Source: Polaribacter sp. SA4-12
GTDB taxonomy: Bacteria > Bacteroidota > Bacteroidia > Flavobacteriales > Flavobacteriaceae
Direction of reading: 5' to 3'
DNA length: 64,000 nucleotides
Assembly: GCF_002163675.1 (NCBI RefSeq)
Contig: NZ_CP019334.1
Span: 3,701,501-3,765,500 of the forward strand
The notes beneath the pieces were generated by a model. It was not told the origin of the DNA. It made no database searches and worked only from the letters and a program-made list of their open reading frames with translations. Shown here one piece after another: positions 1-64,000 of this stretch (position 1 is the stretch's first letter; each line of letters begins with the position of its first letter). A program made the position numbers and the translations under genes.

Positions 1-56
1 TCTGTATTGTATAATGGAATGTCTTTATGCTGTGATAATGGTGTGTTTTCTGGCAT
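1..56 (-). CDS. Possible 5' end of a gene running off the left edge
   Basis: On the minus strand an ATG at 56-54 opens a frame of 18 codons with no stop before the window edge (it begins MPENTPLSQHK). It would lie just downstream of, and co-directional with, the GH29 gene. Nothing in so short a stretch identifies a family, and it may be chance or a decayed remnant. Confidence 0.2.
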   Translation of the reverse strand, partial: MPENTPLSQHKDIPLYNT

Positions 57-82
57 ATCTTTTAATTTATTTCTTGTTTATA

Positions 83-1564
83 TTAATTTATTCTAAAAAC
101 AAAAGCGTGTTTACAAGGTTTGTTTTTTGGTAGTTGAATTTCCAATGCAGCTACCGTTTGCTTAAAAGTAATTTTAGATTCAGAGCCAATTAATTCAATC
201 TTTTCTATTTTATCATTATAACTAGTAGAACTCAAGGATTTTATGGAAAGAATTCCAGATTCTGGCCATCCTAAAGCAATGGCGTACAATTGCCCATTAC
301 GAGTAGTAAAACGAATATCTTCATCACCAAAACCATCAAATTTCATATCTGCTAAATGTCCTGTTTTTATTTCAGTTGGACCTTCACCATAAATAAGCCA
401 AGGTCTACTTTCATAAATAGCTTCACCATTAAGTTTCAGCCATTTCCCCATTTCTCTTAAACGTTGCTTTTGGTCATCAGGAATAGTTCCGTTAGGATGT
501 GGTGCAACATTTAGTAAAAGGTTACCGTTTTTACTTACAATATCTACCAAATCGTCTACCAAATTGTTTGTTGGATAGCATTTTAAATCTTTATGCCAAA
601 TCCATTTTTGTTTTGAAATAGAATTATCGGTCAACCAAGGTTCTGGATATATTTTTGGCATACGATTACGCTCAAGATCAACTGTACCAGTTCCAAGAGG
701 GAAGTCAGGACGTTTAAAAGTTAAAACGAATTCTTGTTCTTTTTTATCTGCAGCATTGTATGCATAAGCCATCATCTCTTTACGCACTTTTTCTGATAGA
801 ATTTGTACTCGATTATCAAACCAAAGTAAATCGGGTGAATAACCATCTACTACTTCTTTTACTTTTTCTAACCAAACTTTTTCAAATGCTGCACTTGGCA
901 TAGGGTTTACTTGGTAATAATTTTGACCTTCTCCTACTTGCCAAGCAGTTTCAGGAACCTTTTCTCCATATAAAGAAGCGTTATTAGGGTCAGCACAATC
1001 GGTACTTTCATCCCAAGTTGGAAACCAACCCCATAGCCATGAATGGTGAAGGCTTACTACATATTTCAATCCGCGCTTACGAATTGCTTTTTCCATTTCG
1101 GCAACAATATCGCGTTTCGGTCCTTTGTCTACAGAGTTCCATTCATTTACTTTAGAGTCCCACATAGAAAAACCATCAGCATGTTCTCCTGCAGGACCAG
1201 CAAAACGCGCACCAGCTTCTACGAATAAATCAGCCCATTCATCAGCATCAAATTTAGGAGCTTTGAAAAGTGGAACCAAGTCTTTGTAACCAAATTCTTT
1301 TGGATCCCCATAATTTTCTTTATGAGTCTTGTTGTTTGGATGGCCTTCTTTATACATATATGTTCCGTACCAGTCTGACTCATCTTTAGGAACTGAATAT
1401 ACTCCCCAATGCGTGTAAATTCCAAATTTAGCATCCCTAAACCACTCCGGGCATTCATATTGTGAAAGTGATTCCCAATTGGCTTCATATTTATCTTGCC
1501 CTAAAATAAATTGACAGCTAATCAATGAAGTAATTATAATTAATGTTTTCTTTAATTTGTTCAT
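83..1564 (-). CDS. GH29 alpha-L-fucosidase-type glycosidase (copy 1)
   Basis: This 493-residue protein is a GH29 exo-glycosidase, a family that releases alpha-L-fucose and in some algal-galactan systems alpha-L-galactose by retaining hydrolysis. A cleavable signal peptide (about residues 1-22, ending in ILGQ) sends it to the periplasm. The GH29 catalytic barrel follows: [14 protein letters not shown] near residues 41-54, a [12 protein letters not shown] segment that binds sugar, and LLWFDNR, whose Asp250 is the expected nucleophile. Residues about 390-493 form the C-terminal beta-sandwich. It resembles the other two GH29 proteins in the window (27195 and 51517) but is clearly divergent from them, which suggests different linkages or sulfation contexts. 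It is transcribed away from the AraC regulator at 1725 and has its own predicted promoter. The family call is firm; the sugar is not determined. Confidence 0.93.
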
Positions 1565-1590
1565 GTTTCAAGTCTTTTAATACTCATTAA

Positions 1591-1619
1591 CAAAGGTAAA
1601 TGTTATTAAGAATTCCAAA
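1591..1619 (-). promoter_or_regulatory. Predicted Bacteroidota promoter for the GH29 gene
   Basis: Read on the minus strand, 1598-1591 is TACCTTTG, an exact match to the Bacteroidota -7 consensus TAnnTTTG. A TTTG at 1619-1616 lies 17 bases upstream as a -33 candidate, slightly closer than usual. The -7 box sits about 27 bases before the GH29 start codon. Confidence 0.5.
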
Positions 1620-1724
1620 TTGAACAAATTCTTTTAAAAATTTAACAAAACCGATATTACTATTGAGTTAAGATCAAATTATTTATAATTATATTTACAT
1701 GTTAATATAATTGTAACAGTAATA

Positions 1725-2588
1725 ATGGATAATATTGGTCTTTTAAAAAAACTATCATTCAATGTGTCTTTTGTTGAACATTGTCGACTTGGTGAGGAGT
1801 GGGACTATTCAAATATCATTAGTCCATTTACACGATTATATCTTATTACAAATGGCGAAGCTTATATCTATTTAAAGGATCAAAAAATCAAACTTCGAAA
1901 AGGTTATTTATACTTAATTCCAAGTTTTCAACAGTGTAGCTATAAATGTAATGATTTTATGGAGCAATATTATACTACATTTACTATTCGACTACCTAAT
2001 AAACTAAGCATTTATCAATTGTATAACTTTAATATTGAAGTAAAAGCGAGTTCATTTCATTATGAATTGTTTAAAAAGTTGTGTTCAGCAAATCCTAATA
2101 TGAGCTTACCTTCAGGTAATCCTTTGGAGTATCAGAAGATGAATTTGAACGCATTTAAAAATAAGCAAAATGGTTCAAAAGAGAATTTAATTTCAAGTGG
2201 TATAATTAGCTTATTACTGTCTGAGTTTATAAACTCGACTAAAATGGAGTTGAAAACTGAATCAATGAATAAGATTCCCGAATCTATTTTATTCATTCAT
2301 CAAAATTTGAGTAATCGTCTTAATATATCTGAGTTATCAGCAAAATACTCGATGTCATCGGATCATTATACAAGAAAATTTAAGGAATTGACAAAACAAA
2401 ATCCTATCGATTATATCAATAGGCAGCGAATTGAAAAAGCACTCTTATTATTAAATACAACATCTTATTCATGTAAAGAAATTGGATATCAATGTGGTTT
2501 TAATAGTAATACTTATTTTAGTAAAATGTTTAAAAAGTATGTTAAGTTTTCACCCAATGATTACAGAGCTAGTTTAGATAATTTATAA
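1725..2588 (+). CDS. AraC-family transcriptional regulator
   Basis: This 287-residue protein has an N-terminal cupin-like sensor half (residues about 20-120, including ITNGEAYIYLKDQKIKLRKG) and a C-terminal double helix-turn-helix (about 185-287). The second helix-turn-helix carries the typical AraC signature SCKEIGYQCGFNSNTYFSKMF followed by KYVKFSPNDYR. It has no membrane segment, so it is a one-component cytoplasmic activator that probably senses a sugar. It is divergent from the GH29 gene at 83-1564, which makes that gene and perhaps others in the window its likely targets. Its sensor half differs from that of the second AraC protein at 45622. The family is certain; the ligand is unknown. 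Confidence 0.93.
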   Translation: MDNIGLLKKLSFNVSFVEHCRLGEEWDYSNIISPFTRLYLITNGEAYIYLKDQKIKLRKGYLYLIPSFQQCSYKCNDFMEQYYTTFTIRLPNKLSIYQLYNFNIEVKASSFHYELFKKLCSANPNMSLPSGNPLEYQKMNLNAFKNKQNGSKENLISSGIISLLLSEFINSTKMELKTESMNKIPESILFIHQNLSNRLNISELSAKYSMSSDHYTRKFKELTKQNPIDYINRQRIEKALLLLNTTSYSCKEIGYQCGFNSNTYFSKMFKKYVKFSPNDYRASLDNL

Positions 2589-2650
2589 TTGGAAGTTATT
2601 AAATGTTTATTTACAACAACATTGTCTTTTAGATTAAACTGATTAATAGT

Positions 2651-2696
2651 ATCATGAAGCTAAAGTATATCTTAAAAATAAACTTAGCTTCATGAT
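2651..2696. terminator. Inverted repeat between convergent genes, putative bidirectional terminator
   Basis: ATCATGAAGCTAA at 2651-2663 is the exact reverse complement of 2684-2696, a 13-bp stem with a 20-base loop. It sits between the convergent ends of the AraC gene (stop at 2588) and the GH43 gene (stop at 2706) and is followed by ATTTT. No long T-run follows, so strength is uncertain. Confidence 0.5.
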
Positions 2697-2705
2697 ATTT
2701 TAAGT

Positions 2706-4031
2706 CTATTCAAATTTTACCCAATCAATATTCATTAGGTATTCATCATCACCTTCAAACACTAGTTTGATGTCTTTAACACCTTTTATTTTTTTGTTGA
2801 TGTTTGTTGTAACTTCTTTCCAAGTATTCCAATTACCAGTATTAGTAACTTCTGTTGTAGAAATTAGTTTGTTATCTATATATAATTTTATTTTTCCTCC
2901 TTTAGAACCAGAAGCAACTCTGTATGTTATTTTCTTATAACGATCACAGAAATCAACAGAATTATAAGTTACAAAAGCGTTAGGTTTAATATAGTCTAAA
3001 TTCCAACCAACAACATTTTTGTCTTTAAGTCTGCTAACTTTTAAACCTTTTGCGTCAGAATAACGATCAATTTGAATAGGCTTATCTGTACTTGTTAAAC
3101 CAATACCTCTTAAGGTTGCTTTTTTCTCTAAAATCTTTCCCTTTTTATCAAAAAACAAACTGTCTGCTCTCATAGAACGTAAGTGTTGATTGTTAGAAAT
3201 ATCGTGATGATGATAGAAAATATACCATTGTTTTTTGTACTCTAAAATAGAATGATGATTTGTCCAAATTCCGTCTTTAAAACGCTCCATAATCATTCCT
3301 TTATACTCAAAAGGACCTTTAGGATTTGTTCCTGTTGCATAAGCAATTTCTTCAGATCCTGATTTATCGTGAGGAAATGTAAAATAATAAGTTCCGTTTT
3401 TCTTAAACATAAATGAACCTTCTTTATATCCTTTAGGTAAACCTTCAATTAATTTTGCTTCCCCTTTAATTGATTTCATATCGTCATTTAATTCAGCAAC
3501 AAATAATTCTTTTCCACCGCCAAAATAGATGTATGCTTTTCCATCATCGTCAATTAAAACATTTGGATCGATACCATTTACACCTTCAATATAAGTCTTT
3601 TCTAATTTATAAGGACCTTCTGGATTCGTTGCAGTTGCAACTCCAACACGTCTAAAACCACTTTTATCTAAAGGTGGAGCAGGGTAGTAGTAATAGTAAA
3701 TTCCGTCTTTTTCAACACAATCTGGTGCCCACATTCCAAATCCATCTTTCTTTCCCCAAGGCACATCCGTTTGATCGATTATTTTACCATGATCAGTCCA
3801 ATTTGTTAAATTTTTAGTTGAAAAAACATTGTATGAAGGCATACAAAACCCGTTTTCTCCTTTACCTTCATCACAAACAACATCTGTTGAAGGAAATACA
3901 TATAGTTTTCCGTTAAAAACACGAGCAGTAGGATCTGCTGTAAACATGTGTGTAACGATAGGGTTTTGCGCCATTAATTGAAAACTTGCAATTACGGCAA
4001 CTAACAATAAGATAATTTTATTTTTGTTCAT
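2706..4031 (-). CDS. GH43 glycosidase with C-terminal CBM6-like domain
   Basis: This 441-residue protein has a signal peptide (about residues 1-21, ending LMAQ), a five-bladed GH43 propeller (about 25-300) and a C-terminal carbohydrate-binding domain of CBM6 type (about 310-441, including NTGNWNTWKEV and a final YLMNIDWVKFE). The three expected inverting catalytic acids are visible: Asp33 in TADPTARVF, Asp155 in NGIDPNV and Glu204 in YKEGSFMF. GH43 enzymes act on arabinans, xylans and galactans; in a marine PUL of this type a galactosidic substrate is plausible but not shown. It lies 10 bases downstream of a sulfatase gene and is probably co-transcribed, suggesting the two act in sequence on one sulfated side chain. 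Family call strong, specificity unknown. Confidence 0.9.
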   Translation of the reverse strand: MNKNKIILLLVAVIASFQLMAQNPIVTHMFTADPTARVFNGKLYVFPSTDVVCDEGKGENGFCMPSYNVFSTKNLTNWTDHGKIIDQTDVPWGKKDGFGMWAPDCVEKDGIYYYYYPAPPLDKSGFRRVGVATATNPEGPYKLEKTYIEGVNGIDPNVLIDDDGKAYIYFGGGKELFVAELNDDMKSIKGEAKLIEGLPKGYKEGSFMFKKNGTYYFTFPHDKSGSEEIAYATGTNPKGPFEYKGMIMERFKDGIWTNHHSILEYKKQWYIFYHHHDISNNQHLRSMRADSLFFDKKGKILEKKATLRGIGLTSTDKPIQIDRYSDAKGLKVSRLKDKNVVGWNLDYIKPNAFVTYNSVDFCDRYKKITYRVASGSKGGKIKLYIDNKLISTTEVTNTGNWNTWKEVTTNINKKIKGVKDIKLVFEGDDEYLMNIDWVKFE

Positions 4032-4041
4032 TTTTTTAATT

Positions 4042-5460
4042 TTATTGATTTCTTAGTTTTGGGTGTAAAGAATTTCTTTTTGTTTTATTTAGTTTTTGTT
4101 CTTCTTTAATTACATTTTCTGCATGAGGATCAAACCAACCTGGATCTAAATTATTAGAATCCCAAAGTTTATAATCTTCTTCTAATTCCTTGATGATATT
4201 ACTATTGGTATCAGAAATATCATAACGTTCTTTAGGATCTTTTTCTAAGTCAAATAATAATGTTTTCTCTTTATAAGCGCTTTTATATAATTTATAGTTT
4301 CCTTTTCTTACAGCATATTCAAATCCGCCAGAAGATCTCCAAAATAAAGCTTCATGTGGTTTGTCAGTATTTGTCTTATTGATATACGGAATTAAATCTT
4401 TTCCGTCTAGTTGGTTTTCTAATTCAGAATTTCCTCCAGCAATATTTAACAAAGTAGGAAATAAATCTAAAGAAGAAATTGGGTTATTATAAACTTGATT
4501 TTCTTTTAATCCTTTAGGCCAAGATATAAAAAATGGCACTTTTATTCCACCTTCAAACAACATGCCTTTATGCCCTCTATTTGGTCTATTATCAGCATGT
4601 TCTAATCTTCCTCCATTATCACTTAAAAATACAATTACTGTGTTGTCTTTAATACCTTTTGCTTTTAATGTAGAATCAATTCTCCCAACACCAACATCAA
4701 CAGCGTTTACCATTGCTCCGTAAATATTTCTACCTGCATATTCTATATGTTTTGTGTTTTCTAAATATTGTTTTGTTGCATGATCTGGAGCGTGAGGAGC
4801 ATTATATGCCAAATACATAAAGAATGGTTTTTTATCATTTTTATTGATAAATTCGATAGCTTCATTTGTAAAATCATCTGTTAAATAAGATAATTCTTCT
4901 TGCGAAACTTCCTTTCCATTTCTGTAAATAGTTCTTAAAGGACCATTAGGTATTCCCCAAAAATTCATTGCTCCACCAGGAAAACCAAACCAATGATCAA
5001 AACCTTGTTTGTTTGGGTGTAAATTTGGATGATCTCCAACATGCCATTTACCAATTGCACTTGTTGTATAACCTTGTTCTTTTAAAGCTTCAGAAATCAT
5101 TTTTTCTGATAAAGGCGTTCCAATAGTATCATCATTTTCACCTTCATAAGGCATATTACAATCGTGCCCAAATCTTGCTTGATATCTACCAGTTAACAAA
5201 CCTGCTCTAGAAGGACTGCAATAAGGATGCGAAACATATCCTTTAGAAAAGACAACACCTTCTTTAGCAATTCTATCTAAATTCTGTGTAGGAATATCTG
5301 TTGCTCCGTTAAAACCAACATCCGCCCAACCTTGATCATCTGTAAGAATAATGATGATATTGGGTTTTTCTTTTTTTTTAACTTTCATTTCTAAAGTCTC
5401 CTTCTTATTATTACAAGAGAAACAAAGTAATACTAGAAATGCAATTAAAATTTTATTCAT
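4042..5460 (-). CDS. S1-family formylglycine sulfatase (lipoprotein)
   Basis: This 472-residue arylsulfatase-type enzyme removes ester sulfate from a carbohydrate. Residues 1-16 are a lipoprotein signal with the lipid-modified cysteine in LLCFSCNN, so it is membrane-anchored and probably periplasmic. IILTDDQGWADVG gives the N-terminal calcium-binding aspartates. The signature YCSPSRAGLLTGR places Cys81 as the residue converted to formylglycine. AIGKWHVG and a VFLSDNGG segment supply further active-site residues. The length is normal for the family. It is the first gene of a two-gene unit with the GH43 gene downstream and has a -7 box 60 bases upstream. The S1 subfamily and the sulfate position cannot be fixed by eye. 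Confidence 0.93.
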   Translation of the reverse strand: MNKILIAFLVLLCFSCNNKKETLEMKVKKKEKPNIIIILTDDQGWADVGFNGATDIPTQNLDRIAKEGVVFSKGYVSHPYCSPSRAGLLTGRYQARFGHDCNMPYEGENDDTIGTPLSEKMISEALKEQGYTTSAIGKWHVGDHPNLHPNKQGFDHWFGFPGGAMNFWGIPNGPLRTIYRNGKEVSQEELSYLTDDFTNEAIEFINKNDKKPFFMYLAYNAPHAPDHATKQYLENTKHIEYAGRNIYGAMVNAVDVGVGRIDSTLKAKGIKDNTVIVFLSDNGGRLEHADNRPNRGHKGMLFEGGIKVPFFISWPKGLKENQVYNNPISSLDLFPTLLNIAGGNSELENQLDGKDLIPYINKTNTDKPHEALFWRSSGGFEYAVRKGNYKLYKSAYKEKTLLFDLEKDPKERYDISDTNSNIIKELEEDYKLWDSNNLDPGWFDPHAENVIKEEQKLNKTKRNSLHPKLRNQ

Positions 5461-5683
5461 TATAATTTAAGAAATTGTTGAGTTTTAGGTCGTGTTTATT
5501 TAACTGTAAAAGGTTACAATGACAAAATTACTCACATCCTAAGTGGAGTAACATATTTATCGTTTTAATTTATATAACATATGATTTTACTTTAATTAAA
5601 TGGCTTTTATTAAGGTAATTAAAATAATCAGTTAAATAACTGTTTGTCAACCTATATTATTTGCTTTTAAATTAAAATGTGCT
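5461..5683. other. Intergenic region, 223 bp
   Basis: This gap holds the presumed promoter of the sulfatase gene and the region after the beta-barrel gene. A stretch around 5565-5590 (GTTTTAATTTATATAACATA core) recurs with one mismatch around 8365-8390, upstream of the second beta-barrel gene. It may be a shared regulatory element or part of the local duplication. Confidence 0.4.
5523..5530 (-). promoter_or_regulatory. Predicted -7 box of the sulfatase-GH43 unit
   Basis: On the minus strand 5530-5523 reads TAATTTTG, matching TAnnTTTG, 63 bases before the sulfatase start codon. No clear TTTG -33 element is seen at the expected spacing, so this is tentative. Confidence 0.35.
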
Positions 5684-6907
5684 TTAAAATATAGTATAAC
5701 CAAACATTATAGATACACTTTTAAAATCAGATTTATATATATAAGAATCTGTAATATTACTACTTAAAGCATAATTTAATTCAATACTATATTTATTTAA
5801 GAATTTATATCCGAATGCTAAAGCAAAGTTATTTGTATTGCTAATTACATCTTCATAGATGATATTTAATCCTTTTTTTGTTATCATAGAATTAAATGGT
5901 AAATCAATTACAAAGTTTAAATTAGCATATAATTTTGAACCTTTCTTTAGATACATAAAGTGTCTTAATCCAAACAGTACTTCAATGGATTCATATTCAA
6001 CAATATTAGTTCTGGTAAATGGTGAATTTGGGACTTTAGATTCAAATTCACCATTAAATGATTGGTATCTTGGCTCTAGAGAAAGAGCCCATTTGTTTCT
6101 ATTGAAAGGGAAAATAAATTCAAGTTCAAGCCCAAGTTTATAATTGATTTTAGAATCGTATGTAAGTTTTTCTGAAGTTAAAAATCTTGTTGTATTTAAA
6201 GAAGATATACTTAAACCTGGTTTAATTGTTAAATTAAAAACTCCTTTTTTTTTCTCGTTTTTAAATTGAGAAATAGTGGGTTTTTCAATTTGGTAGCATT
6301 TATTATATTTTGTTATTATGTTAGATATCTCTTTTTTGAAAAACTTTAAGGACTCAATATTACCTTTGGTAATAGATTCGCATTTTAAAGTGTTAATTAG
6401 TTGTTGTTTGTAATAATTATTGGTTCCTACCTTTCGGTTCACAGTTAAATACGTTTTATAAATTAATTGTTCAATAGGATAATTATCTACGCTAAAAAAT
6501 AACCGTTGGTTTTTAGAATCATTAAAATAATATAGATTTGCTTTACCCTCAATTAAAACTTTTAAAAAAAGATCTTCTGTATTATATTCAGGTCTCCTTA
6601 CTTTTGACAAATTACTTGAAGTATTTTGATAAGATCTGTCTATTTTTATACTTCTTTTAATATATTTAACTCTTTTGTATATGGTAAACTCATTTACCAA
6701 TTTAACTGATGCAGTAGTGAATTTTTTATTTTCAAGTGATATTTTATAATCAAATTCGGTAGGATTATTGAGCCAACCAACATTTTTAATATAACACTCA
6801 GTTTTGTTATTGTTATTATCAATAAAATACCCTTTTTCGAAAGTTATTTGAGAATAGCTACAAATACTTAGAAGTATTGTAATAGCAGAAATTAGAATCT
6901 TTTTCAT
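5684..6907 (-). CDS. Putative outer-membrane beta-barrel protein (tandem paralogue B)
   Basis: I do not recognise a named family. The 407-residue protein has a signal peptide (residues 1-19, ending ICSYS) and an N-terminal region of about 170 residues rich in Lys, Asn and Tyr. The C-terminal half (about 220-407) has alternating hydrophobic strands such as FNLTIKPGLSISSLN, WALSLEPRYQSFNGEF and LNYALSSNI, and the protein ends in the aromatic strand SVSIMFGYTIF. That pattern is typical of small outer-membrane beta-barrels in Bacteroidota. It is a tandem paralogue of 7049-8278, and the first 53 residues are identical between them. It is not SusC: it is far too short and has no plug domain. Its link to the polysaccharide genes is only positional. 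Confidence 0.75.
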   Translation of the reverse strand: MKKILISAITILLSICSYSQITFEKGYFIDNNNNKTECYIKNVGWLNNPTEFDYKISLENKKFTTASVKLVNEFTIYKRVKYIKRSIKIDRSYQNTSSNLSKVRRPEYNTEDLFLKVLIEGKANLYYFNDSKNQRLFFSVDNYPIEQLIYKTYLTVNRKVGTNNYYKQQLINTLKCESITKGNIESLKFFKKEISNIITKYNKCYQIEKPTISQFKNEKKKGVFNLTIKPGLSISSLNTTRFLTSEKLTYDSKINYKLGLELEFIFPFNRNKWALSLEPRYQSFNGEFESKVPNSPFTRTNIVEYESIEVLFGLRHFMYLKKGSKLYANLNFVIDLPFNSMITKKGLNIIYEDVISNTNNFALAFGYKFLNKYSIELNYALSSNITDSYIYKSDFKSVSIMFGYTIF

Positions 6908-6915
6908 TTTTTTTT
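6744..6915 (-). repeat. Direct repeat copy 1 (5' ends of the tandem beta-barrel genes)
   Basis: About 172 bases covering the start codon and first roughly 53 codons of this gene match 8115-8286 with only two differences by eye, while the rest of the two genes diverge strongly. This indicates tandem duplication with later gene conversion or selection confined to the 5' end. Confidence 0.85.
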
Positions 6916-7048
6916 ATTTTGATAGAAGCACTTTGAATCTATGGAAGTTTATTATTTTTATTTCAACTCAAAGTTTGTAAATTATTTTTGTTTTAAGTTA
7001 ACCTCTAATTTGAGTATTCACTTTTTGAAATTAAATTAAAATGTACTT

Positions 7049-8278
7049 TTAAAATATAGTATAACCAAATGTCAGAGAAATACTCTTGTAGTCAGATATA
7101 TAATCGAAATGTGGCCCTGTAATATTTCTGCTAAGACCATAATTTAATTCAACCGAATACTTATTTAAATATTTATATCCAATTCCTAATGAGCTGTTGT
7201 ACCTTGTTTCAAATTCTTGTTCAAAGGTAACGCGATCTCGAGATACTATTTTTATACTGGAATTCAAAGGGAAGTCTATTACATAATTGAAATTAACGAA
7301 AAGTTTAGAATTATTATTTAAAAACATATAATATCTAAGTCCAATTGGCATTTCTATGGATTTATAATCAACTGTCATTATTTTGGTAAAAGGTGAATTT
7401 GGATTTTCATATTCAACTTCACCATTAAATGATTGATATCTTGGTTCTATTGTTAAAGCCCATTTATTTCTATTGAAAGGAAGTATTACTTCAGCTTCAA
7501 TTCCTATTTTTAAATTTGTTTGACTACCTAAATCAAATTTCATTAATGAACTAGTATTTTGAGTATTTAAAGAATTCGATGCTACACCAGCTCTAAAGGT
7601 TAAATTAAATACATCCCTTTTTTCTTTATCAATTAATTGTTTATTAGTTGCTCCTTCAGGTTGCATACAATTGTTGTATTTAATTATAATTTTTTCTAAA
7701 TTACTTTGAAAATATTGTAAATATTCAATATTACTTTCTGTAATAGATTTACATTTTAAACGATTAGTTAATTGTTGTTTGTAATAATTGTTAGTTTTTA
7801 TAATACTACCCGTGGCTAAATAGTTTTTATAAATTAATTGCTCTATAGGAGAATTGCTAATTTTAAAGAAAAAACGTTGATTTCTAGAATCTTTATAAGC
7901 GTATAAATTAGCATTTCCTTCAATTAAGACTTTGAGAAAAATTTCTTCAGTTTTAAATTCAGGATTTCTGTTGTAAGATAAAACATTGTTAATATTTTGA
8001 CTTGATCTGTCAATTTTTAGGGTTCGTTTTATATATTTATCTTGGTTGTATATAGTAAGTTCCTTTACTAATTTAACAGATATAGTAGTATGTATTTCAC
8101 TTTCTAAAGAGGTTTTATAATCAAATTCGGTAGGATTATTGAGCCACCCAACATTTTTAATATAACACTCAGTTTTGTTATTGTTATTATCAATAAAATA
8201 CCCTTTTTCGAAAGTTATTTGAGAATAGCTACAAATACTTAGAAGTATTGTAATAGCAGAGATTAGAATCTTTTTCAT
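7049..8278 (-). CDS. Putative outer-membrane beta-barrel protein (tandem paralogue A)
   Basis: This 409-residue protein has the same architecture as its neighbour at 5684: a signal peptide (1-19), a polar N-terminal region (about 20-190) and a C-terminal beta-barrel-like half ending SISLTFGYTIF. The barrel half aligns along its length (FNLTFRAGVASNSLN, WALTIEPRYQSFNGEV, LNYGLSRNITG), but the middle and loop residues differ widely. Surface-exposed loops probably diverged after duplication while the export signal and first domain stayed uniform. No function can be assigned; it could be a structural porin-like protein or a surface-exposed binding protein. The two genes are 141 bases apart with no obvious promoter between them. 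Confidence 0.75.
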   Translation of the reverse strand: MKKILISAITILLSICSYSQITFEKGYFIDNNNNKTECYIKNVGWLNNPTEFDYKTSLESEIHTTISVKLVKELTIYNQDKYIKRTLKIDRSSQNINNVLSYNRNPEFKTEEIFLKVLIEGNANLYAYKDSRNQRFFFKISNSPIEQLIYKNYLATGSIIKTNNYYKQQLTNRLKCKSITESNIEYLQYFQSNLEKIIIKYNNCMQPEGATNKQLIDKEKRDVFNLTFRAGVASNSLNTQNTSSLMKFDLGSQTNLKIGIEAEVILPFNRNKWALTIEPRYQSFNGEVEYENPNSPFTKIMTVDYKSIEMPIGLRYYMFLNNNSKLFVNFNYVIDFPLNSSIKIVSRDRVTFEQEFETRYNSSLGIGYKYLNKYSVELNYGLSRNITGPHFDYISDYKSISLTFGYTIF

Positions 8279-8286
8279 TTTTTTTT
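8115..8286 (-). repeat. Direct repeat copy 2 (5' ends of the tandem beta-barrel genes)
   Basis: This is the partner of 6744-6915. It spans the start codon, signal peptide and first domain of the upstream paralogue and extends about 8 bases upstream of the ATG. Confidence 0.85.
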
Positions 8287-8834
8287 AAAGCTGTTTTTTT
8301 AAGAACTTTGAATTCAATTTTTTTATAAAAATACTTTGAATTTATGCAACACGTTGCCATTAATTGTTTTAATCTATATAACATATGGTTTTTTCATCAA
8401 TAAAGAGATTAGAGATTTATTTAAAAGATACACTTAAGTTTTAAGTGTATTCCTTTTTCACTACCTGTAGTAAAAGCAGTGGTTTTTAATAAAAATTGGT
8501 TGTTTTAAAAAGGTAAAATTAAGAAAGGTTCTTCTACATATTTTGATGATTCAGAATGTAGAAACTTAAACCTTCAATACAATTAGGCAATTTAAGTTTC
8601 TTTTGATAATAATACAACGTAAGAACGTCACAGAAGAAAACAAACATAAAAGAGTTTTAATTGAATTTGATGGTGTAATTTTATTCAGACGATCATCATA
8701 ATTACTAATTACTTAGTAGGTTTGATCGTTTGTAATAATAAGATTTTTTTATAACAGTTTTGATTTATTCCTAAAAAACGGGAAGCGTAAAAAGCAACTG
8801 AAAAACTATATTTTTAATAATTTTATTTTTCTAT
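8279..8834. other. Intergenic region, 556 bp, with inverted repeats
   Basis: No convincing gene is present on either strand. Two structures stand out. An 11-bp perfect inverted repeat, AGAAACTTAAA at 8560-8570 paired with 8591-8601, has a 20-base loop. A weaker nested structure around 8689-8731 pairs ACGATCA with TGATCGT around CTAATTACTTAG. The region separates the end of the LacI-linked operon from the beta-barrel genes, so it should contain a terminator and the barrel promoter. It may also hold unrecognisable gene debris, as the flanking pseudogene suggests. Confidence 0.5.
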
Positions 8835-9211
8835 TTATTTTTTCTTAATTAATGGAATTACCAAGGAATATGAAACTTCACTGTCTTTAGGTAAAATGGC
8901 AATAATCAATGCTTTTGGAATTCCATTTTCCATATAAAATTTAGGCATATCGGCGGTACGTTCACAAAGCGTTTCGCTACCGTCTGTCCAAAGTAATTTC
9001 CCTGCTTTTAAAACCAATGGTTGTTCAGCCAAAGACCAATTTAAACCCTCTTATCTGAAGTATGTAAAACCATTGTAATCTGCTTCTTGAATAATATTTG
9101 CCTTGTCAAATTTTTCAGGAAGTAACCCCTTAAAATCTAAGTCTGTTTGAGCTACCCCTATTAAGCTAATAAAAATGAAAAAACAGATACTATAACATTT
9201 TTTAAATTCAT
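8835..9211 (-). pseudogene. Decayed relative of the beta-propeller glycosidases
   Basis: A start codon at 9211-9209 begins a signal peptide (MNLKNVIVSVFSFLLA) that runs into a stop. The reading continues in a shifted frame as VAQTDLDFKGLLPEK, stops again, then shifts into an open frame at 9032-8835. That last part (PKFYMENGIPKALIIAIL then PLIKKK) matches the C-terminus of the two genes upstream (RPQVYLENGIPKVLVCAS then VQIPI). The whole catalytic middle of about 280 residues is missing. It is therefore a third member of the same family reduced by internal deletion and frameshifts, at the tail of the operon. It is unlikely to make a functional product. Confidence 0.75.
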
Positions 9212-9217
9212 ATTGTT

Positions 9218-10315
9218 TTAATTTTTTATAGTCCGAATTGGAATTTGAACATTAAAAGATTGAAGCACACCTTTACTATCTTTTACGTCAGAAGCACAAA
9301 CAAGTACTTTTGGAATTCCATTTTCCAAATAAACTTGGGGGCGTTCTAAATTAGCTACTTTTTGAACCGTTCCATCTTCCCATTTAATTTCTAATTTTGA
9401 AACCAATGCATTTTTAGATAATGTCCAATCAAATCCATCTTCAGATTCAAATAAAACCAACGCCATACCTGCATCTGTAAATGCTCCATGCATATCTTTT
9501 AAAATTGCTCTATATTTTCCAGCTTCATACCAAATAAAAGGATCTTCAGCAGGAAAATCGTGTCCTTTAGCTAGAAAAATTGGTTTGTCGTGTTTTATAA
9601 ATGGTCCTGTAGGGTTATCAGATGTTGCTACACAATGCACTACCGGACCTCCCCAAATACCGGGCTTCTTTTTACCCACAGCCTTATATACCATCAAATA
9701 AACACCATCAGGTCTTTTGGTAATTGATGGATTATTCACCAATAGCGCATCAATAGCAGTGCTATCCTTACTCACATCAATTAATGGTTTATCAAAACGT
9801 TTCCAAGGTCCGTTTGGGTTCTCGGCAACTGCTACACCTATTCTTGCATTATTTCTATGAATAGGGTTTAGTTTTATTTCTCCAGGCTCTCCAAATACTT
9901 TTCCGTCACCTGTATTTCCCATATAATATAAATAATATTTATTGCCGTATTTGTGAACTGTAGGATTGTGTGTACATAAACCATCCCACAATTTTGAATC
10001 TCGAATTCCCAAAGCAATATCTTTAAACTTAAATGGTCCAAAAGGACTTTCTGCAACAGCGTGTGCTATTTCAGAATGTGTAGCCCAAGCCCAACCTAAA
10101 TCTTTTTTCCATCGAGAATAAAACATATGATACAAACCATCATCTCCTTTTGTAATGGAACCTCCCCAAACACTCATTGTATCACTTTCAAATTTAGACT
10201 GAAGCTTAACTTCTCCTAATTCAATTTTATAATCTGATTTTTTTATTTCTACAGTTTTTTTTGGCTGTACTTTACAAGAGATTAACGCCATTAACAATAT
10301 TAAACAATACCTCAT
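9218..10315 (-). CDS. Beta-propeller glycosidase-like lipoprotein (GH43/GH32/GH117-like), paralogue 2
   Basis: This 365-residue protein has a lipoprotein signal (cysteine in ALISCKV) and repeated blade motifs of a five-bladed propeller glycosidase: WGGSITKGDDGLYHMFY, THNPTVHKYGNKYYLYY, NPSITKRPDGVYLMVY and AEDPFIWYEAGKYRAIL. The acidic residues in GDDG and AEDP are candidate catalytic or substrate-binding positions. The fold is shared by GH32, GH43, GH62, GH68 and GH117, and I cannot place it in one family. It is a close tandem paralogue of 10323-11429, and about 115 C-terminal residues are essentially identical. The gene lies near the end of the LacI-linked operon. It is probably a periplasmic exo-glycosidase on oligosaccharides produced by the GH16/GH2 enzymes of that operon. 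Confidence 0.8.
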   Translation of the reverse strand: MRYCLILLMALISCKVQPKKTVEIKKSDYKIELGEVKLQSKFESDTMSVWGGSITKGDDGLYHMFYSRWKKDLGWAWATHSEIAHAVAESPFGPFKFKDIALGIRDSKLWDGLCTHNPTVHKYGNKYYLYYMGNTGDGKVFGEPGEIKLNPIHRNNARIGVAVAENPNGPWKRFDKPLIDVSKDSTAIDALLVNNPSITKRPDGVYLMVYKAVGKKKPGIWGGPVVHCVATSDNPTGPFIKHDKPIFLAKGHDFPAEDPFIWYEAGKYRAILKDMHGAFTDAGMALVLFESEDGFDWTLSKNALVSKLEIKWEDGTVQKVANLERPQVYLENGIPKVLVCASDVKDSKGVLQSFNVQIPIRTIKN

Positions 10316-10322
10316 AATTTTA

Positions 10323-11429
10323 TTATTTTTTTATAGATTTAATTGGAATTTGAACATTAAAGGATTGAAGTACACCTTTACTATCTTTTACGTCAGAAGC
10401 ACAAACAAGTACTTTTGGAATTCCATTTTCCAAATAAACTTGGGGGCGTTCTAAATTAGCTACTTTTTGAACCGTTCCATCTTCCCATTTAATTTCTAAT
10501 TTTGAAACCAATGCATTTTTAGATAATGTCCAATCAAATCCATCTTCAGATTCAAATAAAACCAACGCCATACCAGCATCTGTAAATGCTCCGTGCATAT
10601 CTTTTAAAATTGCTCTATATTTTCCAGCTTCATACCAAATAAAAGGATCTTCAGCAGGGAAATCGTGTCCTTTAGCTAGAAAAATTGGTTTATCGTATTT
10701 TATAAATGGACCCGTTGGGCTGTCTGAAGTTGCTACACAATGCACTACTGGACCTCCCCAAAGTCCTTTTTTCTTTTTACCTACTGCCTTATATACCATC
10801 AAATAGCCACCATCTGGTCTTTTAGTAATTGATGGGTTACTCACCATTAAAGCATCAATATCTGTACTATCTTTACTAACATCAATTAATGGTTTATCAA
10901 AACGTTTCCAAGGTCCGTTTGGATTATCAGCAACTGCAACACCTATTCGCTGATTATTTCTATGAATAGGGTTTAGTTTTATTGCTCCTGGCTCTCCAAA
11001 TACTTTTCCATCACCAGTATTTCCCATATAATACAGGTAATATTTATTGCCATATTTTTGAACCGTAGGATTGTGTGTACACAAACCGTCCCAAAATTTT
11101 GAATCTCGAATCTCTAAAGCAACATCCTTATACTTAAATGGTCCAAAAGGACTTTCTGCAACTGCGTGTGCTATTTCAGAATGTGTAACCCAAGCCCAAC
11201 CTAAATCTTTTTTCCATCGAGAATAAAACATATGATACAGACCATCATCTCCTTTTGTAATAGAACCTCCCCAAATACTCATTGTATCACTCTCAAATTT
11301 TGATAATTGAGAAACTGCTTCCAATTCAATTTTATAATCGTTGTCTAAATTTCTTGCGGTTTTTTTAAGTTCTTTTTTGCAAGAACTTAAAAGAGTAACT
11401 GTAATTAAAATTAATGCTAGGTGCCTCAT
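10323..11429 (-). CDS. Beta-propeller glycosidase-like lipoprotein (GH43/GH32/GH117-like), paralogue 1
   Basis: This 368-residue lipoprotein (cysteine in TLLSSCKK) has the same propeller blades as its neighbour: WGGSITKGDDGLYHMFY, THNPTVQKYGNKYYLYY, NPSITKRPDGGYLMVY and AEDPFIWYEAGKYRAIL. Differences from the copy at 9218 cluster in the signal peptide, the first roughly 50 residues and a few loop positions (for example KKKGLWGG versus KKPGIWGG). From the KGHDFPAEDP segment to near the C-terminus the two are practically identical. The duplication is recent or is kept uniform by gene conversion. It sits 38 bases downstream of the GH16 gene and 7 bases upstream of its twin, so co-transcription is very likely. 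Its activity is not known. Confidence 0.8.
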   Translation of the reverse strand: MRHLALILITVTLLSSCKKELKKTARNLDNDYKIELEAVSQLSKFESDTMSIWGGSITKGDDGLYHMFYSRWKKDLGWAWVTHSEIAHAVAESPFGPFKYKDVALEIRDSKFWDGLCTHNPTVQKYGNKYYLYYMGNTGDGKVFGEPGAIKLNPIHRNNQRIGVAVADNPNGPWKRFDKPLIDVSKDSTDIDALMVSNPSITKRPDGGYLMVYKAVGKKKKGLWGGPVVHCVATSDSPTGPFIKYDKPIFLAKGHDFPAEDPFIWYEAGKYRAILKDMHGAFTDAGMALVLFESEDGFDWTLSKNALVSKLEIKWEDGTVQKVANLERPQVYLENGIPKVLVCASDVKDSKGVLQSFNVQIPIKSIKK

Positions 11430-11467
11430 TGTGTACTATTTTAATTAATGTTTTTTTTAAATTTTTA

Positions 11468-12715
11468 TTACTTTTTGTTATAATATCTAACGTAATCTAC
11501 TTTCATTGAAATGCCATCAATTGCATCCGTTACTGTGCCTGACCATTTTATAATTGCAACACTTAGCCAAATTGGAGTTTCACTAAAACAAAAAGTATTT
11601 TTTTCTCTTCTAATTTCTTTTCCATCAAAGTAAAAAATCAATTCTTGTTCATTCCACTCTAAACCATAAGTGTGATATTCTTCTGCGAAATTGTAATTTT
11701 TTTCAACATCTAATACTGCAATATCTTTCCATACTCCATCTTTTAAATATTGAACTTTATAATCTGAAATTAAACCATACCAATTTCCTTTACCATCTTT
11801 CCAACCATTAACAAACTGTGTAGCTCCTACGGTAATGTTTTCTTCCCATGTAAATTCAACCCATTTTTCACCAGAATTTTGTGTTGTCCAAGAAGAGAAA
11901 GGATTTCCGTCTGTTAAAGAATGTGAGGTGTCTTTTCCTTTAAATGAACCACTTGTTGTTATGCTGATATTGTTACTTTTGGTATAATTCACTAGGCCAG
12001 GAATGTCCGTGTCTGCTGTTGTAGATAATGCATTTGGGTAATTACCATCTTTATTTACACTATAAACTCTAAACTCTCCAAGATTAAATCTTGACTGATT
12101 GTTCGAAATAAATCTTATTTTTTTTGTTTCAATAGGTGTTTCCAGTTGAATAGTGTAATCTGGTTTTGCTCCATAAGTAAAACCTTTATGGTTTGTTTGG
12201 TGTTTCTTTTTACCGTTTTTATCAATTGTAAAATCTGACCATTGGTGAATATTTGTACTCACTTCATTAGGGAAATGACCTTCATTAATATCAATCTCAA
12301 ATCTTTTTCCTTCAGTAGGCTCTGAACCTTTAGTCATTAACCAAAATGAATTATTTGTTGCTTCTGCTGCTGCATATCTATAACGACATTCAAAATATCC
12401 GTATTTAAATCTTTTTTTTGTCCAAATATTACCAGCGGTCCATTCTTGTCCTCCTTTGTTTTCTTTTCTTGCTTGTAATTCTAAAACGCCATTTTTAACT
12501 ACTGCATTTTCTCTCCACCTACTACATAAAATATGTCCACTTGGACCATTTTGTGACACCCATTTTTCATCTAATTTTTCATTGTTATAATCAAATTCAT
12601 CATTCCAAACCAACTTCCATTCGTTTAGATTGATTTTATTTGAATTTTGTTGAGCATCAACTTTTAGAAAATTAAAGACTAAAAATATTGTTACTATTAT
12701 AATTCTTAATTTCAT
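11468..12715 (-). CDS. GH16 glycanase with a discoidin-like domain inserted in the catalytic fold
   Basis: This 415-residue protein has a signal peptide (about 1-21, ending VDAQ). GH16 enzymes hydrolyse internal beta-linkages of agars, porphyrans, carrageenans and laminarins with retention. The catalytic motif reads EIDINEG: Glu140 nucleophile, Asp142, Glu145 acid/base. The GH16 sequence then breaks at about residue 180. About 160 residues resembling an F5/8-type (discoidin, CBM32-like) beta-sandwich follow, for example KKIRFISNNQSRFNLGEFRVY, SLTDGNPFSSWTTQNSGEKW and YKVQYLKDGVWKDI. GH16 resumes at about 345 with YHTYGLEWNEQELIFYFDGK and ends in VDYVRYYNKK. It is therefore a domain insertion, not a C-terminal appendage. 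It is co-operonic with the GH2 upstream. Confidence 0.88.
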   Translation of the reverse strand: MKLRIIIVTIFLVFNFLKVDAQQNSNKINLNEWKLVWNDEFDYNNEKLDEKWVSQNGPSGHILCSRWRENAVVKNGVLELQARKENKGGQEWTAGNIWTKKRFKYGYFECRYRYAAAEATNNSFWLMTKGSEPTEGKRFEIDINEGHFPNEVSTNIHQWSDFTIDKNGKKKHQTNHKGFTYGAKPDYTIQLETPIETKKIRFISNNQSRFNLGEFRVYSVNKDGNYPNALSTTADTDIPGLVNYTKSNNISITTSGSFKGKDTSHSLTDGNPFSSWTTQNSGEKWVEFTWEENITVGATQFVNGWKDGKGNWYGLISDYKVQYLKDGVWKDIAVLDVEKNYNFAEEYHTYGLEWNEQELIFYFDGKEIRREKNTFCFSETPIWLSVAIIKWSGTVTDAIDGISMKVDYVRYYNKK

Positions 12716-12716
12716 A

Positions 12717-15700
12717 TTAATTTGCTTTAGTTATAGCAGACCAACTCCCTTTTTGACCTTTAATTTCTCGTTGAATTTGGAAATAAATTACATTTTCATT
12801 ATTTATATCAATAGTCATCATTCCTCTAACATTAGATCTAAACTCTTTGTTTAAAGCTTCTTTTGAAGTACCATATTTTACATTGTAAAAAGTGTCTTCA
12901 AATTCACTTGTATAGCCAATAACTACTTTGTTGTCTGTAATAAAAGCCTCCCAAATTTTAGGTGCTAATGGTTTACTATTTGGTGTTCCTTTAATTGTAT
13001 TTGGTGCTGTACTTTCTCCTTTAGTGTTTAAAGCTATTACGCTAAAACTATATTCTTTGTTGTTAGACAGACCTCCAACTTCAATAGCATTGGTAATAGT
13101 TTTAAATGATTCTATAGTTTCATTATTGTCATTTGAATAACGCACTAAATATTCAGTAGCTCCGGGAACTTCTTGAAACAAAACCCTTACCGATTTATCA
13201 CCTAAATCTATTCCTGTAATAACTGGAGAATTTGGCACTGAAAATGGTATTACCTTTTCATATCTCACATAACCTGTTGGACTCACTAATTGAATTCTTA
13301 AATCCAATAACTCACTCGGTAATTTCCCCCAAGAAATTTCACCTTTCCAAACTTTATCTGTTGGGTTAATGTTTGGTAAATCTTGAGATTTATTTTCAAT
13401 TATAGTTCCATCTAAACTTCTAAAGTTCCATTTTAATTTATAGCCTGTTAAGCCATAACTTGGATAATCGTTTACCCCTCTAACAGGAATTTCAATTACT
13501 GCTTTATTGTTTAAAATGTTTAAATTTTTAACTTCAATATCTTTAATTGGGCTAAACTCTTTAGCTACTCTTTCAAACATTCTTCTTTTTTGCCTCCAAA
13601 CATTTATCAATCCCCAAACTCTATTTTCTTCTTGTGAAGTTGCGGCATAACCACTTCTATAATCGTTAAATGTCCACAATGAACCTCCAATAACAAATTC
13701 ATTTTTACTTCTCCAATGTTCATTCCAATCTGAAAATATTTGTTGGTCACCATCTAATGAAGTTGTTGGATATGGGTCAAAACCATATTCTGAAATAAAA
13801 ATTGGTTTTTCTGGCCATTCGCTTCTTAATTTATCAATAATAACTTGTGGTTCACCTTGCCAGCTATACATATTATGCATAATAATATCTACTTCAGTAT
13901 TTGGATCTGTTTCTCGGGTTGCTTCTTCTTTTTGACCACTATTACTAACACAAGTAACCAATCTATTTGGATCCATTTCACGCACATAATCCATTGTTAA
14001 TTTGGCATACTCATTATGATCTGTTAACTCGTTACCAACACTCCAACCAATAATACTTGGGTGATTCCAATCACGCTCTACCATTCCCTTAATCCATTCT
14101 TTGGCTAATGGATAATGAGGTGCGGTAAATTCTGGATTCGTTAAATCACGAACATTTGCTTCTTCGAAAATCAAAATTCCTTTTTTATCACATAATTCAA
14201 TCAGTTTTTCGTTTTGAGTTCCGTGCATAATTCGCATAAAATTAGCACCCGCTTCTTTCATTAAATCAACATCTTTTTCTAACACTTCCAAAGGTTCAGA
14301 AGATCCCCAATATCTATGTTCACTAACACGGTTAAATCCTCCTAAACGAATTGGCTCGCCATTCAATAATAATTTAGAGGCTGTAACTTCAATTTTTCTA
14401 ATTCCGAAATTATCAGTTTTAGTATCTATTTTATTTTCGTTTTCTGTAATAGTAGTTTCTAAACTGTATAATTCTGGGTGATCAAAATGCCATAATTTAA
14501 CATCTTTAGCTTCCAAATTTCCTTCTAAAATTTCATCCACAATTTTATTAGCTGCTACTTCCGCCGTTTTATTTAGTTCTACTAACTTTCCATTTTTTGA
14601 AATTACGGAATGGATTGAAATATTTTTAGCTTCTGATGAATTGTTCTCTAACCTTACTTTTAATTTAAAGCTTGCTGTTCCTTTTTCTAAATCTGGAGTT
14701 GCGTGAATGTATTGATTATTAATTCTAACGTCGTTATTCTTTACCAAATGAACATCTCTAATAATTCCTCCCCAATTCCAAGTTGCTCCAACAATAAAAT
14801 TATTATCTACTTCAACAGCTAAAACATTAGACTTTTTAAAATTTAATTGGTCTCCAACTTCAAATTCAAAAGGTGTAAACCCACCTTGATGACGACCTAT
14901 AAATTCTCCATTTAAATAAACTTTAGCTACGTGATAAACACCATCAAATTGTAATCTATACTTATTATTAGTACTTGTTTTCCAATCTTTAGGCAGTTCA
15001 AATTCTTTTCTATACCAACCTAAACCATTGTAATTTGAATAGGAATTTAACATTCCCCAATGTCCAGGAACTTTTAAATTATGCCAATCTGAATCATTGT
15101 ATTCTGGTAAATAAACTTGTTCTGGTTGTTTTTTCGCTTCATTATAATTTTCTTCAGAAATTGGTCTAAACAATACAGTGTTAGCTGCTACTTGACCATC
15201 AGTAATTGCTGTAACTTCTACATAATTATCATTAGCTGCATTAAACTTAAAAATTCCTAAACTAATCCACTGACCACAATTAATTCTTTGACTCAAATAT
15301 TTTGGAGTTTTCCCTTCTGAATGATTTACATTTACCTGCACTGTCATATGTGTTGCAAAAGGAGCAATCACTAAAGCTTCATAATAACCTGTTTTAGTAA
15401 TATTTGGTTTAAAACGGACATAATTTTCCGCTGTTTCATTTTCTTTAAACCAACGGACTAAATAGTTGTCTCCATAAAAAACGGATCCTCTTTCTCCAAC
15501 TTTTTTTACTGCCCAATTTCCTTTTACTTCAATATGCTTCTCGTTGCTACTTTCAATAACAATATCTGTTGATTGTACTTGAATGTTCAATGGATTTGAC
15601 CCCATCCCATAAATGGTATTGAATTTCCAATCACCATTTAAGGTTGCTGTGTTTTCTGAAGTAGTTTCAAGTATTTTAACTTTTTTTAGTGCTGAATTAC

Positions 15701-15749
15701 ACGCTATTAAACTACTAATGATTACTATGGATAAAAATATTTTTCTCAT
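12717..15749 (-). CDS. GH2 beta-glycosidase with inserted golvesin/Xly-like domain
   Basis: This is a 1010-residue lipoprotein (cysteine in SLIACNSA) of the GH2 family, which includes beta-galactosidases and beta-glucuronidases. The first GH2 strand (ATLNGDWKFN, about 35-45) is separated from the rest of the sugar-binding domain (WYRKEFELP, about 250) by an insert. The insert (about 60-205) resembles the golvesin/xanthan lyase accessory domain (VRFKPNITKTGYYEALVIAP ... VEVTAI). The catalytic barrel carries HPSIIGWSVGNELTD with acid/base Glu574 and IFISEYGFDP with nucleophile Glu654. Residues about 830-920 look like a fibronectin type III domain (GATEYLVRYSNDN ... NKEYSFSVIALNTKGES). Two bases separate it from the FAD gene upstream. 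Probably an exo-beta-galactosidase-type enzyme in the periplasm; the sugar is inferred. Confidence 0.9.
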   Translation of the reverse strand: MRKIFLSIVIISSLIACNSALKKVKILETTSENTATLNGDWKFNTIYGMGSNPLNIQVQSTDIVIESSNEKHIEVKGNWAVKKVGERGSVFYGDNYLVRWFKENETAENYVRFKPNITKTGYYEALVIAPFATHMTVQVNVNHSEGKTPKYLSQRINCGQWISLGIFKFNAANDNYVEVTAITDGQVAANTVLFRPISEENYNEAKKQPEQVYLPEYNDSDWHNLKVPGHWGMLNSYSNYNGLGWYRKEFELPKDWKTSTNNKYRLQFDGVYHVAKVYLNGEFIGRHQGGFTPFEFEVGDQLNFKKSNVLAVEVDNNFIVGATWNWGGIIRDVHLVKNNDVRINNQYIHATPDLEKGTASFKLKVRLENNSSEAKNISIHSVISKNGKLVELNKTAEVAANKIVDEILEGNLEAKDVKLWHFDHPELYSLETTITENENKIDTKTDNFGIRKIEVTASKLLLNGEPIRLGGFNRVSEHRYWGSSEPLEVLEKDVDLMKEAGANFMRIMHGTQNEKLIELCDKKGILIFEEANVRDLTNPEFTAPHYPLAKEWIKGMVERDWNHPSIIGWSVGNELTDHNEYAKLTMDYVREMDPNRLVTCVSNSGQKEEATRETDPNTEVDIIMHNMYSWQGEPQVIIDKLRSEWPEKPIFISEYGFDPYPTTSLDGDQQIFSDWNEHWRSKNEFVIGGSLWTFNDYRSGYAATSQEENRVWGLINVWRQKRRMFERVAKEFSPIKDIEVKNLNILNNKAVIEIPVRGVNDYPSYGLTGYKLKWNFRSLDGTIIENKSQDLPNINPTDKVWKGEISWGKLPSELLDLRIQLVSPTGYVRYEKVIPFSVPNSPVITGIDLGDKSVRVLFQEVPGATEYLVRYSNDNNETIESFKTITNAIEVGGLSNNKEYSFSVIALNTKGESTAPNTIKGTPNSKPLAPKIWEAFITDNKVVIGYTSEFEDTFYNVKYGTSKEALNKEFRSNVRGMMTIDINNENVIYFQIQREIKGQKGSWSAITKAN

Positions 15750-15751
15750 AA

Positions 15752-18031
15752 TTAGCTACATAAAATTTCAAAAATAGATGCCGGAACATTTTCTGATGGA
15801 TGTTCAACTTCTATTATTATTCCTTTTGTTATTATTTTTGAATCAAACTTCCAAGTATTTATGGTTTGATAATTCCCTTCTTTTTGAACTAATACTGTTC
15901 CGTTTAAATCTTTAATTGTATACTTTCTCACACAAAACGGGGCCACTTCTTCTGGATGTCCCATTAAAGTAGATTCTAGCGGATGATCGTAATCTGGATC
16001 TAAAAACAACTTAATTTCTGAAAGCTCTTTTTCTGAATCCCATTCAATTTTTAAACTTGGTTTTTTATCTTCTAAACTAGCACTCCAAGCATTTACAGTT
16101 CCCCAAGGACGTACATATCCATTTCCAATATTTGAACTATCAAAAGCTTCAATTGCAGGAGAAATTTCCATTGCTATATTCTGACCTTCAGGTCTACGTT
16201 GAGGAATCCAAAACTCAAATGTATCAACACCAATTCCGTCTGGAGGTGTTTGTTTTCCGTTATTTGAAACCGCTTTATTTACACCATTGAATACAGATAA
16301 AACACCAGAATAGCGCTTGTTACTATTTTTAAAATACACTTTTTTATTAGACATAAATGTCACAAAAGCATACTGATTTTTAGCTACCGAACCAATAAAT
16401 TCAAACTCAACTTCTTGTTCTCCTTTTTTAATATTAATGATTTGCTTTTCGATAATTACCTCTGGAGCGTAATTTTTAGACCTTTCTGAAGTTCGTAACT
16501 GAACTTCTATTTTAGTGTCTTCGTCTGCTTTTACTAATACCTTAAACTTGTACTTTTCACTTGCTTTAAAAGGCAATAATTGCGCTGCCGAAGTAGCGAG
16601 ACTTGTCCATTCTCCATCAAAAGGAATTTCACTTAATTTCAAATTTGATGAACTTGTTATACTTGCCTCATTTACTAAATTACTTTCTTGTTGAATTGGA
16701 ATACTAGGAATACTTTGCCCTACTAAATTTAATTCATTTTGTAGTGTTTTAAGCAATCCGTTATCTAAAATATCTGCAGGGTTTACATTGTTTTCAATAC
16801 AAACGGCAGCTGCCATTCCAACAGCTTGCGCACACAATCCTGTTGTTGCCATAACTCTTGTAGAGCCAAAAGCAACGTGCGTAGCACTTATAATTCTTCC
16901 TGCTAAAAACAGATTATCAATATCTTTACTTACAAACGAGCGATAAGGAATTTGATATACTCCTTTTGAATGCCATTGCGTACAAGCAGACAATTTACTA
17001 TAAACTCCTTCTGCAGGATGTAAATCAATTGCCCAACCACCGTGAGCAATAGCATCATCAAATTTAGTTTGCCCTAAAACATCTTGTTGTTTCATCATAT
17101 ACAAACCTTCAAAACGACGACTTTCTCGTTTTCCAGGAACGGTTCCAACCCATTCCAATGTCATATTATCTACATCTTCAAACTCTCCAGAATTTTTAAT
17201 ATAATCCCAAACTCCGTAAATTACTTTCCAAAGTTCATATTTAATTTCTTCGGTATCGTGAATGGTATCTCCATCTCCACCATATTCAAACCACCAAAAA
17301 CGACAACCTTTATCATCTTTTCCAATAGCCTTATAACGCGGTATTTTTTTGATGTCTTTCAATGCAAATTCTGGCGCTACAAACTTTACAGGCTTGTCTG
17401 TATTCTTGCTATAAAAATACATAGAGTGTCCTAATAATTCTCCGTACGATTTATCTGGCGCAAATAATTCTCCAAATTCTTCTTTGCTTTCTGCCCCCAT
17501 TCTAAATGAAGCTCCAGCTTTAAAAGCTACAATTCCATCACCTGAAGCATCACAAAATAATGGTGCATTTATAACGTACTCTGTACAATTTTGAGGATTG
17601 AATGCTTTAACCGATTCAATTTTAGTATCACCAGATTTTGAAACATCATACACACTTGTGTTTAATAATAATGTGATGTTTTTTTCATTCAAAACTTTTT
17701 CTAATAAAACTGTATCAAAAATTACAGCATTTCCTTCTTTGTTTCTATATAAATTTTCAACTAAAATTTCATCCATTACACCACCTTCACGAGACCAACG
17801 ATTGTTGTTCCCCATATGCGAAGTTGCTCCTAATATCCATAATCTAACTTCTGAAGAAGCATTTCCTCCAAGTACTGGTCTATCTTGCACCAACACCGTT
17901 TTAGTTCCTTTTCTTGCTGCGGTAATTGCTGCACAAACTCCTGCTGTACCTCCACCAATAACTACAAACTCACTTTGTAATTCTTCAACCTTATTAGATC
18001 TTACCTCCTTGTTAAACCCCTTAACTAACAT
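15752..18031 (-). CDS. FAD-dependent oxidoreductase with C-terminal beta-sandwich extensions
   Basis: This 759-residue protein begins with a dinucleotide-binding fold: FVVIGGGTAGVCAAITAARKG is the GxGxxG FAD motif at about residues 26-46. RPVLGGNASSEVRLW and the later NLFLAGRIISATHVAFGSTRVM complete an FAD_oxidored-type core (to about 430). The remaining 300 residues are beta-rich and look like one or two carbohydrate-binding-type sandwiches (LKIEWDSEKELSEIKLFLDPDYDHP). There is no signal peptide, so the enzyme should be cytoplasmic. It overlaps the symporter gene by 7 bases, implying tight co-expression and a role on the imported sugar. Oxidation of a sugar or an oxidative eliminative cleavage are both conceivable; no reaction can be assigned. 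Confidence 0.85.
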   Translation of the reverse strand: MLVKGFNKEVRSNKVEELQSEFVVIGGGTAGVCAAITAARKGTKTVLVQDRPVLGGNASSEVRLWILGATSHMGNNNRWSREGGVMDEILVENLYRNKEGNAVIFDTVLLEKVLNEKNITLLLNTSVYDVSKSGDTKIESVKAFNPQNCTEYVINAPLFCDASGDGIVAFKAGASFRMGAESKEEFGELFAPDKSYGELLGHSMYFYSKNTDKPVKFVAPEFALKDIKKIPRYKAIGKDDKGCRFWWFEYGGDGDTIHDTEEIKYELWKVIYGVWDYIKNSGEFEDVDNMTLEWVGTVPGKRESRRFEGLYMMKQQDVLGQTKFDDAIAHGGWAIDLHPAEGVYSKLSACTQWHSKGVYQIPYRSFVSKDIDNLFLAGRIISATHVAFGSTRVMATTGLCAQAVGMAAAVCIENNVNPADILDNGLLKTLQNELNLVGQSIPSIPIQQESNLVNEASITSSSNLKLSEIPFDGEWTSLATSAAQLLPFKASEKYKFKVLVKADEDTKIEVQLRTSERSKNYAPEVIIEKQIINIKKGEQEVEFEFIGSVAKNQYAFVTFMSNKKVYFKNSNKRYSGVLSVFNGVNKAVSNNGKQTPPDGIGVDTFEFWIPQRRPEGQNIAMEISPAIEAFDSSNIGNGYVRPWGTVNAWSASLEDKKPSLKIEWDSEKELSEIKLFLDPDYDHPLESTLMGHPEEVAPFCVRKYTIKDLNGTVLVQKEGNYQTINTWKFDSKIITKGIIIEVEHPSENVPASIFEILCS

Positions 18032-19686
18032 TTATATCTTTTTTTTGAATTTTTAAAAATAATATAGCTTCCCAAAATAAGTACTAACGCTCCCATTCCA
18101 GTAACCAATAGTGTTGGATTTCCTTCAAGCATTGATATAATAACAATCAATACCCCTGTTGAAGCAACTCCAATTCCTATAACTCTTCCTCCTTTTTTAT
18201 TTCCTCCTTCAGACTCTTTAGCATCTTGAGGTGCTTTTGAATCTACTATTTTTAAATAGCTTGCATATTGAGATGTATCTGATTTTTTTGTTCTGAAATA
18301 AACTTCAAAAATGAATAATAATAACATTGGAATTCCAACGCCAGCCGTCATTTCCATTGCTCTGTTTAAACTATATTCAAACATTGAAGGCATTACAAAC
18401 TTGAAAAATGAATTCACAACCAACGAAACTATCGTTACTACTAATACACTTTTACCTGTTTGATATTTTGAAAACAACGCTACTAGTGGCGGTAAAAACA
18501 TAGCTCCACCAGTTATGGCTGCTAAACTCATAACAACCTCAACAATTCCTCCCATATAAGGCACTAATAAGGCTACAACAATTGTAATTAAACCTAATCC
18601 AATAGTTGCCAATCTTCCAACCTTCACTAATTTATCTCCGCTAGTTTCTGGATAAAAATGTTTATAAACATCATTTGCCAACACACCTGCAGAAATATTT
18701 AATGTAGTATTTACAGAACTTGATGTTGCGAAAATCATTCCCCCTAACATTAAACCTAACATTCCAATTGGTAATACTTCTTTACACATTAAAAGGTAAG
18801 CTCCTTCATCTGCCAAACCACCTAAATCAGGATTTAACACTTTATAAATCATTGGTGGCAACATCCAAATTAGCGGACTAATTGTATATAAACCTCCAAA
18901 TAACCAACCAACTTTTTTAGCATCTCTAGGTGTAGCAACACTCGTATATCGTTGTATATAGGCCCAGTTTCCTGCAATAAAGAATAAATTATACAATCCA
19001 AAAGTTACCATAAACTCCCAAGAATATTCGGTATTTGTAAAACTGAAAAAATTATCAGGAGCTTGCGCTATAAAATTATCTATTCCACCAATTTTATCAA
19101 AAGACAAGGGAACTACAATTAAAACAGCTGCGGTTAATACCACAAATTGTAACACATCGGTCACAATTACTGCCCATAAACCACCAACAGCCGTATAAAT
19201 TAATATTAAAACTCCTAAAAATATGATGCTTACTGAAATTGGAATTCCTGTTGAAACCTCCACAATTTTTGCTACAGGATATAAAAATGCCCCTGTTGTA
19301 AATACTGAAATTAAAAGAAATAAGTAAGTGTATATTTTTTGAGTATTATAACCCAGTCTATCTGTAATAAATTCAGCAGCTGTTAAGGCTTTTGTTTTTT
19401 GCCATTTTGGAGCAATTACAAAACCAATTATTAAACCTGCTATGCACATTGTCCATTGTATGGTAACTGCAACCCAACCACTACTGTATGCTATGGAACC
19501 CCAAACTACAAATGTACCTGCTGAGAAAAAACTCATAAATAATGATAAACCACTCATCCACCAAGGTAAAGCTCCGCCAGCAGCAAAGAACGATTTCATA
19601 TTTTTTCCAGACTTTGCAAAACTCAATCCGCAAATAAATACTAACAGTGTAAAAATTAGTATAACCGCAATATCAATACTACCCAT
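18025..19686 (-). CDS. Sodium:solute symporter (SSS family)
   Basis: This 553-residue integral membrane protein of the SSS/SGLT family is probably a sodium-driven importer of a sugar across the inner membrane. At least 13 hydrophobic segments can be counted, starting IDIAVILIFTLLVFICGL and including the conserved GGLWAVIVTDVLQFVVL region and AGNWAYIQRYTSVATPRDAKK. A cytoplasmic linker rich in Lys and Glu (about 480-500) precedes the last two helices. It is the first gene of the minus-strand operon, directly downstream of the palindromic operator shared with the LacI gene. It probably carries the monosaccharide or disaccharide that the FAD enzyme then handles. Confidence 0.92.
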   Translation of the reverse strand: MGSIDIAVILIFTLLVFICGLSFAKSGKNMKSFFAAGGALPWWMSGLSLFMSFFSAGTFVVWGSIAYSSGWVAVTIQWTMCIAGLIIGFVIAPKWQKTKALTAAEFITDRLGYNTQKIYTYLFLLISVFTTGAFLYPVAKIVEVSTGIPISVSIIFLGVLILIYTAVGGLWAVIVTDVLQFVVLTAAVLIVVPLSFDKIGGIDNFIAQAPDNFFSFTNTEYSWEFMVTFGLYNLFFIAGNWAYIQRYTSVATPRDAKKVGWLFGGLYTISPLIWMLPPMIYKVLNPDLGGLADEGAYLLMCKEVLPIGMLGLMLGGMIFATSSSVNTTLNISAGVLANDVYKHFYPETSGDKLVKVGRLATIGLGLITIVVALLVPYMGGIVEVVMSLAAITGGAMFLPPLVALFSKYQTGKSVLVVTIVSLVVNSFFKFVMPSMFEYSLNRAMEMTAGVGIPMLLLFIFEVYFRTKKSDTSQYASYLKIVDSKAPQDAKESEGGNKKGGRVIGIGVASTGVLIVIISMLEGNPTLLVTGMGALVLILGSYIIFKNSKKRYKC

Positions 19687-19787
19687 AATTTCATAATTTT
19701 ATTTCAAGTAAATTTAACAATGATTTACTCTTTTTTAAGGGAAATACACATTTGTTGCATTATAATAGATCATATGTTCTAATTTTC

Positions 19788-19809
19788 TTACCGAGAACGT
19801 TCTCGGTAA
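19788..19809. promoter_or_regulatory. Perfect 22-bp palindrome, probable LacI-type operator
   Basis: The half-site TTACCGAGAAC at 19788-19798 is followed directly by its exact reverse complement at 19799-19809. It lies in the 149-bp region between the divergent symporter operon and the LacI-type regulator, 26 bases before the regulator's start codon. A central-symmetry palindrome of this size is the classic binding site for a LacI dimer and would let one protein control both directions. I did not find a second full copy elsewhere in the window by eye. Confidence 0.85.
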
Positions 19810-19835
19810 TATAAATTTTTACTATATTTAAAGCA

Positions 19836-20870
19836 ATGAAATATATTACTATAAAAGATATAGCTAAAAAATTAAACACATCAGTTTCAACCGTTTCTAG
19901 AGCGTTTAACAATAAATCAGATATAAGCGTTAAAACAAAGGAGCTTGTTCTGAAAACAGCTAAAGAAATGGGGTACCGTCAAAATAGGATGGCGAAAAAT
20001 TTAGTGCAGAAGAGATCTTTTAATATTGGTATTGTAGTTCCTGAATTTGTAAATAGTTTCTTCCCAGAAGTTATCATAGGTGCTCAAGAAGTGTTTTTTA
20101 GTAAAGGATATCAGGTGTTAATAACGCAATCGAACGAATGTTTTGAAACCGAACTAAAGAATGTTCAATCCTTAGAAAATAGTATGGTTGATGGAATGTT
20201 AATTTCATTATCTTCAGAAACAGCTAATATTGATTATTATCAAGATTTGGTAAATAGTGGGTTTCCAATAGTGTTTTTCAATAGAACTTATAAAGAAATT
20301 AAAGCCTCAAAAGTACTATTCAATGATTATAAATGGTCTTTTTTTGCTACTGAACATTTGATTAGGCAAGGGTATATAAATATTTATCATTTACAGGGCG
20401 ATAATACGTTGTCGCTCTCTAAAGAGAGAAAACGTGGTTTTTTAGACGCTCATAAAAAGCATCATTTAACCGTTAGAAAAGATCAAATAATCGCTTCTGG
20501 TTTTAATTTAGAAGACGGTGAAAAAATAGCAAAATATTTAATAAAAAAGAACAGTATTCCTGATGCTATTTTTGCTGCGACTGATCCATTAGCTATTGGA
20601 GCAATGAAAGTTTTTAAAGCAAATGGATATAAAATACCTAAAGATATTGCTTTCACTGGTTTTTCAGAATCTAAATTAGCAACAATTATTGAACCCCAAT
20701 TAAGTTCGGTTAAACAACCTACATTTAAAATAGGAATTGAGGCTGCTAAATTACTCATTGATCAAATTGAAAATGGTAATGAGAAAAACTACGCACCGAA
20801 AATAATTGTTTTAAATGGAGAATTAAATATTAGAGAATCTTCCAGAGATGTAAGTGGTAAAATTATTTAA
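19836..20870 (+). CDS. LacI-family transcriptional regulator
   Basis: This 344-residue protein starts with a LacI helix-turn-helix and hinge helix (ITIKDIAKKLNTSVSTVSRAF, then NRMAKNLVQKR). A periplasmic-binding-protein-like sensor domain follows (about 60-335), with typical segments NIGIVVPEFVNSFFPEVI, DAIFAATDPLAIGAMKVF and AFTGFSESKLATIIEPQLSSVKQP. It represses or activates by binding a palindromic operator, here most likely the 22-bp site just upstream of its own gene. The ligand is probably a sugar or oligosaccharide produced by the divergent symporter/GH2/GH16 operon. It may also influence the long plus-strand operon that begins 164 bases downstream. Confidence 0.95.
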   Translation: MKYITIKDIAKKLNTSVSTVSRAFNNKSDISVKTKELVLKTAKEMGYRQNRMAKNLVQKRSFNIGIVVPEFVNSFFPEVIIGAQEVFFSKGYQVLITQSNECFETELKNVQSLENSMVDGMLISLSSETANIDYYQDLVNSGFPIVFFNRTYKEIKASKVLFNDYKWSFFATEHLIRQGYINIYHLQGDNTLSLSKERKRGFLDAHKKHHLTVRKDQIIASGFNLEDGEKIAKYLIKKNSIPDAIFAATDPLAIGAMKVFKANGYKIPKDIAFTGFSESKLATIIEPQLSSVKQPTFKIGIEAAKLLIDQIENGNEKNYAPKIIVLNGELNIRESSRDVSGKII

Positions 20871-20986
20871 TTTGAATCTATATAGTGTTTTACGTTAATG
20901 CACCGTATTAAGGGATTTGTTAGATTAATCATATGTGGTAGTATTAAAATTATATCTCATATCATTGTTGAGGATGTTTGAATACT

Positions 20987-21014
20987 TTTATTCTTTAAAA
21001 GTTTAAAGAATAAA
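20987..21014. promoter_or_regulatory. 28-bp inverted repeat in the leader of the long plus-strand operon
   Basis: TTTATTCTTTAAA at 20987-20999 is the exact reverse complement of 21002-21014, separated by only two bases (AG). It ends 19 bases before the ATG of the first GH2 gene. Such a site could be an operator for a dimeric regulator or a leader hairpin. It is unrelated in sequence to the LacI-linked palindrome at 19788. Confidence 0.55.
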
Positions 21015-21033
21015 CGTATTTAAATAAATTGAA

Positions 21034-23511
21034 ATGAATTTTTTAAAAGTAAGCAGTTTTGGAGTTTTTCTAACTATTTTTTTGATGATTTCCTGTACTG
21101 AAAAAAGAAAAATAAGTAGTATGTCTGATCAAAATTTCAACAAAGATTGGCTATTTCAAAGAGGAGAAATAAAAAGAGGAGAATCAATAGTTTTTGACGA
21201 TTCTAATTGGAGAAATTTAAATCTTCCTCATGATTGGGCAATTGAAGGTCCTTTTGACAAAAAATATAACGCAAGAACAGGCGGTTTACCAGTTCATGGA
21301 GAAGCTTGGTATAGAAAGCATTTTGTAGTTTCAAAAGAAAATAAAGGTAAAAAAGTCTCTATCGAATTTGATGGAGCAATGAGCAACGCAAAAGTTTGGT
21401 TAAATGGAGAATTTGTTGGCGAAAGACCTTATGGATATATTGGATTTGAATTAGATTTAACGAAACAGATTAAGTTTGGAGAAGACAATGTAATAGCTGT
21501 TCAATTAAACCCAGAAGATTTATCAGCACGTTGGTATCCAGGAGCTGGAATTTACAGAAATGTACGTTTAAAAATAAATAACTCTATTCATATTCCACAA
21601 TATGGAACTTTTGTAACCACTCCAAAAATAACAAAAGAAAAAGCAACAATAAACATAGAAACAAAACTAGAAAACTATGGAAGTTCAGCTTCTGATGTCG
21701 TTTTAAAAACGATTGTAAAAAACAAAGAAGGAAATGTAGTTGCAGAAAATACTTTAAAGGTAAATCTTAACAAAAACTCAACAGACAATGTTGAATTAAC
21801 TGTAGAAAATCCAGAATTCTGGGATATTTCAAATCCAATTTTATACGAAGCTACAACTAGTGTTTTTGTAAATGATGTTTTAGTTGATGAATATGCTACA
21901 GAATTCGGAATTAGAACAATTGAATTTGATAGAAAAAAAGGTTTTTTATTAAATGGAAACGCTGTTGAATTAAATGGAGTTTGTATGCATCATGATCAAG
22001 GTCCTTTAGGATCTGCAATTAACTATAGAGCAAAAGAAAGACAAATGCAAATTATGCAAAGTATGGGTGTAAATGCATTGCGTACAAGTCATAACCCTCC
22101 TTCACCAGAAATTTTACAAATCTGTGATAAATTAGGAATTGTAGTTATTGTTGAAGCTTTTGATGAATGGAAAATAGGAAAGGTTAAAAATGGTTACAAT
22201 AAGTTTTTTGATAAATGGCATGAAACGGATTTAAGAGATATGATTAAACGTGATCGTAATCATCCATCAGTAATTATGTGGAGTATTGGAAATGAAATTC
22301 TAGAACAAGGAAAAAAAGATGGATGGAAAGTAGCTAAAATGTTAAACGACATTTGCCATGATGAAGATAATACAAGACCAACAACTGTAGGTTTTAATTA
22401 TTATCCAGCGCCTTTTGATAATAAATTAGCCCAATTTGTTGATATCGTTGGAATGAATTATTGGCCAGAAAACTATAAAGAAATTCTAGAAAATAATCCT
22501 GATATGATTGTTTATGGTTCAGAAACATCATCACAAACAAGCAGTAGAGGTGTGTATCATTTACCGATTGAATTTAAAGAAAAACACGAAACAAATCACG
22601 TATCTAGTTATGATGTAACTGTTGGTCCACCTTGGGCGTATGCACCAGATATTGAGTTTGATGCACAAGCAAAAGAATCTAGATCTTTGGGTGAATTTTT
22701 ATGGACTGGTTTCGATTATTTAGGAGAACCAACACCTTATGGAGGAAGAGATAATTCTTCTCATGGTTACTGGAATGATGACTGGCCATCACGCTCATCT
22801 TACTTTGGACCAGTAGATTTAAGTGGTTTTCCAAAAGATAGATTTTATTTATATCAAAGTCAGTGGACAAAAGAACCTATGGTTCATGTTCTACCACATT
22901 GGAATTGGGAAGGAAAAGAAGGTGATAAAATTCCTGTTTTTGCCTATACAAATGCAGAAGTAGTTGAGCTTTTTGTGAATGGAAAATCTTATGGTAAAAA
23001 AGTAAAAGGGAAAGATTTAACTAAAATTCCTTCAGAATATCATGAGTTTGAAAAAGGAATGTACAAAACCAAGTACAGGTTATCTTGGAAAGTTCCATAT
23101 CAACCAGGAAGCATAAAAGTTGTTGCATATAATGGCGGTAAAGAAGTTGCAACTAAAGAAATAAAGACAGCTTCTAAATCAGCAAAAGTAACGCTTGTAG
23201 CAGACAGAACAGAAATTGATGCAGATGGTTCAGATTTATCATTTATAACCGTAAAGATTGAGGATAAAGACGGTAACCTAAGTCCGATGGCAAAAAATTT
23301 AATAAAATTTAAAATTGAAGGTGAAGGAACTTTAGCTGCAGTAGGTAATGGAGATCCAACATCATTAGCTTCGTTTCAAATTCCAGAAAGAAAAGCATTT
23401 AGTGGTAAATGTTTATTGGTTGTAAAATCAACTGAAAAATCAGGTGAAATTAAAATCACAGCTTCTTCTGAAGGATTAGAATCTCAAGTTATTATTGTAA
23501 AAACGAACTAA
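21034..23511 (+). CDS. GH2 beta-galactosidase-type glycosidase (lipoprotein)
   Basis: This 825-residue GH2 enzyme heads a 12-gene operon. The lipoprotein signal ends in MISCTEK. The sugar-binding domain begins FNKDWLFQRGE with LPHDWAIEGPF and AWYRKHF; an immunoglobulin-like domain follows; the TIM barrel starts near LNGVCMHHDQGPLG. Acid/base Glu421 lies in WSIGNEIL and nucleophile Glu497 in VYGSETSS. The C-terminal part (about 600-825) holds the DUF4982-like and Big-type immunoglobulin domains common in Bacteroidota GH2 proteins (VTLVADRTEIDADGSDLSFI). It most likely removes a terminal beta-linked galactose or related sugar from oligosaccharides in the periplasm. Its downstream neighbour is a GH117-like gene, a pairing expected for agar-type substrates. 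Confidence 0.93.
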   Translation: MNFLKVSSFGVFLTIFLMISCTEKRKISSMSDQNFNKDWLFQRGEIKRGESIVFDDSNWRNLNLPHDWAIEGPFDKKYNARTGGLPVHGEAWYRKHFVVSKENKGKKVSIEFDGAMSNAKVWLNGEFVGERPYGYIGFELDLTKQIKFGEDNVIAVQLNPEDLSARWYPGAGIYRNVRLKINNSIHIPQYGTFVTTPKITKEKATINIETKLENYGSSASDVVLKTIVKNKEGNVVAENTLKVNLNKNSTDNVELTVENPEFWDISNPILYEATTSVFVNDVLVDEYATEFGIRTIEFDRKKGFLLNGNAVELNGVCMHHDQGPLGSAINYRAKERQMQIMQSMGVNALRTSHNPPSPEILQICDKLGIVVIVEAFDEWKIGKVKNGYNKFFDKWHETDLRDMIKRDRNHPSVIMWSIGNEILEQGKKDGWKVAKMLNDICHDEDNTRPTTVGFNYYPAPFDNKLAQFVDIVGMNYWPENYKEILENNPDMIVYGSETSSQTSSRGVYHLPIEFKEKHETNHVSSYDVTVGPPWAYAPDIEFDAQAKESRSLGEFLWTGFDYLGEPTPYGGRDNSSHGYWNDDWPSRSSYFGPVDLSGFPKDRFYLYQSQWTKEPMVHVLPHWNWEGKEGDKIPVFAYTNAEVVELFVNGKSYGKKVKGKDLTKIPSEYHEFEKGMYKTKYRLSWKVPYQPGSIKVVAYNGGKEVATKEIKTASKSAKVTLVADRTEIDADGSDLSFITVKIEDKDGNLSPMAKNLIKFKIEGEGTLAAVGNGDPTSLASFQIPERKAFSGKCLLVVKSTEKSGEIKITASSEGLESQVIIVKTN

Positions 23512-23522
23512 AAATTGAAGTT

Positions 23523-24791
23523 ATGTTTAAAAATAAGGTTTTAGTATTACTATTTATTTCGTTCATTTTTAGCCTCACTTCTTGTAAAAAGGAGGAAGAA
23601 AAAAAGCAATCTGTGTTTCCTCAATTCTTACCAAAGGAGAAACCAAATATGAAATTAAGTAAGGCTGTAAATAGATTGTATGACAACTATACAGCTGTAA
23701 AACCTCAAGAAAACGAATTATTTTCTCAATTTAAGTATACAGAAATAAAAGGTTTTGATTATAACAATCATGATGGAACCATAACACGTAGAGATCCTTC
23801 AAAAATAATATTTAATGCAGGAAAATATTACGTTTGGTATACCTATAGAAACACATCAACACCTCCTCAAGGAGCAGAAAAAAGTAACGATACAATTCCT
23901 TCAGCAGATTGGGATTTATCAGAAATTTGGTATGCAACAAGTAAAAATGGTTTTACTTGGGAAGAACAAGGAGTAGCTATAAAAAGACCAGAAAAGCCTT
24001 TTGTTGGTTGGCGTTCTGTTTCTACTGCAGATATTTTGGTTTGGAAAGGTAAGTATTACCTTTATTATCAGGGTTTTAAACAAGCAAGTGGTAAACGTGG
24101 AGATGATTGCCCAGTTGCAGTTTCATTTGCAGATTCTCCAAATGGACCTTGGACTCCTTACAACAAAGAAGTAATACCCAATGGAGAGAAAGGTTCTTGG
24201 GATCAATTCTCAATTCACGACCCTTATCCTTTAGTCTATAAAGGAAAAATCTATTTGTATTATAAATCAGATTTTGGAAAAACAACAGATTGGATAAGAA
24301 TGCAAGGTCTTGCGACTGCAAATAATCCTTTAGGACCATTTACAAAACATCCTCTAAATCCTGTTATGTCATCAGGTCACGAAACCACATTATTTCCTTT
24401 TAAACAAGGGATTGCTGCTTTGGCTTATAAGGATGGAAATGAACATAATACAATTCAGTTTTCAGAAGATGGTGTCAATTTTGAAATTGCTTCCATCACA
24501 GAATTAATGCCAATTGCTGGCGCACCTTATATAGCTGATGCTTTTACCGATACTAAAGATGGAAGAGGAATAACTTGGGGATTATCTCATTTTATTGGAA
24601 TGGGAGGAAGAGGAAAATGGCATTCTAAATTAGTTCGTTTCGATTGTGATTTGAGTTTAGATATTAATGATTCTCAAATGAAAAAATCTACAGTATATCA
24701 TAGTCCAGAAGTGTATATGAAACAAGGATTAAATAAAACTCAATTAAAAAGGATTGAAGAAGAAAACAAAAAACTAAATCTCGATAAATAA
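23523..24791 (+). CDS. GH117-like glycosidase (lipoprotein)
   Basis: This 422-residue lipoprotein (cysteine in SLTSCKKE) shows the typical GH117 sequence course: RRDPSKIIFNAGKYYVWYT, SADWDLSEIWYATSKNGFTW, STADILVWKGKYYLYYQG, SIHDPYPLVYKGKIYLYYK, SSGHETTLFPFKQGIAAL and NTIQFSEDGVNFEI. Characterized GH117 enzymes are alpha-1,3-(3,6-anhydro)-L-galactosidases that release anhydro-L-galactose from agar oligosaccharides. His286 and Glu287 of GHET fall in the conserved GHE motif of the active site. The N-terminal extension of about 70 residues could be a dimerization helix as in characterized members. The call to the family or a sister subfamily is fairly strong; whether it acts on anhydro-L-galactose or another alpha-galactose derivative is open. 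Confidence 0.85.
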   Translation: MFKNKVLVLLFISFIFSLTSCKKEEEKKQSVFPQFLPKEKPNMKLSKAVNRLYDNYTAVKPQENELFSQFKYTEIKGFDYNNHDGTITRRDPSKIIFNAGKYYVWYTYRNTSTPPQGAEKSNDTIPSADWDLSEIWYATSKNGFTWEEQGVAIKRPEKPFVGWRSVSTADILVWKGKYYLYYQGFKQASGKRGDDCPVAVSFADSPNGPWTPYNKEVIPNGEKGSWDQFSIHDPYPLVYKGKIYLYYKSDFGKTTDWIRMQGLATANNPLGPFTKHPLNPVMSSGHETTLFPFKQGIAALAYKDGNEHNTIQFSEDGVNFEIASITELMPIAGAPYIADAFTDTKDGRGITWGLSHFIGMGGRGKWHSKLVRFDCDLSLDINDSQMKKSTVYHSPEVYMKQGLNKTQLKRIEEENKKLNLDK

Positions 24792-24793
24792 AA

Positions 24794-27181
24794 TTGTTAG
24801 ATAAAATCAAACATAAAAGTTTACTCGTTTTAACTATAATACTGATTCAATTTTCTTGTTCAGAGAAAGAGATTGCTCTAGAACAAAAAGTAAAACCTTT
24901 TTCTACTGTTAAGGTTGATAAAAAAGTAGATAGTATAATGAGTAAGATGTCTTTAAATGAAAAACTTGCTCAAATTGAAGGGATTCGTCCACAAGATGTA
25001 ATGGTTGATGGAAAATTATCTTTGGATAAATGCCGTGAAATAATTCCAAACGGAATTGGTCATTTTTGTCAATTTTCATCAGGATTAACCAAATCACCAA
25101 ATGAGTTAAGAGATTTTGTTCGCGAAATTCAAAACTATTTAATAACCGAAACTTCTTCAAAAATTCCTGCGATTTTTCACGAAGAAGCAATAACAGGATT
25201 TGCAACACAAGGCGCAACAACATTTCCACAACAAATAGGAATGGGTTGTACTTGGAATTCAGAATTAATTACTGAAAATACAACTTCAACAAGAAAAAAC
25301 ATGCGTGCTGCAGGAGCAACTTTTGCATTGTCTCCAATGCTAGATATAAGCAGAACTGCACATTGGGAACGTTTAGAAGAAAGTTATGGTGAAGATTCAT
25401 ACTTAACTTCTAAATTAGGATTAGCATTTGTTAAAGGTTTACAAGGAGACGATTTAAAAACTGGAGTTGCAGCAACAGTAAAACACTTTGTTGGTTATGG
25501 AGCTCAAAATAATAATCCAAAAGAATTGTATGAAGAGTATTTAATGCCTCACGAAGCATTAATTAAAATTGGAAATGTGAAAAGTGTAATGCCTTCTTAT
25601 GGTAAATATAAAGGTCAAGCTGTAGTTGCAAATAAGGAAATGTTAACTGGTATTTTGAGAAATCAAGTTGGTTTTAATGGAATTGTAGTTAGTGATTATG
25701 GTGCAGTAAATTTAACTTATCACGGACATAAACAAGCTGAATCTCCAATGCACGCAGGTGCAATGGCTTTAAATGCAGGGACAGATATTGAGTTACCAAA
25801 ACCAAAATGTTTTCCATTATTACCAGAAGCAATTGAAAAAGGACTTATTTCAATGGAAACTGTGAATGATGCTGTAAGACGCTCATTAATTATGAAAGCT
25901 AATTTAGGTTTGTTAGATAAGAATCCTAAAATTGGAGTTGATGGTAATTTAGATTTTGATCCACCAGAGAATAGAGAATTAGCTTATCAATCTGCAACTC
26001 AATCAATCGTTTTATTAAAAAATAACGGAATTCTTCCACTTAAAAAAAATGCAAAAAGCATTGCTTTAGTTGGCCCAAATGCATCAAGCGTTTATGGTTT
26101 GTTGGGAGATTACACGTATCAATCTATGATATCTTTTTGGTGGAGTAAAGAGTTTGATAAGAATAATCCAAAATTGGTTTCTCTAAAGGAAGGCTTAGAA
26201 TCTAGATTAGATAAAAGCGTTGTAAACTATGAAAGAGGTTGTGATTGGAGTGCAGCATTAGAATCTAAAATTAAAACAGATTTTGGAGATGATAGACTGA
26301 GCAAGCTTAAAATGATGGCGATTAAAGATGAGCTACAACCAGATTTAAAAAATGCATTAAAAATTGCTGAAGAGAGCGATGTAATTATAGCTGCAGTAGG
26401 TGAAAATATATACTTGTGTGGAGAAGGTAGAAAACGAAAAGGAATTAGACTTCCTGGAGAGCAAGAAGCATTTGTAGAGCAATTAATTGCTACAGGAAAA
26501 CCTGTGGTTTTAGTGATTTTTGGAGGAAGACAACAATTAGTAAGCAAGTTTGAGGGTAAATGCGCCGCAATTTTACAAGTTTGGTTTCCTGGTGAAGAAG
26601 GAGGAAATGCGATTGCAGATATTTTAACAGGAAAAGTAAATCCTTCAGGAAAATTATGTGTGAGTTATCCTAAAACAGAAAGTAAACAAGAAGTAAATTA
26701 TAAGAACGGATATAATAAAGATAACCAACCTCAATACCCATTTGGATTTGGTTTGTCTTATACAAACTATAGTTACAGAAATTTTAAAATGAATTCTTCA
26801 ACAGACATTAATGAAGAACGATTTGAAATCTCTTTCGATTTAACAAATTCAGGAGGTTTTGATGGAACAGAAATTGCACAATTATATGTTTCTCCAAAGG
26901 ATAAAAACTCAACAATGAAACCAATTCAATTAAAAGGTTTTCAAAGAGTGAAGTTAAAGAAAGGAGAAACTAAAAAGGTAATTTTTAAAGTATCTCCAGA
27001 ACAGTTGGTTCAATACAAAATGAGTCAATGGATTATAGAATCTGGAAATTATGAATTTAAAATTGGAGCTTCAGTTTCTGATATTAAATTAAGTGGAAAT
27101 ATAGAAATTAAAGGAAAAGACAAAATACTTCCAAATGGAAGATTTGTGTTTTTCTCAGAAAACGAACAAAGTATCATATAA
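24794..27181 (+). CDS. GH3 beta-glycosidase (lipoprotein, TTG start)
   Basis: This 795-residue GH3 exo-beta-glycosidase starts with TTG rather than ATG. The TTG start is chosen because the following residues form a good lipoprotein signal (LLVLTIILIQFSCSEKE), and the next ATG would remove it. The order is: GH3 barrel (about 45-390) with KHFVGYGA and the nucleophile Asp301 in GIVVSDYGAV; the alpha/beta sandwich (SIALVGPNASSV, DVIIAAVGENIYLCGEG); then the C-terminal fibronectin-like domain (YPFGFGLSYTNYSY onward). GH3 members remove beta-glucose, xylose or, less often, galactose or glucosamine. Two bases separate it from the GH117-like gene, so translational coupling is likely. The sugar is not evident. 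Confidence 0.93.
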   Translation: MLDKIKHKSLLVLTIILIQFSCSEKEIALEQKVKPFSTVKVDKKVDSIMSKMSLNEKLAQIEGIRPQDVMVDGKLSLDKCREIIPNGIGHFCQFSSGLTKSPNELRDFVREIQNYLITETSSKIPAIFHEEAITGFATQGATTFPQQIGMGCTWNSELITENTTSTRKNMRAAGATFALSPMLDISRTAHWERLEESYGEDSYLTSKLGLAFVKGLQGDDLKTGVAATVKHFVGYGAQNNNPKELYEEYLMPHEALIKIGNVKSVMPSYGKYKGQAVVANKEMLTGILRNQVGFNGIVVSDYGAVNLTYHGHKQAESPMHAGAMALNAGTDIELPKPKCFPLLPEAIEKGLISMETVNDAVRRSLIMKANLGLLDKNPKIGVDGNLDFDPPENRELAYQSATQSIVLLKNNGILPLKKNAKSIALVGPNASSVYGLLGDYTYQSMISFWWSKEFDKNNPKLVSLKEGLESRLDKSVVNYERGCDWSAALESKIKTDFGDDRLSKLKMMAIKDELQPDLKNALKIAEESDVIIAAVGENIYLCGEGRKRKGIRLPGEQEAFVEQLIATGKPVVLVIFGGRQQLVSKFEGKCAAILQVWFPGEEGGNAIADILTGKVNPSGKLCVSYPKTESKQEVNYKNGYNKDNQPQYPFGFGLSYTNYSYRNFKMNSSTDINEERFEISFDLTNSGGFDGTEIAQLYVSPKDKNSTMKPIQLKGFQRVKLKKGETKKVIFKVSPEQLVQYKMSQWIIESGNYEFKIGASVSDIKLSGNIEIKGKDKILPNGRFVFFSENEQSII

Positions 27182-27194
27182 TAAATAATAGATT

Positions 27195-28754
27195 ATGAAA
27201 TTAAGAGCATTATGCATCGTAACAATTCTGTCTTTAAACATCGTGAATGCCCAAAAGGATGTGAAGCAGAAAACAGAGAAGTTTGAAAAAAGTTGGGAAT
27301 CTTTAGCAAAAGTTAATCAAGTTCCTGATTGGTTTCAAGATGCTAAATTCGGAATTTATGCACATTGGGGACCTCAATCTTCAGTATTTGAAGGTATAGA
27401 TCCAAACAAGTGGTATGGTGGTTGGCACGGTATGCAGATGTATCAAGATGGTAAAGTTGTGCCTACAAAAAACGGCAAGCCAACAAATAATTTTTTACAT
27501 CATAAAGAAAAATACGGACATCCCAAAAAAGTTGGCTATACACAAGTAATTAAGCAATTTAATCCATCAAAATTTGATGCAAAAAAATGGGCAGAGCTTT
27601 TTGAAAAATCAGGAGCAAAATTTGCAGGACCTGTAGCAATGCATCATGATAATTTTGCAATGTGGGACAGTAAAACAACTCGTTGGAACTCTATGAATTA
27701 TGGAGGCATTGATCCATCAGCAACATTAAAAAAAGAAATTGAAGAGAGAGGAATGAAATTTATGGCTTCTTTTCATCACGCATTTACTTGGAAATTCTTT
27801 GCACCTGCACACGCACACGGAAATATTAAAGCAAAAGATTATGATTTATATACATCACCTCACTCTTTAGAATCGGATACTCCAGATGATCGTTTTTATA
27901 AAGAATGGTGGGCTAAATTAAAAGAATATATAGATGTTTATCAACCAGATTTAATTTGGTTTGATTGGTGGTTAGAAAATATGACGGATGAAAGTCGTCA
28001 AAAGTTTTTAGCATACTACTATAATAAAGGAATTGAATGGAATAAAGAAGTTGCTGTAGCATATAAAGAAAGCACTTTTCCAATAGATACTGCAATTAAA
28101 GATTACGAAAGAGGAAGACCAAATCAACCTAAAAATCCAGCTTGGTTAACAGATACTTCTCCTGGAGCTTGGTTTTACAGACCAAATGCAAAATTTAAAT
28201 CACCAAATGAATTAATTGATATTTTGGTTGATATCGTTTCAAAAAATGGTGTAATGTTATTAAATGTTCCTCCGAATCCTGATGGAACTATTCCTCCAGT
28301 AATGGCAGATTTATTAATTGACATGGGAGATTGGTTGAAGATAAATGGTGATGCTATTTATGGCACAAGACCTTGGACAATTTTTGGTGAAGGACCAACA
28401 AGATTACCAGAAGGAGGACATAAAGTTGAAAAGCATAAAATTGAATACACAAATAAAGATATTCGATTTACTAAAAAATCAGATAAGGAGTTTTATGCAA
28501 TTGTTTTAGATAAACCTCAAGATAAAATTGTAATTAAGTCTTTAAGTACACAAATTGGAGTTTTAAATTCTAAAATTGAAAAAATCGAACTTTTAGGAAG
28601 TAAAGAGAAAATTGTATGGGTTAGAAATGAAGAAGGTTTAGTAATTACTGCTCCAAAATCTTATCCATCCGATTATGCATTTTCTTTCAAAATTATTATG
28701 GAAGGATATACTGAAAATAATATTGGAGGTGGTGTAGAAGCTCACAAAGATTAA
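27195..28754 (+). CDS. GH29 alpha-L-fucosidase-type glycosidase (copy 2)
   Basis: This 519-residue GH29 enzyme has a signal peptide ending in LNIVNAQ. Conserved elements are WFQDAKFGIYAHWG, the sugar-binding GPVAMHHDNFAMWDS segment and LIWFDWW with nucleophile Asp257. In copies 1 and 3 the HHDNFAMWDS position reads [10 protein letters not shown] and HHDGFALYES, so the pocket differs in each. A C-terminal beta-sandwich follows from about residue 410. The protein ends in an unusual polar tail (ENNIGGGVEAHKD). In the operon it lies between GH3 and a sulfatase, consistent with sequential desulfation and removal of an alpha-L-linked sugar. In agar-type galactans that sugar would be alpha-L-galactose rather than fucose, but this is inference. 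Confidence 0.92.
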   Translation: MKLRALCIVTILSLNIVNAQKDVKQKTEKFEKSWESLAKVNQVPDWFQDAKFGIYAHWGPQSSVFEGIDPNKWYGGWHGMQMYQDGKVVPTKNGKPTNNFLHHKEKYGHPKKVGYTQVIKQFNPSKFDAKKWAELFEKSGAKFAGPVAMHHDNFAMWDSKTTRWNSMNYGGIDPSATLKKEIEERGMKFMASFHHAFTWKFFAPAHAHGNIKAKDYDLYTSPHSLESDTPDDRFYKEWWAKLKEYIDVYQPDLIWFDWWLENMTDESRQKFLAYYYNKGIEWNKEVAVAYKESTFPIDTAIKDYERGRPNQPKNPAWLTDTSPGAWFYRPNAKFKSPNELIDILVDIVSKNGVMLLNVPPNPDGTIPPVMADLLIDMGDWLKINGDAIYGTRPWTIFGEGPTRLPEGGHKVEKHKIEYTNKDIRFTKKSDKEFYAIVLDKPQDKIVIKSLSTQIGVLNSKIEKIELLGSKEKIVWVRNEEGLVITAPKSYPSDYAFSFKIIMEGYTENNIGGGVEAHKD

Positions 28755-28765
28755 TAATTTATAAA

Positions 28766-30409
28766 ATGAGAAAACTCCTTTTTTTGTTTCTTTTCGGGCT
28801 GAATTATATGCAGGCTCAAGAAAAACCAAATATCATTTTCATCCTTACTGATGATCAATCTTATGGTATGATGGGATGTACAGGTAATGATATTGTACAA
28901 ACTCCAAATATTGATACTTTGGCAAATGAAGGAATTTTATTTACTAATGCTCATATTACAAGTGCTATTTGCACACCAAGTAGAATCTCAATTTTATTAA
29001 GTCAATTTGAACGTAAGCACGGTGTAAATTTCAATTCAGGAACTAGTGTTTCTGACGATGCTTGGGAACAATCATATCCTATGGTTATGAAAAAAGCGGG
29101 TTATTATAGAGGTTGGGTTGGTAAAAACCATGCTCCAATAGGAGAAGGTGGTTACACAAGTGGTTTAATGGATAAAAGTTTCGATTATTGGTATGCTGGT
29201 CATGGCCATTTGAGTTTTTATCCAAAAAACAGACATAAAATTTTTAATGATGCAATTGCAACAACGCAACCAGAAATTATTAACGAAGGAATTAATGATT
29301 TTTTAGATAATAATGAAAGAAAATTAAAAGGAGCAATTCAATTTTTGGATGAACGTCCAGAAGACAAACCTTTTATGCTGTCAGTTAACTTTAATTTACC
29401 ACACGGTGCAAGTACAAGCACTATGAAATTAAAGCCAAATGATGATGAAATTTACAAAACATTATATCGTGACAAAGTAATTCCATTACCAGAAAATTAC
29501 ATCGCTAAAAAGGATATTAAAACCCCAAAATTACCTTCAGATTTATTAAAAGTTGAAGATAGACAAGAAGGATATAATTACGTTGACACTCCAGAAACCA
29601 ACAAGGAAAGATATATTCGTCAGCTACAGGCCATGACAGGTATAGATAGATTAGTTGGTAATTTAAGAACAAAGCTAAAGGATTTGAAAATTGATAAAAA
29701 CACCATCATTATTTTCACTTCTGATCACGGATTATTTATGGGCGAACAAGGTTTAGGAGGGAAATCTTTATGTTATGAAAAAACAACACACGTTCCACTT
29801 ATCGTTTTAGACCCTAGAGTTAAAAGAAAACATAAAGGTTTAAAAAGTGATGCTTTGGTACAATCTATAGACATTGCTCCTACAATGCTTTCATTTGGAG
29901 GAATTAATATTCCGAAGGAGTTTCAAGGAAAAGATATTTCTCATTTTATAAAAGGTGATAAAAAAGAAGTAAGAGATTTTGTTTTTACAGAAAACTTATG
30001 GTCTACACAATTTGGTAATCCAAGATGTGAAAGTGTTCAAAATAAAGAATGGAAATACATTCGTTATTACAAGAATAACAATTTTTCAGCATCAAAAAAG
30101 AAAGCTGTTGCTAAGGAGTTAGGAATAAATGTAAATAAGATGTTGTATGCGGTTCACGATCCTGATATCGGAGTTTACAGAGATTATGTAGAATCGCCTT
30201 TGCAAGGAGAACAACCTGTTTATGAAGAATTATATCATTTAAAATCAGATTCTAATGAGTTTTATAATTTAGTTGATAACACAAAACACAAACAAATACT
30301 TGAAGGTTTAAGAAAAACTTGGAAAGAAGAAATTATAAAAGCAAGAGGAACAGAAATTCCTAAAGTTTTTAGATATACAAACGATAGTCATCCAAAAGGA
30401 GGTCATTAA
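28766..30409 (+). CDS. S1-family sulfatase with an atypical signature tail
   Basis: This 547-residue sulfatase has a short signal peptide (ending in NYMQAQ). NIIFILTDDQSYGMMGC supplies the metal-binding aspartates. The formylglycine signature is ICTPSR with Cys69, but the rest reads ISILLSQFERKHG where most S1 enzymes have a LLTGR-like sequence. ITSDHG-type metal binding appears as IIIFTSDHGLFMGEQG. VGKNHAPIG takes the place of the more usual GKWHLG, so the usual Lys-Trp-His is Lys-Asn-His. These changes suggest a distinct S1 subfamily rather than a damaged gene, because the frame is intact and all metal ligands are present. It is followed 26 bases later by a GH16. Sulfate position unknown. 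Confidence 0.92.
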   Translation: MRKLLFLFLFGLNYMQAQEKPNIIFILTDDQSYGMMGCTGNDIVQTPNIDTLANEGILFTNAHITSAICTPSRISILLSQFERKHGVNFNSGTSVSDDAWEQSYPMVMKKAGYYRGWVGKNHAPIGEGGYTSGLMDKSFDYWYAGHGHLSFYPKNRHKIFNDAIATTQPEIINEGINDFLDNNERKLKGAIQFLDERPEDKPFMLSVNFNLPHGASTSTMKLKPNDDEIYKTLYRDKVIPLPENYIAKKDIKTPKLPSDLLKVEDRQEGYNYVDTPETNKERYIRQLQAMTGIDRLVGNLRTKLKDLKIDKNTIIIFTSDHGLFMGEQGLGGKSLCYEKTTHVPLIVLDPRVKRKHKGLKSDALVQSIDIAPTMLSFGGINIPKEFQGKDISHFIKGDKKEVRDFVFTENLWSTQFGNPRCESVQNKEWKYIRYYKNNNFSASKKKAVAKELGINVNKMLYAVHDPDIGVYRDYVESPLQGEQPVYEELYHLKSDSNEFYNLVDNTKHKQILEGLRKTWKEEIIKARGTEIPKVFRYTNDSHPKGGH

Positions 30410-30435
30410 AACAGCACATTTTAAAAAACTAAAAT

Positions 30436-31323
30436 ATGAATTCACTATTAAAACTATTAATTTGCGTCCCTTTTTTACTAATTTCATGCGCAACAGTTTC
30501 AACTATTAAACCAGAAGCGCCAACTTTTCTAAAAGGAGAAGACCCAAAACCTGCGAATACACAATGGAAGTTAGTACAAAACATGTCTGATGAATTTGAA
30601 GGCGATAAAGTAGATGAAAATAAATGGCAAATATCTGGGCAAGGTTGGATTGGTAGAGCGCCAGGTTTATTTCTAGCAGAAAATGTTAACGTAGTTGATG
30701 GAAGTTTGCAAATTACCACCAATGTTTTACCAAAAAAGATAATAAAAAAAGGACAAGAATATACGTATGGCGGCGGTTATGTCGGATCCAGAAAAGGTAG
30801 AACTTATGGCTATTACGAATGCGAAATGAAAGCTAACAAAACATTTATGTCATCAACATTTTGGATGATCAATGACCGAAAAGATGCAAGTGGTTGCGAT
30901 CAAAGAACTACAGAGTTAGACATTCAAGAATGTGTTGGAGAAATCGTTAACGAGGCTGAATGGATGAAGAACTTTGATCAGCGAATGAATTCGAATACAC
31001 ATAGTCGCGATATTCCAAAAGGATGCGATTATAAAAAAGGGTCCAATAAAGGCGGAAGTTCAACGAGTGGTAAAGTTTACGATGATTTTCACGTTTACGG
31101 TGTTTGGTGGAAATCTAAAGACGAAATTTTATTCTTTTTAGACGGTAAATTTCAAGTTAAAGTAAAACCTCCTGCAGATTTTGATATAGAAATGTATTTA
31201 AGATTGGTGGTAGAAACTTACAATTGGAATAAAGCTCCAGAAGATGGAGGCATGACAGGATCAAAAGCAGATAGAACAACAATATATAATTGGGTACGCT
31301 CTTGGAAATTGGTTAAAAATTAG
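30436..31323 (+). CDS. GH16 endo-galactanase, porphyranase/beta-agarase-like (lipoprotein)
   Basis: This 295-residue lipoprotein (cysteine in LLISCATV) is a single-domain GH16. The catalytic motif is ELDIQECVG: nucleophile Glu160, Asp162 and acid/base Glu165. Sequences MSDEFEGDKVDENKWQ, WIGRAPGLF and YGYYECEMKANKTFMSSTFWM resemble beta-porphyranases and beta-agarases more than laminarinases or carrageenases. WIGRAPG in particular is what I associate with porphyranase-like members. It probably cuts oligogalactans in the periplasm or at the outer membrane. It is the only GH16 of the long plus-strand operon and is embedded among GH2, GH29, GH117-like and sulfatase genes. Subfamily and exact cleavage site are not proven. 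Confidence 0.9.
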   Translation: MNSLLKLLICVPFLLISCATVSTIKPEAPTFLKGEDPKPANTQWKLVQNMSDEFEGDKVDENKWQISGQGWIGRAPGLFLAENVNVVDGSLQITTNVLPKKIIKKGQEYTYGGGYVGSRKGRTYGYYECEMKANKTFMSSTFWMINDRKDASGCDQRTTELDIQECVGEIVNEAEWMKNFDQRMNSNTHSRDIPKGCDYKKGSNKGGSSTSGKVYDDFHVYGVWWKSKDEILFFLDGKFQVKVKPPADFDIEMYLRLVVETYNWNKAPEDGGMTGSKADRTTIYNWVRSWKLVKN

Positions 31324-31336
31324 AATATATATTTAT

Positions 31337-32761
31337 ATGATTAAAAGTAATTTGAATAATAGTTGTTTTTTTAATAAGTGGAGCCTAATAACATTATTTG
31401 TTAGTATATTATTTTTGTTTTCATGTAATGAAAACCGAAAAATCGAATACAATATCACAGATTTTGGAGCAAAAGCAGACGGAATTACATTAGACACAAA
31501 AGCAGTCCAGAATGCAATTGATGAATGCTCAAAAAAAGGAGGAGGAAAAGTAATTATTCCTTCTGGAAAAACGGTTTTAATTGGTACAATTTACTTGAAA
31601 GATTTTGTAAATCTGCACGTAGAAAATGGAGCTATATTACTTGGTAGCTCAAATATTGAAGATTATACTACAGACACTCACAAGAATATGTACAAAAACG
31701 AACCTCATATGGATCGTTGTTTAATTTTTGCCAATAACGCAAAATCATTTGCTATTACAGGTTTAGGTACTATTGACGGAAATGGATATTTTAAGAACTT
31801 TACAAGTAAAACTGGTCGTCCAATGATGATTCGTTTTATAAATTCTAATGACATTACATTTAAAGATATTACGTTAAAAAATCCTGCAGCTTGGACATCT
31901 GCTTGGTTGTATTGCAACGAAATTGTAGTTGAAGGAATTAAAATTGTAAGTAGAGTAAATAATAATGGAGATGGTTTAGATTTTGATGGATGCACAAACG
32001 TAAGAGTTTCAAACAGTTCTTTTGATACCAGTGATGATTCCATTTGTTTACAAGCATCTTTACCTAATAAACCTTGTAAAAACGTAGTAGTTACCAACTG
32101 TACTTTTACAAGTAAATGGGCAGGAATGCGCATAGGTTTGTTATCGAGAGGAGATATTGAATCTGTAACTGTTAGTAATTGTACTTTTAATGATATTGAA
32201 GATTCTGGTCTTAAAATTCAACTAAATGAAGGTGGAGAAATGAAAAATATGACTTTCACTAATTTGGTGATGAAAAATGTTCCAAGACCTATTTTTATGA
32301 CGTTTGCACAACAAAAAGCTTGTGTAGATGCTCCAGAAGAAATGTATCCGATGAAAGCGATGCATCATTTTATTTTTGATGGAATTATAGCAGACAATAG
32401 CAAGCTTGATAAAAACTCTGCCATTTTTATTACAGGAATGCCAAATAATTATATCACAGATATTCAATTAAATAATATTCAAATGATTTTTGCTGGAGGA
32501 GGAACAAAAGAAGATGCTTCAAATGAAATAAAAGAATATACGCTTGATGTTTTAGATGGTTGGTGGCCAGAGTTTCATTTAGTAGGTACATTGCCTGCTT
32601 CTGGCATTTATGCAAGACATATAAAAGGTTTAAGTATAAATAATGTTAGTGTAAATCTCTTAAATGAAGATAAAAGACCACTTGTTGTTTTTGATGATGT
32701 AATTGATAGTAATGTTGGTTCATTATTCTTAAACCGAAAGAAAGTTAAAAAGATTAATTAA
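31337..32761 (+). CDS. GH28-like beta-helix glycosidase lacking canonical polygalacturonase residues (A)
   Basis: This 474-residue protein has a lipoprotein signal (cysteine in LFLFSCNEN, about residue 30) and a GH28-type right-handed beta-helix, starting YNITDFGAKADGITLDT and AIDECSKKGGGKVIIPSG. Canonical GH28 motifs are NTDG, GDD, GHG and RIK. Here I see NGDGLDFDG and TSDDSICLQ, so the catalytic aspartates are plausible. The His motif is replaced by WAGMRIGLLSRGD and the RIK motif by LKIQL. It may therefore act on a sugar other than galacturonate. It overlaps the next GH28 by one base (TAATG). The broken gene at 56278 is its close paralogue. Confidence 0.88.
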   Translation: MIKSNLNNSCFFNKWSLITLFVSILFLFSCNENRKIEYNITDFGAKADGITLDTKAVQNAIDECSKKGGGKVIIPSGKTVLIGTIYLKDFVNLHVENGAILLGSSNIEDYTTDTHKNMYKNEPHMDRCLIFANNAKSFAITGLGTIDGNGYFKNFTSKTGRPMMIRFINSNDITFKDITLKNPAAWTSAWLYCNEIVVEGIKIVSRVNNNGDGLDFDGCTNVRVSNSSFDTSDDSICLQASLPNKPCKNVVVTNCTFTSKWAGMRIGLLSRGDIESVTVSNCTFNDIEDSGLKIQLNEGGEMKNMTFTNLVMKNVPRPIFMTFAQQKACVDAPEEMYPMKAMHHFIFDGIIADNSKLDKNSAIFITGMPNNYITDIQLNNIQMIFAGGGTKEDASNEIKEYTLDVLDGWWPEFHLVGTLPASGIYARHIKGLSINNVSVNLLNEDKRPLVVFDDVIDSNVGSLFLNRKKVKKIN

Positions 32762-34149
32762 TGAACCTAAGAATTACATATACTTTATTCCTTTGTTGGT
32801 TTTTGATGATGTCTTGTAACAATCAAAAACCGGGATACAACATCACAGATTTTGGTGCAAAAGGAGATAGTTTAACCATAAACACAAAGTTCATTCAAAG
32901 TGCTATTGATAAATGTGCAGAAAATGGTGGAGGAACTGTTTTTATAAAAAAAGGAATTTTTATTAGCGGAACAATTCTATTGAAAAGTAACGTAAAATTG
33001 CACGTTTCTGAAAACGCAAAATTAGTTGGTAGCTCAAATCCTAGAGATTATATAAGTATAGATGGTTTTGTTGATGCAACTGGTCAAGAAAGAGGAAATT
33101 GTTTAATTGGCGCAAAAAATGCAACAAATATTGGTGTTTTAGGAAAAGGAATTATTGATGGAAACGGAATTGCATTCACTTATAAGAAACTTCAAGAGAA
33201 AATAAAAGTATTGAATTTGAATGATGAACAGAAAAAAGGTTTTGGAAGAAATCGCCCTTTTTTATTGCGTTTTGTAAAGTCTTCAAACATCAATTTAAAA
33301 GACATTAATTTAAGACAACCTGCAGCTTGGACTTGCCATTTTTATCAATCTAATTCCATATTGGTTGATAATGTAAAAATATATAGTCACTCAAATCATA
33401 ATAATGATGGAATTGATATTGATTCAAGTTACGATGTCATTATCAAAAATTGTGACATTGACACAGGTGATGATGCAGTTTGTGTAAAAACTACAAGCCC
33501 AAAACCAAGTTATAATATTGATGTTTCAAATTGTAATTTAAAAAGTGATTGGGGAGCCATAAAATTCGGAACAGAATCTATGGGAGATTTTTATAACATC
33601 AATATAAAAGACTGTAAAATTTACGATACAAAAGGCGGAGGTATCAAATTATTATCTGTTGATGGCGCAAATATGCACAATGTAACAATTGATAATATTG
33701 AAATGCAGAATGTAGATATGCCAATATTTATAAGACTTGGAGAGCGTTTAAGAACCTATAGAAATGCAGAAAAACAAGATGTTGGAAGTATCAAAAATGT
33801 AACTATCAAAAATATAAAAGCAACAACTAGAGATTTGAAAAACTCAAGAGTTTCATCACCAACAGGAGTTTTTATTACAGGTACACCTAATCATAAAATA
33901 GAAAGTATAACTTTAGAAAACATTGATATCACTTTACCAGGAAGTGAAGATAATTTAGTTCTAAAACCAGTTTTAGAAAACGAAAAAGCATATCCAGAAT
34001 TTAACTTTTTTAAAGTTTTACCAGCAAATGGATTGTTTGGAAGACATATAAATAAATTAAATATTAAAAACTTGAAGTTTACTTCAACTTCAAACGATGT
34101 TAGAGAAGAAATTGTTCTAGAAGATGTTGTTAGGAGGTTAATAAATTAA
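32761..34149 (+). CDS. GH28-like beta-helix glycosidase lacking canonical His/Arg motifs (B)
   Basis: This 462-residue lipoprotein (cysteine in WFLMMSCNN) shares the GH28 beta-helix start (YNITDFGAKGDSLTINT) with its upstream neighbour but is a different subfamily. The catalytic aspartates are likely in NNDGIDIDS and TGDDAVCVK, close to canonical NTDG and GDD. The GHG histidine is absent (SDWGAIKFGTESMGD), and the RIK site reads GIKLLSVDG. A loop of about 25 residues (YKKLQEKIKVLNLNDEQKKG, about 140-165) is inserted before NRPFLLRFV. Overlapping start and stop (TAATG at 32759-32763) imply translational coupling with the first GH28. Exo-action on an oligosaccharide in the periplasm is the best guess. 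Confidence 0.88.
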   Translation: MNLRITYTLFLCWFLMMSCNNQKPGYNITDFGAKGDSLTINTKFIQSAIDKCAENGGGTVFIKKGIFISGTILLKSNVKLHVSENAKLVGSSNPRDYISIDGFVDATGQERGNCLIGAKNATNIGVLGKGIIDGNGIAFTYKKLQEKIKVLNLNDEQKKGFGRNRPFLLRFVKSSNINLKDINLRQPAAWTCHFYQSNSILVDNVKIYSHSNHNNDGIDIDSSYDVIIKNCDIDTGDDAVCVKTTSPKPSYNIDVSNCNLKSDWGAIKFGTESMGDFYNINIKDCKIYDTKGGGIKLLSVDGANMHNVTIDNIEMQNVDMPIFIRLGERLRTYRNAEKQDVGSIKNVTIKNIKATTRDLKNSRVSSPTGVFITGTPNHKIESITLENIDITLPGSEDNLVLKPVLENEKAYPEFNFFKVLPANGLFGRHINKLNIKNLKFTSTSNDVREEIVLEDVVRRLIN

Positions 34150-34177
34150 GAATATGAGAAAATTAATAAATAAAAAT

Positions 34178-36802
34178 ATGAGAATTTTAAGCTACTTAAT
34201 AGGAGTCTTTCTTTTGATTTCCTGTTCAAAAGACAACTCAGGAAGAGTTGTAGAAGATTTTAATGCCAATTGGAAATTTAATTTAGGAGAAAATGTAAAT
34301 TCTTTTAAACTTGATTTCAAAGATAATGATTGGAGAACCTTAAATGTTCCTCACGATTGGAGTATTGAAAAAGGATATCAAAAAGAAGGAGCAACAGCTG
34401 CCAGTTCTGGTTTTGTTCCTGGAGGAATTGGTTGGTATAGAAAATCATTTACATTAAGTGAAGTAGATAAAAACAAAGAAATTACAATTTTATTTGATGG
34501 TGTTTACAATAATTCTAGTATCTGGATAAACGAACAATTTTTAGGAAAAAGACCTAATGGTTATAGTTCGTTTTCATACGATTTATCAGAATATTTAAAA
34601 TTTGATGGTTCAGAAAATGTAATTGCTGTAAAAGTAGATAGAACTACTTATGTAGATTCTCGTTGGTACACAGGTTCTGGAATTTACAGAAAAGTAAGAT
34701 TGATTAAAAAAGCAAAACTGAATATTGCACAATGGGGAGTTCAAATTACAACTCCAGAAGTTTCAAATGAAAAAGCAATTGTTAGCATCAATACTAATCT
34801 TAAAAACAACAATATAAAAGCTTCAAACTTAAGTTTAAAATATAGTATTGTTGATGCAAGTGGAATAGAAATAGCGTCAGAAAAAGTGAATTTAGGTGAG
34901 AAGACTGAAGTTCCATCAACTAAAATAGAAGTTACAAATCCACAACTTTGGTCAACAGAAAAAGGAAATTTATATCAATTAAAAGTGTCTTTGTTTCAAG
35001 GGGAAACTTTATTAGATAATGATACTCAGAACTTCGGAATTAGAACTTTTAAATTTGACGCAGATAAAGGGTTTTCTTTAAACGGAAAAAAAGTAAAAAT
35101 TAAAGGTGTAAACTTACATCACGATGCTGGTGCAGTTGGTGCTGCAGTGCCTAAAGGTATTTGGGAGTATAGAATTCATAAATTAAAATCAATTGGAGTA
35201 AATGCAATTCGTTTTGCTCATAATCCTCACGCAGTAGATTTATTAGAAGTATGTGATAAAGAGGGAATTTTAGTAATGAACGAAGCTTTTGATGAGTGGC
35301 ACGTACCTAAATTAAAGAGTAAAGCATATTTAGGAGATAATGCTGCTTCAGAAATTGTATATCCAGAAACAGGTAAAAAATCTAACCCAGATTTAAAAGG
35401 TTCAAAGGGCAAAGACATAAATGCAAAAGGAATAGATGTAACAGATGGTTATTCAGAAGTTTTTAATGAATGGTCTGAGCGTGATTTAAAAGATTTAATT
35501 CGTAGAGATTTCAATCATCCATCAGTATTTATGTGGAGTATTGGTAACGAAATCGAATGGACTTTTCCTCATTATTCTAAAACATATAATGATGTAAATG
35601 GAGCGTCTGGAGCTCAAGGTTATGAATATGTACCTAATTATGATCAAGAAACTGTAAAAAAAGCATTTGACAAAAATATTACTGATGATCCTTTAGCAAA
35701 AACTGCAAAACAATTAGTTGCTTGGGTTAAAGAAATGGATACAACTAGACCAGTAACTTGTGGTAGTGTATTACCTTCAATAGGTATGGTAAGTGGTTAT
35801 GGAACTGCTGTAGATGTTTATGGTTATAATTATAGAGCAGCAGATTACGATGCTGCACATAAAGAATATCCTAATTTAAAAATTTTAGGTACAGAAAACT
35901 GGGGAAGTTACAATGAATGGAAAAGTATTAACGAACGTGATTTTGTCGCAGGAATTTTTTGTTGGACAGGCTTTGCATATTTAGGAGAAGCTGGTCCTTG
36001 GCCACGTAAAGGTTTAAATATTTCGTTTTTTGATTTTGCAGGATTCAAAACTCCAAGAGGTCATTTTTATGAAACACTTTGGATAAAAGATCCAAAAGTT
36101 TATATGGTTACAACGCCAGTAAATGAATCAGAATTTTCTTTTACTAAAAAAGATGGATGGAAATTCGAGATGCAATTAACACCTCCTCCTGTTTGGAAGA
36201 TGTTACGTAAATGGGAATGGTATAAAGTATCTCCTAAATGGAAATACAACAACAATGAAGAAATTGTTGTTCAGACGTATACAAATTGTGAAGAAGCAGA
36301 ACTGTTTTTAAACGGAACTTCTTTAGGAAAACAAAAACTAGCAGATGTTGTAGAAACAGATCACATCTTAAAATGGTTAGTACCTTATACAGATGGAGAA
36401 TTAAAAGTTGTTGGTTATAATGATGGTAAAAAAGTAGATGAGTATATTTTAAATACACATAAAGATGAAGTTGCAAAAATTAATATTTCATCAACAAAAA
36501 CTACTTTAAATGCAGATGGTTATGATATTTCAGTAATTACAATTGAATTACTTGATGAAAATGGAAACTTAATTATTGATGCAGATAAAGAAGTAACATT
36601 TAATGTTTCTGGAGAAGCAACAAATATTGGTATTGATAATGGTTGGGAGATGAATGTGCAATCTCATAAAACAAATAAAACTGTAACTTATCAAGGAAAA
36701 GCAATTTTAATTATCCAATCTACTAAAAAAGCAGGTAATATTAAAGTTACAGCTAAAAACAAAAATGCAATTTCTGCGACTATTACATTGAATTCAAAAT
36801 AA
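34178..36802 (+). CDS. GH2 beta-glycosidase (lipoprotein)
   Basis: This is a GH2 enzyme of about 874 residues. The frame is open from an ATG at 34154, but the internal ATG at 34178 gives a standard lipoprotein signal (MRILSYLIGVFLLISCSK) and is preferred. The sequence around the two ATGs is a small direct repeat (AATATGAGAA). The domains are: sugar-binding domain (NWKFNLGE, VPHDWSIEKGY, WYRKSF), immunoglobulin-like domain, barrel from about residue 305 (KGVNLHHDAGAVGAAVP), and C-terminal domains (TTLNADGYDISVITIEL). Numbered from 34154, acid/base Glu466 is in WSIGNEIEW and nucleophile Glu581 in ILGTENWGSY. It is clearly homologous to the GH2 at 39982, sharing HHDAG-VGAAVPKG-W. Likely a beta-galactosidase-type exo-enzyme. 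Confidence 0.92.
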   Translation: MRILSYLIGVFLLISCSKDNSGRVVEDFNANWKFNLGENVNSFKLDFKDNDWRTLNVPHDWSIEKGYQKEGATAASSGFVPGGIGWYRKSFTLSEVDKNKEITILFDGVYNNSSIWINEQFLGKRPNGYSSFSYDLSEYLKFDGSENVIAVKVDRTTYVDSRWYTGSGIYRKVRLIKKAKLNIAQWGVQITTPEVSNEKAIVSINTNLKNNNIKASNLSLKYSIVDASGIEIASEKVNLGEKTEVPSTKIEVTNPQLWSTEKGNLYQLKVSLFQGETLLDNDTQNFGIRTFKFDADKGFSLNGKKVKIKGVNLHHDAGAVGAAVPKGIWEYRIHKLKSIGVNAIRFAHNPHAVDLLEVCDKEGILVMNEAFDEWHVPKLKSKAYLGDNAASEIVYPETGKKSNPDLKGSKGKDINAKGIDVTDGYSEVFNEWSERDLKDLIRRDFNHPSVFMWSIGNEIEWTFPHYSKTYNDVNGASGAQGYEYVPNYDQETVKKAFDKNITDDPLAKTAKQLVAWVKEMDTTRPVTCGSVLPSIGMVSGYGTAVDVYGYNYRAADYDAAHKEYPNLKILGTENWGSYNEWKSINERDFVAGIFCWTGFAYLGEAGPWPRKGLNISFFDFAGFKTPRGHFYETLWIKDPKVYMVTTPVNESEFSFTKKDGWKFEMQLTPPPVWKMLRKWEWYKVSPKWKYNNNEEIVVQTYTNCEEAELFLNGTSLGKQKLADVVETDHILKWLVPYTDGELKVVGYNDGKKVDEYILNTHKDEVAKINISSTKTTLNADGYDISVITIELLDENGNLIIDADKEVTFNVSGEATNIGIDNGWEMNVQSHKTNKTVTYQGKAILIIQSTKKAGNIKVTAKNKNAISATITLNSK

Positions 36803-36806
36803 AAAA

Positions 36807-38402
36807 ATGAAAATGAAGTTTTTGAAGTATGCTACGTTTGTTCTGTTTGTTTTGCTATCTGTAGTTTCGGTTTTGGGGCAAAAGAAAAAGCCAAACATTA
36901 TTTTTATAATGTCAGACGATCACACATCACAAGCTGTTGGCGCTTATGGCGGACGATTGTCAAAATTAAATCCGACACCAAATATCGATAAATTAGCTGC
37001 GGAAGGCATTCGTTTTGAGAACGCATTTTGTACTAATTCTATTTGTACTCCAAGTAGAGCAAACATTATTACGGGTCAATATTCACAAACAAACGGAGTT
37101 TTAGATTTAGATATTCATTTAGAAAACAGCAAACAATATTTACCAAAAGAGTTAAAAAAACTTGGTTATTCCACCGCAATTATTGGGAAGTGGCATTTAT
37201 ACACAGAGCCAAATTTCGATTATTATAAGGTTTTACCGGGTCAAGGAAAATATTTTAACCCAACTTTTATGGAAAAAGGTCAGGGTGAATATCCAAAGAA
37301 TATAGTGAAATCAAAAGGTCATTCTACAGACGTAATTACAGATGCTTCCATTGAATATTTAAATGAAGTTGATAAATCTAAACCGTTCTTTTTAATGCAT
37401 CATTACAAAGCGCCACACGATAAATTTGAGTATGCGCCACGTTATGCCGATTATTTAAAAGATGTAGAAATCCCTGAACCTGCGAGTTTATACAATCAAC
37501 CAAACTTTGGTTCTGCGGGTGTTTTTGGAGAAGATAATGATTTGAAGAATTTTATAGGAACTTCTGTTTCCCCAAGAAATACAAATGCCAATAATCATAG
37601 TAATTATTCAAAATTATTTTTTAAAAACGAAAAAGATCCAAAGAAAAGTACACATTTGGCATATCAAAAATATTTAAAAGATTATTTACGATGTGTAAAA
37701 GGTGTCGATGATAATTTAGGACGGTTATTTACCTATTTAAAAGAAGCAGGGTTGTGGGAAAACACCATAATTATTTATACAGGAGATCAAGGAATGATGT
37801 TAGGAGAACATGATTTTGTAGACAAACGTTGGATGTATGACGAATCTATGCGAATGCCATTTATTGTGCATTATCCTAAAGGAATTGATAAAGGAATGGT
37901 AACAGATTTATTGATAAATAATACCGATTATGCGCCAACTATGATTGAACTTGCTAGAGGTGAAAAACCTACATATATGCAAGGCGAAAGTTTTATAAAA
38001 ACCTTAAATGGCGAAAGTGAAACGGATTGGCGAGAAGGAACTTATTACAGATATTGGATGCATATTATTCATCATTATGTGCCAGCTCATTTCGGGCTTC
38101 GAACCAAAGAACACAAACTTATTTTCTATTATGGGAAACATTATCTGTCTGAAAATGAATTTGAAGGTCATTATTGGAAAACCCAATATAAAGATGTAAA
38201 CAAAGAAACACCGCATACTTGGGAGTTTTACGATTTAAAAAATGACCCAGAAGAATTACATAATAAATACAATGACCCAGCTTACAAAAACATCATTTCT
38301 AAAATGAAAGTGGAGCTAAAAAAACAACGTATTGAGTTGAATGAAACAGATGCGAAATATCCAACAATTCAAGCAATTGTTGATAAACATTGGAATGATT
38401 AA
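36807..38402 (+). CDS. S1-family sulfatase, 6-O-sulfatase-like
   Basis: This 531-residue sulfatase has a cleavable signal peptide (VVSVLGQ). IIFIMSDDHTSQAVGAYGG carries the metal-binding aspartates. SICTPSRANIITGQ has Cys80 as the formylglycine precursor, and IIGKWHL and IYTGDQGMMLGEHDF complete the site. The run FDYYKVLPGQGKYFNPTF and the late YRYWMHIIHHYVPAHFGLRT resemble the branch that contains GlcNAc-6-sulfatases. Enzymes of that branch in porphyran-degrading Bacteroides are reported to remove 6-O-sulfate from L-galactose, which would suit this locus. The subfamily assignment is by eye only. It lies 4 bases after a GH2 gene. Confidence 0.92.
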   Translation: MKMKFLKYATFVLFVLLSVVSVLGQKKKPNIIFIMSDDHTSQAVGAYGGRLSKLNPTPNIDKLAAEGIRFENAFCTNSICTPSRANIITGQYSQTNGVLDLDIHLENSKQYLPKELKKLGYSTAIIGKWHLYTEPNFDYYKVLPGQGKYFNPTFMEKGQGEYPKNIVKSKGHSTDVITDASIEYLNEVDKSKPFFLMHHYKAPHDKFEYAPRYADYLKDVEIPEPASLYNQPNFGSAGVFGEDNDLKNFIGTSVSPRNTNANNHSNYSKLFFKNEKDPKKSTHLAYQKYLKDYLRCVKGVDDNLGRLFTYLKEAGLWENTIIIYTGDQGMMLGEHDFVDKRWMYDESMRMPFIVHYPKGIDKGMVTDLLINNTDYAPTMIELARGEKPTYMQGESFIKTLNGESETDWREGTYYRYWMHIIHHYVPAHFGLRTKEHKLIFYYGKHYLSENEFEGHYWKTQYKDVNKETPHTWEFYDLKNDPEELHNKYNDPAYKNIISKMKVELKKQRIELNETDAKYPTIQAIVDKHWND

Positions 38403-38412
38403 TTTATAAATT

Positions 38413-38553
38413 ATGACGAAAGTAAGATTAGTGTTTTTTATCAGTAATCATTTTTTGTGATGAGAAAAAACCTATAAATGGAATGAATGGCTTTACAATA
38501 TGATAGAAAAGGAATTGAATTTTAGAAATAAAAGCAAAAAAATAGAGTCTAAT
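38413..38553 (+). pseudogene. Possible remnant of a small lipoprotein gene
   Basis: Between the sulfatase and the SGNH hydrolase an ATG at 38413 starts MTKVRLVFFISNHF and then meets a stop. A shifted frame continues directly as FCDEKKPINGMNGFTI, and another as YDRKGIEF. Joined, the first two would read like a lipoprotein signal with its lipobox cysteine followed by a mature N-terminus. This looks like the 5' end of a lost lipoprotein, but the stretch is short and chance cannot be excluded. Confidence 0.3.
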
Positions 38554-38574
38554 TAAGCTAAAAAAAATATTTCA

Positions 38575-39942
38575 ATGAAAAAATACACATTCATTTTATT
38601 GCTATTTATTGTATGTAATTTACAATCTCAAAATAGTAATATTTCAACCTTTAAAAAAGGAGATAGAATTGTTTTTATAGGAAATAGTATTACGCATGAT
38701 GGTAGATATCATAACTTTTTTCAGATATATAATGCAACTCGTTTTCCTAATGAAAAAGTAGCCTATTTCAACGCTGGTATTGCAGGTGATGTTGCTAATG
38801 GAATGATTCGTCGTTTTGAAAGTGATATTTTGGTTCATAAACCAACTCATGCTTTTTTAATGACAGGTATGAATGATGTAAACAGATGGTTATACACAGA
38901 TAAAAAACCAGATGCTAACAATTTAAAACAGCGTCAAGAAACTTTAGATAAGTATATTTTACAAACCGAAGAATTGGCAAAAAGATTGGTAGAAAATAAC
39001 ATCAACCCAATTTTTATTACTCCATCAATCTACGATCAGACAGGAATACAAAACACAACCAATGATTTTGGTACAAATGATGGGTTGTCAACTTTTGCCC
39101 TTCATATAAAAAGAATGGCAAAAAAATATAATGCTCCTTTGGTTGATTTTCAAAATATTATGTTATCAATTAATAAAAAAGAACAAGCAAAAGATTCTAC
39201 TTTTACAATAGTTGGTCCAGATAGAATCCATCCTCAAGATATAGGTCATTTAGTAATGGCTTTTGAAATGATTAGAACGATTGCACCAACAGAATATATA
39301 TCTAAAACAATAATTGATGCTCGTAAAAATAAAGTAAAAGAATCTTTTAATAGTGAAGTGGTTTTTGAAGAAAAATCTAATGATTTTGAGTTTAAAATGT
39401 TAGAGAAATCATTGCCTTTTCCTATTAAAGAAGCTTTTCAAAAAGTGAATAAATTAGTGCCTTTAAATAAAACACTAAACAATGAAATCTTAGTTGTGAA
39501 AAGGTTAAAAAAAGGAAATTATAAACTTTTAATTGATGATGATGAAATAGGTTTTTTTGCTTGTGATGACTTAAAAAGAGGAATCAATTTGGCAAATTAT
39601 CAAAACACACCTCAGTATAAGCAAGCTATTAAAGTTTCGGAGATTGTAAATGTATATCATAAAACACAAGACAGTTTAAGAAACATCACTTTTGTAGAAT
39701 TTAAAATGATGGGTGACTATAAAGGTGATAATACATTGGCTTCTAAAAAAGAATTCCTAATTGCTAAAAACGAAAAAGACATTGGTAAAAGTTGGTACGA
39801 ATGGAATAAGAAAAACATTCAAAAATACTTTGTAATTCTTCCAAAAGAAAAAGAGTTATGGAGGAAACTAAAAATGTATAGAGATGAAATTTATACAGCT
39901 AATAAACCTAAATGGCATCGTTTTAAATTAGTGAAACAATAA
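38575..39942 (+). CDS. SGNH/GDSL-type hydrolase (carbohydrate esterase-like)
   Basis: This 455-residue secreted protein (signal peptide ending CNLQSQ) has an SGNH hydrolase domain. IVFIGNSITHDG provides the nucleophile Ser (block I), NAGIAGDVANG the Gly (block II), MTGMNDVNR the Asn (block III) and GPDRIHPQDIGHLVMA the Asp and His (block V). Such enzymes remove acetyl or other acyl groups from polysaccharides. The C-terminal 200 residues (from about 250) are Lys-rich and form a second part common in Bacteroidota SGNH proteins. It lies in the operon between a sulfatase and a GH2, so it may deacylate or de-esterify the same glycan. A small decayed segment precedes it. Confidence 0.87.
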   Translation: MKKYTFILLLFIVCNLQSQNSNISTFKKGDRIVFIGNSITHDGRYHNFFQIYNATRFPNEKVAYFNAGIAGDVANGMIRRFESDILVHKPTHAFLMTGMNDVNRWLYTDKKPDANNLKQRQETLDKYILQTEELAKRLVENNINPIFITPSIYDQTGIQNTTNDFGTNDGLSTFALHIKRMAKKYNAPLVDFQNIMLSINKKEQAKDSTFTIVGPDRIHPQDIGHLVMAFEMIRTIAPTEYISKTIIDARKNKVKESFNSEVVFEEKSNDFEFKMLEKSLPFPIKEAFQKVNKLVPLNKTLNNEILVVKRLKKGNYKLLIDDDEIGFFACDDLKRGINLANYQNTPQYKQAIKVSEIVNVYHKTQDSLRNITFVEFKMMGDYKGDNTLASKKEFLIAKNEKDIGKSWYEWNKKNIQKYFVILPKEKELWRKLKMYRDEIYTANKPKWHRFKLVKQ

Positions 39943-39981
39943 TTATTGATTTTACTTTTTCTGATTTTTAAAACATAAAAA

Positions 39982-42498
39982 ATGACTATCAAAACGCAAC
40001 TTTTCTTTATAATATTAAGTGCTCTTTTTTTGAGCTGTTCAACAATAAAAGAGAAAGAATCAAGAAGTATAAAAGATTTTAACTTCGATTGGGAGTTTTA
40101 TTTAGGCGATGTTGAATCTGCTGAAAAAGAAACTTGGAAATCTGTAAGATTGCCACACGATTGGAGTGTAGAACATTCATTTACAAAAGAAGCAGCAGGT
40201 GCAACAGCATTTCTTCCTGGAGGAATTGGTTGGTATAAGAAACAATTTTTTGTATCAGAAAACGATAAAAATAAAATTATTTCTATAGAATTTGATGGAG
40301 TTTATTCTAATTCAGAAGTTTGGATTAATGGTAATTATTTAGGAAAACGTCCTTATGGATATATCCCTTTTTCTTATGAATTAACTGAACATTTAAAGTA
40401 TGGAGAAGCAAATGAGATTAAGGTAAAAGTAGATCGTTCTGCATATATAGATTGCAGATGGTATCCTGGTTCTGGAATTTACAGAAGTGTTAAGTTAATT
40501 GCTACAAATAAATTACATATTCCTCAATGGGGAACATTTATTACTACACCAAAGGTTGATGAAAAAAATGCGACTGTTTCCCTAAAAATAGATATTAAAA
40601 ACCAATTTAAAGTTGATAAAAAAGCAATATTAAAAACAACTATTTTTTATCAAAATGAAATAATTTCAACAGTAAATTCATCTATTAACTTAAGTGCTGA
40701 TAAATTAAAAAAAGTAAGTCAAAATATCAATATAAAAAACCCTGAAATTTGGGATATTGAAAGCCCTAATCTTTATAAAGCAGTTTCAAAAATTGTAATT
40801 GATGATACAGTTATTGATAGAAAAGAAACAAAATTTGGGGTGAGAAGTTTTTCTTTTGATAAGAATGAAGGTTTCTTTTTAAACGGAAAAAATACTTTAA
40901 TAAAAGGAGTTTGTTTACATCACGACGCTGGTTTGGTTGGTGCTGCAGTTCCTAAAGGAGTTTGGAAACGTAGACTTGAAACTTTAAAAGAAGCAGGAGT
41001 TAATGCGATAAGAACAGCTCACAATCCACCTTCAGCAGAGTTTTTAGATTTGTGTGATGAATTAGGCTTTTTAGTACAAGATGAAGCTTTTGATGAGTGG
41101 AATAATCCAAAAGACAAGAAACATAATTATAACCAGGTAAAGTCAGATCCTTTAACTTCTGGTTATACAGAACATTTTTCTGAATGGTCAGAAAGAGATC
41201 TTAAAAACATGGTTCTTAGAGATCGAAATCATCCTTCAATAATTATGTGGAGTATTGGTAATGAAATCGAGTGGACCTATGCACGATATGGACAAGCAAC
41301 AGGTTATTGGGGAGAAAATAAAGTAGGTGATATTAACTATTATTATGATGAACCTAGACTTGCTATTAATAAAATAAAAAAGAATTTTAATACATCTAAA
41401 CCAAGTAAATATAGTTTAGCAAATACAGCTAAAAATTTATCAAAATGGGTAAAAGAAATTGATGCAACAAGGCCTGTTACTGCAAATTTGGTAATACCAA
41501 CTGTAAGTAATTTTTCTGGTTATGCAGATGCTTTAGATATTGTTGGTTTAAGTTATAGACAAGCTGTTTACAATTATTCTCACAAGAATTATCCTAATAA
41601 AACATTTTTAGGAACAGAAAATTGGGCAAAATATCACGAGTGGAAAGCTGTTTTAGACAAACCTTTTATTTCTGGAATTTTCTTGTGGACTGGTATTGAT
41701 TATATGGGTGAATCTAGAAGTTGGCCTGTAAAAGGAAGTGGAAGTGGCTTGTTAGATTTTGCTGGGTTTAAAAAACCTGCTTTTCATATGTTTAAATCGC
41801 TTTGGTCTACAAAACCTCATATTTATATAACAACTCAAAATGAAGAAAAATCGCCTTACAAATTAGATGTAAAATCTAATATGGTAGTAGAAAAAGAAAA
41901 AGGTTGGTCTAAAAAACAAAAATGGGGTTGGCATAAAGTTAATGAACATTGGAATTATAATAAAGGAGAGGAAATCGCTGTTGAGGTTTATACAAATCAG
42001 CCAGAAGTAGAATTGTTTTTGAATGATACATCTTTAGGAATTAAAAAACTGAGCGATGTTGATGATCATATTTTAAAATGGTTTGTTCCTTATTCTGAAG
42101 GAAAATTAACTGCAAAATCTGTTGAAACATCTTCTATAGAAACATCAATAAAAACAGCGAAAGAATTTAAAAACATAAAACTAGAAGTTGATAAAACTGA
42201 ACTAAAAGCAGATGGATATGAAGTTGCTCATTTTACAGTTCAATTAATGGATGAAAATGGAAATCCTATAAAATTTGAAGACAAAGAAATTGAATTCATC
42301 ATTGAAGGAGATGCAAAATTATTAGGTGTTGATAATGGACATTATGCAAATGTACAAGATTATCAAAGTAATCGTTTAAAAACTCATAATGGTAAAGCAT
42401 TAATGATTCTACAATCCAACTTAAATGCTTCTATAGTTAAAGTAAAAGCAATCTGTGTAGATATTACTAGTGAAATTATTACGCTGAGTATAAAATAA
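39982..42498 (+). CDS. GH2 beta-glycosidase (lipoprotein), last gene of the long operon
   Basis: This is an 838-residue GH2 lipoprotein (cysteine in LFLSCSTI). The order is: sugar-binding domain (FNFDWEFYLGD, LPHDWSVEHSF, WYKKQF), immunoglobulin-like domain, TIM barrel (IKGVCLHHDAGLVGAAVPKG), then two C-terminal beta domains (KTELKADGYEVAHFTVQL). Acid/base is Glu428 in WSIGNEIEW and nucleophile Glu546 in FLGTENWAKY. It is a paralogue of the GH2 at 34178 and shares its EIEWT and GTENW active-site variants. The GH2 at 21034 has GNEILEQ and GSETSS instead, so two GH2 subtypes serve this operon. It converges with the beta-helix gene, with only 4 bases between stops. Confidence 0.92.
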   Translation: MTIKTQLFFIILSALFLSCSTIKEKESRSIKDFNFDWEFYLGDVESAEKETWKSVRLPHDWSVEHSFTKEAAGATAFLPGGIGWYKKQFFVSENDKNKIISIEFDGVYSNSEVWINGNYLGKRPYGYIPFSYELTEHLKYGEANEIKVKVDRSAYIDCRWYPGSGIYRSVKLIATNKLHIPQWGTFITTPKVDEKNATVSLKIDIKNQFKVDKKAILKTTIFYQNEIISTVNSSINLSADKLKKVSQNINIKNPEIWDIESPNLYKAVSKIVIDDTVIDRKETKFGVRSFSFDKNEGFFLNGKNTLIKGVCLHHDAGLVGAAVPKGVWKRRLETLKEAGVNAIRTAHNPPSAEFLDLCDELGFLVQDEAFDEWNNPKDKKHNYNQVKSDPLTSGYTEHFSEWSERDLKNMVLRDRNHPSIIMWSIGNEIEWTYARYGQATGYWGENKVGDINYYYDEPRLAINKIKKNFNTSKPSKYSLANTAKNLSKWVKEIDATRPVTANLVIPTVSNFSGYADALDIVGLSYRQAVYNYSHKNYPNKTFLGTENWAKYHEWKAVLDKPFISGIFLWTGIDYMGESRSWPVKGSGSGLLDFAGFKKPAFHMFKSLWSTKPHIYITTQNEEKSPYKLDVKSNMVVEKEKGWSKKQKWGWHKVNEHWNYNKGEEIAVEVYTNQPEVELFLNDTSLGIKKLSDVDDHILKWFVPYSEGKLTAKSVETSSIETSIKTAKEFKNIKLEVDKTELKADGYEVAHFTVQLMDENGNPIKFEDKEIEFIIEGDAKLLGVDNGHYANVQDYQSNRLKTHNGKALMILQSNLNASIVKVKAICVDITSEIITLSIK

Positions 42499-42502
42499 TT
42501 TA

Positions 42503-44497
42503 TTAATCTTCAGGATAATAAACTTTGATTAATTCAGTAAGGTTTGTTTTATATCCTGCTTTAGAAAAATCTTGAAGTTCTATTCCTTGAGATTTTAATA
42601 GCGCATCATTTGATAAATTTAATTTACCAGATTCAATTCCTATTAGCTTAATTTCTGAAAACAAAGTACCATTAAATGGCGTTAATTGATCTTCTGATAC
42701 TTTATCATATTGTGCTAATTGTCTTAATTTAATGTCTCCAGAATTACTATTGAAGATGTTGTTTTTCCAAGAAGTAATTCCAATTGCAGATGAATAACCT
42801 TTCATTACTTTGCCTTGTTTACCTTTAATATATTTTGGTGAACTTTCTGTGGGACCTTTAAAAATAATAGAATCAGCAACTAAAATATTCTTTTCAAAAG
42901 TTAATTCAGATGAATTTGCATACGCTATAGATTGCGGGCCTTTATCAAGAAAAACATTGTTTTTATAGCTACAATTTCTTGTCATATGTGCTTGAATTGG
43001 TACTTTTGCATTGTAAGATAAATTATTTTCAACTACACAATTTTCACAACCTTCATCTAAATAGTAAGCATATGTTTTTATACCAGAATTCAATTTAGAC
43101 AAAACAACATTATTTTTTACTTTCGTGTTTTTATGTCCAAACATATAAATAGCTCCACCATCTTGCATAAAAGTTTTTATATTATGAATAACATTTCCTT
43201 CAACTAAAGAATTATTTCCGATTCCATTTATTCCACAATAAGGCATATTATAAATCTCATTCTGACTTATTGTATTTTTGTTTCCTTGGCCAAAAATACC
43301 AACAGCACTTTTGTAAATTAATCCAATATCGTGTAATCTGTTTTGTTTGATTTCTATATTTTTTCCTCTATAAAAAATGGCTCCTGCACCACAATTCTCT
43401 ATTTCAGAATTAGTAATTTTTATATTATTTCCTAATAATTTTAAAGCCCAACCACCAATATTTTTAATATTTAAGTTGATAAGAGAAACGTCATCGATGT
43501 TTTTTCCACTAATAGCTCCTTCAAAACGCATTGCACCATAACCACCAGTAATTAATTTAGTTGTTGTAGAAGTTAGCGTTAGATTTTCGATAGAAATATT
43601 AGAGGTTCCTTTTTCTAAAGTTATAATATTTTGATATTTTGGAACTATGATTTGCAAAGAAGAAATATTTTCATTTTCTGTTGGCCAATAATACAATCGT
43701 TCATTTGTTCTGTCTAAAAACCATTGTCCTGGTTTTGTCATTCCTTCCAAAGTGTTCCAAACAACATACGTTTGTGCATTTTTGTTTCTCTTTGCAAAAG
43801 CTCCTGGAGGATGTTGGCTTTCGTTATCAAATTTTAAAGTATTATTTTCTATATTATGACTTTTTAAACCAACTAAAGTTTCATCCCATTCATGGTAAAT
43901 TGTTAATTCTGCATTGTTAACATCGATGTTTTTAATGTCTTCAGGAATATATTTTAAAGTAGTTTTTTCTTCATCTGTAGGTTTTCTTTCCCAACCACCA
44001 GCTTCTGAAGATAACCATCTAACATCAAAATTATTTAAATGTGTGAAAGCTCCTTTTTCTGGTGATCTTGCACGCTCTTTATATTTTCCGTTTACTTGAA
44101 TCATTCTAAAATCCCAATTTCTATTTCTAGTATTTGGTACATCAGCATATATAAACTTTCCTTCTTTTTTTAAATTTTCTAACTTAATTCCTCCAAAAAG
44201 CATAGGTGAACTTCCTTCTTCACCTTTAATCGTTAGGTTTTTATCCTCTTTTGTTAGCTTAAGATTTACATCAAAATATTTACCCTTTTTAACGATAATC
44301 ACTTTTTTACCATTAGTTTCTCTAGTTTTATTAATAGCAAAATCTAATGTTTTAAGAGGTGAAGATGAAGATCCTGCATTTTTATCATCTCCGTTTTCAC
44401 TTACATAGATTTTTAAGCTTTCTGAAGGTTTTGGTGAACATCCAATATGAAAAAAAGATGATATAAATAGTAAGTATACGATGCTTTTAAATTTCAT
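42503..44497 (-). CDS. Right-handed beta-helix lipoprotein, GH141/GH110-like
   Basis: This 664-residue lipoprotein (cysteine in FFHIGCSPK) is a parallel beta-helix enzyme candidate. It opens with IYVSENGDDKNAGSSSSPLKTLDFAINKTRE, the start typical of several beta-helix glycosidases. An inserted beta-domain follows (RMIQVNGKYKERARSP, ELTIYHEWDETLVG). From about 290 to 560 there are regular coil repeats with Asn ladders (NNIKITNSEIENCGAGAIFYRGKNIEIKQN). This layout recalls GH141 (fucosidase/xylanase) and GH110 (alpha-1,3-galactosidase). Both would suit a locus with GH29 and GH16, but I cannot choose. It is co-directional with the lactonase gene 9 bases upstream. Confidence 0.75.
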   Translation of the reverse strand: MKFKSIVYLLFISSFFHIGCSPKPSESLKIYVSENGDDKNAGSSSSPLKTLDFAINKTRETNGKKVIIVKKGKYFDVNLKLTKEDKNLTIKGEEGSSPMLFGGIKLENLKKEGKFIYADVPNTRNRNWDFRMIQVNGKYKERARSPEKGAFTHLNNFDVRWLSSEAGGWERKPTDEEKTTLKYIPEDIKNIDVNNAELTIYHEWDETLVGLKSHNIENNTLKFDNESQHPPGAFAKRNKNAQTYVVWNTLEGMTKPGQWFLDRTNERLYYWPTENENISSLQIIVPKYQNIITLEKGTSNISIENLTLTSTTTKLITGGYGAMRFEGAISGKNIDDVSLINLNIKNIGGWALKLLGNNIKITNSEIENCGAGAIFYRGKNIEIKQNRLHDIGLIYKSAVGIFGQGNKNTISQNEIYNMPYCGINGIGNNSLVEGNVIHNIKTFMQDGGAIYMFGHKNTKVKNNVVLSKLNSGIKTYAYYLDEGCENCVVENNLSYNAKVPIQAHMTRNCSYKNNVFLDKGPQSIAYANSSELTFEKNILVADSIIFKGPTESSPKYIKGKQGKVMKGYSSAIGITSWKNNIFNSNSGDIKLRQLAQYDKVSEDQLTPFNGTLFSEIKLIGIESGKLNLSNDALLKSQGIELQDFSKAGYKTNLTELIKVYYPED

Positions 44498-44506
44498 AAT
44501 TATGTA

Positions 44507-45550
44507 TTATAAGAAGATGGCACAAACGCCAGATTTTATTTCTTTTGTTCTTTGTTTTTCTGATAGTTTTCCATCAGAATTAATTCTGTAAACTATTGTT
44601 TCATCAGAATCTTGTAAGCAAGCAATTAACCAATTTCCATCTTTAGAAATATTGAATTCTCTTAACGTTTTTCCTTCCGTAAATTGATGGTCTACTAACT
44701 CTAATGAATCAGCTATAATTTTAAAAATTGTAATAGCATCTATTGTTCTGTTTCCGGCATATAAAAATTTGTTATTCGGATGGATTCTTATCGCAGAAGC
44801 ACTTGGGTTTTTAGTAAAATATTTAGGTAAAGAGTTTACGTTTTCAATTGGTTTAAAAACACTATTTTCATTTTTTAAGATTGATATTTCACCTGTTAAT
44901 TCGCTAATTAGATAGCCTAAATCACCATCTTTATTAAAGACTATATGTCTTGGTCCAAAACCTAAATTAGTATCAATATCAAGTTCTTTTATAGGTTTAA
45001 AGTTTTCATCTTTTAAAGCATATGTTTTTACCTTATCAATGCCTAAATCTGGTATAAAAATTAGTTTTTTGTTAGGGTGGATTGCAACTTGATGAGCGTG
45101 AGGAGCTTCTTGTCTTTCCTCATTTATACTTGATCCTTTATGTTTGAAATTATGAGTTTCTTCAACCAATTTTCCTTGTGAATCTGTAGTATATCTCAAT
45201 ACATTTCCTGTTCCGTAACAAGAAATAAAAACAGTATTATTTATAGATTCAATATGGCAAGGTAGACTTCCAGAAACAGGATGTTCATTAATGAACTCTA
45301 AACTATAATCATCTTTTATTTTGAAAGCTTTTACCTTCGGTTTTTTCTCTTGAATAACTTCTGTAAAAGTGTATAGAAATTGTTTGTCATCAGAAATTGC
45401 CAAATAACCAGGGTTTAAAGTTTTACAAGAATGTAATAATTTTAAATCACCAGTTTTATCATTTAATTCTAGTGTAGAAATACCTATTCCTTTTCCACCA
45501 AAACCTGGTGCAATCATTTCGGTATAACTTCCAATAAAAACAATTGCCAT
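44507..45550 (-). CDS. Beta-propeller lactonase family protein (PF10282-like)
   Basis: This 347-residue protein has no signal peptide, so it is cytoplasmic. It belongs to the seven-bladed propeller family that includes 6-phosphogluconolactonase of the YbhE type: IGSYTEMIAPGFGGKGIGISTLEL, HAHQVAIHPNKKLIFIPDLGIDKV, GPRHIVFNKDGDLGYLISELTGEI and SASAIRIHPNNKFLYAGNR-type blade ends. It probably hydrolyses a sugar lactone. Next to an operon that encodes a mutarotase, sugar dehydrogenases and an acid-sugar dehydratase, it is the best local candidate for the step from aldonolactone to aldonate. In known L-fucose pathways that step is usually done by an amidohydrolase instead. It precedes the beta-helix gene by 9 bases and has its own -7 box. 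Confidence 0.85.
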   Translation of the reverse strand: MAIVFIGSYTEMIAPGFGGKGIGISTLELNDKTGDLKLLHSCKTLNPGYLAISDDKQFLYTFTEVIQEKKPKVKAFKIKDDYSLEFINEHPVSGSLPCHIESINNTVFISCYGTGNVLRYTTDSQGKLVEETHNFKHKGSSINEERQEAPHAHQVAIHPNKKLIFIPDLGIDKVKTYALKDENFKPIKELDIDTNLGFGPRHIVFNKDGDLGYLISELTGEISILKNENSVFKPIENVNSLPKYFTKNPSASAIRIHPNNKFLYAGNRTIDAITIFKIIADSLELVDHQFTEGKTLREFNISKDGNWLIACLQDSDETIVYRINSDGKLSEKQRTKEIKSGVCAIFL

Positions 45551-45578
45551 AATCTTTGAATATTTATGATTCGTATTC

Positions 45579-45586
45579 CAAATTTA
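45579..45586 (-). promoter_or_regulatory. Predicted -7 box of the lactonase gene
   Basis: On the minus strand 45586-45579 is TAAATTTG, an exact TAnnTTTG match, 29 bases before the start codon at 45550. No convincing -33 TTTG is present at standard spacing, so an activator such as the adjacent AraC protein may be needed. Confidence 0.45.
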
Positions 45587-45621
45587 TAAATTATTTACCA
45601 CTTTTGGTTGTTTAAATAAGT

Positions 45622-46473
45622 TTAAATTCGCTGATATAACTGCCTATATGCATTAGGAGTCATTTGCTTATACTTGTTAAATTGCCTATGAAAAAAGGAT
45701 AAGTTATTAAACCCAGATTCGTAACCTATTTCTGAAACCGATAAATCTGTTTCTATGAGCATTTTACTAGCTATTGTAATTTTATATTCGCTTACGTAAT
45801 TTGAATATGTTTTATCAAAAGTTTTTTTAAAAAACCTGCAAAAAGCTTCTTTACTTAAAGATACTTTATTAGCTAATTCTGTTAAAGAAAGTTCGTTTTG
45901 ATAATTGTCTTTAATGTAATTATTAATCACATTTACTCTATTACTTTCTTTTAAAGAGAGGTCTTTTCCAAAACTAGGTCCAGCTAATAAATTAATAGAT
46001 GATTTAGTCGCTAAAACGTTCAAGATATTTAACAAATTTAAAAATCGTTCAAAAGGATTTTGGTTATAAATAGTACTAAAAGAACTTTCTAAAGAAAATG
46101 CAGTTTCTCTATCAAAAGAAAGACCATAACTCGATTTTAAAAGCATTTTTTTGATGCTAGTAAATTCAGGTTTATCAAGTAAATGTAAGAGTAAATCTTC
46201 ATCCCATTGAATTATTACACATTTTACTTGTTCGTTTTTTGAATCAATAGTTTTCCAAGAATGTGGTACATTTTTACCAACTAAAACTAAATCACCTCTT
46301 TCAAATGGTTTCATAGAATCACCAACATATCTAATTCCAGTACTTTGTATCATAAATGTTAGTTCGTACTGTGGATGAAAATGCCACTCAGCTTTAAATT
46401 CTTTTTCCTCAAATATTTTAACTTTAAAAGAATTATTAGGGGATGTAGTGACTTGCTTTAATTGTGCTTTCAT
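45622..46473 (-). CDS. AraC-family transcriptional regulator with cupin sensor
   Basis: This 283-residue regulator has an N-terminal cupin-type ligand-binding half (FKAEWHFHPQYELTFMI and FERGDLVLVGKNVPHSW, with histidines at about 32, 34 and 81). The C-terminal AraC double helix-turn-helix is at about 180-283 (LSLTELANKVSLSKEAFCRFFKK, then LSVSEIGYESGFNNLSFFHRQF and KQMTPNAYRQ). It is divergent from the enolase-SDR-dehydrogenase-permease operon, with 153 bases between start codons. It most likely activates that operon, and perhaps the lactonase downstream, in response to the imported sugar. Confidence 0.94.
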   Translation of the reverse strand: MKAQLKQVTTSPNNSFKVKIFEEKEFKAEWHFHPQYELTFMIQSTGIRYVGDSMKPFERGDLVLVGKNVPHSWKTIDSKNEQVKCVIIQWDEDLLLHLLDKPEFTSIKKMLLKSSYGLSFDRETAFSLESSFSTIYNQNPFERFLNLLNILNVLATKSSINLLAGPSFGKDLSLKESNRVNVINNYIKDNYQNELSLTELANKVSLSKEAFCRFFKKTFDKTYSNYVSEYKITIASKMLIETDLSVSEIGYESGFNNLSFFHRQFNKYKQMTPNAYRQLYQRI

Positions 46474-46626
46474 AACATAAAAGTACTAAAAAATGCAAAA
46501 TATTGATGTAAATAACTATTATTATCCTTAAAAAGTCAATATGGTATACAAGAAGTGTAGAATTATATATAGTTTCGAAATTCATTTACAAGATATTTGT
46601 ACTATCTATAACTAATCAATACAAAA
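46474..46626. promoter_or_regulatory. Divergent promoter region between AraC and the sugar-catabolic operon
   Basis: These 153 bases must contain the promoters in both directions and the presumed AraC site. No exact TAnnTTTG box was found for the plus-strand operon. The sequence GATATTTGTACTATC around 46588-46602 is the nearest approach. That fits an activator-dependent promoter. Confidence 0.4.
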
Positions 46627-47709
46627 ATGAAGGATTTAGAAATAAGAGATTTAAAAATATATAAAGCATCTACACCATTAAAAAAACCTATTTCAGATGC
46701 TACGCATACACTAACTGAAATTTCTTTTCTTGTGATAAGAATTCAACTTGAAAATGGAATAATAGGTGAATCCTATTTACTTTCATTTCAATATTCTCCT
46801 AACGCAATTATTGGAGCATTAAAAGATTTAATTCCAGTTGTAAAAGGATATAAAGCTTATGAAACAGGTTTGTTGAGTAAGAAATTAGATGATTTATTTG
46901 AATACTTTGGAAATCAAGGTTTATTAAGATGGGCACAAGCTGCAATTAATATTGCAATGTGGGATGCTTGGGGTAAAGCTCAAAATCAACCAGTTTATAA
47001 ATTATTAGGAGCCACCAAAGAGAAAGTAAATATTTACGGAAGTGGTGGTTGGATTTCTTACAGTATAGACGAACTTATTGAAGAAGTTACAGATTATGCA
47101 GCAAGAGGGTTTAAGGCTGTGAAAATTAAAGTTGGTTCACCAAAAGTAAGTACAGATTTAGAGCGTTTAAGAAAAGTTAGAGAAGCTGTAGGTAATGATA
47201 TAGATATTATGATGGATGCCAATCAAGGTATGGATTTACCATCAGCAATTAAATTAGCAAACGGAGCTAAAGACTTAAATATAAATTGGTTTGAAGAACC
47301 AGTAAATCATCAAGATTTTCAGGCTTATCAAGTTTTAAAAAATCAAACAGGGATTTCTTTAGCTATGGGAGAAAGAGAATTCGATACTTTACCACTTCGT
47401 GAGTTGGTTACAAGAAATGCATTAGATATTTGGCAACCAGATATTTTAAGAATTGGTGGTGTTGAGGCTTGGAGAGAAAGTGCCGCTTTAGCACACAGTT
47501 TTCATTTACCTGTTTTACCACATTATTATAAAGATTATGATGTACCATTATTATGTACAATTCCAAATGGAGTAGGTGCAGAATCTTTTGATTGGGTAGA
47601 TCCTTTAATAGACAATCCAATGGTAATAGAAAATGGTTTTGCAAAACCTCATGATTTACCAGGTTGGGGATTCACATTTTTAGATGATCATTTAACTGAA
47701 ATAAAATAA
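46627..47709 (+). CDS. Enolase-superfamily acid-sugar dehydratase (mandelate racemase group)
   Basis: This 360-residue cytoplasmic enzyme belongs to the mandelate racemase/muconate lactonizing branch of the enolase superfamily. The KxK general-base motif is in KAVKIKVGSP. Magnesium ligands are in IMMDANQG, WFEEPV and LAMGERE. A His/Asp dyad is likely in LPHYYKDYD and WQPDILRIGG. Such enzymes dehydrate aldonates to 2-keto-3-deoxy acids. In this context L-fuconate or L-galactonate is the best candidate, but classical L-fuconate dehydratases are longer (about 430 residues), so this would be a different subgroup. It is the first gene of the operon and is followed immediately by an SDR. Confidence 0.87.
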   Translation: MKDLEIRDLKIYKASTPLKKPISDATHTLTEISFLVIRIQLENGIIGESYLLSFQYSPNAIIGALKDLIPVVKGYKAYETGLLSKKLDDLFEYFGNQGLLRWAQAAINIAMWDAWGKAQNQPVYKLLGATKEKVNIYGSGGWISYSIDELIEEVTDYAARGFKAVKIKVGSPKVSTDLERLRKVREAVGNDIDIMMDANQGMDLPSAIKLANGAKDLNINWFEEPVNHQDFQAYQVLKNQTGISLAMGEREFDTLPLRELVTRNALDIWQPDILRIGGVEAWRESAALAHSFHLPVLPHYYKDYDVPLLCTIPNGVGAESFDWVDPLIDNPMVIENGFAKPHDLPGWGFTFLDDHLTEIK

Positions 47710-47710
47710 G

Positions 47711-48472
47711 ATGAGTTTACAAGTTTTTTCATTAGAAAATAAAATTGCTCTTGTTACTGGAGGAGGAACAGGAATTGGATTTGGTATTGCAAAAGCATAT
47801 ATAGAAGCTGGAGCAACAGTAGTAATAACGGGTCGTAGAGAACAAGTTTTAAAAGAAGCAGTTGCTGAATTAGGGAAAAATGCACATTATCGTGTAAATG
47901 ATATTACTGATAAAAAGGACATTCCAAATTTAGTGAGCGATATAGAAACAAATATAGGTCCTATAGAATTATTGGTAAACAATGCAGGAATCCATTATAA
48001 AGGAATGGCGCAAGATACTTCTGATGAAGATTTTGAAAGAATTTTGCAGACCAATGTAATGAGTGTATTCTCTTTAACACGTGAATGCGCAAAGTATATG
48101 CTTCAAAGAAAAAAAGGATCTATTTTAATGATTGGTTCTATGGCAGGTTTATTTGGTATTGATAAAGTAGTCGCTTATGGAGTTTCAAAAACGGCATTAA
48201 CAGGTCTTGTAAACGCATTGGTAACAGAATATTCAACTAGTAATGTGCGCGTAAATGCAATTGCACCAGGTTGGATAGAATCTAATATGTTTTTAAATGC
48301 AATTAATAATGATCCCAATAGAAAAAAGCAAATAACGAACAGAATTGCTATGGATCATTTTGGACAAACAAGCGATATTGGTAATGCAGCCGTTTTTTTA
48401 AGTTCGGAAGCAGCAAGATATATTACAGGAACGATTCTACCAGTTGATGGTGGAGCAACCGTAAATTTTTAA
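47711..48472 (+). CDS. Short-chain dehydrogenase/reductase
   Basis: This 253-residue SDR has the NAD(P)-binding motif TGGGTGIGFG at residues 16-25, NNAGIH after the fourth strand, and the catalytic Ser-Tyr-Lys in IGSMAGLFGI and YGVSK. The C-terminal APGWIESNMF and ILPVDGGATVNF are typical of classical SDRs. The arginine in TGRR after strand two suggests NADP or dual cofactor use. By position (2 bases after the dehydratase) it may oxidize a 2-keto-3-deoxy aldonate, as the SDR of the L-fucose pathway does. Alternatively it could be the first sugar dehydrogenase. The family is certain; the step is inferred. Confidence 0.92.
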   Translation: MSLQVFSLENKIALVTGGGTGIGFGIAKAYIEAGATVVITGRREQVLKEAVAELGKNAHYRVNDITDKKDIPNLVSDIETNIGPIELLVNNAGIHYKGMAQDTSDEDFERILQTNVMSVFSLTRECAKYMLQRKKGSILMIGSMAGLFGIDKVVAYGVSKTALTGLVNALVTEYSTSNVRVNAIAPGWIESNMFLNAINNDPNRKKQITNRIAMDHFGQTSDIGNAAVFLSSEAARYITGTILPVDGGATVNF

Positions 48473-48482
48473 AAGATAATTT

Positions 48483-49502
48483 ATGAAAGTAATTAGACTT
48501 AACGAACCTGGAAAATGGGAATCATTTCAAGATTTAGAATTTGATAAAACGCTTTTAGAAGGCGAAGCATTAGTTAAGGTGAAAAAAATAGGTGTTTGTG
48601 GTACAGATTTACATGCTTTCAAAGGCAGTCAACCCTTTTTTAGTTATCCTAGAATTTTAGGTCACGAATTAGCTGTAGAAGTAGTTGCAGTAGCAAGTGA
48701 TGTAGAAAACATAAAGCTTGGAGATCATTGTTCTGTTGAACCCTATTATAACGAAAGTGTAAACCAAGCTGTACGAAATGGAAAACCAAATTGTGGCGAT
48801 AGTTTAAGAGTTTTAGGTGTACACGTAGATGGTGGTATGCAAGAATATTTTAAATATCCAGCAAAATTTTTGCACGCATCAGATACATTATCTGAAGATC
48901 AATTAGCAATGATAGAACCTTTAGCAATAGGTTGTCACGCAGTAGATAGAGCTCAAATATCGCACAAAGATGTTGTTTTGGTTATTGGAGCTGGTCCTAT
49001 TGGATTGGGAACTATTCAGTTTGCTCAATTAACAGGAGCAAGAGTTATTGCTATGGATATTGACGATAAAAAACTAGAAAAGTGTAAGGAAATTACAAAT
49101 ATCAGCGATACAATTAATGCACTAGGTGATGTAGAAAAATCATTAACTGAATTATTAAATGGTGATTTACCAACAATCGTATTGGATGCAACAGGAAACT
49201 CAACATCTATGATGAATACATTTAAATATGTTGCTGCAGGTGGAACAATTGTATTTATTGGTCTTTTTATGGGTGATGTCGTTTTTAACGACCCTTATTT
49301 TCATAAAAAAGAATTAACTCTAAAAGCGAGTAGAGCAGCTTTAAGTTCAGATTTTAGTCGAATTATTAGATTGATAGAAGCTGGGAAAATTGATCCAACT
49401 CCATTTATCACACATAGAATTAAATTTGATGATGTTCCTACAGAATTTGAAAAACTATACACATATCAAGGCGATTTAATTAAAGCTGTAATTGAATTGT
49501 AA
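48483..49502 (+). CDS. Zinc-type sugar/alcohol dehydrogenase with a degenerate structural-zinc loop
   Basis: This 339-residue medium-chain dehydrogenase resembles L-idonate/L-galactonate 5-dehydrogenases. The catalytic zinc ligands are Cys in IGVCGTDLHAFKG and His-Glu in LGHELAVEV, and the nucleotide fold is VVLVIGAGPIGLGTIQFA. The lobe that normally has four zinc cysteines reads VEPYYNESVNQAVRNGKPNC, so only the last Cys remains and the structural zinc must be absent. The adjacent VLGVHVDGGMQEYF is intact, and the gene is not otherwise damaged. It probably oxidizes L-fucose, L-galactose or a derived aldonate in the cytoplasm. It lies 10 bases after the SDR. Confidence 0.9.
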   Translation: MKVIRLNEPGKWESFQDLEFDKTLLEGEALVKVKKIGVCGTDLHAFKGSQPFFSYPRILGHELAVEVVAVASDVENIKLGDHCSVEPYYNESVNQAVRNGKPNCGDSLRVLGVHVDGGMQEYFKYPAKFLHASDTLSEDQLAMIEPLAIGCHAVDRAQISHKDVVLVIGAGPIGLGTIQFAQLTGARVIAMDIDDKKLEKCKEITNISDTINALGDVEKSLTELLNGDLPTIVLDATGNSTSMMNTFKYVAAGGTIVFIGLFMGDVVFNDPYFHKKELTLKASRAALSSDFSRIIRLIEAGKIDPTPFITHRIKFDDVPTEFEKLYTYQGDLIKAVIEL

Positions 49503-49537
49503 TCATATAAATAACCAACTTTAAGTAAAACCAAAAT

Positions 49538-50824
49538 ATGTCAAAATTAAAAAGTATTACATCTTCAAAATATCTTGTTCCATTAATCATCATTATGCTA
49601 TTGATGTTCTTCTGGAATTTGAGTAGAAATATTAATGATGTATTAATTCCACATTTAAAAAGAGCGTGTGAATTAACAGATTTTGAATCTTCTTTGGTTC
49701 AATCTGCTTTTTTTGGAGCCTATTTTATTGTAGCGCTTCCTGCAGGTTGGTATATTCAGAAAAAAGGATATAGAACAGGAATTATCACTGGATTAATCGT
49801 AGCGGCAATAGGTGCATTTTTATTTTTTCCAGCAGCAGAAACTAGAATTTATACTTTCTTTTTGGCAGCATTATTTATTATGGCAGCAGGTTTTGCTATT
49901 TTAGAAGTAACAGCTGCACCATATATTACAAAATTAGGTGATCCTGAAGGAGCTTCAAGTAGATTGAGTTTATCAGCTGCAATTGGTTCCGTTGGTGCAA
50001 CTATTGCGCCTTTTTTGGCAGCAAAACTTTTGTTGCATGAAGAAGATATCAAACAAACAACGATAGATGCTTTTTCAAATACAGAGTTACAAACTTTTTT
50101 ATCAGGTGAAGCAGATTTAGTAAAAGCTCCCTATTTAATTTTAGGAGGTATTCTTGCTGTAATAGCAATTATAGTGCTTTTTGTAAACTTACCAGAAATA
50201 AAAGATGGTGATGAAGGTTCTACAGAGAAAAAACCATTAAAGGATATTTTAAAATTCAAGCACACGCTTTATGGAGTTGGTGCAGAATTCTTTTATGTTG
50301 GTGCAGAAGTGGGTATAGTAAGTTTCATTATTCGTTATGCAAAATGGTTGAATATACCTGATTTAACAGAACAGAATTCAGCAATATTTATTACCATTTT
50401 TATGGCATTAGTATTGGTTGGTCGTTTAGCAGGAGTTTATATTTTAAATATATTTAAACCAGCAAGAGTTTTAGCTTTTTGTAGTGTTGGAGCCTTTATT
50501 ATGGTTTCAATTGCAATGACAACAAACGGTTATTTCTCATTAGGTTGTTTAGCTTCTGTAGGTTTATTTACTTCTATAGTTTACCCAATTATTTTTAGTT
50601 TAAGTATGAAAGATTTAGGCGGATATACTAAAACAGGTTCATCTGTGTTTTTGTTAGGTATTGTTGGTGGAGCCATTGTTCCGCCATTAATGGGATATAT
50701 TTCTGATGTTTCTAACATTCGTTATTCGTTCATTATTCCACTAGTTTGTTATGTGTATTTATTGTTTTTTGCAATTAAAGGTCATAAAGTGAACATTAAA
50801 GAAATGGCTAAAGTTTCAAATTAG
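49538..50824 (+). CDS. FucP-type sugar:proton symporter (MFS)
   Basis: This 428-residue major facilitator protein has 12 predicted membrane helices. The opening LMFFWNLSRNINDVLIPHLKRACELTDFESSLVQSAFFGAYFI is the hallmark of the L-fucose permease FucP subfamily, which also includes transporters of glucose, galactose and N-acetylglucosamine. FYVGAEVGIVSFIIRY opens the second half. With a RhaM-like mutarotase directly downstream and GH29 after that, L-fucose or L-galactose is the likely cargo. It is the second inner-membrane sugar importer in the window besides the SSS symporter at 18025. Confidence 0.9.
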   Translation: MSKLKSITSSKYLVPLIIIMLLMFFWNLSRNINDVLIPHLKRACELTDFESSLVQSAFFGAYFIVALPAGWYIQKKGYRTGIITGLIVAAIGAFLFFPAAETRIYTFFLAALFIMAAGFAILEVTAAPYITKLGDPEGASSRLSLSAAIGSVGATIAPFLAAKLLLHEEDIKQTTIDAFSNTELQTFLSGEADLVKAPYLILGGILAVIAIIVLFVNLPEIKDGDEGSTEKKPLKDILKFKHTLYGVGAEFFYVGAEVGIVSFIIRYAKWLNIPDLTEQNSAIFITIFMALVLVGRLAGVYILNIFKPARVLAFCSVGAFIMVSIAMTTNGYFSLGCLASVGLFTSIVYPIIFSLSMKDLGGYTKTGSSVFLLGIVGGAIVPPLMGYISDVSNIRYSFIIPLVCYVYLLFFAIKGHKVNIKEMAKVSN

Positions 50825-50829
50825 ATTTT

Positions 50830-51486
50830 ATGGAATACTCTAAAAATCAATTTAGACGTTTTACTTTTTTCTTAGAAATAGACTCCAAAGAAACGATATC
50901 AAATTTTTTAAAAGGAGATGTAGCAAAGTTACAGACTGATGGTATTTTGAGTTTAGAAGGATATCAAAAAGAAAATCAATACTTTTTTCTTGTGGATGTA
51001 CTTCCGGAAATGAAGTTTATTGATGTAAAAAAAGTATTTACAAAAGCTCAATTTCAACCTGATTCTTTAGAACGTATTTATAAATTTGAACAGACCCAAA
51101 TTTATCCAGCTAAAGAAGGACAATTAAAATCAAAATTAGTTGAATTTAAAAGGTTTGTTTGGACGTTACTTTTAGAGGAAGCTCCAGAATTAATGGCAGA
51201 ATACAGAAAAGCACATAGCATTGGACAAGCGTGGCCAGAGATTACAAATAATATGAAAAAGGTAGGTGTAAAGGATATGGAAATATATTTACACGGTAAT
51301 CAAGCCATTTTGATTATGGATACTAAACCAGATTTCGATTTGGAAAAAGTAGGTCCAGAATGGCAAAAACTTCCGCGAGAAAATGAATGGCAAGAATATG
51401 TTGCTAAATTTCAGCGTACAAGTCCAGAAAGTTCTATCCAAGAAAAATGGTTGGATATGAATAAAATAAACTTTTTACAATCATAG
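50830..51486 (+). CDS. Two-domain RhaM-like sugar mutarotase
   Basis: This 218-residue protein has a C-terminal domain (about 100-215) of the L-rhamnose mutarotase type: FKRFVWTLLLEEAPELMAEYRKAHSIGQAWPEI, MEIYLHGNQAILIMD, then WQEYVAKFQRTSPES. Proteins of this family interconvert anomers of L-rhamnose or L-fucose. The first 100 residues (FRRFTFFLEIDSKETISNFL, YFFLVDVLPEM) look like a second, degenerate alpha/beta domain of similar size. Ordinary RhaM proteins have only about 105 residues. Lying 5 bases after the FucP-like permease gene, it would supply the right anomer to the dehydrogenase. A decayed partial copy lies at 53041-53280. Confidence 0.85.
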   Translation: MEYSKNQFRRFTFFLEIDSKETISNFLKGDVAKLQTDGILSLEGYQKENQYFFLVDVLPEMKFIDVKKVFTKAQFQPDSLERIYKFEQTQIYPAKEGQLKSKLVEFKRFVWTLLLEEAPELMAEYRKAHSIGQAWPEITNNMKKVGVKDMEIYLHGNQAILIMDTKPDFDLEKVGPEWQKLPRENEWQEYVAKFQRTSPESSIQEKWLDMNKINFLQS

Positions 51487-51516
51487 AAAGTTACCAATAA
51501 TATAAAATTGATACTT

Positions 51517-53034
51517 ATGAAAATCACATTCCATAAATTAGCAATTCTTTTACTTTTCACTTCACTTTTAGCTTGTAAAGAGACAAAGCCAGAGAAAGTA
51601 GAAATCAAAGCTGTAACCTATGAAGAAAATTGGGAAAGCCTTGAGCAATACAAAATACCACAATGGATGAAGGATGTTAAATTCGGGATTTTTATTCATT
51701 GGGGGCCAAATTCAGTTGCAGAATTACATACAGATTGGTATCCAAGATGGATGTATTTAGATGATGGAATTATAAACCCACAAACAGGAGAAGTTATCAA
51801 TAAAAAACCACATCCTGCATTTGCATATCATAAAGAAAAATTCGGTGATCAAAAAGATTTTGGATACAAAGACTTGATTCCGAAATTTAAAATGGAGAAA
51901 TTCAATCCAGAAGAATGGGTGAGTTTATTTAAAGAAGCAGGAGCACAATATGTCGTTCCAGTTGCAGAACATCACGATGGTTTTGCTTTGTATGAATCGA
52001 GTATTACAAAATGGAATGCTGTTAATATGGGACCAAAAAGAGATGTTTTTAAAGATTTAACTGATGAAATTAAAAAACAAGGTTTAATTAGTGGAGCAAG
52101 TTCTCATTTAGCTTTTAACTATAATTTTTTCAATCAGAAAGAATACTTTGATACTGGAAACCCTAAATATGCTGATTTGTATGCACCTCCTCATCAAATG
52201 GGAGATTCTGTAAATGCAGATTGGTTGGCAAAAACTTGGTGGCCTAGAACTAAAGAAATCATAGATAAGTATCAACCAGATATTTTATGGTTCGATTTTT
52301 ATTTAGACAGACCAGAGTTTGCTCCTTATCATAAAAAACTAGCTGCTTATTACTATAATTCTGGTAAAAAGAGAGGTAAAGAAGTTGTGCTTCAAACTAA
52401 AAACTACAAGTACGAATCTTATCCTGCAGGAACGCATATGTTAGATTTAGAACGTAGTAAATTAGATTCTATTAGAACAGAATATTGGCAAACTGATACT
52501 TCAATAGGAAAAAATTCTTGGTATTATGCAGAAAATTGGATTCCAAAACAACCTGGAGAGTTAATTGCAGATTTAGTTGATATTGTAAGTAAAAATGGCT
52601 GTTTACTACTAAATATTGGTCCAAAATACGATGGTACAATTCCTGAAGATCAACAAAAAACATTACTAGAAATAGGAAAATGGTTAAAGGTTAATGGAGA
52701 AGCTATTTATGGTTCAAAATATTGGAAAACATTTGGAGAAGGACCTACAAAAACAAATCTGGGACACCTTTCTGAAGATAAAAATGAAAAATTCACAGCA
52801 GAAGATATTAGGTTCACTCAAAAGGACGGAAATATTTATGCGATTGCATTAGTACCCCCAACTAATGCAAACATTATCATCAATTATTTAAACACTTCAA
52901 ATATTTCTATAAAGTCAATTGAATTATTGGGTTATAAAGGAGAAATAAAGTTTAAACAAACTGATAATAAATTGATAATTGAAAAGCCAAAAGATGCTTC
53001 ATTAAACTATTCTTGGGTTTTTAAAATCAATTAA
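51517..53034 (+). CDS. GH29 alpha-L-fucosidase-type glycosidase (copy 3, lipoprotein)
   Basis: This is a GH29 enzyme of 505 residues. The frame is open three codons further upstream from a TTG, but the ATG at 51517 begins a proper lipoprotein signal (MKITFHKLAILLLFTSLLACKE) and is chosen. Conserved regions: WMKDVKFGIFIHWGPNS, VVPVAEHHDGFALYESS, and ILWFDFY with nucleophile Asp260, then a C-terminal beta-sandwich. Its place inside the sugar-catabolic operon links it to release of the same monosaccharide that the permease and mutarotase handle. The signal peptide and leader are duplicated at the start of the next gene (53281). Confidence 0.93.
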   Translation: MKITFHKLAILLLFTSLLACKETKPEKVEIKAVTYEENWESLEQYKIPQWMKDVKFGIFIHWGPNSVAELHTDWYPRWMYLDDGIINPQTGEVINKKPHPAFAYHKEKFGDQKDFGYKDLIPKFKMEKFNPEEWVSLFKEAGAQYVVPVAEHHDGFALYESSITKWNAVNMGPKRDVFKDLTDEIKKQGLISGASSHLAFNYNFFNQKEYFDTGNPKYADLYAPPHQMGDSVNADWLAKTWWPRTKEIIDKYQPDILWFDFYLDRPEFAPYHKKLAAYYYNSGKKRGKEVVLQTKNYKYESYPAGTHMLDLERSKLDSIRTEYWQTDTSIGKNSWYYAENWIPKQPGELIADLVDIVSKNGCLLLNIGPKYDGTIPEDQQKTLLEIGKWLKVNGEAIYGSKYWKTFGEGPTKTNLGHLSEDKNEKFTAEDIRFTQKDGNIYAIALVPPTNANIIINYLNTSNISIKSIELLGYKGEIKFKQTDNKLIIEKPKDASLNYSWVFKIN

Positions 53035-53040
53035 AAAGTT

Positions 53041-53280
53041 AACTTCAACCTGAATACTTAGAACGTAGTTATGAGTATTATTAGACTGAAGTTTACTCTA
53101 CATAAACAGTAGAATTAAAAATAAAACTGAGTAAATTTAAAAGGTTTATTAGGATGTTTCTTTAGAAGAAGTTACTCAATTAATCACTAAATTTCAATAT
53201 ACAAGTTTAGGAAATTTTATATAAGAAAATGGTTAGATATGAATAAATTGAACTTTTTCCAATTATAGAAATTGATACTT
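53041..53280 (+). pseudogene. Decayed duplicate of the mutarotase 3' end and GH29 leader
   Basis: This gap aligns by eye with 51055-51516. CAACCTGAATACTTAGAACG matches CAACCTGATTCTTTAGAACG in the mutarotase. AATTTAAAAGGTTT, the GGTTAGATATGAATAAA run and TAGAAATTGATACTT follow in the same order. Stop codons and an internal deletion of roughly 200 bases break the frame. It is therefore a degraded copy of the mutarotase C-terminus plus the leader of the GH29 gene, left by a tandem duplication. The homology runs on into the start of the next gene. Confidence 0.85.
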
Positions 53281-56149
53281 ATGAAAACTACATTCCATAA
53301 ATTAGTAACTCTTTTAATTTTAGCTTTTCTATATTTTCCAATGTATTCTCAAACTTCAAAATCATTTAATAGTGGTAGAGAACTCAATATTGGGATTTCA
53401 CAAGAATGGTCAGTTTGGCTAGATAAAGACGCTAAATGGGAAAATGACACGCTGTATTTACCAGATGAAGTAGATGTTGAAACCATTGGAATCAATCCTC
53501 CTACTTGTGGTTGGGAAAGTGTTTATAATAAAGGAATTACTGCACAACTACCAGTTGTTGTTGAAGAACTTTTTAGTAACGGAAACCCTGAATGGAGTTA
53601 TCAAGGTGTAAGCTGGTTTACAACACATATTAATATCCCTAAAAACTGGAAAAAGAAAATTGTTCGCCTTTTTGTTGGTAAGCAAAATACACGAATTGAA
53701 ATTTATGTAAATGAAAAATTAGCAGGATATGATATCATTGCTAATACACCTTACAGTTCAGATATAACACAATTTTTAATATCTGGTAAAGAAAATAGAA
53801 TAGCTTTTCGTATTACAAATCCTGGAGGACAAAGAGGATGGAATGATTTTCCATTAATAAAATGGGGTAAATACAAATTTCCACCTCAACACGATTTTGG
53901 TGGTATTGGAGGTGATGTAAAATTATTAGTTTCTGATAAAGTTTTTATTGAAGATGTTTTTGTGAAGAACGAATTGCCAGCAAAAGCAAATAACATAGAA
54001 ATATCTACCGAATTAAATAACAGAACAGATAAAAGCATCAATTCTAAAATAAAAATTGATATTCAATCTAAACTTGATGGAAAAACTGTTTTTACGGCAA
54101 ACTATCCAATCACTATAAATAAAGAAGGTAAAACTGTTTTTACAAAAAAAATACAAGTACCAAATGCAGAACTGTGGAGTGTTGATACTCCTAAACTATA
54201 CAATTGTATAGTTTCAATAGAAGCTGACAATTATAGTGATGCAATGAAGCAGCCGTTTGGTTTTAGAGTTTTTGAAGTAAAGGCAAACAATAATAATGAA
54301 GAGAATTATTATTTAAATGGAGAACGATTCAGACATTCATCAGCTATAGATTGGGGTTATTATGCGCACCATGGTTATTACCCTACGGATGCTATGGCAA
54401 AAAAGAGTGTCGAAAATGCAAAAGCAATTGGGCATAACGGAATAAACTGTCATCGAAATATGGGAGATCCTTTATTGTTTAAAAATGCAGATGAACTTGG
54501 CTTGGTAATTTTAGAAGAACCAGGTGGTTTTGATGAATCTATTAAGTTGTATAATGAAATTGGAGGTTTATGTGTCAAAACTTTTGAAGGAGAGATTATG
54601 TGGTATAGGTCTCTTAGAATGGCAAAACGTGAACGAAATCATCCTTCAGTAGTAGGATTTATTCTTGCCAACGAGCGTGATATTTTTGATTTATTAAGAA
54701 AAAACATCATGTTAGACATGCATGATATTGATAATTCTAAACTTATTGTAAATCAATCGGGTGCTGTTCCTGGTGGACCATCTGGTCAAGTTCCTCACCT
54801 TCGTCCTTATGATAAAAAATTCAGGTTAGATTATATGGATGATCACAGCGTGGGTTCAGATTCTCGTTTTTTAGAAGTAGAATTAGAATCACATTTAAGT
54901 GCTAATGATAGAGGAAAAGACGGTGTTTTTGGTAGAATAGATCCTACAAAGCACGATAATATTATTTATTGGGGTGAAGTACGTTGTTATACAGGTCCAG
55001 ATAATTGGGTGGAATTAAAAGAACAGTCCAAAAGTCTTCCAGAAAACAGAAAAGGGTATAATGTTTCAACAAGTTCAGTTTTAGCTTCAAAAATAGAAAC
55101 CTATTTTCAACAAAACAATTTATCAGAAACAGGTAGTAAAAATATACTATCTCCTTCGTATGTTAGTATACAAGCCGGTAGAGGTCTTATGTATATCAAT
55201 GGTCGTTTAGATCAAACGATTATGAGTAATAATGCTGAAGATGGATTTGCGATGAACGGATGGAGTGGCGGAGCCAGCAAACTACCGAAAGAACACGGGA
55301 AAGTACAAATTTAATTTAAACATAAAAGATGGAAGCGGACAATTCAGAAAATCAGTATTAAATACGATTATTCAAATAAAAGGTGGAGATACTTATGCCC
55401 AAACGATAATCGAATCACTATCGGTTCCTGTTGATAAAAAATGGAAGGCTGGTTATTTAACGATTGAAGGAACCGTTTTAAAAAATGGAAATACAATAGC
55501 ATTTGGAACTGAACAAGTTTTGCTCAAAAACAGAGCTAGTCTTAATAAAGATCTTGCTGGTTTACGCATTGAAGTCTTAAAATGGTCTGCAGCTGAAAAA
55601 GCTTTAAAGGATGCGGGAATAGCAACGAAATCGGAAGGTATTCAATCATCAGAAAATAATTCAGTAGTAATTGCTGGAGATATTCCTGATAATAAAAACA
55701 TGAAAAGATTGCTAGAAAAAACATCTAAAGGAGCAACCTTATTTATTAAGTTTGATGAAAAATGGGCTAAAAAATTATACGAATTAAAAATCTTAAAAAC
55801 GTCAGTAAGTGAATGGGGAGGAAATCAAGTAGCGTATTGGCATGGAAACGGATGGGGTTATATAGATCATTTTGTAGGCGATCAAGCCATACCTTCAAAA
55901 AGTACAATTGGTACAAATAGTTGGGAAGTTCCGGGTAACCCAAAAGGGTTTTATCCTTTCGAAGCTAATTATCCACAGAAAGCTTATGGTGCTTGGTTTG
56001 CAAGACCAGATAAGCTTTTAGTATTGATCGGAGAAATTAGTTATGGTGAAGGGAAAATTATTCTCCATCCTTCATACCATATTGACGAAGAAAATGCTTT
56101 TAACGATTTACTTTTCTTTAATATTATAAAAGAGGGGCATAGGAAATAG
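53281..56149 (+). pseudogene. GH2-type glycosidase, frameshifted and probably internally deleted
   Basis: The first frame (53281-55314) encodes a signal peptide, GH2 sugar-binding and immunoglobulin-like domains (WSYQGVSWFTTHINIPKNW) and a barrel with acid/base Glu465 in ILANERDIF and nucleophile Glu566 in YWGEVRCY. It stops shortly after GFAMNGWSGG. From about 55285 the +1 frame continues to 56149 with KYKFNLNIKDGSGQFRKS, a normal continuation of such enzymes. Relatives usually have several dozen residues between these two points, so I infer a deletion plus frameshift near 55260-55300. The signal peptide (MKTTFHKLVTLLILAF) is a copy of that of the upstream GH29. It may be a recent pseudogene, or two separate polypeptides may be made. 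Confidence 0.8.
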
Positions 56150-56277
56150 GAAAAAATTACGTTTATAAGGTGGTTTAGTAACTCTTGTGCTCTTAAATGC
56201 CATATCCTAAACATTATCGATAACCAAAATAGAAAATGCTGTACTCAACAACTTAACGCAACAAATCTAAATTTAAA

Positions 56278-57654
56278 ATGAAGAAACTAATTTTAATATT
56301 ATTCATCAGTTTACCATTATTTCTATTTGCAAAAGAATTTAATGTTTGCGATTATGGAGCGGTGGGAGATGGAGAAACATTGAATACAATAGCAATTCAA
56401 AAAGCAATTGATGCCTGTTATTCTGCAGGTGGAGGTACAGTTGTACTTGACAATGGAGGTGTTTTTATTACAGGTACTATTTATTTAAAAAGCAATGTTC
56501 ATTTTTATATTGAAGCGGGTTCAACTCTAAAAGGAAGTGGAAATATTACAGATTATACCACAGATACTCACAAGCAAATGTATAAAAATGAAAAAGCATT
56601 GGATAGGTGCTTAATATTTGCTAGTAATGCACAAAACATTACAATTTATGGAGGAGGAACAGTTGATGGTAACGTAAAAAACTTTCCTGCTAAAAACGAT
56701 CCAGAAAGAAACAGACCAATGACTTTTCGTTTTCTAAATTCTTCTAATTTAAAAATGCGCGACATCTATATTGTAAATATGCCAAGTTGGGCAACTGCTT
56801 GGCTGTATTGTAATAATATTGTTGTTGATGGAGTAACTGTTGATGCTTCAAAATCTTGGACTAGTGATTGTTTGGATTTTGATGGATGTGTTAATGTTCG
56901 TGTTTCAAATTGCAACCTAATAGCAGCAGATGATTGTTTAAGTCTTCAGGCTTCTCGTAAAGATAAACCTTGTAGAGATATTACGATTACCAATTGTAGT
57001 TTTACAAGTAAGTGGGATGCATTGCGTATTGGTTTACTTTCTCGCGGAGATATAGAAAATGTAACAGTAAGTAATTGCGTGTTTAAAGAAATTGGGCACG
57101 CTGGTATTCAGATTGAATTGTGTTAAGGAGGAAATATGGGGAATATGGTTTTTACGGGGCTTACAATGCAAAATGTAAGAGTGCCATTATATATGGCTTT
57201 CTTTCAACAACGCGCTTGTATAGATGCTCCAATGGAAGTTGAACCAATGGGGTCTATGAAAGGATTTATCTTTAGTAACATCACCTGTAAATTTGAAAAA
57301 GTAGCTGAGAAATGTGCGGCGTATAAAGAAAAAATAACTTCTAAAAATTCTCTAATTTTTATTTCAGGACTTCCTGGTCATAATATCGAAGATGTACTTT
57401 TTCAAAATGTATTTTTAGAAACCAATGGAGGTGCAATTAAAAAAGATTTTGAGAATGTTGAGGTTCCTGAATTAGATTTGAAATACTTGAATGATTGGTG
57501 GGCAGGAATCTATACTTATGACAGAGATAGTATTGTTGTACCTGCTTCAGGAATTTATGCACGTCATATTAGAGGGTTAAAATTAGACAATGTAATAACA
57601 TCTACAAGAAATCCTGATGAAAGATTACCGATTGTAATAGTTGATGGTAATTAG
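56278..57654 (+). pseudogene. GH28-like gene interrupted by one in-frame stop codon
   Basis: The protein has a signal peptide (LPLFLFAKEF) and is a close paralogue of the GH28 at 31337: YTTDTHKQMYKNEKALDRCLIFA, VRVSNCNLIAADDCLSLQAS and WDALRIGLLSRGDIENVTVSNC match it. The frame is intact over 458 codons except codon 283, which is TAA at 57124-57126. The paralogue has GAA (Glu) at that position, so a single G-to-T change explains the interruption. Immediately after the stop, AAGGAGGAAATATG by chance resembles a ribosome-binding site with a start. That could allow re-initiation of a 172-residue C-terminal piece, but the split falls inside the beta-helix. Probably a very young pseudogene or a sequencing error. 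Confidence 0.85.
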
Positions 57655-57894
57655 ATTTAAACGGTTAAAATAAAAATCCATAAATGAAATCAAATGGATA
57701 TTTTATCAAAAACAGAAGGTTTTAAGTTTAACCATATGTTACTTGATTAAGTTCTTTTTTTGCTTTAAAAGACCAATGATTAGCTAAATTTGTGTTTACA
57801 TTAAGAATGCTAATTCAGAAAAGAATCATAAATAAATATGATTTTCATATAGATTCGTTATTTAGGATTCAATAAACACTATAATTATATACAA
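57655..57894. other. Intergenic region, 240 bp
   Basis: No gene is seen. It carries the predicted promoter at 57759-57792 for the secreted GH16, marking the end of the catabolic operon. No clear terminator hairpin was found after the GH28 stop codon. Confidence 0.5.
57759..57792 (+). promoter_or_regulatory. Predicted Bacteroidota promoter for the secreted GH16
   Basis: TTTG at 57759-57762 (-33) and TAAATTTG at 57785-57792 (-7, exact TAnnTTTG) are 22 bases apart, close to the usual 19-21. The start codon follows about 100 bases later, giving a long leader. Confidence 0.5.
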
Positions 57895-60078
57895 ATGAAA
57901 CATATGTCTTTTTTTAAAAATAATTTTCTGCCAGTTTTACTACTTCTGTTTTGTTTCGAGTTAACTTATGCACTTCAACCACCAACTCCTCCTTCAGGAA
58001 AAGTTTGGGTACTAAATCATGAAATGAGTGACGAATTCGATGTTAACAGTCCAGATATAAGTAAATGGAATGTCTTTGATAAAGGAAACTCGTGGGATAG
58101 AACTTCGGCTTTCGATAAAAGAATTCACGAAGCAGTAAAAGATCCTAATTCAGATAACTATTATTTGTCAATGAACCCAATGTGGTATTATGAAGACGAA
58201 CGTTTTACAAGTAGTGGAGGACGTACATATAATTTTGCTGGTGGTGGTATGGATACTCATACTATGCAAACTTATGGTTATTTTGAAGTTCGTATTAAAC
58301 CTTCAGATTTTCCTATGGGATCAGGTGTGTTTATGAATTCGAGAGGAACTACAGGTGGTTCTTGTAATCAAAAATATGCAACAGAATTAGATATTATTGA
58401 GAACATGGGATATACAGGGCCAGGTGCAGGTAGTTTTAATAATTACCAACATGTAAACTCTCATGCTAAACCTTATAGCGATGCTTCTGGCTCTTGTGAA
58501 ACTATCAAATATGAATCTACAAACAGTGGTGTAAGTGGTAAACCATTAGAGAAACCACTTGATTTTAATACTGTTGGTATGTGGTGGAAAGATGAAGATA
58601 CAGCAGAGTTTTATAATAATGGCGATTATTTTGGGACAATAACACCTACGAGAGATTTTTATCTTCCAATGCCGATAATTCTAACAATGGAAACTTATGG
58701 GTGGGGAAATGATGAAAATAATGCTACAAATCCTAAACCTGTAGAATGGATGTTTGAAGACAGTTTTCGTTCAAAAGAACAACGTGCAGTATTGTACGAT
58801 TGGGTTCGTGTATGGAAATTAACAGATATAGATGCAACAGTATTAAATGATGGAGTTAATAATGTTAAAGGGCTAGTAGAAACGATTAACGAATACCCAA
58901 CAAATAAACTTTCGGCAACTGTAATTTATTCAGCTACAGCAAATAAAAATGTTGTTGCAACTCTGTACGATCCCTCAAATAATGTATTAGCTGTTCAAAA
59001 TTTTGAGGTTACAAAAGGTGTACGATCTATTTTTACAGAATTTAATTTGGATTCAGATTTAGCCATTGCTAATAACTACAAAATAGTTTTTGAAATAAAA
59101 GAAGGTACAACATTACTTACTTCAGATACTACGATTGTAAACATAGTAACAAAACCTTTAGAAAAAAAATTATGGAGAGATGGTATACCAACGTCTTTAG
59201 TTCCAGGATTTAATACATACGACATTGATGTAAAATATGAAACAGATGTTAATAGTACTTTAGTAATAGAAGTTAGAAAACCAGATGGAAGTTGGTTTGG
59301 AGGAGGAAATAAAAATGTAACTGCTGGTAACGGAGTTGCTACTGTAACTATAAACACACCACAGGTTACAACTGTAGCCGCAAATTATTTTTATAAAGTA
59401 TATATGTATCGTCAAGGTATGGACTGGAGAGATCCATTAAATGTTTCTATTTCTCCTACTATTTATTTTAATGTAGAAGAACCAATTACACCTAGTATCT
59501 CGATAACATCTGCTCCAACTGAGTTTAAACAAGATATTTCTAAAATTGATGTAGAATTTAATTATGCTACCACAAAAAATGGAATTTTAAATATTGAGTT
59601 GATTAATAATTTAGATCAAGTTGTAGCTAGTGAAACAAGAACTGAAAGAATTGGTAGTAGAACTCTAACACGTTCTGTTACTTTAAATTCAATTATAAAT
59701 CCTGGTGATGACTATAAGATTACTGTTAAATTTAGTCCAGAAGATGGATCATTTGAAGATCTAATTGACACTGTTTATAATGTTAATGTCACTGGAGATG
59801 TAGTTTCTGTTGATGATTTTATGAACTCTAATGATAAAATGTCTATTTATCCAAATCCTACAAAAGGGGCGTTAACTATTAATTTAGATGTTGCTTCTAT
59901 GGTTGTAATTCAACAAATAGAAGTGTTTAGTTTAGATGGAAAGAAAGTAACTAGTTTTAATTTAGAAGAAAAGAAATCATCGAGTGTTATTGATGTTTCT
60001 CAATTAGAAAAAGGTGTTTATTTTGTTAAAGTTATTACTAATAAATTAGTATACTCTAAAATATTTATAAAAAAATAA
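57895..60078 (+). CDS. Secreted GH16 glycanase with T9SS sorting domain
   Basis: This is a 727-residue protein. A signal peptide (about 1-30, ending LTYALQ) precedes a GH16 domain (about 35-310) with catalytic ELDIIENMG: nucleophile Glu164, Asp166, acid/base Glu169. MSDEFDVNSPDISKWNVFDKG, MQTYGYFEVRIKP and VLYDWVRVWKL place it in the agarase/porphyranase/carrageenase half of GH16. The linker contains two or more beta-sandwich repeats (about 315-640; compare TVIYSATANKNVVATLYDPSN with FNYATTKNGILNIELINNL). The last 75 residues are a type A T9SS sorting domain (MSIYPNPTKGALTINLD ... LEKGVYFVKV ... KIFIKK). It should be displayed on or released from the cell surface and act first on the polymer. 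Confidence 0.93.
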   Translation: MKHMSFFKNNFLPVLLLLFCFELTYALQPPTPPSGKVWVLNHEMSDEFDVNSPDISKWNVFDKGNSWDRTSAFDKRIHEAVKDPNSDNYYLSMNPMWYYEDERFTSSGGRTYNFAGGGMDTHTMQTYGYFEVRIKPSDFPMGSGVFMNSRGTTGGSCNQKYATELDIIENMGYTGPGAGSFNNYQHVNSHAKPYSDASGSCETIKYESTNSGVSGKPLEKPLDFNTVGMWWKDEDTAEFYNNGDYFGTITPTRDFYLPMPIILTMETYGWGNDENNATNPKPVEWMFEDSFRSKEQRAVLYDWVRVWKLTDIDATVLNDGVNNVKGLVETINEYPTNKLSATVIYSATANKNVVATLYDPSNNVLAVQNFEVTKGVRSIFTEFNLDSDLAIANNYKIVFEIKEGTTLLTSDTTIVNIVTKPLEKKLWRDGIPTSLVPGFNTYDIDVKYETDVNSTLVIEVRKPDGSWFGGGNKNVTAGNGVATVTINTPQVTTVAANYFYKVYMYRQGMDWRDPLNVSISPTIYFNVEEPITPSISITSAPTEFKQDISKIDVEFNYATTKNGILNIELINNLDQVVASETRTERIGSRTLTRSVTLNSIINPGDDYKITVKFSPEDGSFEDLIDTVYNVNVTGDVVSVDDFMNSNDKMSIYPNPTKGALTINLDVASMVVIQQIEVFSLDGKKVTSFNLEEKKSSSVIDVSQLEKGVYFVKVITNKLVYSKIFIKK

Positions 60079-60099
60079 TTCTATATTATTCTTTTAAAT

Positions 60100-60128
60100 A
60101 AAAAACCGAGCAATTTGCTCGGTTTTTT
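60100..60128. terminator. Strong bidirectional rho-independent terminator
   Basis: A 13-bp stem, AAAAAACCGAGCA at 60100-60112 and its exact complement at 60116-60128, encloses a 3-base loop. The T-run and A-run flanks serve both strands. It lies between the convergent ends of the GH16 gene (60078) and the dehydrogenase gene (60165). Confidence 0.93.
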
Positions 60129-60164
60129 ATTTTAATTCAAAAGTGTTTAGAATACTAACAATTA

Positions 60165-61169
60165 TTAATTTTTTAATACAATTCTAAACCTAGCATTTCC
60201 TTCTTTTAAATGTTCAATAGCTTCATTAATTTTTTCGAAAGGAAACTCTTCAACTGTTGGGTAAATTTTATGTCTTACACAAAAATCGAGCATAGTTTTA
60301 GTTAAAGCAGGACTTCCTAAAGGGCTTCCTCCAACAGTTTTTTCACCATTAATTAAAGTAAATGCTGGTATTGCCATTGGTTCTAAAACAGCACCTACTG
60401 TATGAAATTTCCCTTTTGGAGCTAAAGTTGTTAAATAAGAATCCCAATCTAAGGTAACATTTGTTGTATTTAGAATAAAGTTTAATTTTCCAGCAATACT
60501 TTCTAATTCTTCAGGAGATTTTGAATTGATTACTTGATTTGCTCCCATATTCAGAATTTTCTCTTTTTTATCTGGATTTGAGCTAAATGCTATTACTTCA
60601 CATCCCCATGCTTTTAAAAACTTAAGAGCCATATGCCCTAATCCACCAATTCCTATAACACCAACTCTATCAGTAGGTTTTACATTCGCCAATATAATTG
60701 GATTAAAAACAGTAATTCCACCACAAAGTAATGGACCAGCTTTACTCATGTCAATTCCTTTAGGAAGAGGAATTGCCCAAGACCAATGTCCTCGAACATA
60801 ATCAGCAAAACCTCCATGTCTGCCAACAATTGTTGCTTCGTGGCTACCACAAAGATGATGAGAACCATCCATACATTCTTCACAACTCATACAAGAAGCA
60901 GAAAACCAACCTAATCCTACTTTGTCTCCAACTTTTAAGTTTTTAACAGCACTACCTATCCCTACAACTTCACCAACTATTTCGTGACCTGGAACGACTG
61001 GGTATTGAGTCATTCCCCAATCGTTATTGATCATACTTATATCAGAATGACAAATACCACAATAAGACACTTTAATGTCTACTTGTTCAGTACCTATTTC
61101 TCCTAATTCATAAGAATAGGGAGTTAGTTTAGCTTTTGGCTCAATTGCCGCATATGCTTTTACTTTCAT
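60165..61169 (-). CDS. NAD(P)-dependent zinc alcohol dehydrogenase (cinnamyl/YahK-type)
   Basis: This 334-residue medium-chain dehydrogenase has catalytic zinc ligands in YCGICHSDI and VPGHEIVGEV. All four structural-zinc cysteines are present in SCMSCEECMDGSHHLC. The cofactor fold is VGVIGIGGLGHMALKFLKAWG. The sequence matches broad-specificity aldehyde reductases of the cinnamyl alcohol dehydrogenase group (YahK-like) that reduce aldehydes with NADPH. It has no signal peptide. It is a single gene flanked by a strong terminator, so it may be housekeeping or may detoxify sugar-derived aldehydes. Compare the dehydrogenase at 48483, which has lost the structural-zinc loop. Confidence 0.93.
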   Translation of the reverse strand: MKVKAYAAIEPKAKLTPYSYELGEIGTEQVDIKVSYCGICHSDISMINNDWGMTQYPVVPGHEIVGEVVGIGSAVKNLKVGDKVGLGWFSASCMSCEECMDGSHHLCGSHEATIVGRHGGFADYVRGHWSWAIPLPKGIDMSKAGPLLCGGITVFNPIILANVKPTDRVGVIGIGGLGHMALKFLKAWGCEVIAFSSNPDKKEKILNMGANQVINSKSPEELESIAGKLNFILNTTNVTLDWDSYLTTLAPKGKFHTVGAVLEPMAIPAFTLINGEKTVGGSPLGSPALTKTMLDFCVRHKIYPTVEEFPFEKINEAIEHLKEGNARFRIVLKN

Positions 61170-61476
61170 ATATTTAATTTTATAAATTGTTTTAATTATT
61201 TTTTATAAGTGCTACTATCTAAGTTTACTTTTAAATACTCTAGTTTTGTTGTATGATTTTTGTAATTAAATAATTTTTACTTTTGTGTTTTGGATGTCCT
61301 AAATATTATTAAATAATAGAATCTACCATATAATAAATGCCTGTAAACCTATATATTTAGGAGACAGAGTATAGGCCACATAATAAAAGTGACTTTAATT
61401 TTTCTGGAAGTGATTGCCAAGAACTTTAATACAAATTATAAACACAAAGAATGTTTTGATTGCTTTCTATTGAAAG
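61170..61476. other. Intergenic region, 307 bp
   Basis: No gene or recognisable remnant is seen on either strand. It must hold the promoter of the dehydrogenase gene and the end of the beta-helix transcript. A small hairpin CTTTC-TATT-GAAAG at about 61462-61475 lies next to the beta-helix stop codon and could aid termination. Confidence 0.45.
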
Positions 61477-63648
61477 TTATTTTTTTATGAATTTTTGATT
61501 AAACAATGTACCGATCGATGAATTTATTGTCATAAAGTATACACCAGGTAACAATTCATTTACAGAAATAGTAATTATTTTCTTATTAAGAATGTTTTTA
61601 TCAGAAGAAACTTTTTTTACAAGACTACCCAATAAATTATATATTTTAATATCATAATAATTATTGATATTTTCAGGTAAAATCACGCTCATTTCATTAG
61701 AAACAGGATTAGGAAATATAGATAACTTAGAAATTAAAACCTCATTTGTACTTAATGCATTACCAGTATCTTCAATGGCATTAACACCTGCTGTCCATTG
61801 TGTTCCATTTAATTCATAAGCGCCAATATCTGGAGAACTCCCTTTAAAAGGTTTATTAAAACCTGTAATAATTTGAGCTTTGTCTACAACAGCACTACCG
61901 ATTTTGGGCATAAAATCTAAATTACTAGGATCATTAAAAGGAGATGTACTCATAATTAAGTTATTTTGAATATCAAATTCTTGAGTTCCATTACCTGTAA
62001 ACCAACTTCCAGCATTTGCAAAATTATTATACACTTTATTATTCTGTTGAGCAAATCCATTTACCCAAGAATCCATAGCACATTCCGCATTCCAAATAGT
62101 ATTATGAAAAAAATCTAAATCAGTATTATTCCAATTGATTTGATATCCACTCCAAGATACATTCCAAATTACGTTATGATGTACTGAATAGCCTTTACTA
62201 TCATTATCAAGGTAAATTCCTGCAGCTTTTCCTGGTTCACCAGAAGCGTGAGAATATTGAGGCGCTGTAGAATCGTGAAACCAATTATGATGTATTTCAG
62301 TATTTTTTAATGATGAATTACCAACTGTATAAAATATACCAGAATCACTATTAATTAATTCTGCAAAAGAAACATCGTTATAAGCAATTTCACAATTTAA
62401 ACCAGCAACAAACATTCCATCTCTACCTGCATTTGTAATTGTATTTTTCAAAACTTTTACATTTTCTGCGGTTGATCTAATTGGAGTTGCATGAATACCA
62501 TTGTAATCTATATTACTTATATAATTACCTTCAATAGTTGTATTGTGAGCTCCAGACCAATTGCTAATCATAATTCCGCTTACTGAACTATGATTAATTG
62601 TGCAGCCCTTAATTAATGTATTTGCACCTAAAATTTCAATGGCAGCTTCACCAACACTTGCTCCTGTATTTGTTAAAGAATCATGACCTTCACTTCCATG
62701 AATTATTTTACAATTTTCAATAATATTATTATCAGCATTAATATGTATTTTTATACTTCCACCAAAAAAATCAATTCCTTCAATTTTTATGTAATCTCCT
62801 TTTAATTCTGATATAAATTTTGTTGTAGCATATTCTACAGTTCCATCTGTAGGTAGGTTACTATCAGAAGGTTGAAAATAAAGAGTACTTGTTGAAGCAT
62901 CATAATACCATTCCCTAGCATAATCTAAAGCTTCTAATTTGTTAAATAAATACAATTGTCCTCTTTGATTGTTTGCTTGATTATTTCTCCAAGCTGTTGG
63001 ATTGTGTGGTTTAAAAGGCCATTTATTGATGTCAACTCCTGTATGATTTATGCTACTAGTTGTACTACTTGTTATAGTTCTTGTCCAACTTGCTCCAGAA
63101 TGCGCTCCTAAATAATATACCAAACCACCAGTCCAATCTATATTTGGAATCCCACTAGCCAAAAAATGTGAACCATCTCCTCCTGTAACAGGTGTACTAT
63201 TTAATGTCCATCGATTATTGTCATTATTATTTGGCCATCGTGCTAAATCCATATATTCATTATTATGATAAATAGCACGAAATCTACTATCTATAGACAT
63301 ATTTACATTTGCCTTGTAAATATTTCCACTATGACTTTGCCAACCATTAATTTTTTTTGTGGCTCTAATTTGAACACTTTCACCATCAGCAGCCTTAAAG
63401 GTTAAATAATTACCAGCTGTACCACTTTTATTAACAATTAAAGCTTCTTCATAAACACCTTCTCTAATAATACAAACATCTCCACTAGACATTACAGAAA
63501 TAGCTTTGCTAAATGTTTTAAAAGGATTGTTTTCAGAACCATCATTAGTATCATTTCCGTTAGTAGCTACATATACGTTTTGAGCGTAAAATGCTGACTG
63601 ACAAAATAAAATTATAACAATAAAATATAAATTGGTCTTTTTAATCAT
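61477..63648 (-). CDS. Secreted right-handed beta-helix protein with T9SS sorting domain
   Basis: This is a 723-residue protein with a signal peptide ending in SAFYAQ. It begins VYVATNGNDTNDGSENNPFKTFSKAI, as do many parallel beta-helix lyases and glycosidases. A beta insert follows (RAIYHNNEYMDLARWPNNND, about 115-270), then helix coils (about 280-590) with typical runs such as NTLIKGCTINHSSVSGIMISN and CEIAYNDVSFAEL. Residues about 645-723 form a type A T9SS sorting domain (LSIFPNPVSNEMSVIL ... LLPGVYFMTI ... QKFIKK). It is probably a surface enzyme on the polysaccharide. Its general layout is similar to the lipoprotein at 42503 (GH141-like), but the family is unassigned. It follows a sulfatase gene by 7 bases. 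Confidence 0.82.
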   Translation of the reverse strand: MIKKTNLYFIVIILFCQSAFYAQNVYVATNGNDTNDGSENNPFKTFSKAISVMSSGDVCIIREGVYEEALIVNKSGTAGNYLTFKAADGESVQIRATKKINGWQSHSGNIYKANVNMSIDSRFRAIYHNNEYMDLARWPNNNDNNRWTLNSTPVTGGDGSHFLASGIPNIDWTGGLVYYLGAHSGASWTRTITSSTTSSINHTGVDINKWPFKPHNPTAWRNNQANNQRGQLYLFNKLEALDYAREWYYDASTSTLYFQPSDSNLPTDGTVEYATTKFISELKGDYIKIEGIDFFGGSIKIHINADNNIIENCKIIHGSEGHDSLTNTGASVGEAAIEILGANTLIKGCTINHSSVSGIMISNWSGAHNTTIEGNYISNIDYNGIHATPIRSTAENVKVLKNTITNAGRDGMFVAGLNCEIAYNDVSFAELINSDSGIFYTVGNSSLKNTEIHHNWFHDSTAPQYSHASGEPGKAAGIYLDNDSKGYSVHHNVIWNVSWSGYQINWNNTDLDFFHNTIWNAECAMDSWVNGFAQQNNKVYNNFANAGSWFTGNGTQEFDIQNNLIMSTSPFNDPSNLDFMPKIGSAVVDKAQIITGFNKPFKGSSPDIGAYELNGTQWTAGVNAIEDTGNALSTNEVLISKLSIFPNPVSNEMSVILPENINNYYDIKIYNLLGSLVKKVSSDKNILNKKIITISVNELLPGVYFMTINSSIGTLFNQKFIKK

Positions 63649-63655
63649 AAGGAGA

Positions 63656-64000
63656 TTATTTAATTCCGGTATTTACTTTACTCATTCTAGTTTTGTTATA
63701 AAGAACCAATAATTCATCAACTTTATTTTGATGTTTTGGATGCTTAATTAAGTTCTTTTTATCATTTTCTGATGGATTATCAGTCAAATTAAAAAGAGCA
63801 ACTAATTTTTGATTTTCTTGAGATTTAGCGTTGTCTTTAAACTTAAGAATCAATTTCCAACCATCTTTAATGATCATATTTTCTGCACCTGTACCAGCTT
63901 GTGTAATTAAAAAAGGATGTGGTTTTATTTCCTTTTTACTCAATAAAATTGGTAATAAGTTAGAAGAATCCATAGCTTCTTTTTCTTTTAACTTTTGATT
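63656..64000 (-). CDS. C-terminal part of an S1-family sulfatase, cut by the window edge
   Basis: The frame is open from the right edge of the window to a stop at 63656; 114 residues are visible and the start lies outside. MDSSNLLPILLSKKEIKPHP and ENMIIKDGWKLILKF, then LFNLTDNPSENDKKNLIKHP, are typical of the C-terminal subdomain of arylsulfatase-type enzymes. The catalytic signature is beyond the window. It lies 7 bases upstream of the beta-helix gene, so the two are probably one transcript. Confidence 0.88.
   Translation of the reverse strand, partial: NQKLKEKEAMDSSNLLPILLSKKEIKPHPFLITQAGTGAENMIIKDGWKLILKFKDNAKSQENQKLVALFNLTDNPSENDKKNLIKHPKHQNKVDELLVLYNKTRMSKVNTGIK

Follow-up and report, generated by a model that had tools for sequence, protein, structure and literature searches.

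The operon described here, from Polaribacter sp. SA4-12, on balance probably serves the uptake of L-galactose and its breakdown by the known route through D-tagaturonate, a reading drawn from sequence, in which an SDR and an enolase-superfamily protein (MR) take the places of UxaB and UxaA. L-galactose, a rare sugar of mirror-image form found in red seaweed, is one of the main constituents of porphyran and similar seaweed polymers. The GH29 of the operon would release it, the FucP-type permease would import it, and the RhaM-type protein would equilibrate its anomers. Oxidation at C1 to the lactone, for which relatives have an AKR, would here probably fall to an SDR encoded in another cluster of the genome (cluster 2, below). 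The lactonase would open the lactone to L-galactonate, a zinc dehydrogenase (ZnADH) would convert L-galactonate to D-tagaturonate, the SDR would reduce this to D-altronate, standing in for UxaB, and MR would convert D-altronate to KDG, standing in for UxaA. All the substrates, the order of the steps and the part played by the propeller lactonase are inferred.

Within the window (the whole 64-kb stretch of DNA analysed), the genes form two divergent units separated by a 153-bp spacer (Table 1). The forward unit runs MR-SDR-ZnADH-FucP-RhaM-GH29, with intergenic gaps of 1, 10, 35, 5 and 21 bp, and the reverse unit comprises AraC, lactonase and GH141, with gaps, read along the forward strand, of 9 and 71 bp. 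All seven gene identities proposed by the initial annotation between 44507 and 51486 hold (lactonase, AraC, MR, SDR, ZnADH, FucP and RhaM), and the GH29 of alpha-L-sugar type that it placed in the operon lies directly after the RhaM gene. The lactonase is indeed of the PF10282 type, but does not belong to the dehydrogenase operon, being co-directional with AraC and GH141; a GH141 likewise lies near the MR operon of locus L065. In other genomes MR is again found with an SDR, ZnADH, permease, RhaM, GH29 and divergent AraC, so the grouping is not due to chance, and the AraC of the MR cluster recurs in 41 of 85 context rows. This recurring linkage, like the gene content and the clade memberships given below, is established by sequence. 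The candidate AraC site in the divergent promoter is the sole exact match in the window; as allowing one mismatch gave 5 places against 3.4 expected, only the exact site is counted.

Table 1. Features of the two divergent units, with coordinates in the window
Feature	Position	Strand	Evidence
GH141-type beta-helix protein, co-directional with lactonase	42503..44497	-	PF21231
PF10282 propeller lactonase; proposed L-galactono-lactonase, link weak	44507..45550	-	PF10282, 286 bits
AraC-family regulator, divergent	45622..46473	-	PF12833
Candidate AraC site TCAATATGGTATA, divergent promoter	46536..46548	+	conserved in intergenic alignment
MR-group enolase-superfamily protein (MR); proposed D-altronate dehydratase, alternative L-galactonate dehydratase	46627..47709	+	PF13378/PF02746
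SDR; proposed D-tagaturonate 5-keto reductase	47711..48472	+	PF13561
Zinc dehydrogenase (ZnADH); proposed L-galactonate 5-dehydrogenase	48483..49502	+	LgoD clade, 99/93
FucP-type sugar:H+ symporter	49538..50824	+	TIGR00885, 318.7 bits (cut-off 280.4)
Double-length RhaM-type mutarotase, degenerate N-terminal copy	50830..51486	+	PF05336 at 108-213
GH29, exo-alpha-L-galactosidase type	51508..53034	+	best PDB 7snk, 399 bits; 7ljj, 397 bits

As had been suggested, the gene set resembles that of an oxidative aldose pathway. The further idea that its sugar is L-galactose derived from red-algal galactan finds support in the GH29, the LgoD-type ZnADH and the surrounding genes, which include GH16, sulfatases, a GH117-like gene and, by eye, a GH86. 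The GH117-like gene (23523-24791) matches the GH117-type genes of 3,6-anhydro-L-galactose (AHG) clusters at 35-38%; two genes at 9218-11429 were rejected as GH117, at just 22-24% to GH117-type genes. By its search scores the GH29 is closer to characterised L-galactosidases than to fucosidases, with 397-399 bits for porphyran exo-alpha-L-galactosidases in the PDB against 231 bits for the next fucosidase. Entry 7snk is an exo-alpha-L-galactosidase according to passages of PMC12316285, and an alpha-L-fucosidase in the PDB listing. The two halves of the RhaM protein align with one another (hhalign prob 87, E 3.8e-6), and its predicted structure contains two similar halves (pLDDT 87.3). The propeller lactonase, for which the best PDB match is 3fgb (135 bits), lacks a signal peptide on inspection by eye. 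Its proposed place as a feature of the pathway does not generalise, since tblastn places a propeller lactonase beside MR at just two of the 86 other loci (L092, 32% identity; L123, 26%). An amidohydrolase lactonase lies inside the MR unit at L119 only, and the one amidohydrolase of the lactonase family in the SA4-12 genome is inside cluster 2.

MR has the KxK motif (K166, K168) and D272/H299 aligned with those of ACI (3,6-anhydro-L-galactonate cycloisomerase); in the ACI entry 5xd9 this position has the change H->N. KxK and the D/H dyad with the metal ligands, the motif of the MR group of the enolase superfamily, are conserved in the alignment. In the tree MR forms a clade of its own (support 98/97), outside the ACI clade (30-31% identity to ACIs from AHG clusters) and outside the FucD-like clade, which comprises two rows named from context. 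The window SDR belongs to a clade of MR-linked SDRs whose sister group is formed by E. coli IdnO and KduD-like SDRs (98/97; long branches flagged), and falls outside the clade of nine SDRs from FAH-type clusters, for which KDF dehydrogenase, as with FucD, is a label assigned from gene context. A different clade holds the SDRs found at L112, L107, L119 and L039. The ZnADH, which shares 40.7% identity with E. coli LgoD and 43% with the cluster-2 ZnADH, groups with LgoD and not with RspB, IdnD, Tdh or the ZnADHs from anhydrogalactose clusters; the ZnADHs at L119 and L106 lie outside the LgoD clade, as does one at L107.

The tagaturonate route is supported because gene contexts are nested across 85 loci, with AKR (26/85) and RhaM2 (22/85) each always accompanied by ZnADH, and MR alone or MR with SDR found without it. 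It is also supported because seven split loci hold the front half of the pathway, comprising a FucDH-type SDR, an amidohydrolase and a ZnADH matching cluster 2 at 54-85%, with no UxaA or UxaB in the region of each locus, and MR, with or without the SDR, elsewhere in the genome. At one of these, L161, an FAH and an SDR of fucose type are present as well, so that the first genes there could be meant for fucose. Counted for the tagaturonate reading are the MR neighbourhoods of L112, where MR is accompanied by an IolO-like 5-keto-L-gluconate epimerase as well as an SDR, and L115, where it occurs with a UxaB-type reductase, a KDG-kinase-like gene and a LgoD-clade ZnADH, as well as the KDG kinase and KDPG aldolase of the genome, the former 92.5% identical to the kinase adjoining cluster 2 in L145. 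Counted against it are cluster 2, the missing AKR, the deviant SDR and ZnADH clades (L112, L107, L119, L039, L106), L161, four FAH-type clusters lacking a UxaA-, FucD- or MR-like dehydratase in the ~20 kb read, and, at L115, a UxaA-type gene and the scores of the reductase, which reached 399 bits as a fructuronate (cut-off 603) against 187 as a tagaturonate reductase (cut-off 359). The AKR was present in all five family relatives fetched and gave no hit in the SA4-12 genome at 1e-30; the window operon contains neither an L-galactose 1-dehydrogenase nor UxaB or UxaA homologues.

Related pathways are known from Phocaeicola (Bacteroides) vulgatus (Hobbs 2014, as cited in PMC12632266) and from Luteolibacter LG18, in which lguABCDEF includes a tagaturonate reductase, LguC, and an altronate dehydratase, LguB (PMC12632266). 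The predicted intermediates L-galactonate, D-tagaturonate, D-altronate and KDG, and the use of aldose and aldonate dehydrogenases, are common to these systems and the operon as far as passages of PMC12632266 describe them; the present proposal gives the roles of LguC and LguB, whose families those passages do not state, to an SDR and an enolase-superfamily protein. E. coli lgoD with uxaB/uxaA offers C5 oxidation by the LgoD clade, and idnD/idnO a ZnADH and SDR pair that inverts C5, but neither has an MR-type dehydratase in those steps. The AHG pathway (ACI, ZnADH, KduD-like SDR) shares three protein families and the end product KDG, whereas its MR and ZnADH clades differ and entry is by an aldehyde dehydrogenase.

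An alternative order, as in this last pathway, has dehydration first: MR would be an L-galactonate dehydratase yielding 2-keto-3-deoxy-L-galactonate, which the ZnADH would oxidise at C5 and the SDR reduce to KDG. The idea is favoured by the nearest solved relative of MR by profile, since that enzyme makes L-KDGal; ACI reached 180.7 bits against 168.7 for mandelate racemase, which led in a single-sequence search (179 vs 166). The trio of MR type, ZnADH and SDR is also shared by the AHG-type clusters L040 and L041. The C2-C4 configuration is common to L-galactonate and D-altronate, so MR may take both. Against this order, the ZnADH groups with LgoD rather than with its AHG-type counterparts, the split genomes keep ZnADH beside the first two steps and away from MR, and MR or MR with SDR occurs where ZnADH is absent. 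Dehydration first is unlikely, if still to be taken seriously.

The presence of cluster 2 raises a different question, as it would make the MR operon redundant. Cluster 2, a conventional set of seven genes for L-galactose some 100 kb upstream (C1:3636.7-3644.3 kb), would catalyse the same predicted steps with homologous ZnADH, FucP, RhaM, AraC and GH29, but uses UxaB, UxaA, a FucDH-type SDR (352 bits, cut-off 300) and an amidohydrolase lactonase where the operon type has the SDR, MR, (AKR) and propeller. In the family sample all six genomes with the MR operon also carry cluster 2, a co-occurrence above expectation (Fisher 1e-5, uncorrected for kinship) that could reflect different sugars. Cluster 2 might then handle plain L-galactose, leaving the operon another L-hexose or a modified L-galactose, such as an O-methyl form. 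This is improbable, in that the GH29s of both clusters have the same alpha-L-galactosidases as best match and are the closest pair (50.6%) among six GH29s compared from the region.

Slightly less probable again is a non-phosphorylative L-fucose pathway, or an L-fuconate dehydratase role for MR, to which FucP, RhaM, the GH29 family and the enolase-superfamily membership of fuconate dehydratases could point. The initial annotation had mapped the genes onto the steps of this pathway, a mapping that mostly lacks support: the SDR lies outside the FAH-cluster clade and MR outside the FucD-like one, the LgoD-type ZnADH has no step to perform, and no FAH-type hydrolase or KDF aldolase is found among the operon genes. 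All three FAH genes in the genome lie away from the operon, two of them matching fucose-cluster FAH at 37% and 29%. Separate FAH-type clusters occur in 9 of 18 MR genomes inspected, and five of the nine include a dehydratase of their own nearby, UxaA-type dehydratases likewise being seen in FAH-type (fucose) clusters. In the other four (L161, L163, L165 and L167) there was no UxaA-, FucD- or MR-like dehydratase within the ~20 kb read, so that fuconate may be an MR substrate there. That MR is the cycloisomerase of an AHG pathway is very improbable, despite its profile similarity to ACI, the GH117-like gene and the lack of a second close MR-type protein in the genome (one other match, 22%, E 7.8e-6), given its separate clade and low identity to ACIs, the absence of any aldehyde dehydrogenase match in the 3.6-3.8 Mb region, and the little sense that a mutarotase generally makes for 3,6-anhydro-L-galactose.

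If the tagaturonate reading is true, L-galactose would have a second, largely non-homologous route, some of its users would be overlooked when annotation relies on UxaA and UxaB, and an enolase-superfamily clade that is widespread but has no known function would gain a proposed one. Extended beyond this operon, MR would represent a new function in the superfamily, D-altronate dehydratase, in Bacteroidota, Verrucomicrobiota, Bacillota and others, and MR with SDR a portable tagaturonate-to-KDG module replacing UxaB/UxaA in L-galactose catabolism, and perhaps in that of galacturonate or 5-keto-L-gluconate; this wider claim is tentative, its chances somewhat short of even. A restriction of MR to red-algal degraders was rejected, as record titles place it in soil, freshwater and gut taxa too. 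A plasmid search returned 387 records, all below 60% identity, and the 25 listed, at 31-35%, are named at most as mandelate racemase/muconate lactonizing protein.

The genes named in the initial annotation are all present in the window as open reading frames with family matches, and fall into a plus-strand and a minus-strand unit separated by 153 bp; adjacent genes are 1–35 bp apart in the former and 71 and 9 bp apart in the latter. The window occupies positions 3,701,501–3,765,500 of a 3.99 Mb genome in one contig, and the plus-strand unit (the operon), which starts with an enolase-superfamily protein (MR), is surrounded by GH2, GH16, GH28, GH29, GH43 and sulfatase genes and a GH117-like gene, with two GH86 proteins, read by eye, beyond the window.

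Features of the operon and of other sugar regions of the same genome (window numbering unless marked L008, L009 or C1, the contig)
Feature	Coordinates	Strand	Remark
MR, proposed D-altronate dehydratase	46627-47709	+	plus-strand unit
SDR	47711-48472	+	plus-strand unit
ZnADH	48483-49502	+	plus-strand unit
FucP		+	plus-strand unit
RhaM	50830-51486	+	plus-strand unit
GH29		+	plus-strand unit
AraC		-	minus-strand unit
Propeller lactonase		-	minus-strand unit
GH141		-	minus-strand unit
Candidate AraC site	46536-46548		sole exact copy in the window
GH2-type gene	53272-55314 and 55265-56149		two overlapping frames
GH28-type gene	56278-57126 and 57136-57654		seemingly truncated
Cluster 2	about 57-65 kb ahead of window start		RhaM, FucP, SDR, amidohydrolase, tagaturonate reductase, UxaA-type dehydratase, ZnADH; additionally AraC and GH29
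Corrinoid demethylase-like set	L008:7334-12004 (C1:3669334-3674004)		URO-D-family gene, B12-binding protein; by eye a second URO-D-like, a CobW-like and a fifth gene
Odd sugar-acid cluster	L008:13039 to L009:3320		RhaT permease, CoA-transferase family III, MaoC genes, AHG-type ZnADH and SDR; by eye IclR regulator, two solute-binding-like proteins, second CoA-transferase, Gfo/Idh gene

A pathway for L-fucose or L-galactose had been proposed, and the L-galactose alternative is the better supported. The operon GH29 has as its top solved match a porphyran enzyme (7snk, 399 bits; entry label alpha-L-fucosidase) and scores 397 bits against the porphyran enzyme 7ljj, labelled exo-alpha-L-galactosidase; the next-best fucosidase reaches 231 bits. 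Both entries belong to BpGH29, an exo-alpha-L-galactosidase according to PMC12316285. ZnADH has 40.7% identity with E. coli LgoD, an annotated L-galactonate oxidoreductase, and groups with it in a 23-row clade (support 99/93) in a tree limited by several long branches; RspB, IdnD, YdjJ, Tdh, Ahr and the ZnADHs from anhydrogalactose clusters lie outside this clade, as do the ZnADHs of loci L119 and L106 and one of L107. The AKR of related loci has L-galactose dehydrogenase as its top, weak, solved match (67.5 bits). By sequence, these three matches favour L-galactose over L-fucose as the substrate. The steps of an L-fucose route found no such backing: the operon contains neither FAH nor aldolase, and its SDR is 29–33% identical to those of FAH-type (putative L-fucose) clusters, in a separate clade.

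Cluster 2, a conventional L-galactose cluster about 100 kb from the operon, fits the L-galactose to KDG route that PMC12632266 gives for Luteolibacter LG18 and, by citation, for P. vulgatus. Its SDR exceeds the L-fucose dehydrogenase model cut-off (352 vs 300), its tagaturonate reductase scores 694 against a cut-off of 359, and its fuconolactonase-like amidohydrolase, at 269, is under the cut-off of 400. The identical seven-gene set was found in all six cluster-2 regions fetched, from genomes chosen by UxaB match; L143 also has KDPG aldolase and KDG kinase within cluster 2, and L145 has both adjoining it. Cluster-2 UxaB (at least 64% identity) occurs in five of six MR genomes vs 18 of 293 others in the family sample (Fisher 1e-5, uncorrected for kinship), and the sixth, G177, has cluster 2 with a diverged UxaB. 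The MR operon and cluster 2 co-occur, and beside cluster 2 the operon would be redundant.

In the operon, L-galactonate would be oxidised to D-tagaturonate by ZnADH, reduced to D-altronate by SDR and dehydrated to KDG by MR. A ZnADH matching that of cluster 2 at 54–85% stands beside an amidohydrolase and a FucDH-type SDR in seven regions from seven genomes (L153, L155–L158, L160, L161), which lack UxaA and UxaB; each genome carries MR at another site, sometimes accompanied by its SDR. If oxidation comes first, this front half would lead to D-tagaturonate, with SDR and MR completing the remaining steps. L161 is a weaker case because FAH and a fucose-type SDR are also there. Two further contexts point to the tagaturonate/altronate/KDG node. 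The neighbours of MR in L112 are a 5-keto-L-gluconate epimerase of IolO-like type (196 bits, below the cut-off of 300) and an SDR, though one of a different clade. In L115 they are a ZnADH, a UxaA-type protein, a protein resembling KDG kinase (195 bits, below the cut-off of 400) and one resembling fructuronate reductase, whose score as a fructuronate reductase exceeds its score as a tagaturonate reductase. The rival order places dehydration first. Since L-galactonate, D-altronate, L-fuconate and anhydro-L-galactonate share their C2 to C4 configuration, MR may be promiscuous toward these acids, and the step order proposed here is tentative.

A possible fucose role for MR would vary among genomes. 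Twenty regions of 18 MR genomes, hand-picked from 49 searched, were inspected for FAH-type clusters (FAH, a putative KDF dehydrogenase SDR, a FucDH-type SDR and mostly an amidohydrolase), which nine genomes have. Five of these clusters (L159, L164, L166, L168, L172) carry their own dehydratase of UxaA or FucD type, making MR an extra gene beside a fucose route in those genomes. In the other four regions (L161, L163, L165, L167) no dehydratase resembling UxaA, FucD or MR turned up, and MR could therefore be the missing dehydratase.

The closest MR relatives are from Flavobacteriaceae, a family in which six of 299 genomes carry MR (cut-off 1e-60). Across the phylum sample, seven of 395 genomes match at 1e-50; the Polaribacter genome itself and G556 score highly, and the remaining matches score like anhydrogalactonate cycloisomerases. 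By eye, L040, L041 and L044 sit in AHG-type (3,6-anhydro-L-galactose) clusters, the L042 match adjoins an aldehyde-dehydrogenase-like gene and a ZnADH, and that of L043 is on a short contig. A named scan found 92 relatives, 80 of them kept (97–53% identity), spanning Bacteroidota, Verrucomicrobiota, Bacillota, a Rhodoferax and others. The MR rows of an 84-protein tree form a single 75-member clade (98/97), apart from the AHG-acid cycloisomerases and from two FucD-like rows. The accessible portions of the literature searched, two reviews included and subscription journals largely outside it, contained no description of an enolase-type altronate dehydratase.

Among 87 loci, window included, 85 have an MR row (four genomes counted twice), and near MR lie SDR (49), AraC (41), ZnADH (37), AKR (26) and the double-length RhaM2 (22), with none of the counted genes in 21 rows. 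AKR and RhaM2 are always accompanied by ZnADH. The full set (RhaM2, SSS, MR, ZnADH, SDR, amidohydrolase, AKR) is found in L119, whose amidohydrolase type is the sole case among the 86 other loci; a window-like propeller lactonase occurs there only in L092 and L123. AKR stands between SDR and ZnADH in the five relatives first fetched, and a search of the window genome at 1e-30 returned none; AraC, MR and ZnADH without AKR also occur in L050, L051, L053, L069 and L096. Nine loci, mostly Flavobacterium (L057–L062, L064, L105, L089), have AraC and MR with no other counted pathway gene adjacent. In Niabella and Ferruginibacter (L095, L097, L099) the MR orthologue adjoins, by eye, an OtnK-type (four-carbon-acid-kinase-like) gene and a RuBisCO-like protein, a setting known from D-apionate catabolism.

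The site TCAAWATRGTRYA occurs in the AraC–MR gap of many loci. Its core pattern matches 28 of 172 loci. In 21 the match falls at the divergent AraC promoter; of these, the L017 match coincides with the edge of an extended MR reading and the L065 match precedes a different gene. Five more matches come from short copies of loci of this kind, and the remaining two (L144, L161) are at other positions.

The RhaM protein (218 aa) is a tandem with a degenerate N-terminal half: its halves align with probability 87 and E 3.8e-6 (0.1–0.4 in the six listed of 20 column shuffles), and the predicted fold (pLDDT 87.3) likewise has two similar halves. Several RhaM relatives carry, by eye, a lipoprotein-like leader, which suggests a periplasmic mutarotase.

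The corrinoid demethylase-like set, within the red-algal region, might strip O-methyl groups off algal sugars. Genes resembling the odd sugar-acid cluster were also seen, by eye, in L161.
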